A DNA stretch of 64,000 nt, taken from NCBI GenBank assembly GCA_002205965.3, contig NADL03000624.1:434001-498000 (forward strand), written 5' to 3'. The stretch's first letter is position 1. Each line of letters opens with the position of its first letter. Under the pieces are notes generated by a model. The model saw nothing but the letters and a program-made list of their open reading frames with translations. It was not told where the DNA came from and searched no databases. This document shows positions 1-64,000 of this stretch, in pieces. The translations under genes and the position numbers were made by a program. Source of the stretch: Kappaphycus alvarezii (lineage: Eukaryota > Rhodophyta > Florideophyceae > Gigartinales > Solieriaceae).

Positions 1-2160
1 TCCAAAGGTCTTTTCTTAAATTACTATTTTCAAAAGTGATCGGCTTGATTGAAAAATTATTTCTAAATCTGGGTTAGATACAATTTAAGTGATACTCCAC
101 TTAATGATGTAGTTTTATAATAAATTTGCAGGGAGAATTGTTAAATAAACATATCAAATAAAAAGGACATTCTGCAATTCTTTTTAGGATATTTTGGCGA
201 TACCGAAGTGTTCAGTGGCGTCAATTTTCTATGGTAATATGAAAATTTGCGATATTGAGCCAACTCATCCCTCAAGAAGCCTCTCACTTTTGCATATGGT
301 TTTTCTGACCATGAAAATTTTCATTTTCCAAAGTGAACAAAACTATTCATGAATAGAATCCGATGGTAATTATGGCATTAAATGAAGACATATGGTTTTT
401 TCTGACCATGAAAATTTTCATTTTCCAAAGTGAACAAAACTATTCATAAATAGAATCCGATGGTAATTATGGCATTAAATGAAGACCACCCCTTTTTAGT
501 AATATATCTAACCTATATAAAAAAGATTTTTAGACCGTTTACTGTTTACTAAGCTTAACAATAACTGCTTCTCAACCAGCGGTTGGTTTTAGGGGGTGAT
601 TATGGAGCCCATTTAGCAATTCATATCAGTGATGATAGTCCCAATAGCACGGGAAGTTTTGAGTAGTTTAATGTATCACCCCATGTTCCACACACAGTAA
701 AGTAACCCAAAAATTCCTTCAGTAAAATTAAGTAAAACACCACGTATTGATCCAAACATTCCCAATCGGTGATAAGCAGCCCCTATCTTCTACGAAAGCC
801 GCTCCTATTATATTCAACCCCGAAGGCGTCTATGGGCAGGCGTCAAATGGGCGCGCGGGTGAGGTTACTACGAGCACGGGGATAGTCAAGGATTTGTCTG
901 TACACGGTCTATACTTCACCTTGCTGGTGATGTAGTAACGGTGGATGAGTTCTTTTTCCATAGACCAACCCATACCAACCCAATCAAGTAAACCACTCTA
1001 TTGATCCCAAACGTCCCCCCATTTCCCTCAGGAGGCATTGAAATGCTTCGCCATGATCTGTTAGAATGTAATTTAAAGTAGAAATTTTCCAGTCTTGCCA
1101 TATTTGTATCATCGGTCAATACCATACTCAGAGTTAGGAAAAAGAATTTTCCAGGACCAAGGAATAAATTGGTTCAATTACCGGCTACCTCTTAGCAAGT
1201 TTGTTCATCCGGAGTTTTCTTCGTTGTGGTTGTCGTCGTCTGCAAGCGGTCTCGCTTACACGAGAAGTTATTCAAGCCCTACGGATCTCGCATTTAGATA
1301 ATAGAATTTTCTTCTGGTCCCCCTTTGTCTTTGTCGGAGTGGGTGCGTGGCTCAGCCGTCGCCTGGAGATATCCTTAGTCTAGGGTAACCCACTACCTAT
1401 ATGGTTCAAGTTTTTGAACACTTTAAAAGATCCCCTCCAGCAAGACTACACTGTGATGCTACTAATCATTAAGTGCCCTCACGTGATCAGTCTTTAATAC
1501 AATTTAATTATTTCGTAAAATGATTTAAAGTTCTTTCCTGAAATTCAAAATGACGGTTTCCCGTAGATGTACTTTGGATCATGAATTAGCTGTCTTTGTA
1601 GGTCTGCTTGACGAAATTGGGGAACTTTAAAGGGCTTGCGTCACCAATTTCTCCCAATTTGATCGCTACTATTAATCCACTAGCAGCTTTGGAGAAATTT
1701 TCATTCATGGGAAACTTGAGAATCAAAAGGTTGCAAAAGGGGTCATAGTGGTAACCTGTTGTAGATACAAGGGCCCCCATTTCTGGCGTCCCTCCCTCCA
1801 CGCACTAACTGCTGATCAATTCGTCGTCGAATACCTTATGCCACACGGCTGTGACGATTGTACGAGTTACTCCAGAGTCGCTAACATCCCGCAAGAATTA
1901 ATTGTAACTCTTGCTACAAAAAATCTTGAATCGTTTGCAATAAGCATTATTAACCATATCTCATTGGTTGCTGTATACTTCCAATCCCTACTTCACTCGT
2001 GCATTTAGAGAAGGAGACCGTCCATAGCAAGTAAATGAAATATTTGTTCAAGGAAATAAAGTCGGCGAGTCTTACTGAACTGCAAAAGGGCGAAAAGTTT
2101 GAGTGCTTAACTGCTTAGATGCACTGATGACTGTGAGCAGAGAGGAAGGAGGCATATCTA
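1..2160. other. Gene-free left edge
   Basis: I see no convincing gene here; open frames are short and lack recognisable motifs. It holds a 96-bp tandem duplication at 293-486. It also holds two copies of a short motif of the form AAGTAAA(A/C)CACC followed by ATTGATCC, near 730-750 and 988-1008, with a third relative near 30,635. These look like fragments of an unclassified repeat. Confidence 0.5.
293..486. repeat. 96-bp tandem duplication, two copies
   Basis: Unit 1 begins at 293 (CATATGGTTTTTCTGACC) and unit 2 begins at 389 with the same words. Both run through AAACTATTCAT and end in GGCATTAAATGAAGA. The copies differ at only a few positions, so the duplication is recent compared with the transposon relics around it. 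Each unit contains the small palindrome GAAAATTTTC. Confidence 0.9.
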
Positions 2161-2164
2161 CACA

Positions 2165-2420
2165 CTAGGAACGAGCAGGAGGGGTCGCTGTTACAAAACT
2201 GCCGCAGGGCCGGCCGTGAGACAGGTTGCATTGGACTAAACGGCTTTCGCAGCGTGTTTTTGCGTGGGTACGGATGGTATCTGTCCGAAGGGCTCTATAG
2301 CGCTCACAGCTACGTGCCTGGCTAAAGCAAAAGTGCCTGCCTACACTTGTTTGGATGAAGGAAATTCGCACAAGACCAGTGATCACCACGTCTTGATCTT
2401 GTTCGCGGCAGCTCAACGCC
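2165..2420 (-). pseudogene. Degenerate LINE 3' coding tail
   Basis: Read on the minus strand this segment parallels the last part of the better preserved LINE fragment at 19.3-19.9 kb. Words such as CAGG-TTGCATTGGA-TA and GCAGCGTG occur in the same order and spacing. The peptide follows the pattern AR....RAL.T...R, then an alanine/cysteine-rich end and a final ..G.F. The frame is no longer clean. The assignment rests on similarity to the other copies in this window, not on an intact domain. Confidence 0.4.
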
Positions 2421-3119
2421 GTTTGTACAGACCGCTCGTTACCATTTTCCCAGGTATGAGTCTTTATGGAGTTTGGATTGAGTGTGGTAACTTTTTTCCT
2501 CTCCTGAAAACGCGAAACTACACAGCAGATCCTAAACTCCTTACGCCAACTTGAGTGGACGAGCCCCCTGTTTATTTACTACCTAAACGTTGCTTGCGGA
2601 AACACGGGTAAACACTGCAGCAGCCTGACAATGCAGCCCTAGTCGGCTCTTTGTCTATAATCAAATGAATGTCCACCACACCAGTGAGCATTGGATGTGC
2701 TGTCTGCACATATTGTAGGAGATGTCAAAAGAGCAGGATGGACCTCATCACTACGGTATGCCTGTAAAAGATGATCATAAATAAATAGCCTGTCTGTAGC
2801 ATTTTACAACCGTTGGAGAAAAGTAAAACACTTGATCTAGATCCTCCTCCCCTTTTGAGCCGGCTTTTTAGGGAAAGTAAGGAGGTGATACTGGTCACCC
2901 TTTAGAATATTCTGGGCCACGCCGACCATATCTTTCAAATATTAAAGCACCCCACATTTCCTCCCCTTTTTGTCGATGCAATATTGAAATGAGATATCTG
3001 CAGTCTTTGTCTTCAATGTGGAGACTTTCCAGTGGTCTGTATGAACAGGAACTTGCGACTTGGTATAAATGTCCTACAGTAAGGCTGCCAATTTGTTGGC
3101 GGACCATCTTAAAGTCGAA

Positions 3120-3191
3120 ACAATTTTCCATTCTCTGAAAATACAAACAACGCATTTCAGTTGTTTGTATTTTCAGAGAATGGAAAATTGT
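3120..3191. repeat. Perfect 31-bp inverted repeat with 10-nt loop
   Basis: The left arm (3,120-3,150, starting ACAATTTTCC and ending ATACAAACAA) is the exact reverse complement of the right arm (3,161-3,191). The spacer CGCATTTCAG (3,151-3,160) is repeated directly after the right arm at 3,192-3,201. As RNA it would form one uninterrupted 31-bp stem. The spacer duplication suggests a template-switch or foldback origin. Confidence 0.95.
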
Positions 3192-3802
3192 CGCATTTCA
3201 GTGAATTGAGATAAAATTGGCCATTTGTTTCTGTAATATTCAATTTGCTACCTGGAGCAACCAGCTCAGAGATCATACTCCTGACACGCTTTGTCAAAGA
3301 GGTACTGTGCAACCCTACTCTGAAACTCTGGGATAAGTTGACATCTGCCAGATGTCAACATCGTGCAATTTTACAGGTATAGTACAGTAGAGTGTACAGT
3401 AGAGTATGTCCATCCCCCTTGCGCCAGGAATATTCCAAGAAGGCAACCGGAGACTCCATCGCTATCGAATAAGAACAGTTTTACTTAGAGACGCCTCGGT
3501 ATCACCGGCCTTCAGTCTCCAGCAAATTTTACTGTACTCAATCCATGCATAAAATAGAGCCACGCTGGACAGCTCTCAGTCAGTTTGCTATTGAAAAACG
3601 AAAAACATGATCCGAGGGAAAAGGGAGACCAATTTTTTTTCCGAGCAATGAAAACAGCAATATCCAACAAGGCAACTACAGTATGGGCTCTCCGGAAAAC
3701 ACGAAAAGCAGAGCCTCCTGTCCACGTGTACATTTCGTACCCTCTCTCATCAACATGACATATGCGGGATATCACCATAGGCTATAATGTACATTACTGT
3801 AA

Positions 3803-3825
3803 GTACATTACTGTAAGTAATGTAC
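3803..3825. repeat. 10-bp-arm palindrome upstream of TACTGTAC words
   Basis: GTACATTACT, spacer GTA, then AGTAATGTAC: the two 10-bp arms are exact reverse complements. A further partial copy of the left arm (TACATTACTGTA) lies immediately upstream at about 3,789-3,800. Possible roles are a terminator-like hairpin for the protease gene that ends just downstream, or a repeat-derived palindrome. Confidence 0.8.
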
Positions 3826-3934
3826 CATACTGTACATGGCAATCTTCCTCAATCGCGAGTCGCGACAAATCTAAACTCGCCAACCCCTAACCCCCACTTC
3901 CTTTCGCAGCGCCAAGGAACCGCATCCAACCCAT

Positions 3935-5164
3935 TTAACTCTTGCGTCTCACCATCATTACCACCACCACTACTACTACCACGAGAATCGCCAATCCAAG
4001 CGACCCTGCAACCGCAACGGTAATGATTTTCCCCTCACTCCATCCCTCTTGATACACCGCTACGGTCGAATTGCTTTTACTGTAGCCCGTCTTCCCTATT
4101 TCTTCATCCAGCCATTTTTCAAAAGCCGCCGTCCGCACGTAAATACCGGGAAAGTCTGGGCGTGCACACCCCACTCCAGAAGATACAATCCCCACTAATA
4201 CAGGCTCGTTCTTTTTGTTGTATTGAATCATTGGTCCGCCGCTGTCCCCCTGACTATAAACGTCCAAAAAAGCACAAAGAATGCGATGGATGCGTTGAAG
4301 CGGGAAAGAAAATGTGCAGGCAATCAACGCGGATCAGGACACCACGACGTCAGCAAACCGTGGTTTAGAAATGCACCCATCGCAGTCTTTGACAATCCAA
4401 CCAGGATATAAAGCGCAGGTGGACAAAGTGAGCAAAAGGCCGCATGGGAAATTCTAGTTCAACGTACCAGGAGTCACATCCGCCGTCGGTGTAGCCTGCG
4501 CAGACATGCCGTGAGGGATCGATGAGAAGGCTCTGGATGACAGAGTAAGCCCTTTGGCAATCGGTATTCCTTGTTACGGGAACATCAACCTGATCTAGAG
4601 ACCTTTCTAGTGAAGTGGGCGAGTTCTCAGCCTGTACTCCAAATCCTAGCACTCTGACAAACGATTTTTCGTCTGGAATGAGTGGGTTAATACTGACACT
4701 CATATGCTTGACATTTGACAGAGTGGGATTTTCAAGTTCGAAAACAGCAATATCATAGGAGGGTCCCGTTGCGTCACGCGTGTTATAGTTTGGATGAGGA
4801 ATAACGCGACGGATATTGGAAACGAAGGAGCCGTTGGTTGGAAGGTGACCAAGTCCGAAGAGGGTATTGTTGGCAAGAAAAAGAGCGCGGTGAGAAGGAG
4901 AGATATTGCAATGGGCAGCGGAAATAGCCCATTGAGGAGAGAGAAGGGTAGCGGTGCAATAGGTAAACCAGGAGGACATGTGTGGATCATAGGATTGAAG
5001 GGCGATAAGGTATGGAATGAGATGTGGGGAAGCGGGATGGCCACCGACTATGCGGGATTGGACAGCAGGGGAAGAGGGAGACGAGCAGGGCAAGAATTTT
5101 GGGAAAAGATTGGGTGGAGGAGGAGAAGAAAGAGGAAGAGGGAGAAAGGAAGTGGAGTGGGCAT
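3935..5164 (-). CDS. Membrane-anchored trypsin-like serine protease (copy 1)
   Basis: S1 family protease; it would cleave after Arg/Lys outside the cell or in the secretory pathway. Exon 1 runs to 4,468 and exon 2 from 4,253. The intron 4,254-4,467 (GTACGT...TATAG) splits the codon of the Cys in CQGDSGGP, so splicing restores the active-site motif. Visible landmarks are the RIVGG activation site, SAAHC (His), SYDIAV (Asp), GGCDSCQGDSGGP (Ser195, with Asp189 six residues before it), and VSSGVGC. After the domain come a short linker and a C-terminal transmembrane helix with a run of eight valines coded by GTA/GTG repeats, then RRKS. An ATG at 5,164 starts a signal peptide (MPTPLPFSLF, then leucines, ending FSQ), but it is one frame off the protease. 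Either a 1-nt indel or assembly error exists near 5,060-5,110, or the true first exon is elsewhere. Paralogous to the gene at 21.6-23.2 kb. Confidence 0.85.
3951..3985 (-). repeat. GTA/GTG trinucleotide tract encoding a poly-valine TM helix
   Basis: On the minus strand the codons run GTG GTA GTA GTA GTG GTG GTG GTA followed by ATG ATG GTG. They encode eight valines and then Met-Met-Val inside the membrane helix of the protease. A microsatellite-like tract has been used as transmembrane sequence, so helix length could vary between alleles. Confidence 0.85.
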
Positions 5165-5500
5165 TGTAGAGGGAGAAGGGGTGGGGTTGGGAGGGGGGGA
5201 GGGAACCCTCCCGGGAATGACGGAATTGTCAAAGGTGGGGGAGAGGATTTGGTGTGGAGAAAGGGAGGGAAAGGGGAGGGTGTAAAGGGTGGGTTACAAG
5301 GTTGGTAAAAGTAAAGGAGGAGGAGGAAGTCGAGGAGGCTGGAAGAAAGGGGATAGGGGGAATGCGTTGCGAAGGGGCGGAGGGAAGTGTGAAGGTTAAG
5401 AGCGAACAAATAGGCGGGGCAAAGACGGCGGTTGGGATTTACGTACGGTACGGTATGTAGAAATGGAGAATCGTGTGATGGATCGCTAGACGACACGATC
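5165..5500 (-). promoter_or_regulatory. Pyrimidine-rich leader upstream of protease copy 1
   Basis: On the minus strand the 300 bases before the candidate ATG at 5,164 are strongly C/T biased, with runs such as CCTCCTCCTCC. The second protease gene has a similar C/T-rich stretch upstream of its mature region (22.8-23.2 kb). A shared promoter or leader character is an inference; I see no TATA box that I would defend. Confidence 0.35.
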
Positions 5501-5560
5501 AACCCGGGCCAACATTCGTTGGTGGTGCAGCGGACCTGCCGAGAACGGGAATGGAATGGT

Positions 5561-6414
5561 TCATTGCTGGTTCAGAGGATGGGGCATGCAGATGATAACA
5601 CCAATCAGAGCCCCGAAATGAATGTCACAGTGATTCGTGTTGTACGTGGCAGTCACGGATTGGCAGCAATTGCTTTTAGTGTCAGTTGAAGAAATAACTC
5701 TGGATTTCTTGAAACCTAGCCACTCAGTTTTTTGGAAATATTTCGGCGTCCATTTACTGTACTTTGCCCTAGACGCTGAAAGATCAAGGCCAGGAGATGC
5801 ACTGGTACCGAGTTTGGGCGATTGCGTGGAGCAACCGCTTCTCGTTGCGGTAAAATTGTTGGGCGCTTCTGTGCAAAAGTGGAACAACACTTTTTGTACT
5901 GCACCAATACCTGTAGTTTCACTTTTCTGTAGCAACCTCTTCATCTTATACTGCGTGAAATTACTACACCGTGGGAATCTCGCCCCGCATTCCTCAGCCA
6001 ACTTTTATTGACCAAAAGCAGCAATTACGTCTCAACTGAATCGCGCACAGCTTTTGAGAGTTTTGAACACAGATATGAAAACACGTTTACGCACGTTTCT
6101 TTATTGCGTTTTTCTTTGCGCAGCACACCATTTCACAAGATGGCCACATCTTTGGGGTGCCGGTAAAATTGTTCCATAGCCTGTACAGGAACAGAGACTA
6201 GTATCCACTTGAATACCAGGCATTATTTTACAAGAATTTGTCCTTTTGTAGATGCTATCATGGTCTGCAGTTTTCCCTGTGCAATCCTGCCTTGCACCAA
6301 ACAGCGAATCCTGTTTTGAATGGTAGCAACGGCAGTTATGTGATGCAATGCAGCATCGAAAACTCCACAACTACACTCACCCGAGCTTCTCCTGATACTG
6401 ACAAAAAAATGCAA
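5561..6414 (-). CDS. Possible cysteine-containing protein fragments, unknown
   Basis: Three open stretches on the minus strand are unusually cysteine-rich. One at 6,101-6,370 contains CCIASHNCRCYH and CSCTGYG. Another at 5,561-6,001 contains ECGARFPRCSNF and ends near a short hydrophobic run HFGALIGVIICM. They are in different frames and would need splicing. I recognise no family. They lie directly upstream of protease copy 1 and on the same strand. They could be exons of a small secreted protein or chance open frames. Confidence 0.2.
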
Positions 6415-6789
6415 TTAGAAAAGCTTTGCCGAGAATATTCCTTTTGCAGGTTATGTAGTGAAGCAATATTTCAAGGATATTCATTGATTTCTTATAGAAA
6501 CTGAAAAGGGGGGAATGATGGGGTAGTTTACTTCGTTGTCTAACACTTCTAGTGTAAGACGAAACTGAAAAGGCTAGAAGGAACTTTGGAAATTTGATTA
6601 CGACCGGGTACCCCATTACCGTTTTGGAATAGAGTAAACGTTTATGCTAGCAACCAATGTCCTTCTTTTTTTGACCACCCCTTGCCGATTTGCGTGATGC
6701 TTCGGACGCGGCTGCTTGTTGAAAGGTCTACGTAACTACATTACCTCTGCAACTTTTTCCTAGCTGGTCCGTAGCACCCTCACTCCTCG

Positions 6790-7040
6790 TCTGGCCCTCG
6801 GTACGACCTCCCTCTCCAATTCCAACCCCTTGATTTTGATTCCCCCCCTCGGGTTCCCTCCGCCGAAACAGCCCGGTTTCTCAATGAGCTCTTACTGGCT
6901 ATTGCCAGGCACCATCACACCTTCATGGAGGTTAATCGCCGTTGTACCTACCAGCGCCTCAGCGCCGTCGTTTTGTCCGCTGCAGCGGTGGCGATAATTG
7001 CTCACACTCCAATGCACTCGACTGGCATGAACCACTGAGT
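6790..7040 (+). pseudogene. LINE 3' coding tail
   Basis: The plus strand reads ...SAETARFLNELLLAIARHHH and then YQRLSAVVLSAAAVAII before a stop. This parallels the C-terminal tail of the LINE fragment at 30.9-31.2 kb (FLEDFISRIAEKHN, then RRRIYQRISCTLWSSVAMAIL). Upstream frames are broken. Such tails follow the reverse transcriptase of many non-LTR elements and are all that survives of a 5'-truncated copy. Confidence 0.6.
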
Positions 7041-7059
7041 TAGCTCCCAACTGCAGCCT

Positions 7060-8440
7060 CAGTCCCGTTGGCGCATACTAGCCAAAAAAGGTCACCACCG
7101 AACAAACGACTTTCCGTTTACAGTCGATCCCTCGGAATCGCCGTACCGCATACCGTAGTTTACTTCTTAGCCATCGCAGCAAATTAAGCCCAAGTTATCT
7201 TTTTGGTACTAGAATTTGGGCCTCAGCGATTGGGCAATTTAGTGAATGAAAAGTACCTTTCTTCGTAGCGACAAGGGACAGCAAGAGTCAAGGAACATCT
7301 CACGAACGTTCCAAGTAATAAAACCTTTTCCTTTGCAAAATATTCTGTAATTCAATAGTTTCGTTTTATTTCGTTCTGTATTGATTTCACTACCCTTTCC
7401 TACCTCAAGCAGAGACATATTTGCTAAATTCCGCCTGTTGTGGGGCGCGACATGTCACGGAGGCGGCAAACATTGACAGTTTTCCATAGCTGAGTTTCTT
7501 ATAAGCACAAGCCCTCATTCATCTCTTCGAGCTGGCGCTGCTAGAGGCAACGAAAGCTGCCTATTTGTGAATGACCTTCGGCGTTCTATCAGGTGAAAAT
7601 CCGAGCGATTAAAATTGAGTTGCTTGAAATTCTATCCTGGCCTCGATCGCCCCAGGAGAGCATCGCCTGTAATGGGTTTCATTTTATCTGCCTAGTCTCT
7701 CCTCTTAAGTTCTACTGCCGACCTGGCAACGGCTCGTGGTTTCCTTGCTGCTATCGTCAATGAGATCACCCGGAGGGCGAAGACGCCGTGACGTCGTCAG
7801 CGACTGCGAGGGGAGACGGGGTGGTCGCTGCATCACACAGTAGATGCTCGAAGGTAGCGCGAATCACGCGTTAAGTAGTTGTCTCAGCACAACTCTGTTG
7901 AATTGCTCACTCACACGGAAGTATAGCTATCGGGAAAATATTCTAGAATAATTACGATAGCGTTGGTATCTGTAAAATGGCGGAAAAGAGATATTCGACG
8001 CTCAATATCTGAGAACAGAGGCGTTGCAAGCGACAAAAATGTTACCGTAGTATATTTGCAGGATCAGGAAGTGGTATACATGAATGAGGTACCAGAGATC
8101 TACAAGTGTACTCAGAAGGGACAGGCTCTACCACCTACCGTCGCTAACAAAAAGTGACAAGAACGAATACTGGGTCTGAAGTTTACTGTAAACTTCCTAT
8201 ATACTTGGGACTTGACTTGAAGTTGTCTGCCAACATATTTTACCTCCCTCTGAGGAAGCAGTTTACTCAGCTTATGTAGACTTTTTGCTACACCTAAAGT
8301 CTTGGCAGAAACATAGTAAATATCACAAAGTTCATAAAAATAATTTCTGTAGAAGTGAGAGTCCCACCAAAAGCTACTTTGAAGATGTTAAAAGATATCT
8401 ACAAGATTCTAAATAGACGCGGAACTGATTCTCTTCCTTA
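7060..8440. other. Mixed repeat debris
   Basis: 7,430-7,800 shares ordered words (GGGGCGCGACAT, GGAGGCGGCA) with the antisense LINE tail at 43.9-44.2 kb, so it is probably another LINE tail on the minus strand. One short open frame at 7,963-8,157 (plus) has no recognisable motif. I see no other gene. Confidence 0.35.
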
Positions 8441-8445
8441 CACTT

Positions 8446-9131
8446 TCAATTTCCTACACTATATCTAAAAAACATCCAAAAATCCATACCAACCAAGCAG
8501 TCCCCACAAATATCAGCGAACGGCTTGCAAATCTCTATTTCCTCCTTGACGATACCTAAACCACTAATGGTGCCCCCATCCAGTTCTAGCGTCCATACTA
8601 TCCAGAACCCGGCCCACCATTCCAACACTTTCCATGTGCCCCTCCCCCTCATCCTCCTCGTCCTCCGTCCTCCTCGTCCTCTTCATCCTCCTCTCCATCC
8701 TTCTTTTCATCCTCCCCGTCCTCCTCGTTGTTCTCATTATCGTAAACCAATCCCGGGGCCGCCCACTCCTCAAAAGTCTCCCCATCTCCATCCTCTACCT
8801 CACCTTCCTGCCCCTCACCTACTTCCCTCACCTCATCCTCGATGAAAAAACGACGAACGAACTAGATCAAATTATTATTGGTTTGCCGGCGTAGATATTC
8901 ATCGCGGTCAGTAGGGCCGAAAAAGAGTAGGAGTGTGGTGTTTAGAGGCCGAGGGTGGCGAGTTTTGGAAATGACGCTGGATGGGCATACGTTTTTCATT
9001 TTGGTGGAATTTAGAAAGTGGCAGGCGATTGAGGTTGAATCGAATGGGTACGGGTAGCGGAGTAGTGAATCGAATGATCGGAGGGTTTGAAACATGGAAT
9101 AAAGGGGTTTAAATAGGCTCCTAAAGAGCAT
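8446..9131 (-). CDS. Possible acidic low-complexity protein, unknown
   Basis: On the minus strand an open stretch (about 8,862-9,131) is followed in another frame by a strongly acidic segment reading FFIEDEV, then ETFEEWAAPGLVYDNENN and long E/D runs to about 8,645. The E/D runs come from a GGA/GAG-type microsatellite. The non-repetitive part looks codon-like, so a real gene with an acidic tail and a short intron is possible. I recognise no domain. A chance frame across a simple repeat is the main alternative. Confidence 0.25.
8640..8725. repeat. Imperfect TCC/TCCTCG microsatellite
   Basis: The plus strand is built of CCTCCTCGTCCTC-type words for about 85 bases, interrupted by TTC and ATC. 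This produces leucine/serine-rich or glutamate-rich peptides according to strand and frame. Confidence 0.85.
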
Positions 9132-12100
9132 TCTATAGATTTTAAATAGATAAAATAAATCTGAAAGGGAATTTGCAGTAGTGTATTTGCGCCCTTTTCT
9201 CAGAAAAAATGAATTTGGAGAAGGAGATAAGCAAAAAGGGAAGAAGAACTTGATTTGGGATCAATTTCGAGGGGTGGATCCAGTATTAAAAAATATCTAG
9301 TTAGGACGACCGTAAATTTGGAGAGGACCGCAGAAAGGGTAAGCACGGACAGGGAAGAATAGTTAGTATCTTTTTGGATCTGAGAAAAGTAAAAGAGGAC
9401 GAGTAACGACCGTAGGTATAAGCAAATTAGTAAAGGGGAAGGAGCTACAGTATGTTCAATTCAGAGGGCGACGACGAAAAAAATTTGCGTCGCGCGCGCA
9501 TAACAAGAGTTATGCGGGAAGAGAAGAAGAAAGGAATCAAAGAGATATGGCCAGGGAAGAACTTTGCGTGTGTGTCAAGTATCACGTTTGAGACTGCTCT
9601 TCGAAACAATATAACGTATGTAGATGACAACCGGATTGCACCACTTGATCGACAAAGATTTCACATCTTTAGATATAGTAATACTGTGACATGGTGTTTC
9701 CATCAGTCAGCTCACTACTATATATCGATGATGTAGCCGGCAAAAGAATATGAAAAAAGTGTCTTGAACTGCGGTTCTACGCTGTCTGATGAATAATTTT
9801 ATACGCCTCAAGTAAGGAGTAGGATAGTTGCCGTCTCAGGAAGATTCTTAAAATGAATAATTCGTTTCTATACTATCTAAGAAAAGGAAAAAATGAGTAT
9901 TCACCGGTAACTGTTGATATATGCATTATCTGTCACAACTCGTTTGCCACGGAATGGAATGAGGGACAGCAACCGTTGAAGAGAGCCTTCCCTTGAGTAT
10001 AGGCTACTACTGTACTCGCTTTTTGGTCCTTAACATCAAATGAAGTTTTAACTGTGTATCATTTGATTGCGTCTTTCAACGAAACATCGTAAGTGCTGTG
10101 CATGAATTTTATTGTCGACATGAAATTATGGTCGCAAGTACTGATAGCATCACAAAGCACAATGGAAGCTCCTACATACGCCTTGCAATTTCGTGGGTGA
10201 ATCTTGTTGTTATCTCCCTATTAGGTGCACGGACATAGATATTGGGACTTATGCATATTACGTGATTTTACGGAGTTCGAAGACAACAAGAAAGACGCTC
10301 TCGATTAGAAGCTGGAATACCTAAGTTCATTCCAGCAACTAGTTACAAGGTGTGGTCACTTCCGTAATGTAGACATCAGACTGTTAGCTTTACGAAAAAC
10401 AGTCTGGATCCCAATAATAAGACCCGTACCAACAGAAACCCCAACTCCCAACTGCTTCCGAACTTCAAAGTAATTAATTATGCGGAGAGAAAGCGCAAAG
10501 CGTCAAATTTTTGAAGGAAAATTTTATAATAGTGATGACCAAAAATAGAAATTCCTTTAGTAAATGATTTGGGTTGCTTCTGTTCCGAATGAGCATGGTG
10601 AGAAGACTGTATTTTATAGATGACAGGAATTCTTTTACGCGGATTGCGACAGATTTGAATCATCCGCGCAGCTCTTAACTGAATATAATGATCAGTTGGT
10701 GCACAATACACGTAAGTAATGAGTAAGTATCCTTTATCTGAAGAACAAGTTTTGGGAATAGTAGTATTGTAATGTAGAGATGAAATCCTCCAGTTTTATG
10801 TCCGCATTACTGATAAAGAGACTTCTTTTTACCTTCAGTGTTAAAGTGTACGTGCTATTGGGTGGCAGTATTTGAATGTGAAACGCAATGCTAAAGAGCG
10901 CCAAGTTTTCTATCAGTATGATAATCTACTTCTTTTTGAGTGGTAGCATTCGCCTTAAAAATGTGATGGACCCCAGGTATGTAGTATTTTATAGTGATCA
11001 CATTTGCTTGAAGTTTTTGGGCGGCACGAAAGTGCCTCAAAACGTTGGTCCACAAAAAGATACCCAGTTTTTCTTGATTTAATGTTCATGGTTCCTTAAA
11101 TTGACAGAACAGTTCATGAAGCGCCGTGCGGAACCACAGAATTTCGAATGCAGCGAAACTTGGGGCAAAGAATTATAGGTCGGCGGTTTGCAAGGAGAAC
11201 GCACTTTGCATTCTGTATGTCCAGATGTTCGCATCGCCTTTAATAGCGCATATTTAACAGCTTAGACACAGATGCTTGTTTTGATAGGTCACCCAGGAAA
11301 TATCTGACCGACGAAGTTTATATCGTTGCCTCTTTCCCTTTTCGCAGTGGCAGAACGTAATACGAAGTGCTATCGAGGTAGTAAATGATTTTATTTATGG
11401 TTTAAAAGTAAGTGAGTCAAAGCGGAAATTGACTGGAACTACATTAGCGTAGAAATACACGATTCAGATATGTGTTACGAAACAAAGGTAGAGTAGCGGC
11501 CATTTTAATTTAAGGATTGTATGCCTTACATCTTCTCGCGATCCGCACCTGTTAATAGCTCTCTTCTTGCGTGGAGTCAGTGCAAAGGGGGACGTGTATT
11601 TCTTGTTGGACGATTATCTTTCGTGTTAGACAACCGGTCAACACGGGAACCGGAATATGGATAGTACTGACAGTTTCCTGAACTATTGTGTCTGTTTCAT
11701 AAGAGGACAAAATCTGACCCAAACAATTTCGAAATCATACTTTCATTGCGATGATACGCAACGGTAGCGGAAAAGTCCATAACTGCAACATAATATCTAG
11801 GAAATGGTGAAGATTCCAGTAAAAATCACGCTTTTTAGTTATTTTCATTGCACCCCTCTGTATGACGCTGCAGTACCGCAGTTTCATCACAATATCCCTC
11901 TGTTTATACGCTTTCTGATTTTTAATCATTAATTGTACAATTCGTGTTCCTGCAATGACACGTACCACCATTACATCGTTAGATAACTTTGCACCCACGC
12001 CTTCTATCTTTTAGTCTTGTATCGTACGTTTTCTGTTCTTTCCGGAACGCCAGTTTCTATTTTCTGCTGCCTGTACAGGCAGATAAAAGTATTTATGAGC

Positions 12101-15100
12101 ACAGGTAACGACAAGGCTACATTTACTGTTATATTCCACGTGACGGATTGCAAAATTTGCTTCTGTAGGATATATCTCGAAGCTCTCTGCTTAATAGATA
12201 AGTATACAGACGCGCATAAGAATAGTCATGGTGTTCATTTCATGATTTTCGTATGAATTATATATCTTCAAGTACTGAACCTGGATCATTTGGAATTTGC
12301 ATGAAACAAACAGGGTGATTTTCATGGATTCTCAATTCCGACTGTTTGCGCAGTATCAATGATTGAACGAACAAATGGTAACAGTAGCACCTTGGAGAAT
12401 AAGCGAAGTGCCGGTGTGAATTGGTGAAGCGATCATAGTAAAAGAGCTTTCTCATAGGGACTCTACTCGTAGATTTTATTAACGTACTACACTAGTACTG
12501 AAGCCAGTGGGCACTCTTTTGCATTTACTATTCAATTGAGAATTTCGTGTAAAGGCGTTGTTTGTAAAGGTTTTGAGAGCCCTTTTTGCTAATTTTTGCT
12601 TATGACCTTATACTGTCTAAAGTCGTTATTTTATTGTGCTGGATAGTACTAGATTCAAACTGTGTTGGCTATACTTATTATTTTTTTCAGTGATATTTGA
12701 GGTATGGAAAGTCTTTTTGCGATAGAACGTTGTAGTGATCAACTCAGTAGTACAACATATTACTTGATGGTGTTTGTCCTTGTCAAAAGTAGTGGTGTTT
12801 GACGGTATCAGTAGTGAAGGTACGTTCAGATCAATAACGGGTATTCATGATAATTTTACAATCAAAATTCATAAACTTCAGTGATCTCTTTAGTTTAAAG
12901 ATATTCCAATAATTATGGAATAGTACGATTCACATAAAATCAAAATAATACATTTCCGCATACAATCATGTGATTTTTCTGAACAATTAACAAGTAATGT
13001 CACTCAAGCCAGGTAGATCTCAGTTCGAATTCTATATCAGGAAAAGGACACACTGTAGCTCCCAAGCCTACAAAATGGTAAAGGAAGAGTCAAACACTTC
13101 GTGTGATCCTGCCCATTCCAACAGAGAGGAGGAGTAGAAAGTTTTCACATTCGCAGATTACACCACAGCGACTTTTATACCGTAAAAATTACAAAAAGGA
13201 GGTCATTGTCATGCTTTCTTACATTGCATATCTCTTTTAGGGTATTCAAATCGTTTTTATCGTAAGATGGATTAAAAACGCGATGCTTTGTAAGGAAGAT
13301 AAGGAAAGAGTTATTATTCGATTTCCATGAAAATTTCAAAGCATGTTGACTACAAAAGAATTATATTAATGGTTACCGAGGCTATATTATTGTATTTTGA
13401 AAGCATCAACATTGGTAATGGACAACTGCAGCTCTTATTGAGGTGTAAAATCAAGAAAGAGCTCTCAATCTTTACATCCTCCCAATTCAGTTAAATAGTT
13501 ACTTAAGCGACCATAAAAACAGATATTGTCATTTGAGACATTTGGAGAGAGCAAAACTGGCAACTAATACAAGTATTGTAAAATATGTTGTGAAATTCGA
13601 ACCAATTTTATTTGTTCATAAGTTTCAAACGTAATGTCTTCTTGCAGCAGAAACATGGACAAAACTTTTTGTGCAGTAGAAAAGTAAAAACATGTACCAA
13701 CAACGGTGAAATACCCTTCTTCCCGTTCTTCGTATCATCATTTTAGAATTAATACGTGTGAAAAATATTGAGTCATAAGGTGTCTTTTGAAGATTTCAGA
13801 AATGAGTAAGATGGGACAAAAAAATAATGAAGTCACATTATTGGTTGTATTGCGTGTTATTCTGTCGCAACTGCTCTTTAAACTTTTAATGAACATCATG
13901 AGATGGCTCCTGGTACTGTTGTATTGTCGAACGAAATACAACAAGATATTACCGAGAAACGTTCCGATTTCCAGTAGCACATTATTCTCATATTTGATTT
14001 TTTCCTTTCATTTATTTTCATTTTGCAAGATCTGTACATAAATTTTTGCGCACGTAGGGACGAAATTTGAATCTTTTGTAAGATCTATCTGTATATTTCT
14101 CACTACGGCAGATACATGACGCAGTTAAAACTTGAAATCTCTATTAAAGCTAATTTGAGATGATTTAACTTAATCATTTGTTTGAAAGCCAATTTCTTTG
14201 GGACTTGCTTATGAGATTTGAGTTACGCATTCATTTTATAATATTTTCTTCAATATATCTTGGGGGTATATTTGTTTCTAAAACAGCGATATAAGGTGCT
14301 TCATACTGCTCGTTCCCGAAAGTTAAGTGTCATGTGTACAGAACCGAACAGTAGAAAAATGCCTGCAGAGAGTGACATGTGCCAAAATAATAGCTTCTAT
14401 TGTCCAAAATATCCCCACCCTGTTTCCATAACGCAGTTTCACTGATTTCTTTTAGGTTCTATCTCAAATAATTGATGCATTGATGAAGCTTCACGGATTG
14501 CCGCAAATAGACGATGAACGGCAAAGCAGTAAAAGGACTGGAGAGCCAAATTATTGATCATCTTTTATATTTGGTGCTTGGTAAAGGTTTCATAGTTTTG
14601 ATATACTAAGCAAATAGAGAAAATGAGCTTTGAATCTCTCAATTTTACTCCAGGTACCGAACAAGGGCTCATTACAGCTGTATCAAGTAACTTAAGTGCA
14701 ATATCAATGGGATTTAATCGCAACTTTCTTCTTAGTTTCTTGGAAATACGACCTTATCTAATAACTGAAACAAGTTCCAGAATATATATGGCAAATGAGA
14801 TCAAGAATTGATCTGAAAGCGAGAGTAAGCTACACCGCACAATACAAATATTAAAAATTATTTTTTTGAGCCCAGCGCTACCAAGGTAAACCCTGTTAAG
14901 TTTGGAACTTGTTGAAATTTTCTCTTCAAAAACAAGTTTAATGTGAGAAGTGGGGATAGTTCGGCTTCTTCCGGTTTATAACTCCTGCGGGCCTTACAAT
15001 TTAATTTCAGCATCAGAAAGGAGCCATCGTTAATGAAATTGGCCTTTCCGTCCATGAAAATGAAATAACCTATAAAAAATGAGATAAAATATTACTATAA

Positions 15101-16480
15101 ATTCAAGAGACTTTCTCAGAAAGATCTCTGTCAGAGAACAAGATAGCAGATATTCATTTGAATATTCAAAACTTGGCCTTTTGGGCGCGGTCATTGTGAT
15201 GGAATCAAAAGCCCATATATGATGACCGACAATCCTAACACCATCTTGGTGCATCTGAATATAATGATTAAGCAATTTTCATTCCGTTCGAGTTCTAGAC
15301 AATAAAAATAATAGTGAAAGACTCGATCCTACTTTAATAGTTTCTATGCAATTTCGCTTGATTTACAGTTATAAAATCAAACTGAACGAATGAAGCAACG
15401 AATTTTTCAAAGACATGGTACCCGCGAAACTTTTAAGCGCAAAAAGATTTCACCATATCACTCCTTCAGAAGCTTAAAATTATACTGTAGTGTAGATTAG
15501 TTTAAAAATCTTGACGGCCATTTCGTGTGCGCATACTAGTACGTCCACCCGTAATAACATATGTAAGTATCTAGTTGCTCTGTACTATGTCCTTTGGATT
15601 GTTATTTAGTCAATAAATCACGGTAATAAGCACTATACATACCAAAATAATACGATACACAACTCAGGTAGTTGCATGCCACGTGAAATAGAAGCTTTTA
15701 TAACCAATCAGAATCTCAGAGATGCTTCTATTTTTAACATTGTGAGAAGATTAGTTACCGATTCATTAAAGCATAATAATCATGCTAGCTGCAACATTGT
15801 TTTAAAACATCTTTAGAGACGAATAAGACGGGTTAACTTGGCTGATGTATACATTTAAAATAAGAACCAATATAAAGCCCTCCTGCCTCAATTATCAGAA
15901 GGCTACAATATTTTATACGATAGTTGTCAACATTGTCCTTGGTTAAGAGGAAAAACTGGAGATGTCCCAAAATATTAGCCCATTTCGGCTCTATTATCGA
16001 CAAATTCATAAGCTAATATATGCTTAACTGCAGAAGAGTTCAGTGAAGTGATAATGTTAGTCTTTCTTAATAATTATTGCTCTTAAATAGATGAGAACGA
16101 AAACAACTAACCGTAATGGTAGAGAATATACCACTTTGAAATCAAATAGTACCTTTATTTCGCAGAAAAACTACACCAAAACAAATCGCGTTGTGTGCTC
16201 TCAGGGTAACGTAACATATTTTCAATGTTTGAAGAATACCACATCAACTGAGTTAATATAACTTTATCAGTTAAACTCTGCGATTTGGTGAGAAGATATT
16301 TTCAATTCTTTCATAATTGATGTTCCGGCATTCAATTTTCTCCATTTACTTAAGCTATAGGACCCTGTCGAGATCGCACTAATTCTGGCTTTAACTAGCT
16401 TCAATATCATAGTCCTCATCGATCTTTCTAGTTTAGTTTCCTCTAGAAATTGATGCTGCAGTCAGGCCTCAAAGCGATTT
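9131..16480. other. AT-rich stretch without recognisable genes
   Basis: Over 7 kb, base composition is clearly AT-richer than the flanks. Open frames stay under about 95 codons and show no known motifs. The longest are at 9,452-9,736 (plus), 11,735-11,998 (minus), 13,787-14,041 (plus, hydrophobic) and 15,030-15,275 (minus). Intron-rich genes with very short exons cannot be excluded by eye. I found none of the LINE or transposon words that mark the rest of the window. The stretch may be an old neutral region or unrecognised host sequence. Confidence 0.45.
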
Positions 16481-16484
16481 TGTT

Positions 16485-17420
16485 TTATATTCTACACACA
16501 CTCGCTTGTCTGCAGCCTATGCCTAAAGACAATTGTATTGCAACGACAAGACGTGGACCCTTGCTGGCAGCGATGCCCCATTTTGGAAACTGAATTTCGA
16601 TAACCGTTTTTGATCCAACCGTCACGTTACTAGTAGCTCTATTTACACCTACCGGTGGCGGTGGCGTGGACACTGTAAGGCCTAAGGCCGAGACCCCCCA
16701 TCGGGCCCGCATGACACCCCAGGTGGACCTGATATTTATTAAGGACCAAGCCCGTTTATTGGGCCAAGTGTCACCGTAGCTGTTCACTACCGTGGATCTA
16801 ACTCTCGCCCGTTAGGGGCCCGACACTACTGTAACTTTAGATAGGATAGTTAACTAGTATTTATTCTAACTAGGATTCACGTGGGTCCCGAGTAAAGAGA
16901 GCAAACCTTGGCACGGCTCCGAGCTTGTTCCCAACTTCTGTCTCGACTACTAACCCTTTTCTACGGCTTTTTTGGTCTATTGCTTGTGCATCTGTCCAGA
17001 GAGACCCTTTTTCCTAAAATCCTTCGGGATAATCCTTTTTATCTTTCAGGTTTAACCTTTTTCTTTACTGTTCGTTTCGGTTAGACCCACAACTTTACCT
17101 TGTGTCGTACCCATCTGTTTGCGTCTTCTAGGTCGGTGTGATCGCACTTTACCTTGGCGTCCCCGCAAATTCGGTGTCTACATACAAGTGGAACTTCGCC
17201 CTCAGAGCAGTGTGCACTCTGGTTTCTTCTGTGGTTGGGTTTTAACGACAAGTATATCTTGGGTTCTACCCGTCCCTGTTTTGTTTTCCCGTTTCTAGGT
17301 CGGAGTATCCGCACCGTCTTTTGGCTCTTGTTTCAATTTCACCGTCTATATACAAGTGGAACTTCCCTTCGTGTGTCGTTGGAGACACAAACCCATTTCT
17401 CTTAAGGAGACTTGAGACTA
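16485..17420. repeat. Unclassified repeat with a 160-170-bp internal duplication
   Basis: Two related blocks start with CTAGGTCGG (near 17,130 and 17,298) and continue to TACAAGTGGAACTTC (near 17,180 and 17,351). The period is about 168-171 bp. On the minus strand both copies carry the peptide start EVPLV. A possible remnant coding stretch on the minus strand is at 17,081-17,314. The family is unknown to me. Confidence 0.5.
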
Positions 17421-17479
17421 AGTCGATTCATATTGGTTTGGCATAAGCCGTACATTGCAGAGTTCCATACGAAATCCCA

Positions 17480-17548
17480 AGAGTCTTTGGACCCGGTATG
17501 GCCTTACACCCTGGGAGTAGGAGTAACCTACAGCCGTCCAAAGACTCT
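17480..17548. repeat. 13-bp perfect inverted repeat
   Basis: AGAGTCTTTGGAC at 17,480-17,492 is the exact reverse complement of GTCCAAAGACTCT at 17,536-17,548, with a 43-base loop. It lies at the end of the repeat block described before it and could be part of that element. Confidence 0.8.
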
Positions 17549-17759
17549 CCCGCTCTACTAACCCTACCGTTCCACATCCCGGACGTATCATAAGTATACC
17601 TAGATTCGTCTCAGACGAGTTACACTGGGCTACTGCATCGTGGGGTGCTTAAAGAGGACGCAGGCTTCGAACCTCTGGTGTAGCTGTGTGTATGTGTCAG
17701 CTTGTGCTGTTTTCTTAACACATTCCCGTGGGGAGAACTCAGTGCCCGGCATTCGCCCA

Positions 17760-18290
17760 TTGCGCTATAATAACGAAGAATTCATCGAATAGCAAGTAAA
17801 ATACTACAGAACCAAAGGGAGGAACCGCGGATGTCATGGAAACAGATTTTTGTTTATGGTGCCCAGTTTCTATGCTTTCGAGAACACCTGCGTCTGTAAT
17901 TCCTCGAGAATAATTTATCCCTTCATTTTTCTACAAACGACCATCTCTTTGCCGGTTTAGCCTCAACTTGAACTACTCAATAAAGGCTAAAACCAAGCAA
18001 TCGTTTGTAATCGGAGCCTCGAAAATTGCAGTCCAAAGCGTCAACGAACCTTTGATCTTTCATTGCTTACCAAAGCTTTGTTCCCAGCGACCGAACCAGA
18101 AAAGCAAGGTGAGACTAGGATACCGCAACACCTAGATCCTTCTTCAATAAGCAGCGACAGCTCAATTTATTTTGTGAAGGGGTCGTGGTACCAGACACCC
18201 CCATATTAGCTCGGCAAACTTGCGACAAAATTATTCAAGCCTGAAGACCGTATGTAAGTCTCCACGTGCAGGTTTGTAGGGAATGCTGGA
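17760..18290. other. Non-coding flank
   Basis: I see no gene and no repeat that I can place. It separates the unclassified repeat block from the LINE fragment that begins near 18,290. Confidence 0.4.
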
Positions 18291-19070
18291 AGGATATTTA
18301 AGCTTTGAGAAGACATGATATGGGGAAAGGTGTGGGTGTTTTACTTTTGGAAGATATATCCGATCTATCCCATAGTTTTCCAGACAACCACAATCTAGTC
18401 ACCCTATTCAAAATTGATTTTGTAGCGACTTCACCGTGTTGCACATACAGATTAAAGTGATAAAGTACGTACTAGAAAACCACAATCGACCCAAAAAAAG
18501 GTATGCAGACAGAGTACTGGGGAAGGAACTATTTACCCAGTTTTTTAGAAAAATCAGATAAAACCTTAAAGTTCTATTATTTAGAAAATTACACTTGAAA
18601 AGAACTATGAAGATAATAACTAATAACGTGAATTGAAAAATGGAATTCTCATAGACTTATTTGCTTAATTCATTCGAAATCCACGCTTCCTAAAAGGCAT
18701 CCTTCAGGCCACCCATCAAGCAGGCCGCATTGGATATGACGGCTGCTGCAGCGTGCCCTTGCATCTAACCCCCCCCCCGAACCTTTTCGTACGTCTCCGA
18801 TGCCCTCACGGCCACGTTCCTTGCAACGTCATTTAGCACTGCACATGCATCCGGGTGCCACTCTCCAAGAGTGGAGATTGGCACAGGCACGATCCTACCT
18901 CAGGTGGAGGTCGCGATAAAAGATCTATATCTTCTCTGCTTTGCATTTCGCGCCACATGCAGAGAGGACATCGGGTTGAAGGCCCTCACTCTCCTGTTGG
19001 AGGGAGCGAGGGGATATTGATTCACTCCCCAAATCTAGGCAAAGGTAGCGCTATTTGGCTAATTTAGGAC
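18290..19070 (-). pseudogene. LINE 3' fragment, antisense copy A
   Basis: Non-LTR retrotransposon tail, coding strand minus. The coding part (about 18,695-19,070) is the reverse complement of 19,500-19,860, and long exact words are shared (AGAGTGGAGATTGGCACAGG, CATGCATCCGGGTGCC). Its 3' untranslated part (18,290-18,690) matches that of copy B (ATATCCGA-CTATCCCATAG, then TTCCAGACAACCACAATC). That part is interrupted by a small insertion at 18,396. Frames are broken by stops and indels. Together with copy B it forms a large inverted repeat. Confidence 0.8.
18396..18477. mobile_element. Small insertion with target-site duplication
   Basis: Copy B of the LINE 3' UTR reads ...GACAACCACAATCGACTC.... 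In copy A the word AACCACAATC occurs twice (18,386-18,395 and 18,478-18,487) around about 80 extra bases. The insert starts TAGTCACC and ends near GTACTA, so TAGT/ACTA are inverted at its ends. If the imperfect match GA(C/A)AACCACAATC is counted, the duplication is 13 bp. This fits a tiny non-autonomous element; the superfamily is undetermined. Confidence 0.75.
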
Positions 19071-19189
19071 TCATCTACACATCTCAGGACTCTTGCAGAA
19101 GAGGGCGAGTTCAATTACTGTCACAGATAAGGTGTCTGACACCCAGTCAACTTGTGTGGTAGTGTGCATGTACATGAAATGTTGCAACA

Positions 19190-19285
19190 GGAGCTAATGG
19201 CACTGCACTCTACCAGATGGGATAGACCGGATGTATCTTCCAAGAGTAAAACACCCAAACCTTTCCCCCTCTACCAGAACCCCGG
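19190..19285 (+). repeat. LINE 3' UTR end, separate copy
   Basis: GATAGACCGGATGTATCTTCC followed by AAAACACCCAAACCTTTCCC matches the terminal 3' UTR of copy B (GATAGGTCGGATATACCTTCC, then AAATACCCAAACCTTTCCC at 19,930-19,980). Here it lies directly before the 5'-truncated start of copy B, so two insertions lie end to end. Confidence 0.7.
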
Positions 19286-19289
19286 CACG

Positions 19290-20005
19290 CCATGCCGAGA
19301 AGGAATTGCCCGGAAAAACTCGATTTGCATGGCGATCATCTCATGCACCGCTTGCATGGAGCCCACAGGATAAACCGACATGATCGCCAAGTAGCCCTTC
19401 TCTCAAAAGACCTCGCAAGAGCTGCTCGTCATCCTGTCGTAGAGCCAGGCCATGGTCTCCACCGCACGAGACCCGACATCCAGGCAATGGGAAGCAGCGG
19501 AGGAAATGGCTTTTTTTTGGATGTTACCTTCATGAATCCCTTATCTCCCTCTAACAGGAGAGTGAGGGCCTTCAACCCGATGTCCTCTCTGAATGCGGCG
19601 CGAAATGCAAAGCAGAGAAGATATCGATCCTTTATCGCGACCTCCACCAGAGGTAGGCTCGTGCCTGTGCCAATCTCCACTCTTGGAGGGCGGCACCCGG
19701 ATGCATGTGCAGTGCTAAATGACGTTGCGAGGAACGTGGCCGTGAGGGCATTGGAGACATACGGAAAGGTCCGGGGGGTTTTGATGCAAAGGCACGCTGC
19801 AGCAGCAGTCATGTCCAATGCGGCCTGCTGGATGGCTGGCCTGAAGGTAGCCTTTTAGGGAGCGTAGTTCCTTCCCCATTACAGTGTCTGCATACCTTTT
19901 TGAGTCGATTGTGGTTGTCTGGAAAGCTATGGGATAGGTCGGATATACCTTCCAAAATTAAAATACCCAAACCTTTCCCTCTACCAAAAGTAGATGGGAG
20001 GCCAG
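19290..20005 (+). pseudogene. Non-LTR retrotransposon (LINE) 3' coding tail, copy B
   Basis: Best preserved LINE fragment. A 188-codon open stretch (19,292-19,858) contains RTRPDIQAMGSSGG, DVTFMNPLSPSNRRVRAF, ARNAKQRRY, VPVPISTLGG and DACAVL. This order (D-V-T-.-.-.-P-L, then A...K.R.Y, then a V.P...TLGG.....A motif) is typical of the region after the reverse transcriptase in LINEs. The reverse transcriptase itself is absent, so the copy is 5'-truncated. The 3' UTR runs to about 20,005. The other LINE fragments in the window can be aligned to it or to the related family at 30.9 kb. Confidence 0.8.
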
Positions 20006-20009
20006 CAAG

Positions 20010-21085
20010 CAAACAAGCCGTATTTGAGATGCGGATTGTCGCTGTAAAAGAATTCTGTACACCTTAGAAATACCCGCACCCAAATCTTATACCTGCTCCC
20101 GAAGCTGCTCATGCTATTGCAGGTCCATCTATTAAAGATGGGTAACGTTTTGTCAGGCACATTACGAAGAACACCGTGTTCTCTTGGGCACAGTACGGTA
20201 CTGACAACTGTGATACGCTAAAAGCCATATTGAGAAACTGCACCACTTGTGCTGTAACCGAAAGGATGCTCGCTTTTGTGCAAACCAAATCGCACACCTC
20301 GAGAATCCTGGTAGTACAGTAGCACCAATTACGATAGATTCTATTGCCTTTTTCTCGTTAGCATTGAAAGGCTTGTTTGAACTTAGAGGGCTTGTGGTTC
20401 TCAAGGCGTTTGGATTCGTGTAGCGACCATGCATGGTGTAGATGGAATTTTTTCCGTCCTCTTTGCTGGTGTGGACATCGGTTGAGCCTTTGCCGGAGTG
20501 TATCTGTCTAGCAGACCCGCTATGAGCTTTACTGAAAGGTCCTAGCTCCCCCTTTGATGTGCACAGTGCTTTGATACCTACAGTGCTATGTAGAGCGGAC
20601 GGTTGACGATGTCACTTTCACATGACACGAGGAATATTTCATTCCCGCAATGGTCTGGTTAAGGGCATTGACGGAGCTGACGTTATGCTCCTGGAGATCT
20701 CGTAGAATCTTGTAATCAGTTTCCATTTCATCCAGAGAAACTGTAGGTGCTGACTAATGGTTTGTTGAATTCTTGAAAAGTTGTCCCGTTTCGCAGGACG
20801 GACCAAGCTGTTTTTTCCCGAGAGCTCTCGATCCTCTCGGAGAATTCGAAGCTCACGAAGCTTTCCGTAGTTTGATTCCTGACGTCAGCTGCATCGAACA
20901 ACATGCCTTAATGTCGGAGCCCGAGGGGGACATGTCTCGAAACAATCCCGACAGGACCGTTCAGTACTGTACTGTACGATGGCCGTCTACGCAAAACTCA
21001 GAGCATTGCAAAGGGTGCGTACTGTACAGTCAAGATAAGTAAAAAGAGTAAAAGATTCACAGTACAGTAGTTACAGTTTTGTACT
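20010..21085. other. Non-coding, unclassified
   Basis: No convincing gene. Short open frames at 20,109-20,434 (minus) and 20,773-21,042 (plus) lack motifs. TACTGTAC/GTACAGT words cluster at 20,962-21,075 next to the LINE tail that follows. The word CAAGATAAGTAA near 21,030 recurs at 28,458. Confidence 0.4.
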
Positions 21086-21195
21086 ATTTGAAACTTTACT
21101 TCATTGAGTATCTATCGTGTATGCTGCAGGACTGACTATACGGCTAAGAACCGGATGTTCGACGTCAGCCACGTGCAGTGGGACTATACAATGAA
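21085..21195 (-). repeat. LINE-family 3' end (antisense)
   Basis: On the minus strand the open frame ends in PLHVADVEHPVLS and is followed by a 3' region ending ATAGATACTCAATGAAGTAA. The same coding end and 3' region occur in sense at 31,140-31,235. Diverged antisense copies are at 33.3-34.0 kb and 60.83-60.90 kb. It marks the terminus of a second LINE family. Confidence 0.75.
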
Positions 21196-21630
21196 AAGTA
21201 CATACAGTATTGTACGTGTTCACAATCGTGCGCATTACAGCGTGTGACTTACAGTACGTACAGGATCTTGTGCCCAAACCTGCGTATAAACATCGCACTG
21301 TACATAACAAGCGCTCATGTCCACTCGGCACGCACTGTGCGGTACGAAGAAATGTAGCCGATCGCCCATGTTTTGCAGTCTTTTGCATGAGTGGTTCTCG
21401 ACGCCATTCGACTCTCTAAGAATATGCCGGCCTCAGTCCCCTCACTATGGCAGAGAGCATACTTGCAGCACGGCAATTCAACTCATCACACGCCTCTGGC
21501 TGCAGGTGACGCGCTTGTAGCAAAGCCAGGGCTCCCAAACTTACTCGGATCGTAAACTATCATGTGCCGCCTATCTCCCATAGGAGTTTCACTGGCCTCG
21601 TACCCGAAAACTGCATCAGATTCCGTTCTC

Positions 21631-23198
21631 CTAACAGTGCACTCTCCCGATACAATTCGCCCTCACGTCCCGTGTAGCCGTATGCAGGAAATCCCTCAGA
21701 ATTACCTGGAGCAAAATTGCCTGATTCTTGTCCTCCTCCAGGTCCAATCCCTTCCTCCCCTTCCCTCCCGTCTCTCCAACACGAGCTCGGAAAGCCGCTA
21801 TCACGGCGACCACTGCAATAACAACTGCGACTATCAGCCCGCAAATCACCAAAATAGTCCAAGTTTGTGACAATCCAAACAAGCGAAATTCCTCTCTATC
21901 CACTCCAACTCCAGCCGCCTCCGGGCTTTGGGCGACAAATACAGCAACTGCCTGCCCAGTCCCTTCAAATTCTCCCCCATTGTTTCGTATCCAATCTGCA
22001 AAGGGGGACACTTTTGTATAGACACCCGGTATTCCCGGTTGTGCGCATCCAATCCCAAATGACACAATCCCTACCTGAACCATATCTCCGTCCTCATCAA
22101 AAACAATAAGCGGTCCCCCTGAATCCCCCTGGCACGCATCACAGCCGCCGCTTCTTAATCCCGCGCACAGTTGTGATTCCTCGTTCAATAGGAATCCCAG
22201 CCTTGGATTCATTCTTCCGTATTGTCTCCTACATGTATCCATCGCAACTACTGGCACATCAACTTGCCTCAGCCCTCTCCTTCCTCCGCCCGTCCCTGTT
22301 CTTCCGTATCCGCTCGCACGGACATAACTACCATCTAACGGTACGGTTTCATTTGTGCTCACTTTCACAAATACTGTCCCCTGAGGTACATCACCGCTCA
22401 ATTTCACCAACGCAATGTCATTAGGGATAGCATCCCTACCGGCCGCAAAATCTGGATGTGGTCGAACCCACTCAACTCCCAACCTTTTTCCGCCTCCTGC
22501 AGAGGTACCCCCGATTCCCACTTCATAATCGTCCTCAATCGAACAATGTGCCGCTGTTAATACATATCGCCGTCCAATGACCGACCCACTACATACAAAA
22601 AAGTTGCTGCCATTGATAAAGGCAACCATGTGCGAGCGTAATGCGGCTGGCGGTGTATAACCTCCAATTATTCTGGGCGTTACGCGCTGAGGTTGATTTC
22701 TTGGATTCGGAACGCCTAGTTGCAACGGAAGCGCCACGGGACATAGTTGGCGCGAGGTATCAAATGAATAATGAACCTTGGTTGTGCAGTCTACAGAATT
22801 TGTCAAAGCACCGGTTGTGTGAAAGACAAGGGATAAAAGGGCGGTATCGGGAATGTGCAGAGTGTTAGTGTGTGGGGAAGACTCGTTAGCTTGAAGGGTA
22901 TGGAGAATATGGTGAGGGTTCGAGTAAGGGACGATGTACAGATGAATAGATGGGAGGGAGGTGGGATCGTGATTGTAAAGGGAGAGCTGAGCTGTGCAAG
23001 GGCATTGGATGGGAGGAGAGAGCCCATGGACAGTATGACCTGGGGGAATACAGGAGCTAAGAGTATGAACCGTGGAGCGCAGATAATCCAGACGTCGATA
23101 TGGAAGTGGAGGTAGCGTTTGCGAGGGAGACAGGAATGCAAAGATCTGGGGATATGTAAGAGAACGGAGAAGATGACTATTGAGGGAGGTAAAAACAT
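21631..23198 (-). CDS. Membrane-anchored trypsin-like serine protease (copy 2)
   Basis: S1 family protease, paralogous to the gene at 3.9-5.2 kb. The frame from about 22,806 to 21,631 is uninterrupted. It shows RIIGGY (activation site), VLTAAHC (His), NDIALVKL (Asp), GGCDACQGDSGGP (Ser, with Asp189 in the pocket), VSFGIGCA and PGVYTKVSPFADWI. Asp189 predicts cleavage after Arg/Lys. A linker leads to a transmembrane helix (ILVICGLIVAVVIAVVAVIA) and a charged tail of roughly 70 residues, so a type I membrane protein is likely. Unlike copy 1, no intron interrupts the catalytic Ser region. The protease frame stays open upstream to about 23,260 but has no ATG. An ATG at 23,198 in another frame begins a signal-like sequence (MFLPPSIVIFSVLLHI), so the N-terminus probably comes from a spliced exon. 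The start is therefore uncertain. Confidence 0.85.
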
Positions 23199-23199
23199 G

Positions 23200-23770
23200 G
23201 CCGAAAGGTGAGAGCGGGAAAAGGGAGCAATTCGGTTGAAAGGAGAGCCGTGAGGATAGTCAACTTTTAAGTGTTGATGTCAAAAAAAAGCGGCGAATTT
23301 GGGGTATTTTTTTGTGGAAGGTGTATACTCAAGCGCGGTTATTTTTGAAGGGCAAAAAGAGTAAAGGTAAGGGTTGAGCGATTTTTTGAAGAACTGTATC
23401 ATTTGTCAGAAGGCCGTTATGGACCCTTATTGTTGCCACGTGTACAAAAGGTGTCCGAGAATGGCATCGTCTCCAGTGGCGCTGTTTGAAGAGGTGCTAA
23501 TTCACATACCATACTGTACAGCACAGTAGGAGCACGAATTTAATGTTCATCAATTGGTTTTAGGGTTTTATGGCGTATCCCTTTAAATAAATGTCCCAGT
23601 CTTGTGTCAATCCAGTGCACGCCTTGCCAAACTCTTTAATAAAGTCGTTTATCACTGGTGTACAGTCCAAATGCGCAAAGTTGCAAAGTACTTGAAATTA
23701 TGGTACTGTAGAAGGCTGCATGTGTTGATTGGTAGAGCACAAGAATGTAAAATGAGATGCTGGTGTTACA
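23200..23770. other. Intergenic region upstream of protease copy 2
   Basis: Holds the likely promoter of the minus-strand protease; A/T-run motifs lie around 23,280-23,360. A TACTGTAC word is at 23,511. No gene is seen. The AAT at 23,770-23,772 is the left target-site duplication of the Harbinger element. Confidence 0.4.
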
Positions 23771-23896
23771 ATGGGCGTCTCCTGAAATCACATTTTGCTC
23801 CAGACATAAAATAATACCAGTTGGTAAATTTGATACCGCTTTTTCCGGATCGACTGCTGAAATCACAGATCGTAGATTGTCACTTGACACAATCCT

Positions 23897-25206
23897 GTGG
23901 CATCCACCCTCCTACTAGCCCTCATACTCACGATTCTCAATGACACGACGGTTACTGCTCAAGCAAACACAGTGTCGATCCCTCTCATCTTAATGGGCTC
24001 TTTGACTAGTTTCCTCTTACTTTACCATCTTTGTCTTCACGATGCTGAGGCGCGCCTCAACTTTCGGCACCAAATTTCTGCCGATGCCCGTAGGAGACGT
24101 GATCGCCGCATACGAAGGCGGGCTTTACAGAGTCCACACATGTCGACCTTTGCGGTTTTGTTTGGGTCTGGATGTGATCAATCGCCAACCACATTGACAG
24201 GTTTTGACTATCGAGGATTTCATTATATCCTAGAGAGATTTGGTCCGCTTTATAACAGCTACACACCGTATTCACCAGACAGGATGATTAGACCGCTCGA
24301 TCCATCTAATCAGTCCGGCAGGCCGAGAACTTTGTGTGCCGCTCATTGTCTTGGACTAATTTTATCATGGAACAGAACAAGGGGAGCCGATTATGTTCTC
24401 TGTATGTTATTCGGGATCACCGGGTCTTTCTGTTCTCTTTTTCTTCGTTTTGGAAGGCGCTTACTGCTCAAAGTTCTCAAGCGTGACCCATTGGCGATGG
24501 TTAGAATGCCAACTGTTGAAGAAGCTGTGCAATTCAAGAGTTCCTTTGCAAGAAAATATTCAATGCTGCAAGAAGTGTATTGCGTGGCAGACGGTCTTAA
24601 AATTTACTTAGAGCAGGCTGGAGATGTTGTTACTCAGAATATGTTCTACAATGGATGTAATCACGACCATTATGCCAGAAACGTTTTTGTCTTTGCACCA
24701 AACGGTGTGGTGATATGTTGTTCGATCAACGCGCTCGGTTCAATGCACGATTCCATAATAGCTGAATAGGGTGGCGTATAAGAGAAGCTTAAAGCATTGT
24801 TCGACCAGCATGGGGGACGATGCGTGGTAGATTCAGCGTTTTCAAAGGGAAAATACCCTTTCCTAATCAAATCTTCACAGGAAAATGTTTTAGCGAGTGA
24901 TGGTATAGCTGCGTCTATTACTGCACTACGGCAAGCGACATCGGCGCGACAAGCCTCTGAATGGGGCATGCGAGCTTTTAAAGGGACATTTGCGAGACTC
25001 AAAGACAGGTTCGTTTACGAAGAGCGGGGCGAACGGAAAATTGTGCTCACCTGCATCGTGCTACTTTTCAACCTTAGATCCCGGCTCGTTGGTATCAATG
25101 AGATTCTTAATACATACATGCCTCACCGTAGTGTGGAAGCGAACCACTTTTTGTTCTTGTTAATATCAGGTTACCTTCATTTTTTGACTCCCGGAGAGTG
25201 TGTTCC
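23897..25206 (+). pseudogene. PIF/Harbinger DDE transposase (element 1), two nonsense codons
   Basis: HARBI1-type nuclease. The first segment runs to the TAG at 24,767-24,769. It includes VADGLK (first catalytic Asp), FYNGCNHDHYARNVFVFAP and GSMHDS (second Asp). The frame then continues through a second stop (TAA, 24,779-24,781) into EKLKALFDQHGG, VDSAF and ASEWGMRAFKG, where GAA at 24,959-24,961 is the third catalytic residue (Glu). The two stops replace what are probably Trp and Tyr codons; otherwise the frame is preserved. The N-terminus begins with a GTG in the present sequence and is uncertain. It converges on the accessory gene, and the 3' ends overlap slightly. Paralogue of the copy at 57.4-58.5 kb. 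Confidence 0.9.
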
Positions 25207-26414
25207 TGAGTTTCCTGCTTGCTTTCCAAGTAGCGCAACCATCATAATCTGGATCATATTATCGCTGCGTCTCCTGTCCTCCTCTCGACGCTCTCTATCC
25301 TCAGCTCGTTGTTCCTCAATGATCTGGCGCTCTTCTTCGCGTCCCGCCTTTTCATCCTCTCTGTCCATCATCCTCTGGTGATGCTCTGCATCCCGCCTCA
25401 TCTGCTCCTGCAATGTAGAAGCCTGAATGACTTCAATTATGCCTTCGGACTCGGTAGATTTATTTGGTTTTACAGCGTTTTTACGGATTAATGGCCTAGG
25501 AGAGGGTATCACACTCTGATCTGCGTTATCAGGATTGGATACAGATGGGATGTTGTCGTTGGTTTCAAGTACAAGCGAGGCGCCATCGGCGCTATGATCG
25601 TTAGCAGTAAACTCTGCGGCGTCGTCACTGATGTTATCCGTATAATCATCGTCAGACTCAGCACCATCGCCAATATCTGCCGGCTCCGTCATTTGCTCTC
25701 GTATGTGCTTTGCTTCCAGAACTTCTTGCGGTATGGTATCCATAGGGTATGGTACAGGGGTCTCCTGTGGGGCAATTGTCCGACAAAGCGCAGAGAATTT
25801 ACGTCGAAGTGAGTCTGCATTTCTTCGCTGGGCTGGATATCGCGATTCGTGAGGAAGCATTACCTTCTCCCACTCATCTTTACCAAGCGGCAGGTGTACT
25901 TCGAGCAGCTCCAGCAAGTTGTCCAGTTCACCATGCGAAAATCCACTGCCCTCCTGCCGGGCTGTGCCTTCTGTGAGGTTCCCCTGGTTTTGACTCCTTT
26001 CGATATGGGCGGTTTTGGCGGCAATGTTGAGGACGGTCGAACTGCTCTCTGGGCAGTAGTGCTTCTGAGACCAGGATCAGGAGTCAAGTCCATTGAAGCT
26101 ACTCTATGTTCTGTCGCCGCCCGCGGTGGCGAAAACGGAGACGGCGAGCGAGAGACAGATACATCTTCGGTATAGGCCAGGTCAGTATACTTCGCGTTTG
26201 TTACAGGTTTCCGCGATGGGTGGATAGTCAGTGGCGGAGGGAAAACAGAGAGGCTGGGAACCGGGATCGCGTGCTTGTGTGAGGGAGCGGTAATTGCGTC
26301 GGCGATCTTTTGAATCGCGGGTGTTTCGCGTAGTGTTGTTTGCGGGGAGCACGACGGAGCGCTAGACTTACCGTTCGCATTGTCATTTGCGCTGTCGGCG
26401 AAGGGAGGCGCCAT
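25177..26414 (-). pseudogene. Harbinger accessory (Myb/SANT-like) protein, frameshifted
   Basis: Second gene of Harbinger elements, normally a DNA-binding partner of the transposase. An ATG at 26,414 (MAPPFADSAND) starts a Pro/Ser-rich N-terminal part that runs to about 25,980. The core continues in another frame from about 25,960: GSGFSHGELDNLLELLE, PLGKDEWEKV and RNADSLRRKF, a Myb/SANT-like helix pattern. An acidic middle and a C-terminal coiled coil (QEQMRRDAEHHQRMM, EEERQIIEEQ, ending IQIMMVALLGK) follow to the stop at 25,177. A single frameshift separates the halves. The same GNGF/GSGF...LLE motif and coiled coil recur in element 2. Confidence 0.8.
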
Positions 26415-26804
26415 AGATGGCACAGGAGAAGCGCAAGCGGTAATCAGGGAAATGGGTAGCCGCCTGCGGGGGGTTGAGGTGGGATTTTAGCGCGAAAGCA
26501 GCAAGAAGAGCGCGCGACTTTTGCGATTTGCTACTTGAAGTCATCGGCTTCGTACGGTGCAAAGGATCGGGCAAATTAACGATTTGTCTGTAGCAAATAA
26601 GCAAGCTGGACTGCCAAAAAAACAAATTGCGCAATCGCAAAATGCGATTTGTGATTTCAGGAGACGCCCAATCTACTAGCTAGACAGTACCAGCGAGCAG
26701 ACAGTGCAAGCCTACAGTAGTTGTAATACGTGTCTTGCTGACGCTGATCAATTCATTTCCTTAAAAAACCGACAGAAAGTATCAACCCAGACAGTTGCAC
26801 TTTG

Positions 26805-26890
26805 TCGTCGTCGGTGGCTATGGCTATCATATCGCTGGTCCCACTGCATTTGACCGATGTGGTCCATCCAGGCAATTCTTAACTGAGTAG
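26805..26890 (+). repeat. LINE-family 3' end (sense), diverged
   Basis: GGTCCCACTGCAT-TGACCGATGTGG, then TTCTTAACTGAGTAGTCGTTCAGTC. This is the reverse complement pattern of the units at 33,770-33,835 and corresponds to the HVADVEHP-coding end plus 3' region of the LINE family. The Tc1 element starts 17 bases further on. Confidence 0.55.
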
Positions 26891-26906
26891 TCGTTCAGTC
26901 GTTTTA

Positions 26907-28447
26907 CACTGCCGCTTGAAAGTATAGGACACTCTACACTTTTAATATGTCTCGAGATGCGCCAATTAAGATTTTGAAAACCTAATATTTGAAATCAATG
27001 GTACTAAAAACATGCAAGGAAAGATATTTATTTATACTAAAATCAAAACAGACCAATCAAAGACTACCGAGGTAAATCAACCCTACCCGAAAGTATATGA
27101 CATGATCACTATATCTTCCACCAACGGCAAGATACAGAAGCTATAAGCCCGAATCCGGCTTGAATTCTCTCCCCTACAGATCCTGCATTCAACTAGTACT
27201 CATACATGCTAAGATGAACACATCTTTCCGAGTTGGACCGCGGAAAAATTCCTGCCTACAAAAAAGAAGGTCTCCACACTTCTCAGATTGCCAATAAGGA
27301 AAGCAGGAGCCAAGATGCAGTCAAAAGGGTCTTAGACAATCTGCAGAGTTATAGAGAGACCACAAGATCTGGTAGGCCTCGCAAAATTTCCGATAAAGCG
27401 GAAAAAGACTGATTCTGGTGGCTATAATCGAGAAAATAACAGCCAGGGAGATTCGGGACGAGCTCAACTTAGACGTCTCGGTCTCCAGGACTCGGTTTTA
27501 TCCAAGCAACAAAGCTAGTCTGCGTTTCAAAAAGGTATACGCGCTCTGCCTCTCAATGAAGCCCACAAACTTGCTCGAATTGATTAGATCACAAGCACAT
27601 GTCACATGGTACTCGAACAAGTGGTCCCCTTTGGTATTTTCTGATGAGAACAGGTTCATTTTAGATGGATCCGATGAAATACATAGCCATTGGCATGACT
27701 TAAGGAAGGGTACTTAGCTGCTTTCTCGTCGCCAGCAAGGTGGAGCTGGTCCTATGGTGTGGGGGGCTTTTTCAAGTGATTGAATTTGGGATTTGCAATT
27801 TTTGACTTGGCGGCAAACGCCAGAAAGCTACGTAAAGGTAATGGAAGAGGGTTAGCTACCAAAAGCGGACGATTTCATGCCAACCACATGGATATTTCAG
27901 CAAGACAACGCCCCGATCCACGTGAGCAAGAGGTCAATGAACTGGTTTAAGAAACAAGAGATTCGTTTAATGAAGTGGTCGGCTCGCTCCCCTGATCCCA
28001 ACGCAATTGAAAACCTTTGGAGCATCCTTGGGAGGAAGGTTTACGCCAACAGACGTCAGTTTATTACCAGTCCTGACCTTAATGATTGTGTTTTGTGTTG
28101 CTGGCTGGAAGTACCGCTATCACTGCGGAAAAACTTGTTTTCTCAATGCAAGGGCGTGCTGTTGAGGTTATTGTTAAGCGAGGAGGTCACTCGCCTTATT
28201 AGTTTTAAGTTTACTGCAGCATTATTGGTTTTATTGCTATGAGTATAAAAGTGTCGTATGCTTTCAATGGGGGTCATTATTTTCCGTTCAGGGTGTGCAA
28301 TACGCTTTTCACCCGAATATCGAGAATTTCCATTTTTTATATAATTTGAACCGCTGATTACATTGATGTAATTTGTTTTTAATATTCATAAATAAATTGG
28401 GAGTTCGTTCAAATCAGTACACTGTCGTATAATTTCAGGCGGCAGTG
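26907..28447 (+). mobile_element. Tc1/mariner element with TIRs and TA target
   Basis: The left end CACTGCCGCTTGAAAGTATA and the reverse complement of the right end, CACTGCCGCCTGAAATTATA, agree over about 32 bases with five or six differences. TA dinucleotides flank both ends (26,905-26,906 and 28,448-28,449), the standard Tc1/mariner target. Length is 1,541 bp. It contains one transposase pseudogene on plus. Confidence 0.92.
27225..28242 (+). pseudogene. Tc1-type DD34E transposase, degenerate
   Basis: Cut-and-paste transposase of the Tc1/IS630 superfamily. Catalytic motifs visible are VFSDENRFILDG (first Asp), WIFQQDNAPIH (second Asp) and SPDPNAIENLW (Glu). 34 residues lie between the second Asp and the Glu, the DD34E signature. 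The flanking W-HDLRKG, S-RQQGG and GPMVWGAF motifs agree with the family. Stops at about 27,718, 27,781 and 27,855 plus frame changes upstream abolish function. An N-terminal helix-turn-helix is only dimly visible (GRPRKIS-like sequence near 27,370-27,390). Confidence 0.9.
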
Positions 28448-28449
28448 TA

Positions 28450-28785
28450 CTTTACACTCAAGATAAGTAATGAATAAAGATTTCTCTCGAGAAAAACACA
28501 CAAATCTCACGCCCTAGGGGCCTGTGACAGCTGGCACCAGCATTTGACCGTAGATTGCTACCAATCATTACCTGTTCTAGGGACCATACACTGCCACAAT
28601 CTTGCTTCATAAATTTTACTCAATAAATATTAGTTAGTCGCTATGCCGAGTCTGTCTCCCTAAAGTGTATGACCGGCACCTCGTACACAGAAAGAATTTG
28701 CCTGGAACACACCACCTCAGGCACAAAATTAAGTACTGTACTGTACTGCAGAGCACCCAGGATCAGCCGACGTGATCTCCTAGTC
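28450..28785. other. Short non-coding gap
   Basis: Holds the word TACACTCAAGATAAGTAA (also near 21,030 and, inverted, near 33,755) and a TACTGTACTGTACTG run at 28,735-28,749. No gene is seen. Confidence 0.4.
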
Positions 28786-29390
28786 TTCCTTGCAGCGAAT
28801 TTTGCAGCAGCTGCAGGTTACTCTGTTGTATTGTAGAGCAGCGCACCGAGCACCTCCCCAAATCATCGCACATCCAAGAAATGGGAAGCAGCGGAGGGTT
28901 CGAAAATTTCATGTCACCTTCGTCATTTCCATCGCTCTTTTCAACAGGGGAGAGAGGTCCTTCATCCTGATGTCCTCTCTGAATGCGGCGTGAAATTCGA
29001 AGCAGAGAGGGTATCAATCTTTTACAGCGACCCCCACCAGAGGCAAGCTCGCGCCTGTGCCAATCTCCACTCTTGGAGTTTGGCACCCGTATGCATGCGT
29101 GGTGCTAATTGACGTGGCATGGAACGGTGTCATGAGGGCACTGGAGACCTGTGGAGGGTCTCAGGGGTTTTGATGTCATGGCACGCTGTAGCAGCCGCGA
29201 TTTCCAATCCGGCCTGCTTGATGGCTGGCCTTAAGGTGCCCTTCTAGCGAGCGTAATGTATCTTCCATTACTGTATCGGATTGCCCTTTGGGATCGATTG
29301 GGGTTGTCTGGAGTACTTTTATTTGACCTGGTCGCAAATCTTTGGGGCAATATGCACTAACGGGTCTAGGCCTGCAGGTAGGAGCTAACT
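28785..29390 (+). pseudogene. LINE 3' fragment, copy C
   Basis: Third copy of the LINE family seen at 18.3-20.0 kb. Ordered words are shared with copy B: TGATGTCCTCTCTGAATGCGG, CGACC-CCACCAGAGG, CTGTGCCAATCTCCACTCTT. The peptide (MSSLNAA, then GKLAPVPISTLG in another frame) follows copy B but frames are broken. The 3' UTR starts about 29,250 (GATCGATTGGGGTTGTCTGG) and diverges from copy B by 29,330. Confidence 0.75.
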
Positions 29391-29755
29391 GGGTGGTCAA
29401 TGTCAGCGATGTGCAATAGTGCGCGAGCATTTTTTTCCATAACATCAGCGGATTGGATGGCCGCGATGAGGCACTAACAGGTGCGGGGACGAAAAACCTA
29501 AGAAGAGGTATGATGGCCGCGAGCGAGGGCCGGAAAAACTCGTGAAAACGGGCAGTCTCGGCGGAGGGCATCGAGGGAGTTGAAAGCGAGGGGTTGCAAT
29601 TGGAAAGGAAGGTCGCTCCTAGGGCCATCCGGGAGGTTGAGTGAGCGACGTGCCAGCTCGCGGTCGAGGTTGCGAATATTGTCCCGGTGAGCTGAGTTCG
29701 CTGCCGCACCTGCCACAGGAGCGGCTTTCGTGCGGTTGGCCGACTTTTGAAGGCG
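29390..29755 (-). pseudogene. LINE 3' coding tail, antisense, second family
   Basis: On minus: NSAHRDNIRNLDRELARRSL, then FQLQPLAFNSLDALR. In a shifted frame it ends NARALLHIADIDHPVSS, which parallels LHVADVEHPVSS of the 31.1 kb copy. The order KW/FQ-F-PLAF-S-L followed by -HIAD-.HPVSS defines this LINE tail. It lies tail to tail with copy C. Confidence 0.65.
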
Positions 29756-29759
29756 AAAA

Positions 29760-30225
29760 AAAGGTGATGTCTCAGGCGAGTGAGTGGGATGGCGTGGCTT
29801 TATACAGGGAAAGGACTAACAAATCCGTGGGACGGAGGCCAGTTCCCTTAGTAAGGAACAGTGCCTCAAGCTCGCAGTCGCGGCTAGTGGTACGGATGAC
29901 GTGCATGAGTGCGGCATTTCGCACAGAGTTGCGCCGGTGCAGGCGCCTTAATCAGGTGGGGCAGAGGTCTGCTGCATAGTCGCGATGGGTGTCCATAGGC
30001 TTGTGAAAATGCTGTCAGAGGATAGACGGGGGTTCGCTGTATACAAGGAGGCCGAGGCTCCTTTCGCGAGCATTGCGGACTATTGAGTTTCGGGGATCTG
30101 GCAGGAGGTGGAACGTGCGTAGAGGAAGGTGGCCGCATGAGTGTGGCGGAAGGCGAGACCCCGGATGCGGATTCCGATGTCTTCGTCACTATAATTTGAG
30201 GGGTAGGTTTGGCGTCCCAGTCTCA
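29760..30225. other. Unassigned, moderately GC-rich
   Basis: Open frames on both strands (for example 29,884-30,189 minus, Pro/Ser-rich) carry no recognisable motif. It may be a further upstream part of one of the LINE insertions. No confident call. Confidence 0.3.
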
Positions 30226-30310
30226 GAGAAACTCAATGGCATTAGTACGGGACAGAATGAAATACATTTTCCACGATTAGAACACCTAAATATTTTGTCC
30301 TTTAGGAAAT
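30225..30310 (+). repeat. LINE 3' UTR end, diverged
   Basis: GGCATTAGTACGGGACAGAATG followed by a copy of the CCACGATTAGAACACC(T/C)AAA(T/C) block. It resembles 19,190-19,285 (CCAAGAGTAAAACACCCAAAC). Confidence 0.5.
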
Positions 30311-30703
30311 GGCGCAAACATCCAAGCCAGTTATCCGATACAGTTATCCAAGATGTCTAGCTAGGACTGATTTTGGTTGCCCACTCCAGGCAAGAGTCAT
30401 CCTCACTGCCGCGTCTTGTGAGCAAAGCACTTACGCCGAAAGGTTTTCAACCCGTTGCTTTGACGGTTTGCCCAGATTTCACTGGGGGAAGTTTCTTCCG
30501 TCCACTTTGCTGGAGTATGCATCGATCAAGACCTTGCCAGGTTCCGTCGGTTTAGCAGGCCCAGTTCAATCTTTTAATAAATGCCCCAGTTCCCCCCACG
30601 AAGGCCTCCTCTGAGATTGCTCTTATCAGGAAAATTAAGTAAACCACCCCATTCAACCCCATGAATAACAGGATAATAGAGTAATAGAGAACGTAAGCCA
30701 TAC

Positions 30704-30755
30704 GAACTTCGTAAATAAAATTAGCATTCTTCCAAATAAGGTACATACGAAGTTC
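30704..30755. repeat. 10-bp inverted repeat GAACTTCGTA/TACGAAGTTC
   Basis: GAACTTCGTA at 30,704-30,713 is the exact reverse complement of TACGAAGTTC at 30,746-30,755. A third half (TACGAAGTTAC) follows near 30,808. The loop is AT-rich. Confidence 0.7.
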
Positions 30756-30849
30756 ATAACTACTTTTGATTTACGAATTAAGAAATTCGAAGAACCCCGA
30801 CAAGTACGAAGTTACAGAAGTTGTACTTGCTTTTGCTAAACCTAAGTAT

Positions 30850-31240
30850 CCCCATGCCTCACACATCTCGGAACTACCCTCATGTTCCATTTGATCCATA
30901 CCATGCCAAGTATCCCGCCCCCTTCGCACAACACCCTCCAGGAACCGAACTTCAAGTTTCAGCCCCTGGTTTTCGACCCCTTGGGTGCCTCATCCCCCGC
31001 CTCTATTCTGTTCCTCGAAGACTTCATCTCGCGCATCGCAGAGAAGCACAACACAACCACAGGAGTCATCCGCAGACGTATTTATCAGCGCATAAGTTGC
31101 ACATTGTGGTCTTCTGTTGCAATGGCGATTCTATCGCGAGTCCTACTGCACGTGGCTGACGTGGAACATCCGGTTAGTTCTTAGCCGTTATGTCAGTCCT
31201 GCAGTGTACACGATAGATACTCAATGAAGTAAAGTTTCTT
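30850..31240 (+). pseudogene. LINE 3' coding tail and terminus (second family)
   Basis: Open stretch 30,882-31,184: NFKFQPLVFDPLGASSPAS, FLEDFISRIAEKHN, RRRIYQRISCTLWSSVAMAIL, ending LHVADVEHPVSS and a stop. This is the conserved tail after the reverse transcriptase in this family. The 3' region ends ATAGATACTCAATGAAGTAAA (about 31,235). It is the cleanest sense copy of this family in the window and defines its 3' terminus. Confidence 0.75.
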
Positions 31241-31499
31241 CAAAAAACTACTATGCCATAGCGAGAATAATACATCGGCATACAACGACAGAAGGCATAT
31301 ATAGCACTACAAACTGTTCAACTAGTGATACTACCGGACGCAAAAGACGAAGTAGCTGTGATCGCCCTCGAGCACCTCGCTGCTCTGCAAAATGGGATCT
31401 CCCGCATATCGGTGCGAACAAAACGAATCTCAGCGTCTACGTTTAACCTGAATGCGCTGAGAAACATGAAATGCTATTAGTCGGTATCGGATCCCAAAA

Positions 31500-32355
31500 C
31501 TCTTCGTGGGGGTGCTCTCCCAATACCTTTGCGTGGGAACTACATTCACTAAAAGGATTAGATATTTTTGTGATAATATCAACTCATGTTGTGCTGTTCT
31601 AAGAATACTTCCTACCCCCATGCGTCTCGTTGATATGGAAGAGGAGTTTGGTATGTTCAGTTCTCGTTGGATTGAGTTGTTTTGGGAAACAGTTGAGGTC
31701 TTTATATCACTATGGACACCTGTTGGACTTTCGACCAACGCTTATGACCAACGGAGCAGCCCTCTACTCCAACTCTTTAAAAATGATGGATGTCCTTTTG
31801 AAAACTGTTTGGGACTCATTGATTCTACTAAGATATATATGACTTGCCCAGGGAGTCACAGCAGCTATCAACGCAGCTGCTACTCCGCTCAAAAGAATGC
31901 AATGATTGGTGTACCAAACAGTGTCAACACCAGAGGGATTGATGTTCTCTGCGTATGGTACAGTGGAGGGCAGACGTCATGATCTGCCTTTGCTGTGTAT
32001 GTCAGGGCTTAAAGATGTGATCTCTGCTTTTATGAATATTTTTATAAATAAAAAGGGGCGTCAATTCCACATCAACGGCGACTTTCCATATATTCTCAGA
32101 CCCTACTTGCAAAGATCATTGCCTGAATATGTAGCTAGGTCTTCTCAACATGCGTTTAACTCTATCATGAGCGCCCCTTGAGTTGCAGTTGAATGGAACT
32201 ATAAAGTATTAAAGCTACAGTGGTCTCGAAAATATTATGCAATGTGTTTGAAAGTTCGCCATGCACCTATAGCTCTGATTTAAAAGACATAAATTTTTCT
32301 TCACGATATGAGGACTTGTTAACTAAGGCAAGCGCAGACGATATCAAATTTTAAC
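31500..32355 (+). pseudogene. Harbinger-like DDE transposase relic (third copy, different subgroup)
   Basis: Fragments in two frames: GLIDSTKIYMTCPG (first Asp) and YSAQKNAMIG up to about 31,905. Then YQTVSTPEGLMF, YGTVEGRRHDLPLL (second Asp), INGDFPYILRPYLQ and FNSIMSAP, a stop, then VAVEWNYKV (Glu). The GRRHD and GD.-Y-L-PYLQ motifs belong to the DDE_Tnp_4 fold used by PIF/Harbinger transposases. At least one frameshift and one stop inactivate it. I could not find its TIRs. Confidence 0.75.
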
Positions 32356-32567
32356 CTCGATCCACCGTCCTTTCGCGAATAATTGGAATATCCGTAAACA
32401 ATAACTTCCTGAACATGTTACTACTAAGAAATTGCAGAAAGGACAGCCATTTTGCCTAAATCTCTCCTCGCGGAGAGATTAAGGACCAAAATACGCTTCG
32501 CAGACCTTTGCTACGCTCAAGACGCGGACTTTGCTCCTCGGGACCCGCCCCGAGGAGATTAGTTTAA

Positions 32568-32700
32568 CTTGTTAAGCGTGGCGCCTATGATGTACATCAT
32601 CTTCTCCCTCTCTCGTCTCGCATCTGTCCTCTTGTCTCTTTCCAACTCAAATCTCATTTCATTTAGCTTTATATGTTCCTCCGGAACATCATGATAGTAA
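32568..32700 (-). pseudogene. C-terminal coiled coil of a Harbinger accessory gene
   Basis: Minus strand: HDVPEEHIKLNEMRFELERD, then REREKMMYIIGATLNKLN and a stop. The charged helix ending in a hydrophobic M-I-.-.-.-L segment parallels the accessory protein ends of the two complete elements. It faces the transposase relic at 31.5-32.35 kb tail to tail, as in those elements. It is cut off at about 32,700, where GGCGGCACAGTG, a relative of the Tc1 TIR, begins. Confidence 0.5.
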
Positions 32701-33330
32701 CCTAAACTTCAGGCGGCACAGTGCAGTACGGTAGTCGCTGTATCTAATGGTCCCTTCAGCCGGGCCCGGCTTGCCCTCTTGGGCCACAATTGTACAGTAC
32801 CTAGCGCCGCAATGTATGGTTCTCCAACATTACGTAAATGCTACAACTGCTGGCATATGTTTTCCATGTATTTCAGAAAGGCTTGAAAAATGCAGAATTA
32901 TGCCAGCGTAGAATCATTTTGTCATTTCGGGTGTACTGTACACTGGCTGACCGACTAAAAAGTTAAGATTGTCACGACTCGGTTACGTGCCCTACGCGCG
33001 CTCATCTGCCGGTCCTCTCCCGCTTTCTTTTATTGACCCCAAGCGGTCTCAACCAGGTTTGTGAGGAACATGTGAAAAAACCATGTATCTATTACATGAA
33101 ATAATGTAGCCCATTACAGCTCAGCAGTACATCCGTACCACAGTACTGTACATAGAGAAAAAAATTAAACTGAAAGGAAATTCAGTACGTGATACATACA
33201 GTAATTACATTAGAAAATTACATTACTAGTACATTGAATTTCAAAAACTTACCTAGTACAATTGAAAAAAATAAATACATTGACGCGATATATGGTTCAA
33301 GAAGAGAACTTAATGGCATTATTACAACGG
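32700..33330. other. Non-coding, TACTGTAC-rich
   Basis: No gene. TACTGTACA words lie near 32,933 and 33,140. Part of a LINE 3' end (GGCTGACCGACTAAAAAGTTAAG, near 32,944) is recognisable. Confidence 0.4.
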
Positions 33331-34030
33331 TTGTCCGCTGCAGGATACAACTATGTTGCTAAGAGCTATCCAGGGGGTCCATGTCGGCCAGGTGCAGCGA
33401 AACGCGCGACAAAATGGATTTTGCACTAGACCACCAGATTGTGGTACTACTGCGCCTATAGATCCGTGTACGGATATCAACTATCTGAACTTTATGGCAT
33501 CAATATAGACAGGTGTCCGCTGTAGGATCCGACTATATTGCTAGCTAAAAGCTAACTGGGTGATTCACGTCGGCCACATGAAGCGACATGCGCGAAAATA
33601 TAGATTGTGCACTCGACGACCAGATTCTACTATTAATGTCAAGAGAACAGAATCTTTACTTCAATGATTATCTATCATGTACACTGCAGGTCTGACTATA
33701 CGGCTAAAATCTAACCAGATTTTCCACGTCAAAGAGAAGGATCTTTACTCGGTATTTATCTTGAGTGTGGACCAACTGACCGACTATTCAGTTAAAAACT
33801 AACTGGATGGACCTAATATTTCATGTGCAGTGGGGCCCAAGAAGAAAATTTACTTCATTGAGTACCTATCGTGTACACCGCAGGTCTGAAAGTACAGCTA
33901 AGAACTAACCGGAGAAGAAGAAGTTTAATGCATTCAGTATCTACTGGGGACTGAGCACGCTCTAGCTATACGGCTAAGATCTAAACGGATGTACCTCGTC
34001 TTCCATGCGCATCGGGGCTCGGGACAGGAC
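33330..34030 (-). repeat. Serial diverged LINE 3' ends, antisense
   Basis: At least five units in a row carry the same ordered words: CTGCAGG(T/A)-TGACTATACGGCTAA, then a (T/A)CTAACCGGA-like word, CACGT(C)GGCCA and TGCAG(T/C)GGGC/AGCGA. Approximate starts are 33,340, 33,515, 33,655, 33,775, 33,845 and 33,930. Unit size varies from about 70 to 170 bp. They correspond to the HVADVEHP-coding end plus 3' UTR of the LINE at 30.9-31.2 kb, in reverse. A simple set of independent insertions seems unlikely in such tight order; tandem duplication of the 3' end is the alternative. Confidence 0.6.
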
Positions 34031-34187
34031 TTCTTGAGCTATGGATGACCAGAGGGTGCAACTCAGTCGATGGTAGATACGGCGGCGGATAACGACAAGT
34101 GTTTTGAGTGACACTTGGACCTTCAGTATTGACATCTACCATGTACAAGTATAAATTAGTTACTTTTACGATATGAACACGTCCTTG

Positions 34188-34275
34188 ACCCGAGCGACCC
34201 CTTGGTCTAATGGAAAAAATCAAGTCAGCTACCGGAAAGGTAGTTCGATCGAATCCAGTGTGCGCACCGCTATAA
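34188..34275 (+). other. tRNA-like/SINE-like segment
   Basis: TTGGTCTAATGGA resembles an A box, and GTTCGATCGAATCC resembles a stretched B box, 40-odd bases apart. Between them is a perfect hairpin CTACC-GGAAA-GGTAG. The acceptor stem does not close, so it is not a functional tRNA. It could be a tRNA-derived SINE head or chance. Confidence 0.25.
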
Positions 34276-34574
34276 CTGCGCTTTGACATAGGTCAGCGAG
34301 AACAGCGACCTGTCGTTTGGAGTCTAGTTATTCTTTAGGGACCCTTTTTGGTTTATTCTGGAGCTATATCCCTCCCATCTGGCAATGGCAAAAATCCTTT
34401 TGAAGCCAAGATCCTTTAGGTTATGATTAGAATTTGAACGTCACTAATTTCTAAATTACGAGTTGGTAGTACCGGTAGCTGAGCAATGGTGGTTTCTATG
34501 TGGGTCAGTACAAATTTTACTCTTCAAATGAGAGTTATTCTGGATTATCATTGTCTAACTTACGCAGATAGTCA

Positions 34575-36750
34575 CTAAGCTCGTCTAAATTGGTTAATCG
34601 AGCACGGTCTCCTTTTCATGAGGATGTAGCCTTTGACAACTGTAACAACGTTATTTATATTCTTGGTGGATAACCGATTTCGAAGAGGACTACAAATACT
34701 CCCTGTGAGACTGAAATTTCGTTCATTTTTGACCTGGGTGGCAGGGATGGCAAGCGTAACCATAAAGACCTTGGAATCTGTCCTTAATATGCTTCCCTTT
34801 TCCATCAAACTTGTATTTTTCCATGTCCTTAGAAAACCTCTGAGTCCGTTATGCCCTTAGTTCTGATTTCATAGCATTCATTGCAGACTTTTCTTCCTCC
34901 ACAGAATCAAAAGCTGCAAAACAGTCTTCTATTTCATCAGGTTCTTGGGATTCCAATGTGGAGAATTCACTCACGCGTTCAGCGTCTACTGCCTTTGCTT
35001 GAGACCGGTTGCAAAGCATATATTGAATGATGACATTTTCATTATAGATACGCGCGATACATCTCGTTTCTCCAGCGTTACCACGATGAATTCCCATTAA
35101 ACTTGACTTGAGATATTTGAACCAAGGGTCAAAGACTACAGCCAAATATTGATTCACAAAAGACCCAGAAAAGTTCCTTACATAAAAAAATGGAGGCAAA
35201 ACATCACGAAAAACTTCTGCGACAGCAGCAGAAATCCTTGATTTTAACATGTCTAGTGGACTGTCAAATTCATCTGGCTTAACTGGCTAAATTGTTTTTT
35301 AGTTCCTCGGAAACTTGATGTATAATGAGGTTACGTGAGCTACAGCCTAAGAGATTGTCCAAGTTTTGTGTTGACTTTCCAGGCATGATAAAATCAGTTG
35401 TTCAAGGGTACTGAAAATGAATTGCAGCATGTCCCATGTCTCTTGTGTTGTTTCGGAACATGTTTCCTCAAATTCTGATCCTGTTGAGTCCCCAAACATA
35501 TCTTTGTGACTTTTTTATTCTTCAATATCCTCACGAAAACTACTAGTACACTCAAAAATCTTTTTTCACAGTCTTCTATATTAATTTTGGATTAAAGGAA
35601 AGCTTCTGCATGAATCAATCCCTTCATTCCTCCCTTTGGCTGACTTTTTAGTCCACTGGATTCACTTCTGAAGGGCTGACTGCATTTCTTTATGATCTAC
35701 AGGGGGCAAACAATCTGTGACATTTTAAGATAGAGCAGCGTTACAAGCTCCAGATATAACATGTTTAAAGCAAATTTCGCTAAAAAAATCTTCCAAATTC
35801 CGCATTTTTGAAATACTTGACTCCCCAGGTGATATTTGTGATCAACCATCCTTGACAAAAGCTATGACTCTATCTCGAATTTTAAATTAGACCTGTTGTT
35901 CGAATAAAATGTCATTCACAAATTATCCACAAGTGGCATCACATTGGATCAGAGCCAAATGCACACATCGTCGTCAAAGATTTTCAACAAGTGTGTGAGC
36001 AATCAAGCCATATATGTCCTCAAATTCGCGGCTCATCCAAAGATCAACTGAATCGCTAACTGAAGCAAGGGATGAAAACCTAGGACACACGAAATCTTTC
36101 AAAATTTTGTCTGTAAACTTTGGAATGTGCTTCTGGACAAACTTCTTCCTATCCAGAATCGGCACGCGTGGATTCAATGAAGATACAAATCTTCTGAAAT
36201 CCGTATGTTAGACAAACGAAAAAGAAACCCTGCTTTTGCCATGAGTAAAATCAAGTTATTGAAAACCTCTTGGACATCCTAGAAGACGACTTGTAATTCT
36301 GGTGAGTGTGAAAATATGTCTGAACAGGTCGGGAATTTCTTTCCTTCTTTTTGGGCCTTTCCGATTTCTCTCGACAATCACTGAGGAACTTCATCATGGT
36401 TGTCCTTCAAATGTCTTCTGAACGCGTTTATTCCCATACTCAAACTGAAGTTCAAAACCCTGTTTTGACATCTTTTGTTAAAACTTGAGGGTGAAGTCTC
36501 ACTTGGACTGCAAACGATACAGCCATATTTGAAATCATCTATTCTCCCGGAGAAAACCCAAAATATAGTCTTCCCCCCTATGCTTGTTTTGAGATAACAT
36601 GTCTTGGGTTTCGCTGAGTAAGGATTCAGAAAGGATATAGGAGCTTGATTTTCAATTTATATCGTCACAAACAATCTTGATCCCTTCTTTTGTCGTTTGT
36701 TGGTCTTCCGTAGCCATGCTGTGACATAATGAGGAAAGGCGGTTGTGAGA
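34575..36750 (-). pseudogene. hAT transposase relic
   Basis: The order on the minus strand fits hAT. RKKFVQKHIPKF and SVDLWMSREFEDIYGLIAHT (35,974-36,177) match the RNase H-like start. YLAVVFDPWFKYLK and RIYNENVI (34,849-35,250) match the later core. AIPATQVKNERNFSLTG with SPLRNRLSTKNINN (34,575-34,808) is the C-terminal dimerisation region (hATC). The 35.25-35.97 kb interval is too decayed to follow, and the N-terminal zinc finger is not visible. Stops and frameshifts are numerous. No TIR or 8-bp duplication was found by eye. Confidence 0.8.
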
Positions 36751-36859
36751 ACGGTGCGGCGAGTTGAATAGGAGTTTCTAAAGTCGCTGTGTTTCTGAGC
36801 TCTCTTTGATTGGGGGCAGTTTTATAGCACATGTATCGTTCTTTTTGGTACATGTAGAG

Positions 36860-37600
36860 GTACGTTACACTGTTTAGACAACGTGCGAAAAGTACATCAG
36901 TAAATTACTTTTTTATAAACTGAATTTTAAGGGGTACAAGTAACTTTCCGGCGGCTGCTTTTTTAAATTCTTTGGGGCACATGTACAAGCTCTGTGTACC
37001 TGATCATTTACTCGTTCTTGTATTGCTAAGTGACAAGTGTTACAAAACCCTGGTCTCAACTACGACCGCCCAGTCTTTGTACAGTAACACCACGGTGGAT
37101 ATCTTAAGGACAGCTGTCCCCTATCCCTCGTATACTAGGGTTACTATTACCGTACGTCATTACACAGGACAGTTAATACACTTGGTACATGGTACTTCCT
37201 TTAACAGGACCCGGCTCAGCCGCTGCGCGGGCAACAACGTACATTATCTAGCGCCACAGACGAGAAATAACTAAAAATATCTAACCATGTGATCCGCATA
37301 CTTTAGCTCACGTGTACTTGAGTATACAGTACAGAAGTGCTAAGAAACACAGGATTTTCACACTTCAATAGACCCGTTCGTAAGAAATTATGCCTGGCAA
37401 ACAAATAGACACGTAACCTACCATGTTTCATGAGAAAGATTCGATGGCACAAACCGCTTTCGAAATGGATAACAAGTTCGCAAGAGAATTTATATTAAAT
37501 CTTAAAGGGGTGTTAGAAAGTATGGGTACAGTTTGGTTTACTCAACTCGCATTTCTTTTAATCAAAAGAAGGCGGATAGCCTACAATTTATAGTGGTTGA
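36860..37600. other. Non-coding, hAT/Tc1 boundary region
   Basis: No gene recognised. Short GTAC-containing palindromes are frequent (ACATGTAGAGGTACG, GTACATGTGCC-like words). It may contain the 5' end of the hAT relic and the end of the Tc1 relic. Confidence 0.35.
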
Positions 37601-38460
37601 TCTTTCGTCCCTTGTTTATCAAAAATTCAGTGCAAAGCATTTGCATAGAATGCGAACGTTCCAAGCATATCCTTGGTGATAGAATTCCAGGCTTCCATAA
37701 CTGTCCCTCTCAGACTTTCAATATCCCCAAACCGACGCTGACAAGCGTAAAAACTCCTCACAATATTACCCCATAGATTCTCTATCGGATTAAGTTCCGG
37801 TACAAAAGCAGGCTCTATTTTCGGAATTCCTTGCTCGTACATCCAGTCTCTCACAGAAATGGCTCTATGACAAGGAGCTCCATCTTTCAAAATAATCAAA
37901 GATACAGGCAAGTGTGCTTCAGCAAACGGGAGAAAGTAGTACGTTACGGTCTCCTTGTACGCCCACTGGTTTTGTCTACCCTCCATAAATGAAATATCGC
38001 TCTTCTTTCCTCTAGCAAATGCTGTCCAAATAAGGTATTTGGACTTTCACTACGGTCATGTCTTTTGGAGAACCACTGCGGCTCAGCACGCAAATCGTGC
38101 AATTTTCAGGCGAGCCGGTCTGGTCCGTCGAGATTGAACTTTTCTCGTTGGATCAGGCCACTTTTTCTCATTTATTCTGTCCCTATGTGGCATGCTCAGT
38201 AGTCCACCCTATTTTTTCCACTAAATGATGTTATATCATGGCCGGAGTTAGCGATTTTTTCTTATAGCGCAAATTAAATGTCTCGCAGAGGAACTAGGGC
38301 ACTCCGGCTGCTTTCAAATTTAACTGCAGTGATCGAAAGAGCTGGCCAGACTCTTGCAGACCCTTTCCTGCTTGGCGAATGAGATTTCTTCTGGTTGCAT
38401 CAGTTTTTTTGGGCCTCTTTGTTCTCTTTTTCGTTCCATATCCTCTCTTATCCTTTAAGA
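37600..38460 (-). pseudogene. Second Tc1/mariner transposase relic
   Basis: Minus-strand open stretch 37,627-37,986: MEGRQNQWAYKETV, LIILKDGAPCH (second catalytic Asp), ELNPIENLWG (Glu, 33-34 residues later) and FGDIESL. Upstream, in broken frames, are KFNLDGPDRLA, LHDLRAEPQWFSKRHD and the W-FS-RH pattern of the family. In the first catalytic block the usual SDEK reads QREK, so the first Asp appears lost as well. It is more decayed than the element at 26.9 kb and belongs to a different Tc1 branch. Confidence 0.85.
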
Positions 38461-38469
38461 ATAGATTAA

Positions 38470-39015
38470 AAACATGAAGGGAGCGGTTGAGACGTGCTGC
38501 GACTTCTTTGTGGGGAACAAAGTCTTGTTTGTAAGCCAGGGTTTACCCCTTCTCGAAATCTGTCAAATCGAGTCAGCGAGGAATTCTGTTGCGGGTTTTA
38601 CGGTTATAGTTAGATCAGTGCCGGTATTACATCCCTTAGAACATCCCCATTGGTTAGATTTAACAATATAAATTTTGATGCAGCTGGACATTTTTCATTG
38701 GCTGACACAAATTAGTTTATTTATGTCATTTAGCTCCTTTATTCTTTTTCCACCGATTGAATTCTTCTTTACTTTTCTGTCACCCCCGTAATCAGTAGGA
38801 GCGATCTTCTTGTACCAACAGTTATCAAGCAGAATCCCATCCTTCAAATTTTCATAGTCGATGACCTGATTGATATTGTTCATGACCTTTCTCAGCCTAC
38901 TGATGAAGACGAAGAGAAACAGAGAGATTGTCATTGTTATCGTATTTGAAAGAGCAGTTTCATGCGTATCTATGATGCTCTTCAATAAAATATATATTTT
39001 ACGCAGCGGAAAGAC
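38470..39015. other. Non-coding gap
   Basis: A 96-codon open frame on minus (38,695-38,985), rich in Asn/Lys/Ile, has no motif that I recognise. Nothing else is visible. Confidence 0.3.
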
Positions 39016-39019
39016 TGTA

Positions 39020-40030
39020 CGGGCAAACTAGGGCTGTCTGGCATACAGAAAGCCACAGCCACATTTCGAATTCTGGCATACGGGTGTTCATCTGATTCCG
39101 TCGATGATTATTTGAGATTGGAATCTTCTACTGCGGATCAGTGTGTCAAAGGGTTTTTCAAAACGGTTATTAGGTCTTTTTTCCAGGAGTATCTTCGAGC
39201 CCCGACGGAGTCTGATATTAAGAAAGTACTCACCAGGTCAGAGAGGCGGGGATTTTCAGGGTTATTGGGAAGTTTGGATTGCTTTATGTGGGTATGGAAA
39301 AACTGCCCAACAGCCTGACACGGGCAGTTTGAAGGAAAGGACAGTGTTCCAACGATAACATTGGAGGCGATTGCAGATGACACGCTATGGATATGGCATG
39401 CTTTTTTTCGGAATGCCAGGGTCTTGCAACGGTATTAATGTACTTGAATGCTCACCTCTGCTACAAAAAATTTCCAACGGGAGTTATCCTCCCCCCATTG
39501 AGTTCATTATTGACGGACAGAAACGGAATGTGCCCTAATTCTTTGTTGACGGCATTAAGCCAAAATGGCACTACTTTTTACATACCGTTCTAGACCCAAT
39601 TGCAGAGATGGAGAAAGTATTAGCAAGGTGTCAAGAAGGAGCACGTAGGATGTGGAGGGTGCTTTTGGCGTTCTTCAAAGCAAGTGGCATATTCCAAGTC
39701 GTCCCGGGCGCTATTGGTCTGAAGACGTAATGCATGAAATCGTTAAGTGTTGCATAATCTCTCAAAATATGGCCGTCGAGGAGCTTGGAGAGCTGGAAGG
39801 AGAGAGTTAATTTGTAGAAGCAAGCGATGAAGATATAGTGATTGGAGGGAATGCAATAACGATGTCGGCAAATCTGGAGAGTTTGGATTCCTCTACTGCT
39901 GTTCCGCCCGGATCGGTAGCAGCTCTCTTCGCAATGAGCAACTTTACTAGAAACGATACTAAGCACCACAACACTCAAAAGTTGGTCATGAATCACTCAT
40001 GGATGATGAAGGGACCCTCAATCCTGTAGC
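39020..40030 (+). pseudogene. Harbinger-like transposase relic (plant-type subgroup)
   Basis: Broken frames give YLRLESSTADQCVKGFF-like sequence, LGSLDCFMWVWKNCPTAWQG (first Asp), TLEAIADDTLWIWHAFFGMPG, the GINVL position (where the second Asp would stand), DG-K-.VPYFFVDGI and RDVEGAFGVLQSKW (Glu). This order is that of the plant/oomycete PIF-type DDE_Tnp_4 transposases. The second Asp appears changed (NGI instead of NDI). Multiple stops and frameshifts. The accessory-type gene at 55.8 kb is of the kind usually paired with this subgroup. Confidence 0.75.
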
Positions 40031-40089
40031 CTAGATGATACGTTTAATATCGACATTATTGTTGGCAGCTATGAAATGCTTTGATCTCG

Positions 40090-40800
40090 TCGGTAATTTT
40101 TCAAACTCAGGTAAGGCATAGGAACCCTTGGATCTGCCCTAGGTTCCAGGTGCTCAGGAAACCTGGTGGCCTCTGGGAAAAAACCTGGACCAGGATTCCT
40201 GGAATAAACCTGGCCAGGATTGCTGCCTAGTAATCCTTGGCAGAAGGTCCAGTAACACCCCAAGATACCTGGAGAGGTTCCAAGGAATCTGCCCAGGGCG
40301 CCCGATCGCCTGGACAGGAACCGAATTCTCACTGGCTTCCTGGGACTTTGGCATTAAGTGAAACCCACAGGATCACCCAGGACTCCCCCAGGATTCTCTA
40401 CGCCTGGAAGAGATTCCTGTTCAACACCCCAAGGTACCTGGAGAGATTCCCAGGAATTAGCCCAGGACAGCCTATCACTTGGACCAGGAATCGCATGCTG
40501 ACTGAATTTTGGTACATCGGCATTATGAAAATGTCCAGGGTTACTGAGGATTCTTCTAAGATTCCGTGAGCCTGGAACAGATTCCTGGGAAACACCCCAG
40601 GATGCCTGGAGAGATTTACAAGAATCAGCCCTGGACGATCGATCACCTGGACCAGGGATCGCATGCTAACTGGCTCCCTGGGATATAGGCATTTGGTAAA
40701 AATGCCAGGACTACCCAGAATTACCCAGGATCCCCTAAGCCTGGATCATATTCCTGGGAAACACCCCAGGTAATCCTGGAGATAAATGGAAGGTTAGCAG
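40090..40800. repeat. 169-bp tandem array, CCWGG-rich
   Basis: CCTGGAGA recurs at 40,268, 40,437, 40,605 and 40,775, so the period is 168-170 bp over about four units. Each unit carries AACACCCCA(A/G)G, CCTGGAGAG, a TTCC(A/C)AGGAAT-like word, GATC(A)CCTGGAC and CTGGGA. CCTGG or CCAGG occurs about every 15-20 bases. No coding sequence is seen. Related CCAGGAATCC words appear at 54.5-55.6 kb. Confidence 0.9.
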
Positions 40801-42420
40801 CAAAAGTTTTGCTAGCCTGGGCCGGGTGTGCTATTCCTGGACGACATCTGGGTCTCCCTTGGTAGTCTCCGGAGTTTCTTGACGGGATCCTTCGTTCACC
40901 TACCAGGGTAGGTTTACATTGTCAGTTGATCCATTATATTCCTATTGTAGAGCTAAAATTCAGCTAATTAACCTCTAGCTTTTCGCGCAATACGGCAAAT
41001 CCCCGGCCCTCTTACAATATCGCTGTGAACTCTGCCTTCATATGCAGTCCCCGTAATACTCAGCACCACCTCGGTTTCACCCTGGGAACTCATATTTGAA
41101 TTCGACCTGATCGCGTGACATATGAGAGACAAAACCGTTGGACCCGAATACGCCACATATGAGAGATAAATCCACTACCACTTAACGTACAACGCAAATT
41201 TTAGAATCCAAGTTCATTAGATATACAATTCAGTCACTGATTGGTAAAATCAATATCACTAACCGAATCGATCTGATTTCGAATAGTCTTGCTGTGCCGC
41301 TGTTGTCCCATGTTGTTAGCACAAAGACTCGCAGATGCACACAATGTTGAATATTAGCTGGAAAAAATGAACCAAATGTTACGGTAAGTGCAATGTTTCA
41401 TCTCCGGACCGACTTGATTGCGCGAAATTGTAGAAGAAATAACCTATCTCGACGGAGCTGCTTGATATTCAGCCAAGTGCCAACTTAAATGAAGAGAAAA
41501 TTTTAGACCATTAGCACTGCGTAATGCCAATACACCCACACTATAACATTTGTCAAGGAACAAGCTTGAGGCATTCGGTACGTACCTGATGGACAAAGTA
41601 CCCTGCGCTGACGCATTTCCTATCAGCTATTAACTGACGTAGTTGGTCCATTTTGACAAACTCGCAGGTAAGATATTCGGGCAACTACCAAAAGAAACAG
41701 TTAGACATGCGTTGCAATCGACGATGACCGAACCAAAAAAAATAAACATAACGTACCTATGCAAACTCTGCTAGGTGTCATAACTAGTTTCCACTTGGTT
41801 GGGCATTTTCGTTACTGCGGTCCCGTCCCAGACCCGCTTCGCAGCGGGGGAGCCAAGTGACACCTGAGGCACTGCGCAGTTGATAAAGGGAATGGAAAGA
41901 AATGGGCAACTTGCACTCAGGGAATCCTGTCTGAACTTCAGCAGTGAAAAAGGAAAAGGCTTGAATCACTGCACGATTTCAAATCAAGCCAAATCGTGCA
42001 GTGATTCGAGCTTTGCCGTTTTCATAGAACGGATTCTCTGAAAGCGTCGAAATCTTAATTTACTTTCTACTGGGAGCCCGCCTTCTCAACATCACCATTA
42101 TTTAGATCTTCGAGCCATCAAGATAGTAAAAAAAGATGTCGTTAAAGTAGGAACCCATATGTACGGATTGATTGGCTACAGTAATTTGCTGCAAATAGAA
42201 CCGCCACCCACTCGACGACTGGGCACAACGTGGCAAATCAGATACACAGACACATCATAAAAATGTAGTATTTCGCAATTAATCTATGAAGCTTTTCTGT
42301 TTTTTTACAGCGGAGATCACAAGAAACTCATAATTTTATTAATTAAAGCATACCCGAGTGAGTTCAGCTCTGGTACCATAACAAGAATCTCCTGAGGGTT
42401 CAACTCATCTCATATTAAAC
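40800..42420. other. Non-coding with foldback
   Basis: I recognise no gene. It contains a short direct repeat ACATATGAGAGA(C/T)AAA (41,111 and 41,156) and the long foldback at 41,924-42,050. Confidence 0.45.
41924..42050. repeat. Long imperfect foldback
   Basis: The core arms are exact: GAATCACTGCACGATTT (41,963-41,979) and its reverse complement (41,991-42,007), with an 11-base loop. Pairing continues outward with mismatches through TGAAAA(A/C)GG(A/C)AAAG and GAATCC(T/G)(G/T)TCT on each side, giving roughly 60 paired positions. Possible origins are a MITE-like foldback or a small-RNA precursor. Confidence 0.85.
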
Positions 42421-42458
42421 ACTGTTTGTAGTATCATTCTTAATGTACTTCAAACAGT
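42421..42458. repeat. 13-bp-arm hairpin
   Basis: ACTGTTTGTAGTA (42,421-42,433) pairs with TACTTCAAACAGT (42,446-42,458); 12 of 13 pairs match, loop 12. Confidence 0.8.
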
Positions 42459-42501
42459 ATTGTTTACTGATATAATCTTTTGCCTTATCTACCGTTTCCC
42501 A

Positions 42502-42582
42502 CAGTAGGATCCTGGAGTTGAAAAATCAGACTTCTCGACTGAAATAGCTTAATTTGTTGACTGCGCTTCCAGGATCTCACTG
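42502..42582. mobile_element. Possible 81-bp foldback element
   Basis: CAGTAGGATCCTGGA (42,502-42,516) and the reverse complement of 42,568-42,582, CAGTGAGATCCTGGA, match at 13 of 15. The inner part is unrelated. It could be a very small MITE. I could not confirm a target duplication. Confidence 0.4.
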
Positions 42583-42779
42583 TATAAGGAATATTTAGCT
42601 AAGAGGCTCCCTCTCTCCTGCAATTCCTTCCAGGTGTTCTCTTTTCTGCAACTAACCGCTGTCCGCTTCAACCGACCGAAGCTAGATGCTTCATCTCCGG
42701 AAAAAAAGGCGGATCCTGCGAGGGTCCGGCACCCCCTTTGATTGCTGAAGCAAATTCTTTCATCTATCCTCACTTCAGA

Positions 42780-45700
42780 TCATGGGAATGCCGAGAAGTA
42801 AGATAATGCAGCGATGCCCTAGGTTCCGCCGTCCATTTGCATCCGGGAATCCGCCCGCACTCGAAACTCATACTGGGAAGTGCAAGTTCTCCCAGTCCCA
42901 GTCCAGAAGCGGTTTAACTGGGTCTGCTCCGAGTGGGAGAAGGTCATTACCTGTGAAATTGGGAGGGGATGCACGTAAACTACCACTTGACCGTGCGTTC
43001 TTTCCGGAACTAGGCGAGGGAGACGGACTTATTGCTGCTGCGCAACTAGAAGGTGAAGATTTCAATGACGCTATAAAAAGGGCTGGTGTTGAATCTGTTG
43101 TCCAGCTAGGAGCCCGGCTTTCAGCGGATAAACAAAGTAAGGTGAACGGAAATTCTGCGCTTGGAGAAATTGCATCCCTTCTCCAAGCCGTCTGCGGAAA
43201 TGTGGTAACATGATAGCAAGAGAACTCTATGAGAAACTATCATCGAGTTCTTTCACTGGGGATGCATTCAAATCTGCATTCCAGGGACTCCAGGACATCC
43301 TGAACTATGATGAGAATGGCGAACAAGAATCCTGCACTGCTGCCAAAGGGAACGGGTTTCGTGTGATATACATTTCTACCATCAACTCAGCAATCACGGG
43401 CCAGTGTTGTTACCGAAATACTTTCGATGTCTTGATTGCTCAAGTGAAACAGGTCCCTACCTCAGAAATTCTTCGGGGTCCCGCTAGGAGTGAAATGTCG
43501 AATCATCCGGTGAATGCGGAACTCTGTCGGCTGTCGGAGACTCAATTATGTCCGACATTGATAGGAATTTGCTTTTGTGCACAATGGACGCAGATGGTGA
43601 GCAGTCGGTCATTTTGCTACTGCAGCTCTATATCTATAGTGACAATTCTGTAACTTCGCTGAAGCCTTCTCGTTTAACCTTTGACCGCTTTCATGTTACG
43701 GTTCTCAATGTTGCTGAGGAGCGTCGCCGGAAACTTTTCACAGAAGGGAGCACGATGGCTTCCTTCCCTCCGACCATGTCAACAGGAGTATGGATTACTT
43801 TACCACAGACATATGCAGGTGCAACATGCAAAGTCTTGAATACCACACTGTAACAAACCTAAAACAATTAGGTTTGAATAGGGTGGCTAAACTCTGCATG
43901 TTTTGGGGCGCGACATATTACAGACGCGGCACACGTGGACCAAATCGCATAACTAAGCTGCTGATAAAGCCGAGTCTCCACTCCTCCCGTCGAGCATCCA
44001 CTGCGGGTTGCGACAGCGACCGCGTATTCGTCTATTAACTTGGAAGTCGTCGCAGACGGCGATCCAAGTGAGTCGAAGGCTAGCGGCACAAACTTCCATC
44101 CCAGTTTTGATCGTCCTGGGAGAACTTCACCGGGGATGGCTGCTATTTTGCTGGTAAGCTCCCTATTTTTCCGTTTTTCCGCTGCATTGGCAACGGCGCG
44201 CAACGGTTCGCGCCCCACCGGCCCCAATGGACATGAAACCCTCTTGGAATGTCGATCTTACTGTGACGTCGTACGCCCCCGGGAGGGTCAGCAAGGTGTT
44301 GATCTCTGCCGACCTCGGGTACACTAGAATGTCGGCAGGCCGTGTATTCAGTCCGGGAAGTAAGTAACAGGAGTTAACAGCGACGCGTCTGAGTTACTCA
44401 TTCAGGAGAGTTTCGACCTTGTTGTGCAACCACTCCGAGAAGTTGCGAAATCTGGATTCTCTGCTGTTGATTCTTGCGGTGAAAAGTGGAGGTGCCATAT
44501 TGTCCTTGCTTCATACTGTGAATATCTGCTGGAAGCCAAGCAGATCCTCCGTGTGAGAGCAGGAACAGGAACTGCGCTTGCCTGTCACCGATGTTTGGCC
44601 CGAAAGGAAGAGTTTCCGTTTTGGACAGAGATTGAGCACAGGAATATTCCTAATACGTCTCAGGTACTTGGTGATTACACCCTACTTTTGGAGCAGGCGA
44701 AAAAGAATTATAGCAATATGCCGTCGGTATCGAGGCAATGCAGGCAAGAAGCTAATACATTACTCAAATCAAGGCCGTTAAAACTCTATATGCCAGTCTT
44801 ACACTCATTACAGTTTGTTGGTCTCTGTCCAACACTGAATGTGTACCAGATTTTCAACTACGAGCCGATGCACAACTTCTTTTTGGGTCTGTCAAGGACG
44901 ATCAAGGAGGCATCAATTGAAAGGCTTCGCTCGGATGAAATAACGACGTGTGCATTATCTCCTCGACCCAAAGTTCCACGCTCTTTTCGTAGTATCCGAA
45001 CAGAGTTGATTGGTGAAATGAACCACTTTCTTAGGTTTGTTTCCAAAAATCCGGCCGGGTTCAACCTTGATGTTGACTTCAGTATTGATGGTGGTAGGGC
45101 CGGCTTGAATGGTTCGCTTCGTGACGACGATCTTTGGGGAATGCTTGAAGCAAAAGATTATAAGATGGTGGAACAGATTTCTCCATTTCTGAGAGCCATG
45201 ATGGATTGGTACTGTATTGATGATTTACGGGCACCTATGACCAACATATTTGTCATATACGTTGACCTGCTGCGGTTGCTGACAGCGACAGGAGGCATTG
45301 GATAGGATGAAATTAGACTTTTTCACGCGACAGAGTCGATTAAGAAGTTCAAAAAAAGTACAGTGAATGTTCTTGGCGTGTACCAAAAATCTCGTATGGG
45401 GGCATTGAAGTGGCATATGCTCGACCGTGCCATTGATGATTTGAGTCGATTAGCGGGACTACGGTACAATGACGCTGGTATATTCGAGTACGCTCATTTA
45501 TTGTACAAGAGTCTATACAAGCTTACGTCAAGGCGTCGGCGTTCGGCAATGGAAGAATCGATTCGGAAACTACATGGGAAAGAATCAAGTAATGCGGAAA
45601 ATAGAAAACGGAAGGGTTATGGTTTGAATAAGACGAGAACTCAGGTAGCTAAATCAGATACAGTTTTTCTGTAACTGGAGATTTTACGATACACCTGAGT

Positions 45701-46900
45701 GATTTATTAGGGGTGAAAAAAGCGGAGTGAAGTGCTGACATTCCTAACCGGCCAAACTCACAGTCCAACAAAGCATCCCAATCTCAAAAAGTTCCCAGGG
45801 AACTATTACTCATGCTTGATTCTGAGCGTTGGAATTTTTGAAGGTGAGCTTACCAGAGTTACTTGAATCATCAGGCTCACAGAATGAAGATTTCTCCAGT
45901 TTATCAAACACAGTTATCAAGTTCTCTTTTTCAGCATTTATATCCGGATATGAAGTACCCACGCTTTCATCTCGTGTGAAAAACAAGGGTGTCGCTTCTG
46001 ATGAGGAGAGTCACCGTAGTTTCTCGCAAAGGATTTTTGCCGCACCATCATGGTACAAGTCAAAGTTTTTAAAACGCTATACAGTGATGGTTGAAGATGG
46101 GCAAACACCGCGGACACAGACCGAGAAAATTCCTGTATGGTTCGCGAAGGTACTTTTCCTATCAGAGTAACTCGTTCTGGAGGAGTCCGTCCCGGTACAT
46201 CCCTGTGAATTTCAAATAATTGGGAGAAGCGCTCAAGTTTTGTCTCTGAAGAAATTGAAGATTACTGTTGTGTACAGTACTACTATGTTCTGGACGAACG
46301 TGATTTGCCTGTAGACGCTGCGAAAGAGCTCGAGATTGCACCCAGCTACGATGGTCTAGATACGGTGGTGATGATGGGGAATCTTCATGTACAGGATCGC
46401 ACGGGCTATGTCCTTAAGACAGTTAACATGGTCTTGTTCATGTTGTGCGCGGAGATATAATGAATTGCCGTCTTCGCGGACATACTGAACGCTCACAGCT
46501 CCTGGATCGTTTATCTGACGGTAATGATGGATGGCAATCAGAAATATTCTATATCAACCGATTTCACGTGGGGAGAGGCATTGAGTTCACTATCGATAAT
46601 GGAGAATTGCAGGGAAGCAGATAGATTTGTAAGTGCAATGCAATTGCACAAACAGGTTGTCCGCAGTGGCGCGACAAAGCATAAATTAGTATATATTTTC
46701 GATATTTCACGAGGGAAAAATAATTCTTTTTCTATACAGCCCTCCTTTCTCATGCCATATGGTAGAATTCATGATTTTTCAAGGAATTCATCACTTGTGC
46801 AAATATTACACGGGCGATGTGTCTATTATACGGCGCGCAATAGAAATATTTCTAACTGTTTATATGGTATACAACGTGCAGTTTTTATGCGATATGCTGG
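42780..46900 (+). pseudogene. CACTA/KDZ-like transposase relic
   Basis: A chain of plus-strand fragments in order: a C2H-type finger remnant with FALETHTGKC-like spacing (42,782-42,880); YRNTFDVLIAQVKQVP (about 43.41 kb); VILLLQLYIYSDN and RRRKLFTEGSTMASFPP (43.6-43.77 kb). The longest open stretch (44,424-45,305) has CHRCLARKEEFPFW, NYEPMHNFFLGLSR and ...AMMDWY. Then GALKWHMLDRAIDDL and YKLTSRRRRSAMEE follow (45.3-45.67 kb), and PSWYKSKFLKRYTV (46.06 kb). The C-x2-C...EPMHNF-LG...KWHMLD order is that of large CACTA/KDZ-type DDE transposases; I cannot choose between them. The relic is interrupted by an antisense LINE fragment and many stops. Confidence 0.6.
43868..44235 (-). pseudogene. LINE 3' coding tail nested in the CACTA/KDZ relic
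   Basis: Minus strand: AAEKRKNRELTSKIAAIPGE, GWKFVPLAFDSLGSPSATTS and RLYQQLSYAIWSTCAASVI, a 119-codon open stretch. It shows the same order as the 30.9 kb and 29.5 kb tails (K.R..E/Y, then F-PLAFD-LG, then YQ-LS-..W). It splits the transposase relic between its 43.8 kb and 44.4 kb parts, so it inserted after the transposon. Confidence 0.75.
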
Positions 46901-47182
46901 CTAAACATAAAGCACGTCGTCATGAAGGCGGTCGTCAGAGACGGTCTCTATGCGCTACCGTGTTACCTTACTCGACTAACACTACAGTCTAGCAAATTAA
47001 AGGTTGATACCAACTCGAAGTTGTTTCCAACATGTGGAAAGGCTTGCTTAGTTATTGTTTGTAAAAAACGCTCAGTAAAGTTCCAGAGTTGTGTGGATGG
47101 TTGATATCAAAGAACTGCATGGAATATCAACACATCATGTGTTGATCATAAGTTCCCTTACAAAGCCGACTCGAGGCCACTG

Positions 47183-47254
47183 GCCAAACGCACTGCGTTT
47201 GGCAGTATGCCTAATGAATAGCATCCATTAGGCATAATGCGTTTGACATGACAG
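47183..47254. repeat. Double hairpin
   Basis: The first hairpin is GCCAAACGCA-C-TGCGTTTGGC (47,183-47,203), perfect. AG follows, then TATGCCTAATG-AATAGCATC-CATTAGGCATA (47,206-47,236), perfect 11-bp arms. Downstream ATGCGTTTG can instead pair with the first left arm, so alternative folds exist. Confidence 0.9.
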
Positions 47255-47329
47255 CAGCGTTTCCGACACGCTGCAGCGGCCGTCAGAGATTCTTTCAGTA
47301 TACGTTTTAAGACGATATAGGGACAAAGA

Positions 47330-47800
47330 ACCGATTGGGAAGAGAATATTCCCCGAGTTCTTTACGGATATCGGAGACGTTGTCTGTCTACTTGTGTTCC
47401 ACCGTTCGAGTTGATGTTCGGAATTCCGCCACGTATTGAACCTTCGTATGCCGGATCTATGTTGTGAAGCACGCCGGACGAGCATTTGAAGTACGAGTTG
47501 CTCACTGCAGAGTTACTACAAGCTCATAGGAGAGACCTGCAATTGCGCCAAGCAGCAGGACGTTATGTTCTCGGAATGCAGAAGTTTAATGTTGGTGATT
47601 TGGTTCTGGTGGCCAATGATCAATCGCTCACATCGGCAGGAAAGTGGCCTGCGTTTAAGTCCCGTTACTAAGGCCCTTGTCTTGATTCGAAAGCGTTGAA
47701 CTCAAGGTATTGGCTTGTGTCGAGGAACGATCACCATTAACGCCGCTCGATTCATGCCCGTCGTCTTTTGACGTACACTCTACGTCCAGGGAATCTCTTG
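47330..47800 (+). pseudogene. LTR-retrotransposon (Ty3/gypsy-type) integrase C-terminal relic
   Basis: Plus-strand fragments: PPFELMFGIPPRIEPSYAG (about 47.40-47.46 kb), then a 61-codon open frame (47,486-47,671) with RLRQAAGRY-like helix, MQKFNVGDLVLVAND and GKWPAFKSRY, then -ARRLLTY- near 47.77 kb. The order PFELMFG...F-VGD-VLV...-K(W)-.-.-Y matches the end of gypsy integrases. No LTR or reverse transcriptase is visible nearby, so this is a solo fragment. Confidence 0.6.
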
Positions 47801-47947
47801 GACTAAGAGTCGCTTGTTGTATTAAGTTCAAATGAATGGGTTTCTCTTCTGTTGTTCTTATTGTTTTGTTGCATTGATCAAGTTTAGTACTCATGAAATT
47901 GCTTTACTCCCCATGCATGTCACATTTCCTATTTTTTCTATCTCCTT

Positions 47948-48690
47948 TTACTGATGGCTCGTCATCCTGAATAATTTGGTTTGAGAGGCCACGAAGAGTT
48001 CCCGTACCTCCGCGAGCCTTGCATTGGAGAAGCTCCCAGCACATGTAGCAAGGGCCGCTGTTTCTAAGCGCATAGGTCGGTCTTCGATTCCGTTAAGTAT
48101 CCAACCCCGTCTACTGTCCACCGCGACGCAATGATCTAATTCGTTACCCGCTGCCAGTCGCACGATGCACACCGCTGCCAAAGCAGTCACGAAGTAGTTA
48201 ATGTTTCTCACGGCACGTAGGTCTGCTTTGCGTAGGTCTAAACTCATTCCCAACCCCTGCACATGTCTGGTGCACGATGAGACGGAGAGAAAGGGAGTTT
48301 GTTTTTTTGTCCAGTTTGGCCGTGGGTATGTGAGCCACCGTTTGCCCGTATAGTGCCTGGATGCCATTGACGATTGAAACCTTCATACAGTTCCCACCAT
48401 GAGTACGCATCGCGAGAGGAGGAGCATCTAAGATAAGGAACCCAACAGAGCGGTTGTCCTATTCCCTTGCACCGGGACCACCAAGCGCGATACTGTACCC
48501 TTGATGTTCTTCAAGCCAATTTCCGAGCTGTCGCATCATACGACCAGGTCGTAGGTCCATGCAGAGGTTCTTCGGTAGTCGGATGCAAGACGCAGCGGTT
48601 AGTGGTGCACTCTTAGCCGATTCGGTTTCGGCGCGTACGACGTAGTTCGGGTTGCGACCACCTCTCTCCCAAACTCGCATTGATTTGGGA
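47948..48690 (-). pseudogene. Element-borne protein with possible cysteine-peptidase-like motifs
   Basis: Minus-strand fragments in order: NLCMDLRPGRMMRQLGNWLE, EHQGYSIALGGPG (48,459-48,680), then RTHGGNCMKVSIVNGIQAL (48,198-48,410), then NELDHCVAVDSRRGWILNG and PMRLETAALATC (47,948-48,367). A Cys in GGNC followed about 100 residues later by His in DHCVAVD resembles the catalytic pair of papain-fold peptidases carried by some transposons. This is a motif-level suggestion only. At least one frameshift and one stop break it. Confidence 0.35.
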
Positions 48691-48699
48691 TCGACGGAG

Positions 48700-50030
48700 A
48701 AGAAAGATTAGGATCCGCCCTGCAATCTGGATGATGCGTAGATATGCCCGCGTTCCATCACTTCCTCGCGCGTTAGGGTGATGCCGTCGCCAAGCATAAT
48801 TTTTCGACAACCATCCTACCTTTTTTGGTGTTCACGGATGTGGCCTAGACAAATGTGTCCTGTGGCTGAGCAGGCAAGCATAGAGTAGGAGAATGACTCG
48901 ACGGTTGAGTAGATGGGGTCGAAGGCTGCTCTTCTTGGTTGGTGTTGGAACGGTTGTTCTTGAGAGACGTTGGTTTGACTTGACCACTGCGTCCACTACG
49001 ACCACGCTTTCCCCTTATACTGTAATTGACCAAGTGGCACGGGCGAGCCCCTCAAACAACAACGTCACGTCCCCGAAGGCAGGTCAAGGCTGCGTGGCAG
49101 GGCTCTGCGACCGCGGGATCCAAATGGGAGCGCAGGTAGGGGGAAAGCGCGACGAAGAGAACGGGCAAACTTTTGCAACGCGACGTCAAGAGAATGAGGA
49201 AGGTCGGGTGTCGTTGACTGTTCGCATCCTGAGACTGCTGGTGTGACCACGCTCAAATTGCATTCGACTACCTGAGTCTGAGTACAAAAGGCAAAAAAAA
49301 ATCTTCCTCGCTGTGCAACATGGTAAAAAGAGCTCCGAAACTTTAAGATAATACAGTACTTGACATTTAAATGTTTAGAACCTGGACTCCCTTGCTGTGC
49401 CACAAGGTAGAATAATGCCCGACATTTCAATTCAATTCAGTACTATTTAGCAGTTAACGGTTTCGGAACCTGGACTCCATATTTAAAATATGTGCCTTCT
49501 TCGTTTTATTCAATCTCAATCACTTGCTCACGGTGGTTCAAGTCCGCAAAAATCCGCCTGTGATGTATGAGTCAGGCGTCTTAATACTAGAAATAAAGGA
49601 ATTTTGGACAGGACAGATGTGGAGAAAACTGAGAGCACTGTTCTTTCTTATCGTCTTTGTTCTTTTTTCTACTCTAGATCGTTCCTTCACAATTGGATTA
49701 ATTTATACTACGGAGAGACTCCAACGTTGCAGTACTGAGTATTGACTCAAAGAGGAGAACGTCCCCATACTACATACAAATTAGGGCCATTACCAACTCG
49801 TACGGCGAACCGCTTACGGCCCGTCAAAACTCAGAACACACACCAAAGAAACCATCAAGGCACGCACATGCAACAACTAGCCGGGGTGGGGTAAAATTAC
49901 TGACAACCTTACAATTATATCATCACTTCAAACCCCCAAATCATTACAACTGAACATAAAAGTCTAATATGCGCTATTTGTAGCCTACAGCTCACAAAGA
50001 AGTTGCATGTAGACCAAACTTTGGCAAAGA
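48700..50030. other. Unassigned, with 80-bp repeat units
   Basis: Open frames at 48,845-49,430 on both strands have no recognisable motif. Two of the three 80-bp repeat units lie at 49,300-49,480. Confidence 0.35.
49300..49480. repeat. 80-bp repeat, two tandem units plus a third at 50,607-50,690
   Basis: Shared words are TTGCTGTGC(A/C)ACA(T/C/A)GGTA, then AGCTCC(G/A)AAA, CAGTACTT or GTACTT, and an AACCTGGACTCC junction. Units begin at about 49,309, 49,390 and 50,607. The third lies inside the hairpin-rich stretch, and its CTCCAAAA/TTTTGGAG ends form a stem. Confidence 0.75.
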
Positions 50031-50031
50031 G

Positions 50032-51151
50032 GCCTCATCCTTTTCTGGTAGGTTAAATTTGTCAGAACAGGATGAGGCTACCTTGCTTCACATTTCAAGT
50101 TTCATCGCGCCGAACGGGATGCACTATTCTGTATATACGATATTTTGTGTACAGTCCCCAAGGTGCATACCTCAGTTCATCCTACTAATATTCAGTGAAT
50201 GCTAGCAGGAGGAACGGGTCGCACCTCCGGGGTTTCAAAAACCTGCTAGGTTAAGTAACACTCCCGGTCTCCACAGCGATGGCGACAAATCTTCAATAAT
50301 ATATCGGGGAGGGCACGGAGGAATTTAACGCTAAAGAAAGAAATGAGAGCAGGTAGTTAGAAGGGGGTGGATGACACTGCCATCCTGCCTTCGAACTATG
50401 TCGCAGCCTGCAACGGCTCAGTCGTTTCAGGCTGCAGCATAGGTGACATCATAATATGACCAAGTCTGAGTCGCATCATGATGCCACCACCACTGAATCA
50501 GGAAGTAGTGATACAGACATTTCCTGCATTACTGGTGGTAGCATCATGAATTCAAGTCCATAAGTTACTGAGATGGAATGAAACACTGTTTTATTTCATT
50601 CGATCTCCCTTGCTGTGCAACACGGTAAAAATAGCTCCAAAAATTTACGATATTAGCGTACTTCGCAGTTAAAGTTTTGGAGGGCTGCAACATCGGGGAT
50701 CAGTGAAGAATCAGATTGAAGGGGCTATCATTTTTAGAGGTTCCTGGGACATCCAACTAAAAATGATTTGATGTAGAGAGTTGAAGTGCCAAGCGTAGCC
50801 TACGCTTCGCACTTCGACCCCCTGAAGCGGTCGACTTCTGTAGGGAAGCTTTCCCCTGCAGGAACTTGTGTTGAATTAGTTGCAGTGCTTTGGCAAGAGA
50901 AAATAGAGCCTTTCCCTACCCACTTAGTAAGTGGATCCGACTCGACCACTTCGGAAGTGGTCTGTATTCAATAGACCACTTTTGATCCGCCCATTTCTCT
51001 GCAACTTGAAGTTGAAGTTGCAGAGGAAAGGGAAGAGCGAGGAAACCGATGCAGGGTATGTTCGAGTGCTTTTCAAGTACACCATGATGTCGAACAGCAT
51101 GCTGGAGTTGGTTAATAAACTTAACGGCCTCGTGCACGGTTTCACCGTGCA
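50032..51151. repeat. Hairpin-dense array, about 1.1 kb
   Basis: Stem-loops that can be checked by eye: 50,032-50,078 (16-bp arms, 1 mismatch); 50,202-50,249 (8 bp); 50,396-50,442 (15 bp, 2 mismatches); 50,477-50,548 (about 29 bp, imperfect); 50,570-50,607 (14 bp, 1 mismatch); 50,635-50,682 (8 bp); 50,727-50,767 (11 bp perfect); 50,783-50,815 (15 bp, 1 mismatch); 50,839-50,860; 50,920-50,934 (7 bp); 50,944-50,962 (9 bp perfect, GACCACTTC-G-GAAGTGGTC); 50,997-51,025 (11 bp perfect); 51,059-51,096 (7 bp); 51,095-51,104 (10-base palindrome); 51,133-51,151 (8 bp). Arms are different sequences, so this is not one repeated hairpin. No credible protein is encoded. Confidence 0.85.
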
Positions 51152-51501
51152 ATGCAAAATCTGACCCAGTCTTCTTTTTTGGAAATTTTGAGGGCTTTAA
51201 TTCGACGAGGTAGCGCAACTAGTGAGACAGCTGAAGTTATGTTTTGAGTCCTTCAAATTTCTACCGTTTCGTGCAGCAAGAGATTGGCATTACTGCTTGT
51301 AAACTAACAGAGTTGAATGAAACGCTTTATTGAGCAAAGTAGCAAAGAGCAAATTTCGCAATCACTAAACGAGTAACCTCACTCCTCTCCCGTGTCCTCG
51401 CAAAGGACTGGGATATTGTAATCAGCGGAATACTGTTTCACCTCCGTTCCAGGAGAGTCGCAGTGGCAATCGTAATAATCATCGACAGTCCAAAGCAAAC
51501 A

Positions 51502-53994
51502 TCAGACAATTTCATTAAAGCATACATGCGTTAGTGCAATGTAGATGGGTCCATTCCGAAGATTCTGAAAATCATTTGTGTAATTAAGACTGCTGTTGTT
51601 AAGAGACCCAATCAAAGAATCCCGATTGGGCACTACAAGCTTATCCATGAACTCAACCTCTCCGGTGTCCGCTTTCTTTTTCTGTAGTTCAGTTGCAAGT
51701 AGTGACCCACTGTACTTGAGAAAAGCTTCTGTTGCAATCAGTAGAAGCTCTTTGAACTTTCCCTTCAATATTGTGGGCTCAGTTCCAATTTTTAATTGTG
51801 TAGATTTCTTCCTCTTCAAATCCTTGATAAGTGAGGTTATCCACGCATCAAGCCGTGCAACAAGCATTATGCTAATCTCATCCGCCTTCGTAATCTTCTC
51901 TCCTAAGGAGGTCTCAGGGACTATTCGTGCAGGCTCATTAGCAAAAATGGTGTTAATCCCATCCAGTTCCCTACACGGTAATGGATCCGTACCTTTGCAC
52001 AGATCTCCTCGAATGTTGCTCGTCTCCACCATGAAGTGACAATCTGGCCGCTCGTATCCTTTTTGATGAGCTTACGGATGGCTTCATTGAACTGCTTCTC
52101 GCGTCTCTTCAATGTCGCTGTATCGATAACCTTAACTTTCTTCGAAGAGACGATCAAAGAATACCCGAGCTCTACAAAGTAGGTTGACTTCAAAGCCTTC
52201 TTCCGAATACCGACATTCTCCCGACAAATCCCAATCAGACGCCTAACAAGGTCTGTGCTATTCCCTGCCAAATTCGTGATGCGTTCCTTCGTTGTAGAAT
52301 CAAAACGTTTCTCAGCATTCATTACCCGCCATGCAACGCTCTGAAATGGCAGTACATAACACAAATTATCAGAAAAGAAGAACTCTCCCATTTAAGCCAG
52401 ATTCATTGGACAACGTGGAACACTCCCGACACCCAGTCGAGCAGTATTGTCCTTTCCCGACTCAGACAAGAATAACACATCTCCTACCGGAATCCCTACT
52501 TCCAGTCCCTGTGAGTAGATGGAATCGTCCTTAGTTTTCAGCTCACCTTCACGACCACACCATTCTTACTGCCGATGCCCTGGAGGTTGCTCTATATTCG
52601 GATACCAAGTGCGTTCGGTATTAAGGGAAGCAAATTCAGATGGAAAGGTTTCTGTAGCCACAAACTTCGCGACCCTTGGCATCTGGTTGTAGAGTCCCAG
52701 AAGGATGTGAATCCAATCATCCTCTGCTCCCTCCCTCCTGGGCGCGATAGTTATCGCCAACCGCTTACACATGACACCTTTCATCCCGACCAAATAGCCC
52801 TCAGAAGAGGACCTTGCGGAACATCTCGAAGCTGTTTGAACAAGGACCATCTGGCCCCGCAGGGATGCGACAGTTGTTTTCTCTTTGCCAAGCGATAAGT
52901 GCAACAAGTCGACAGTTTTCTCGAGCTGGAGAATGCTGCGATTCTTTCTGGTAATTTCCCCATTCGCTTCGTTCATTTGTCGACGAAAGCCAGCGATCTC
53001 CATCTCCAATGCTCGCGTGCTGGGCAGAACGGCTTCCTGGTCTTCTACCATGATGCGCGATTTTGTCGAGACTCTGCGCTTTTTTGCACCGCGTGTCATG
53101 CACTGGCCCATGTCGCTCGACTGAGGGGTAAATCTTCTGAAATATTTCCAAATATCGACAATGACCCTGACAGTCCTAGTTTGTCTGCTTCCAAGGACAA
53201 ACTTTTCCTTTAATCACCGACGTTTTCTCGGTTGCTTCCATCAGCTCCACCAGCCGCAAAACGGGCCCTTTTGACTCAGAATTTTACGTCCCTTCGATCG
53301 CATGCAGAAAGTGTTGACATTCAGGAAGGGCTTGTCGCAGCCATCTTCTCCATCGGAGGGATCATTATCACCAAGACATGCATTGTCCTGAGAATCATCT
53401 ACCCCATCATAATCATTTTCAACTTCAATCTGGGTCACTTCCTTCCTAATGTTCAAAACAACCTTTTCACTCTCCAGTGGGTTATCAAGTTTCACGGGTT
53501 GCGCAACATCGTGCACGGGCTTCGAAGCAGAATTATTATTTGGAGAGTATTTAAGGGGGAAGAGGACCAGAGGTACTTAGGGAACATCCTTGAAGGGGGA
53601 GGATTCCTGTACACGGAAACTTGGCGAGAACTCGCGGTGTGTTGATTGCCAGTTGTTTGATGAGCTTTGATACCTTTTGAGTATTCCGGATCCATTGCGA
53701 CCAAAGGGGTTGTGGTAGTGATATGGGACCCTTGCAACTCATTGATGTCGCTGTCATCGAGATCCGATCTCACAGAGTCTGTGACCTTGGGGACACGTTG
53801 TGTGGGCTTGGCGGGGTGCGGAATCCTACCACCCATTCTATGCGAACCGCACCTTTCAAATATTAAAAAACTAAATCGATCACCCCCATTCTATGTGAAG
53901 AGATGTGGACGGCACCCGCTGATGTCATTTTCGTGGCCAGCGGAGTGGATTTCCGGGTACGACCCTGCAGTATTTTGTTACCGTCGGAGCCCAT
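51502..53994 (-). CDS. Multi-exon gene of unknown function
   Basis: The last two exons are well supported. 52,340-51,993 (116 codons, SVAWRVMNAEKRFDSTTKER to FEEICAK) joins 51,933-51,502 (143 codons, PARIVPETSLGEKITKADE to FNEIV) across a 59-base intron, AAG|GTACGG...GCTAATGAG, in phase 0. Upstream, an acceptor CTGCCATTTCAG ends at 52,341, and a small exon (GLEVGIP, 52,488-52,508) sits between candidate introns of 147 and 38 bases. Earlier coding pieces are a coiled-coil segment (52,566-53,111; MEIAGFRRQMNEANGEI, SILQLEKTVDLL), an acidic piece (53,241-53,516), a Ser/Thr-rich piece (53,492-53,836) and a possible start at 53,994 (MGSDGNKILQGRTRK). I recognise no domain. How the upstream pieces join is uncertain, and they could be two genes. 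Confidence 0.5.
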
Positions 53995-54079
53995 GGGAGG
54001 AAAGTGGTTGGAAGGGGTTGGTAGAAGGAAATAGGTACGAGGGACTTTATGTGTGGATTGGGAGAGTTTGATGTTTTTG

Positions 54080-54450
54080 AGATGGTAGGGGAGTATTAAA
54101 ACTCAAGAATTACTCGGACGTTGGGGCCAGAAATGTCCAGGAACAAAACTTATGTTGGACAGATTCTTCTCCTCGAATCTAGGGAGTCATTCTAACCATT
54201 TCTATGAAGCCTTGAAACGAATTGGCCAGCTCTCGAAACATGGCAACCCCTCTCATGTCATCCGGTTCTTGGTATCATGTAGAATATCAAATTGTAGTTT
54301 ACACTGACATGGATTTTTGTTTATTTTTGTACTTATGAGTTTCCCACCGCACCGTGAGACCTGTTTCATACTTGAACTGATTTCTTTATTTTCTTGAGTA
54401 TCATTTAATGTACGTTGGTTGGTTGCGTTCATAAAACATTTTTAGTAAAT
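54080..54450. other. Non-coding gap
   Basis: No gene or repeat recognised between the unknown gene and the CCAGG-rich repeat. Confidence 0.4.
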
Positions 54451-55640
54451 ATTTAATCGTAAGGGAGTTTGGGATTCCCTCGAGGAATCAGGGGTTCTTT
54501 CTCAGTGTTCTTCCAGAAACCCTAGGTCTCTCCAGGAATCCTTTAATTTTCTCCAGTAATCTTATGATTTTCTCCAGTAATCCTGTGAATTTCCCCAGGA
54601 GTACTGTGTCTTCCCCAGGAATGGTAAGAATCTTTCAGGTTTTGGGATTTTTCATCAGAGTTGGGAGTTTGAGTCGCTAATATAATGAATTAAAAGCAAA
54701 AGTTAGGTAACTAATTTCCTGGACATTACAGTTAAGCATAGGGATCCATTCATTAGTCCTGGGTTCCTTGAGGGATTTCCCAGGATTCCTGGGACTTTCT
54801 CCAAGAATCCTGGGATTCTGGCTAAAAATTTTGGGGCTTCTCCAAGAATTGTGAATATCTTCGAGGTTTATGGGTACCATACCACGCAATTGGGAGTTTT
54901 AGTCTCCAATACGACCAGTTAACGACAGAAAAAGAGATGTGGGTCGACATCGTACTATTTATGGAAATATATCGGTTTTCGGTCTGATCCAGGAATTCCT
55001 CAAGGATCAGGAGGAAACCTGGGCCACCCCTGGAATATTCCCTATGTATCAATTTAAGTGAAAGAAACTATATTAATGATGAAACTTACTTAAACACCTT
55101 TTAGCCATCATGAAGCTGTTTCTACAGTTGATGGCTAATTACTTTGGTGAATTTCAAAGAGTATGCTCCACATCGAGGATGCATCCAAGAATACCTGGGA
55201 ATTACTCATGTTTCCTCGGATAGCCTGGGGTGAATAAGTATCTCTAGAATAGAAATCTGTCGATAGTCGCTTTTTGTACCAGCATGAAAATTCTAAAAAA
55301 CTTGGAAACAGACTTATCTTATTTGAAATACACCAGAAAAGGTCTGCTCTTTTCTTGTCCCTGGGGAATCCCCGGGAATTCTTGTCTTCATAATTCGTCA
55401 TATTATTGAATTTTATATTGTTCGATTTTCCTTGAGTAATTTTCCAAGTTTCGCCCAGGTAAAGGTCCCCGGATTCCTAGGATGCAATGTACAGGATTTT
55501 TTCAGCAATGTGTTTTGTTATTTACAGTGCTTACAGCCTACCCCAGGATTCAACCCCAGGAAACCCGGAAAATCTCGAGGTTGTTCTGGGCCATTACTGG
55601 GAACAGGATATCGCCTGGGAGTCTGGGGGTGTTCTTGGGA
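54450..55640. repeat. CCAGGAATCC-rich dispersed repeat array
   Basis: TCC(A)GGAATCCT and CCCAGGATTCCTGGG words recur irregularly. A longer block starting (A/G)TTGGGAGTTT(G/T)AGTC recurs at about 54,659 and 54,889. The base words are those of the 169-bp array at 40.1-40.8 kb, but the period is not constant. No coding sequence. Confidence 0.65.
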
Positions 55641-55771
55641 TTGCAAAATTATTGACGCTACTATGTATCTATGTTCTCTTTGATGTTTGCACCAGGCTTA
55701 TAGACGTCGTTAACAACATCTTCAGCGGTAGGAGATGAAATAACTGAATTGGTTGACACAAGTGGGGCCAA

Positions 55772-56330
55772 CTATTTGACAGCTCTTCTCCTTGCTTTCT
55801 GTAGCGCTTCCGCCTGCATCAAGTTAAAATACTCAAATACATCATCTTTGTTACATTCTGCAAGAGCCGATGAGAACAGCATTATTTCATTATAACGATC
55901 AAGGCAGGCGTTTCTAGCTTGCTGTAGCTCCACCGTTTTCTCTGCTATCTTCAGACGCCTTTGTGCTGATTCTGCTTTTCTAGCAAGCTCTTTGCCCTTA
56001 CATCTTCTCATTGGATGTTCCTTCTTCGCAGAATCGGAGTTACTTTCGGCATTAACATCCTTATTATCATCAAAGAAGACGATTTCGCCAGACGATACTT
56101 GAGCAGCACTTTCTTCCGTTAGACTTTTGAGTGCCGACAAGCCGCCTATAAACTTTTCATGATAGCGCAATATCTTCCACCGCTTCAAAAAACTTTAAAT
56201 GTTTGACACAGTTGTCTGCAGCAGAACTTATCTTTACCCCATAGTGAAGATCCGTCGCCACTCGGTATATATCATTTTCGCTGACTCCCGTTGGCTTCGA
56301 GCGCTGGATGCTGCTAACAAATCCTTAATA
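55772..56330 (-). pseudogene. Harbinger-type accessory gene (NAM-associated-like) relic
   Basis: Minus strand: SENDIYRVATDLHYGVK, then in another frame WKILRYHEKFIGG, a Ser/Asp-rich linker, CKGKELARKAE, NACLDRYNEIMLFSSALAEC, DVFEYFNLMQAEALQKARRR and a stop at 55,772. The pattern 'CWxILRxHxKF ... KRAK ... L.RYNEI.LFS ... EYF.LM...AL.KAR' is that of the accessory proteins found beside plant-type PIF transposases. One frameshift is visible near 56,190. No transposase lies next to it here; the matching subgroup is at 39-40 kb. Confidence 0.6.
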
Positions 56331-56399
56331 TTTAACGCATTCTTTGTTGATAAGCTTGTTACTGCACTCGAGTGACTCGACAGTCCTAGAGCTGCTTGT

Positions 56400-57095
56400 G
56401 ATGGGCCTTAAGCTACAGTAAACTTCCAATATACGGGAGAAAAACTCGACAGATTTCTGCTCAGAACCAACAACTGGGTCCTCAGAAAATTTGAAACACG
56501 CACGGGCTTAGGTTTGATTGTCCGATATTGTGTAGTTCGCTCCTCTGACGAGAGTTGCGCTCTGTTGAAGAATAGCGCTATGCGAATGCGCATTCGAATT
56601 TACAGATGGATGAAGACTAGAGCTGGTTGGGATTGTTGATTCCCCCGGATGGGCCGGAGTCTGGGCTCCAGACATAGGTGCATGTGATTGGATGGGAACT
56701 TCGTCGCTTGGGGAGAGAAAGAGTAGGGAAGAAACATGGAATGCGAGGGAAGCGTGAAGAAAGATGGCGGGAACCGAGCTCGACATTGTCGCCAATTCAT
56801 TCCCAGATGTGAAATGAGCAAATGAGACGCCGCCCACTGTTACTTTCTCTGATGAAAAGGGCTAAATTTCAGGGCTACTGTTGGTTGACAGAGCCACAGA
56901 TTATGGTTTCAGAATAGATTTTATTTTATTCTCGTCCCGGTGGGGATAGCTCAAGCGAAGTAAATTACCAGTTTTACATTTTACATATTCATATTGCACG
57001 GGTGGGGATGCTCTTGAGTGTGGTTGGGATCTATTCCGTAGCCCTTGTCCTTTGCTTACGACCTTTTTTCCAGCCAAAAGAGAAGTTGCACCTAT
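56400..57095. other. Unassigned flank of Harbinger element 2
   Basis: An open frame at 56,508-56,837 (minus, Ser/Pro-rich) may be a further 5' part of the accessory relic. Otherwise nothing is recognised. Confidence 0.3.
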
Positions 57096-57379
57096 ACTGG
57101 GCCGTTCCTGAAATCCCTTTTTGCGGAAGTCGCGAAATAATAACTTTTCTCTTTAATTGAAAAAGGTCCGTTGTACTGGGATCTGAGATCGTGATATCAA
57201 AACTCAAGCATGGCATATACACATGCTCCTACTCGATCGATTCAAACCAATCATCCTCACTGATGACAATTCGACGTCACAATCATCTAATCATGCCCAG
57301 CATCTTAAACTTTCTCTTAACTATGCTCATCATCAATCATTAGCAGCGCGTTGCTGTTGACTTCGGATATCAGCTTTCT

Positions 57380-58511
57380 CTAGAAGTTGTAAGGCGACGA
57401 GATCGTCACATTCGTCGAAAAGCACTTTTGTCGCCGTCCAAGTCTCCCTTTATGTTTTGTATCGTTCGAAATGTGATCAATCTCATATAGGTCTTACCGT
57501 ATTCGACTATGAAGCCTTTCATTACTTGTCAGAGATATTTAAACCACTTTATGAGCAATTTACGCCTTATTACCGGAATTTGTTTGTTCTTGTTCTAAGT
57601 TTTTTTGATCGGCGTAGTGTTCTCCCACGTTCTTTAAACGCTGAGCAGTGCTTAGCTTTATTTATCACCTGTAATCGCGCAAAACGGTCAACCATGGCGC
57701 ATTGTTTATTCTACGGTACGACAACCTTAGTTTTGTCACTACTCACTCGCTTTGCCAGGCTTTTGGTACGAAGGGCACTGTGTAGGGATGAATATTCAAG
57801 AGTGAGAATGCCATCAAAGTCGGAAATGAATGTGTACAAGCAAATGATATCCGTCAAGTATCAATCCCTTTCAGATTTCTAAGGTGTTGCTGACGGATTA
57901 AAGCTTTATCTTGAGCAAAATGGTGACTGTGTCATTCAGAATCGGTTTTATACTGTATTTACGCATAACTGTTATGTCTCAAAAGTGTTATTGTTTGCTG
58001 TGAGCGGGGTGATAATCCCTTGTGCATTAAATGCGCTGGGTAGTATGCACGATTCGCTTAAATTAGAACGGTTGGGCTTTAAGAGAAGTTGGAACAGTGC
58101 TTCTGAAAGTATGGTGTAAGATGTGTAGTTGACTCTGCATTCTCAAGATAAAACTATCCATTTATAATTAAGATTTCCCATGATGAGTCGTATGCAAACG
58201 ATGCCGCTGAAAATTTCAAGATAAGGCAAGCCAAATCTGTTCGCTAAGCTTCGAAATGGGGTATGCGCGCCTTTCAAGGGTCGTTTCCGCGGATTAAGGG
58301 CATATTTTTATGCGAAGAAAACGGCGAGCGACATCTTTTGCTTCAGTGTACTGTCCATTTATTCAACTTCCGGTCAAGACTTCTTGTTATAAACCAAATA
58401 CTATCGACGTGCTTGCTACATCTCAGCGAAAAGGTAAACCTCTTCATAAGGGATGTGGCAAACACCTGTAACGCCAGAAACCATCTGCGCACATTCCATG
58501 TCAAGAGCTAA
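57380..58511 (+). pseudogene. PIF/Harbinger transposase (element 2), catalytic Glu changed to Lys
   Basis: Parallel to the 23.9 kb copy: RRRDRHIRRKALL, FDYEAFHYLSEIFKPLY, LFYGTTTLVLSLL and MPSKSEM, with a stop (TAA, 57,880-57,882) where a Tyr is expected. The frame continues VADGLKLYLEQNGD (first Asp) and NALGSMHDS (second Asp). After a frameshift come VRCVVDSAFS and ASKWGMRAFQGSFPRIK. The third catalytic residue is AAA (Lys, 58,254-58,256) instead of the Glu codon present in element 1. An additional TAA lies three codons before it. Its stop TAA (58,509-58,511) overlaps the complement of the accessory stop (58,507-58,509). Confidence 0.9.
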
Positions 58512-59464
58512 TCATCTTTGATATCTTTGCCAATACCACCACCGTTGTTCTTAGTTAACACTAACATCACCATTTCCATAAAACGTTGATGTCGCGCAAT
58601 GTCCTCCCTTCTCCGCTTTATTTCATCTCTACGTTGACGTTCCCACTTTATGCGCTCCTCTTCGCGCTCTCTCTCTGTCCTTCTTGTTTCTTCCTCTCAC
58701 CTTTTTTGTTGTTGAACTAGCATAATCTTAACACGGATGTCAGGTCCTCCCTGCTATTGCTTGGCGAACGTAGAGAACCGAGATGCTATACTGTGGGTCG
58801 TACTGCTACCGCCACAACTGAGGGTGTCGACGTTGGTACCGATGCAGCACGAACAACAGAAATCGAAGAACTCGGTACTTTGTTTTGTGCACTTTCCTTA
58901 TCAGGGCTAGAACCTTCCTCAGTGTCAAATCCCGACGGTGACGCCTCCTCAACAACCTCTTCAGCATTCTCCCCGTCTCCGATCTCGGCAATTCCCCTCA
59001 GCCGATACCAGAGATGCTCAGCACGGCGAAAGTAATCTGGCATTCTGGGATCTCTAGTCGGCATGCTCTTGCAATACAGTATCACAAATGCTATCGGCTG
59101 TTCTGGCCTTCCCCCGGAACATTCTAGCATGCTCTGCGGTCAGTACTTCCCACTTATCTTTCCCAAGTGGTTAAAACTTTTCAATTTCAACTAGTAGATA
59201 ATCAACTTCGCGTTGATCGAATCCGTTGCCTCTCGTAGGTGTTGCATTAGCCAATATCTTAGATTTTTTGATCTTCTTCCTGATTGTCAATGATACAGTC
59301 GGAGGGTCCCGCGATGGAGTACCCCCATATTCGTAGAAGGTACGAGGGTTAACAAGCGGATCGACTTGCGGATGGGCATTGGGAAGTTTTGGAAGGTTTT
59401 GGGACAAAAACGGAGTGCTGATGGTCGATAAATGGAAAGCGCTTGGAGTCGGTATTGGGGGCAT
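58507..59464 (-). pseudogene. Harbinger accessory protein (element 2), broken
   Basis: Minus strand, N to C: Pro-rich start (MPPIPTPSAFHLS), RKKIKKSKI, GNGFDQREVDYLLVEIEKF (Myb/SANT-like start; compare GSGFSHGELDNLLELLE in element 1), a stop, then YFRRAEHLWYRLRGIAEIGD and an acidic/Ser-Thr region. A charged coiled coil (TEREREEERIKWERQRRDEI, ARHQRFMEMVMLVL) ends with a TAG at 58,507-58,509. Frame breaks and at least two stops are present. Confidence 0.75.
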
Positions 59465-59775
59465 GCTGGTATAGGAAGGTGGGTCTGCTTCTGCCGGGTT
59501 GTTTCCTATTGCCTATGTTGGTATCTGTGAAAACATGGTTGTACCGTGCTTTGCTCGGAAACAACTTGCCAAAGACCACATATAGTCGTCCTTGTACACA
59601 TGTTGAGGATCTGGTGGGAAATTTTTTCTGGGTTGTCATTTGGTATGTTCCAAAATATTCTTTGAAAATCCTTGCCCTTCCGCCAAATTTAGCTATTTGC
59701 GGACACCTAAATCGGCCAAAATAACCAATTTACCTACACGCAATTTGAGATTTACAATTTCAGGAACGGCCCACT

Positions 59776-60440
59776 TATTTACACCCCTATCGCAGTTTTT
59801 TTAATAACTGGAGAATGAATTATTGTTTTTTGAATCCGTTTTTGTTAGGCTTGCAGTATCAAAATACGACTATAAATTGCCGTAATCTATTAAAACAGAT
59901 GGTATTGCACCAATGATCCTTAAACCCCAACAATTCCTATACTTTTGCACCACTCACCTCAATCCCTGATGGAACATGTTGTGGGCGCACGGCGCTACAG
60001 TACGTTTTGTACAAAGTCGAGCTCAGATATGGCGTACTGCATGCCGCGTGCCATTTGCAATTAACAACCTAATTTTGCAGTAATTGTTATGTAGGCGCTC
60101 AGCAAAGTGAACTGTCGCAATTGAATTTTTATGGTGGCTCTGTTTTATTCAGGTTGTTGTACAGATGCGCCACGTGGAGGCTGAATGTAAGCACCACAGG
60201 GATAAGTGTGTGTTCTGCAGTCAAATGTGCGTGGGTATGAATTAGTCCGAGCGGGCACAATGGTGCAGATTGTTTATCGAAGTATACAATGTGCATCTGA
60301 AGTGGTGGAAGGAAGGATCTACACTGATGTTGTGCAAGGTCACAGCACGAAGGGAAGCACGTACTGTGAATAGTTGGATACAGGTGTAAGGAAACGAGCC
60401 GGCTAAATTGCGAGCTGCGGATTATTTCGAGCTTGCTCGA
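59776..60440. other. Non-coding gap
   Basis: No gene recognised. A cysteine-containing frame on either strand near 60.13-60.45 kb has no motif that I know. Confidence 0.35.
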
Positions 60441-60452
60441 CTGGTACAATAA

Positions 60453-60710
60453 CACCTCGAACCAGATAAATATCCTGTCGCCGCAGCCACAGCGACAGAA
60501 AAGAAAGGTAAAGGAAGTAGAAAAAGGAATGCGGCCTTTCTCCGCTCAACCAGTACTTCCACGCTGGATCGCTGGGTAGACCTCATTTTGGACACTGAAG
60601 CCAACGTGGTTTTATCGCTAGCAAAAATAAACCCACGACCACATATGTGGCCTCACTTCAAGAATTGGGGGAGAGATTGGGGTGCTTTACTGATTCGAAA
60701 TACATGACGG
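60453..60710 (+). CDS. Open fragment of unknown origin
   Basis: Reads LEPDKYPVAAATATEKKG, a basic stretch KGSRKRNAAF, STSTLDRWVDLILDTEANVV, INPRPHMWPHFKNWG, then a stop; FTDSKYMTAIFRRPVSKGQ follows in another frame. Codon use looks protein-like, but there is no ATG and no family that I recognise. It may be the N-terminal region of a transposon protein, since the piggyBac-like relic lies downstream on the other strand. Confidence 0.25.
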
Positions 60711-60829
60711 CTATTTTCCGAAGACCAGTCTCCAAAGGACAAGCAAAATGTACTCATATGAGAACAAATGATTGTTCGAAAATATGTAAGTTTTTTTATT
60801 AAAATTATACACTGTTATGCTGAGTAAGA

Positions 60830-60900
60830 GAAACTTTACTTCACTGGGTATCTATCGTGAACACTGCAAATCTGACTATCCTTGAAGACTAACATCCCCT
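60830..60900 (-). repeat. LINE-family 3' end, diverged
   Basis: GAAACTTTACTTCACTGGGTATCTATCGTG, then ACACTGCAAATCTGACTAT, matches the terminus seen at 21,085 (ACTTTACTTCATTGAGTATC...). Confidence 0.7.
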
Positions 60901-60959
60901 AACTATAAAAGAAGTAGTTCCATCGCCACTCACAACCACCGCTGTGGCCTAATTCACTT

Positions 60960-61015
60960 CAAGTATAAAATGGAAAAGCACCTCGTGAGTTCGACTCCCT
61001 GTGCTTTACAGGAGG
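60960..61015 (+). other. Second tRNA-like/SINE-like segment
   Basis: TGGCCTAATTC resembles an A box and GAGTTCGACTCCCTG matches the B-box consensus (GGTTCGANTCC). The acceptor stem is not evident. With 34,188-34,275 it may represent a tRNA-derived SINE family; two weak cases do not prove it. Confidence 0.25.
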
Positions 61016-61334
61016 GCAAAACTTCCTTCAGAAAGTTCGACATTTCTGCGACGGCTGTCACCTCAGTTTGCTTAGCGCGCCCACTTGAACATGAGCAGAG
61101 TCGTTAATTCACTGATCAGTCATAAAGGGTAATAACATCATAGGTACGTATGCTAATTCCGCAAGTCGAACGACGCGAATCAGAAATGTAGACGGCTATA
61201 GTCAACGACTCAAAAGTTTTTTTTTGCTTAGTCCGCCAACAAAGAATGTAAGCGTAGACAAGTAAACATCACTATAGACTAGAATAAAGCATAACCTAAT
61301 TATGACAGAGATGGACATCGCGTAAGTGGTTTTG

Positions 61335-62420
61335 AAATCAGTTACGTCCTGTCTCTGAATGGCATACCCAACCTTCTTTGTTCAGTTTCAGGCACTCGAA
61401 GCAGAGAATTTTGGATTTCTTGTCATATTTGCAAAATTTCTATCTGCTTTGAAACGCCGTTTCCGTTGTGGCCCCATTGGCTCTTTTGCGCCTTTTCACT
61501 GTGGACACCAAGTTGATTCCAGGACCGCAGGCCAATGAGGGAATTTAATGCTCTGCAACTTCAACATCAGATCTGCGGAGGCCAAATGTGCATCAAATGA
61601 ATTTTCAATGAGTTGCTCTGCAAGTTTTGCATAAAACTATTTTTGCGAGATGCAATTTCTCGTACCCGTTACACCCTTGTATAGCAGCCATGAGTCAACG
61701 ATGCAAATTGCAAGCAGAAATGTATTAAACCTTGACGACCAATCATTGACTTCGAATTTCCTCTCCAATGCAAGATCATCCTGTCTGCATCTTTCATGCC
61801 TTTCAATATGGAAGCAAGTCTCATAGAATGTGCTGACAACCGCTGGGAGTGTAATTTCCACTTCCGCAAGCACCATTTCATAGCCAGCAGATCTCCAACG
61901 ATATCTTCTGATAAGCTCTGACGGAACTATTGTACCGGAAGTTCTGACGAAACATATTCTGTCTCTATCCATCAACATAACGGCCATCATAGAAGGATGG
62001 CTTTCCATCCTCGAACTCACCATACAGATATGACCTCCACGCATAAAAAATTCCAGCCCTGACGAAAATGACATGTGAAACTGCCTTGTCGCATTCTTGA
62101 CGGCACCTGTAAACCTGAGTCCATATTCGAAAAGTGCATTTGCTGTAGCCACAGAAATAATTGCAGAGTCTGCCCAAACACATCGATTTTAATGAAACCA
62201 AGGCTCTGTAAGGCGAGTAACAGTAGCAGTATCATGAGGGAAATATGACTCGTAGCGTCTATAACTGCAGTCAGATGCTGACAATACAATATTCAAGTTT
62301 AATACAATGCCATTGACACCGCAGCAGGCAGTCTTGATTTCACATCCGTTTTCCGGCTTAAGGTCCACAACGACATAGTACACATAACACTCTCCTCCAC
62401 CCCCATTCTTCCTCAACAAC
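61335..62420 (-). pseudogene. piggyBac-like transposase (DDE_Tnp_1_7 type), one nonsense codon in the core
   Basis: Minus strand: KPENGCEIKTACCGVNGIVL, ATVTRLTEPWF, a stop (TAA), then in the same frame NRCVWADSAIISVATA (the Asp of the second catalytic block), GLRFTGAVKNATRQF, FVRTSGTIVP, HIERHERCRQDDLALERKF, VNDWSSRFNTFLLAICIVDSW and a stop at 61,637. Downstream in shifted frames are FYAKLAEQLIENSFDAHLAS and a C-terminal Cys-rich end, ICKYDKKSKILCFECLKLN (about 61.34-61.43 kb). The order is that of piggyBac-related transposases. The N-terminal third, with the first catalytic Asp, is missing; it is cut at about 62,420, where GC-rich sequence begins. Confidence 0.75.
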
Positions 62421-62457
62421 TCATCCCTGCACCTCTTTCCTCCTCCCTCTGTCCACC

Positions 62458-62684
62458 ATGGCGGCGCCCGTCGCGGCCAAAGCGCGCCCACGCCCGTGTG
62501 CGCACATCGTCCGCGCCCACGTCTCACCCCTCCTCAATACGGTCCCGCCCACTGTTCGCGACTTCTGTCACACGCATCTCCCAGCGACGCAGCCCCGCGG
62601 CTGCCGTTGCTGTGGCCACTGGTGCCGTCGCAGATTGTGCTGACACCCTCGTGGTTACTACAAAAGGAAGAAGAGGATCAGAGG
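62458..62684 (+). CDS. Possible GC-rich host exon with Kozak-like ATG
   Basis: CCACCATGGCGG gives an ideal vertebrate/plant-type start context. The frame MAAPVAAKARPRPCAHIVRA, then LLNTVPPTVRDFCHTHLPA, uses G/C at nearly every third position and is unlike any other frame in the window. After about 50 codons the protein-like reading moves to another frame (AAAVAVATGAVADCADTLVV). GAGG|GTAAGC at 62,684/62,685 is a strong donor. A frameshift or a hidden micro-intron would be needed to join both parts. No family is assigned; the piggyBac relic abuts its 5' side. Confidence 0.35.
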
Positions 62685-62689
62685 GTAAG

Positions 62690-63425
62690 CGAGGCTTGAG
62701 GCGTTTTTGGGCACTGCTTAGGTCGCACTTGTCGACCAACTTTTACAAAATGCAAACTGTGAAACAACTTTCTTATACTTAATCAATGCTGGCTCGTCGG
62801 AGTCTCCTATTAATCCGTTGATTGACACTAAACACCTGTTTGTCATGTGTCCAACGTCAGCCATTTTTAGATCCTTACCGTTCGTATCTCTCAGTTCTAA
62901 ATACTTGAATGTGACTGGTAACCCACAACTTGGGGCTTCACACAACGCACAGTTACAGGCATGCGAACAGGTACAGTGGAGTCTGACGAGGAGATAATGG
63001 CGTACATGGTGTCGTAGGGGCGGATACGGTACTGAGGGCGCATATGCTCATAGAGATAAAGCAAACGTAGCTCAATCAAATAAAACGCGTAAGCAAGGAT
63101 TTCCGCGAAGTCAGTCACCCAAAAACATCCTTCCATATAATTCTCTTTTGGAAAGGGCACGGAGGATTGATTGGTGTAACTCCTCCTGGCTTGGAAAGAC
63201 TCATTTAAAACATGACAATGCAGAAACTCTGTCCGAAGCAGAAGGTACATCACTACTTAACACAGTTGTAATACTTCTTTCTGCAATGATTTTGTTCATT
63301 TCAGTCATGGCGTTAGCAATAATTTTCATGCGTTCAATGTAGTCTTGAGTTTAGAACTGGGAACCTAGGTTGGATTCCGAATACAAGGAATGAAGGGACT
63401 ACACCGTTTTCTCCGTTGGTGTCAT
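62690..63425. other. Unassigned
   Basis: A 118-codon open frame on minus (62,897-63,253) contains MEGCFWVTDFAEILAYAFYL and ELRLLYLYEHMRPQYR but no motif that I can name. It may be a fragment of the retrotransposon that follows. Confidence 0.3.
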
Positions 63426-63429
63426 TCAT

Positions 63430-64000
63430 GGCTTAGTTAGCAATCTCGAGGAGAAGCTCCTTTCTGATGGGTACATTCGATGAACTTTTCGAAAGATACG
63501 GCGTAGCGGAGCATAAAGTCGTTCCCCTGTACCGAGAGAGTTATTGGCTTCAGCACCAGAAATTCTAAGTTTGATTCCACATGCATTCAAGATGCCTTTC
63601 CATCGGAGAGAGTTAAATACTGATCCTGCGTCGGTCCGAATCTGATTAGGGTATCCAGAGTACTCTAGACACCAGGCCTAAAGAAAAGCAATCCAGATTC
63701 CTTCAACACTCTGATTGTATCATGGGCTCGGGTCTAAGAAAACGGCGCTTGAAAAATGATTGGCTGTGTCGATAACATGAAGGACTGTATGATTGCTGAT
63801 AAACATTAAATTTGCAGATAGTTCGTCACCAAAAACAGTTCATCTGTATCTTTTATGGAGACACTGAAGCGAATTGGAGTAGGACCAAGACATTGACATT
63901 TATCGCTATTTTGTGAAATCTTCTCGAGGATTTGTTTCGTATTAGTATGACACTCTTCCGGTCCGTCTTTTTGAAAAGACTCAATAACTTTTCAGTGGAA
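63430..64000 (-). pseudogene. Retrotransposon integrase core, runs off the window
   Basis: Minus strand in broken frames: CHTNTKQILEKIS, CQCLGPTPIRFSVS, VLHVIDTANHFSSAVFL (first Asp), WCLEYSGYPNQIRTDAGSVF (second Asp in RTDAGSVF), GILNACGIKLRISGAEANNS, LGTGERLYAPLRRIFRKVH. This is the order of an rve integrase core (D...D...E: H-V-.D-A...R-D-.GS-F...E-.-NS-G-GER). Stops and frameshifts mark it as a relic. It continues beyond 64,000. Confidence 0.7.

Follow-up and report, generated by a model that had tools for sequence, protein, structure and literature searches.

A dense palindrome array in the non-coding spacer of a decayed algal DNA transposon and its possible origin by template switching

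The stretch of DNA analysed here (64,000 nucleotides, hereafter the window) carries a family 1 DNA transposon (Table 1), both limits of which lie where homology among its dispersed copies stops. The element interrupts another repeat whose other copies are uninterrupted at this site: the empty sites in two of them read GATCTACTACG, against GATCT-element-CTACTATG in the window, and the target duplication is therefore CT. The inverted-repeat ends read CGTC..TAATTTT.CAA. The right end ...CCGACG is common to four of five distant aligned loci (L021, L022, L025 and L026), where the flanks differ, and the fifth (L023) ends in CCGAAG. Subterminal repeats are a trait of CACTA elements, and short CCAGGAATCC-type repeats occupy such a position here. 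The repeat nested in the transposase gene is found in at least 34 other places at 91–93% identity (40 of 2251 candidates scored). In the assembly searched (336 Mb, 884 contigs) the chlorophyll a/b-binding family has 22 matching places, so the host is a photosynthetic eukaryote. A search with Fungal_trans gave 0 matches, as did its control, and thus carries no weight for the lineage.

The transposon has two convergent genes, A and B, which are broken in those copies for which open reading frames were listed. Gene A is 60% identical to its family 2 counterpart over 163 aa, and gene B is 59% identical both to family 3 (78 aa) and to family 2 (108 aa), with no Pfam match above the cut-off. Between them lies a non-coding spacer, part of which is a block packed with hairpins, with ~10 kb of the element to its left and 4.5 kb to its right. 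The block starts about 20–170 bases past the end of gene-B homology (51,175 in L023 and 51,259–51,324 in six other loci), and a second, smaller cluster of related hairpins is found downstream of gene A at 46,954–47,240. No tandem repeats that could be its source are listed within the block. A protein-coding block was likewise rejected, as its longest minus-strand ORFs (up to 50,916–51,218) are almost wholly outside the cross-family homology.

Table 1. Features of the transposon, its hairpins and the comparison locus (window coordinates).
Feature	Positions	Strand	Description
Comparison hairpin outside transposon	3,120–3,191		32/32 bp, 8-nt spacer; 41-nt stretch with one arm missing from paralogs
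Comparison palindrome	3,337–3,359		11/11 bp, one-base centre; 15-nt stretch with one arm missing from paralogs
Left target-site duplication	40,086–40,087	+	CT, 2 bp
Family 1 DNA transposon	40,088–55,657		15,570 bp; carries the block
Left terminal inverted repeat	40,088–40,104	+	CGTCGGTAATTTTTCAA
Gene A region	42,781–46,777	+	Decayed transposase; limits from cross-family homology; codon-position bias
Nested high-copy repeat	43,790–44,366		~570 bp, within transposase gene; skipped by family 1 copies
Hairpin 3' of gene A	46,954–46,988		12-bp arms, 11-nt spacer in consensus
Palindrome 3' of gene A	47,126–47,146		10/10 bp, one-base centre
Palindrome 3' of gene A	47,202–47,240		19/19 bp, one-base centre in consensus
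Motif copy a	49,301–49,379	+	Conserved ~80-nt unit
Motif copy b	49,387–49,479	+	Conserved ~80-nt unit
Palindrome 1	50,024–50,086		31-bp arms, 30/31 paired in consensus, one-base centre
Palindrome 2	50,173–50,217		22-bp arms, one-base centre
Hairpin 3	50,354–50,398		11-bp arms, 23-nt spacer
Palindrome 4	50,396–50,442		CTATG...CATAG, 13 uninterrupted bp in consensus, 7-nt tip
Palindrome 5	50,442–50,488		23-bp arms, 22/23 paired in consensus, one-base centre; window copy decayed, 17/23
Overlapping alternative pairing	50,476–50,549		Present in window copy
Hairpin 6	50,507–50,533		10-bp arms
Hairpin 7	50,570–50,607		14-bp arms; in family 2 right arm recognisable, left arm not
Motif copy c	50,603–50,682	+	Conserved ~80-nt unit
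Hairpin 8	50,635–50,682		Within motif copy c
Hairpin 9	50,727–50,767		ATCATTTTTAG / CTAAAAATGAT in window copy
Palindrome 10	50,783–50,815		16-bp arms, one-base centre
Hairpin 11	50,838–50,861		CTGCAGGG / CCCTGCAG in consensus
Palindrome 12	50,944–50,962		GACCACTTC G GAAGTGGTC; right arm can alternatively pair with 50,973–50,981
Palindrome 13	50,986–51,036		22-bp arms, 21/22 paired, one-base centre in alignment consensus
Hairpin 14	51,080–51,104		11-bp arms, 3-nt loop
Hairpin 15	51,132–51,152		GTGCACGGT / ACCGTGCAC in consensus
Gene B	51,311–53,213	-	Decayed, convergent to gene A; coiled-coil-like by eye
Right terminal inverted repeat	55,641–55,657	-	CGTCAATAATTTTGCAA (minus-strand reading)
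Right target-site duplication	55,658–55,659	+	CT

The first-pass annotation, made from the letters of the window, had described a dense run of hairpins at 50,032–51,151, and this observation holds, with the limits now refined to about 50,024–51,152. The three stems that it quoted were found where it had placed them, as was the alternative pairing of 50,955–50,963 with 50,973–50,981, which is the pairing scored in this region of the consensus described below. A listing of inverted-repeat pairs (seed 7, arms at most 200 apart) gave 20 in 49,500–51,700, 15 of them wholly within 50,024–51,151 and some overlapping; the arms are mostly unrelated from one hairpin to the next. With a stricter score (ungapped, match +1, mismatch -2, spacer at most 30), hairpins scoring at least 10 number 7 in the 1.14 kb of the block (6.1 per kb), 8 in the 14.4 kb of the remaining transposon (0.55 per kb) and 7 in the 48.4 kb of the window outside it (0.14 per kb); 192 kb of mononucleotide shuffles yield 4 (0.02 per kb). 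Folding against shuffled sequence, which had been proposed as a check, agrees with these counts: in tiles of 1,120 bases with a base-pair span of at most 90 and 30 dinucleotide shuffles, the plus strand of the block folds at -384.9 kcal/mol versus a shuffle mean of -270.2 (z -10.0), and 55 other plus-strand tiles of the window have a mean z of -0.36 (SD 1.66, minimum -4.5). The minus strand of the block, against the same kind of shuffles, gives z -9.35, so that the strand preference is small. The whole window has no match to Rfam 15 at gathering score, and a tRNA search found none.

The block occurs in 12 dispersed places of the assembly, itself included, and the 11 others are 77–90% identical to it over all or part of its length. 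All 18 candidates were scored, with very common words skipped, and among the 21 matches listed 12 are substantial and nine are short pieces. These copies also share the sequence that flanks the block on either side, all 12 substantial matches lie in copies of the transposon, and no solo copy was seen when the hairpins were searched together as a block. The hairpin array is common to the copies, three of which cover only part of it (L018 and L019 hold part of the block and L016 is without its start). The statement that no known transposon explains the structure is thus overturned, as a 15.6-kb transposon holds the block within its internal spacer. The idea that it could be unmasked as a set of independent MITE insertions turns out not to apply, because the entire spacer is mobile as a single unit. 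Nor is there support for organelle-type double-hairpin DNA inserted in the nucleus, since every one of the 12 substantial matches found across the 336 Mb is a transposon copy.

What did the array look like in the element from which these copies descend? Three of them (L010, L011 and L012) are ~100% identical in the block, possibly through duplicated assembly or a segmental duplication; L011 and L012 were left out of the consensus and the rate counts, leaving 10 non-redundant copies. Their majority consensus, built ignoring structure, has a folding energy of -394 kcal/mol per kb, and the 12 copies taken singly range from -280 to -339; since it folds better than every copy, the founder element carried near-perfect palindromes. 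The consensus contains 15 hairpins scoring at least 7 and 8 scoring at least 10, versus means of 4.2 and 0.07 (maximum 1 for the latter) in 30 mononucleotide shuffles. The same voting on the neighbouring spacer at 47,241–50,023 produced no hairpin scoring at least 8, which serves as a control for the consensus method.

Over the 10 copies, stems have diverged from the consensus by 7.8%, loops by 7.1% and flanks by 8.2%. Stems therefore decay as fast as their surroundings and have not been maintained since insertion. Among the 11 stem mismatches of the consensus itself, one is T-G (G-U on the plus strand) and two are C-A (G-U if the RNA were made from the minus strand). Compensatory stem changes number 10, versus 4.4 ± 2.05 in re-paired controls (a value reached by 28 of 2000), and a first count on MFE pairs had given 24 double changes versus 13.6 expected; this excess is a weak sign of maintenance, or of correction between arms, before insertion. 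Within families 2 and 3 covariation shows no convincing excess. Hairpins scoring at least 8 and private to one copy number 4 in 12.1 kb of the 10 copies and do not exceed the rate in shuffles (about 0.47 per kb). Among 117 indels that distinguish copies in the three families, 10 (8.5%) have an inverted match scoring at least 8 in the flank, against 4.4% of 585 control segments. Inversions of the spacer between arms were not seen among the copies (15 hairpins in 10 copies, with gaps), barring a single-base change in L014.

The geometry of the hairpins looks unusual. Pooling inverted repeats that score at least 9 from the three families (with L021 representing L021–L023, and L025 representing L024–L027 and L042), 11 of 22 have exactly one base at the centre: 7 of 12 in the family 1 consensus, 3 of 7 in L021 and 1 of 3 in L025. 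None of the 22 has a spacer of 0 or 2 and 19 have an odd spacer. In 100 mononucleotide shuffles a mean of 1.53 such repeats was found, 0.10 with a one-base centre (maximum 1), and outside the transposon a one-base spacer occurs in 2 of 17 and an odd spacer in 8 of 17. One of the 11 one-base centres (50,986–51,036) depends on the tip variant chosen in the consensus, as the tip of this palindrome differs in length between copies and a window-anchored consensus reads 7 nt there. Eukaryotes are generally reported to favour zero spacers, according to the available text of PMC13155455.

The three families carry different palindromes. The family 2 spacer (L021–L023) was found to share only the ~80-nt motif with family 1, and the family 3 spacer (L024–L027) almost nothing. 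Hairpins scoring at least 8 are denser in these spacers than in the remaining sequence in five of six loci, although far below the density of family 1, and in family 3 the numbers of hairpins compare with shuffles as 2 versus 1.5 (L024), 8 versus 2.3 (L025) and 7 versus 2.5 (L026). A one-base-centre palindrome is found ~240–430 nt past the end of gene-A homology in the family 1 consensus, L021, L023 and L025, in unrelated sequences; that of L025 has decayed in L026, with 12 of 17 bases paired. The right arm of hairpin 7 can be recognised by eye in all three family 2 loci (13, 11 and 10 of 14 bases), its left arm in none, and the alignment has no gap there. On this comparison it may be a case of a one-arm ancestor within the block, suggestive only, as the gapless alignment makes an insertion not evident.

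A clearer candidate for hairpin birth comes from elsewhere in the window, where two hairpins lie ~1.0–1.2 kb past the end of a trypsin-like ORF (4,365–5,093, minus strand; PF00089, E 1.8e-19), this being the end of the ORF and not necessarily of the gene. Two paralogs of this locus, 87% identical to the window copy and with no difference between them in the alignment, lack the stretches that hold one arm of each hairpin, and in the window copy these 41-nt and 15-nt stretches contain an inverted copy of the adjoining sequence. We read both hairpins as probable births by inverted duplication in the window copy, with the polarity taken from the paralogs. The arms are perfect despite ~13% divergence between the copies, the direct repeats flanking the 41-nt stretch have in common a base that differs from the paralogs, and the 15-nt stretch shows no obvious microhomology for a deletion, all of which argues for gain. 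Loss in the paralogs could also account for the pattern, above all for the larger stretch, by deletion between its direct repeats. The trypsin flank itself gives z -2.4. An array of this kind as a general feature of host-gene 3' flanks was considered and rejected: the 1.2 kb downstream of three LHC-gene matches contain 4–6 hairpins each, with scores of 7–11 and mononucleotide z of -0.8, -3.5 and -0.9, one of them being mildly enriched, and as L045 and L047 share hairpins these represent about two independent cases.

From these data we infer, with a probability that we put at roughly 0.52, that the block consists of template-switch inverted duplications which accumulated while the transposon was active. 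Template switching had been one of several ideas in the first-pass annotation and is the one that has gained ground, through the one-arm paralogs at two hairpins of the window and the one-base centres in half of the strong palindromes, while its other proposals (no transposon, a structured non-coding RNA, an organelle origin) have lost it. In such a process the polymerase would switch strands, copy the adjacent sequence backwards and then return, leaving a mirror copy beside the original, often with exactly one central base. Many such events would accumulate downstream of both genes during transposon activity and, presumably, transcription; a single palindrome-rich founder would then be amplified, and its inserted copies would afterwards decay neutrally. 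In a yeast assay quasi-palindrome template-switch events were seen only under high transcription, according to the available text of PMC3820800. Promotion of such events by transcription would explain why silent copies show no gains, if the same applies in this alga. The lack of clear births in inserted copies would likewise tie the process to activity or to a past episode.

Several observations do not sit easily with template switching. Clear births after insertion are missing from the copies, and so are the spacer inversions that are its usual mark. A one-base centre is not expected from plain snap-back, which requires a loop several bases long. One of the one-base centres is consensus-dependent. 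The concentration of hairpins in 1.1 kb near gene 3' ends could mean function, the compensatory excess is modest but present, and the direction of change at the trypsin locus was read from paralogs.

The main rival explanation is that selection shaped the hairpins as an RNA structure where the two convergent genes end, acting in the 3'UTR, in 3'-end formation or as an insulator against read-through and antisense dsRNA, and kept only while the transposon was active. The near-perfect stems of the founder and their decay in the copies would follow, as would the location downstream of both genes in family 1, the recurrence of a one-base-centre palindrome past gene A in families 1, 2 and 3 in unrelated sequence, and the compensatory excess (10 versus 4.4 ± 2.05), which is a weak signal. 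We consider this explanation improbable though far from negligible, and a structured RNA role is still conceivable for the founder element. A structured non-coding RNA, as proposed from the first reading, is nevertheless not supported, given the absence of an Rfam match, the small strand preference in folding, the lack of stem conservation in the copies and the few wobble-type mismatches (1 of 11 on the plus and 2 of 11 on the minus strand). Family 3 is moreover only mildly enriched, with the L025 palindrome reduced to 12 of 17 pairs in L026. The one-base centre in particular is not required by RNA: a hairpin loop needs about 3 unpaired bases, and the bases flanking a single central base cannot pair together; their complementarity is therefore not something that selection on RNA would bring about.

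Palindromy down to a single central base would also fit a role at the DNA level, with the palindromes as a selected element (cruciforms or pairs of half-sites) bound by the gene-B protein or host factors for transposition or regulation. The coiled-coil-like gene-B protein is conserved across families, and in CACTA-type elements accessory proteins act on repeated sites. The arms here are, however, mostly unrelated to each other, the block is far from both ends whereas the CCAGGAATCC-type repeats are subterminal, and the enrichment in family 3 is mild, so we regard such a role as quite unlikely. The exact one-base hinge would also fit a one-base stagger, if the one-base-centred palindromes were healed scars of hairpin-ended breaks made by a hAT-like transposase; hAT elements do form hairpin-ended breaks, and staggered nicking leaves one unpaired base. 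Yet arms of 16–31 bp far exceed any transposon footprint known to us, no transposon remnant was seen at the hinges in a non-systematic look, and many independent events within 1.1 kb would be required, which makes scars of this kind very improbable. A pile-up of independent MITE- or SINE-like insertions, or of organellar double-hairpin elements, has nothing in its favour beyond the hairpins themselves and is hardly credible, as no solo copies were seen, the 12 substantial matches are in transposon copies, the arms differ between hairpins and the array is common to the copies (partially so in three).

If template switching is the correct reading, the transposon copies amount to a dated record, in which the founder shows what the active phase wrote and the silent copies show that it stopped; hairpin gain could then be compared cleanly between active DNA and silent DNA. 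A centre of exactly one base is not what a common snap-back model, with its multi-base loop, leads one to expect, and may thus betray a distinct enzyme or intermediate. There is then also a warning here, as a strong folding signal (z -10) can stem from inverted duplication and not from functional RNA. One may speculate further, tentatively and with the odds against it, that a process linked to activity or transcription in this alga writes one-base-centred inverted duplications near gene 3' ends, in host genes as well as transposons, and that a transposon family active at the time has kept a dense record of this process, with about 16 palindromes in the founder and no above-chance gain in silent copies. 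Template switching as such is not new. What looks unusual here is how dense the hairpins are, their one-base centre, the near-perfection confined to the founder, and the setting. A limited literature search, which cannot establish absence, found no published case of a palindrome array in a transposon spacer.

As to the carrier, the transposon may be a distant relative of the Plavaka/EnSpm (CMCT) group. A gene A fragment (44,364–45,302) has weak similarity to the Plavaka transposase profile PF18759 (E 7.1e-4), at 19.3 bits against a cut-off of 26.3 and with only fragments of decayed copies to compare. The subterminal repeats are a further likeness, as may be a CHRC motif of the C(2)C type that was read by eye in an ORF, the full domain being unreadable in the decayed copies. 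According to the available text of PMC12730594, target-site duplications in this group are 2–5 bp long, which the 2-bp CT duplication matches, and termini are mostly 5'-CA..TG-3' (in Plavaka TGT..ACA or CATCA..TGATG), which CGTC...GACG does not. As the termini do not fit and the Pfam score is below the cut-off, we do not assign the element to Plavaka/EnSpm, from which its photosynthetic host also sets it apart; the word "hairpin" does not occur in the text of PMC12730594 available to us. In the transposases of the group, as described there, the interval from the second D to the last E holds a C(2)C and an H(3-4)H motif, both of which RAG1 has in common with them. RAG-like transposons (RAG1L and RAG2L; PMC7204232, available text) resemble our element in gene layout, with a transposase and a convergent second gene.

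The array itself is closest to template-switch, or quasi-palindrome, mutations as described in the available text on yeast (PMC8604942, PMC3820800) and great apes (PMC7954356), with which it has in common local inverted copies, homogenisation of arms and clustered changes. It differs from them in having about fifteen hairpins in 1.1 kb, half of the strong ones with a single central base, and in a near-perfect founder whose copies show neither clear gains nor spacer inversions. The perfect inverted repeats of Nematomorpha mitochondrial genes provide another parallel, with many near-perfect palindromes that are both gained and lost, and there too template switching has been proposed as a possible mechanism (PMC6649704, available text). 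Those palindromes are mitochondrial and lie in coding sequence, whereas the ones described here are non-coding and sit within a transposon.

An ORF at 38,989-39,315, within the host repeat that the 15.6-kb element splits, matches Plant_tran in Pfam (PF04827, E 1.7e-12), from which we suggest that this repeat is probably a PIF/Harbinger-type transposon. The ORF with a DDE_3 match further to the left is perhaps Tc1/mariner-like. The repeat nested in the transposase gene is found in at least 34 further places at 91-93% identity, and since only 40 of the 2251 candidates were scored, it may be very abundant.

Features discussed in this part, in window coordinates
Feature	Position	Strand	Remarks
Trypsin-like ORF	4,365-5,093	-	
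ORF with DDE_3 match	37,630-38,046	-	PF13358, E 7.3e-8
Host repeat split by the element	38,936-40,087 and 55,658-56,000		
Short repeats, CCAGGAATCC type	40,150-40,900 and 54,470-55,600		both subterminal regions of the element
Hairpin, 21 bp, 11-nt spacer	41,959-42,011		upstream of gene A (decayed transposase region); seen in the window copy
Nested repeat, ~570 bp	43,790-44,366		inside the transposase gene; 91-93% identity to other places
~80-nt motif, family 1, three copies	49,301-49,379; 49,387-49,479; 50,603-50,682		

The ~80-nt motif, found in three copies (a, b and c) in family 1, to which the element belongs, is present in family 2 too. One family 1 copy, L019, lacks the sequence separating motif copies b and c, with an overlap of ~23 bp, and the gap looks as if recombination had taken place between these two copies. 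The sequence downstream of the trypsin-like ORF is matched at 87% identity by two loci elsewhere, and both are without one arm of each of the two hairpins there.

Three family 1 copies on different contigs (L010, L011 and L012) are ~100% identical to one another over the block compared, as are two family 3 copies, L025 and L027, ~31 kb apart on contig C35; this identity may stem from sequence duplicated in the assembly or from segmental duplication of recent date.

Each subterminal region of the element is densely packed with short CCAGGAATCC-type repeats; such crowding of short subterminal repeats is a feature of CACTA elements.
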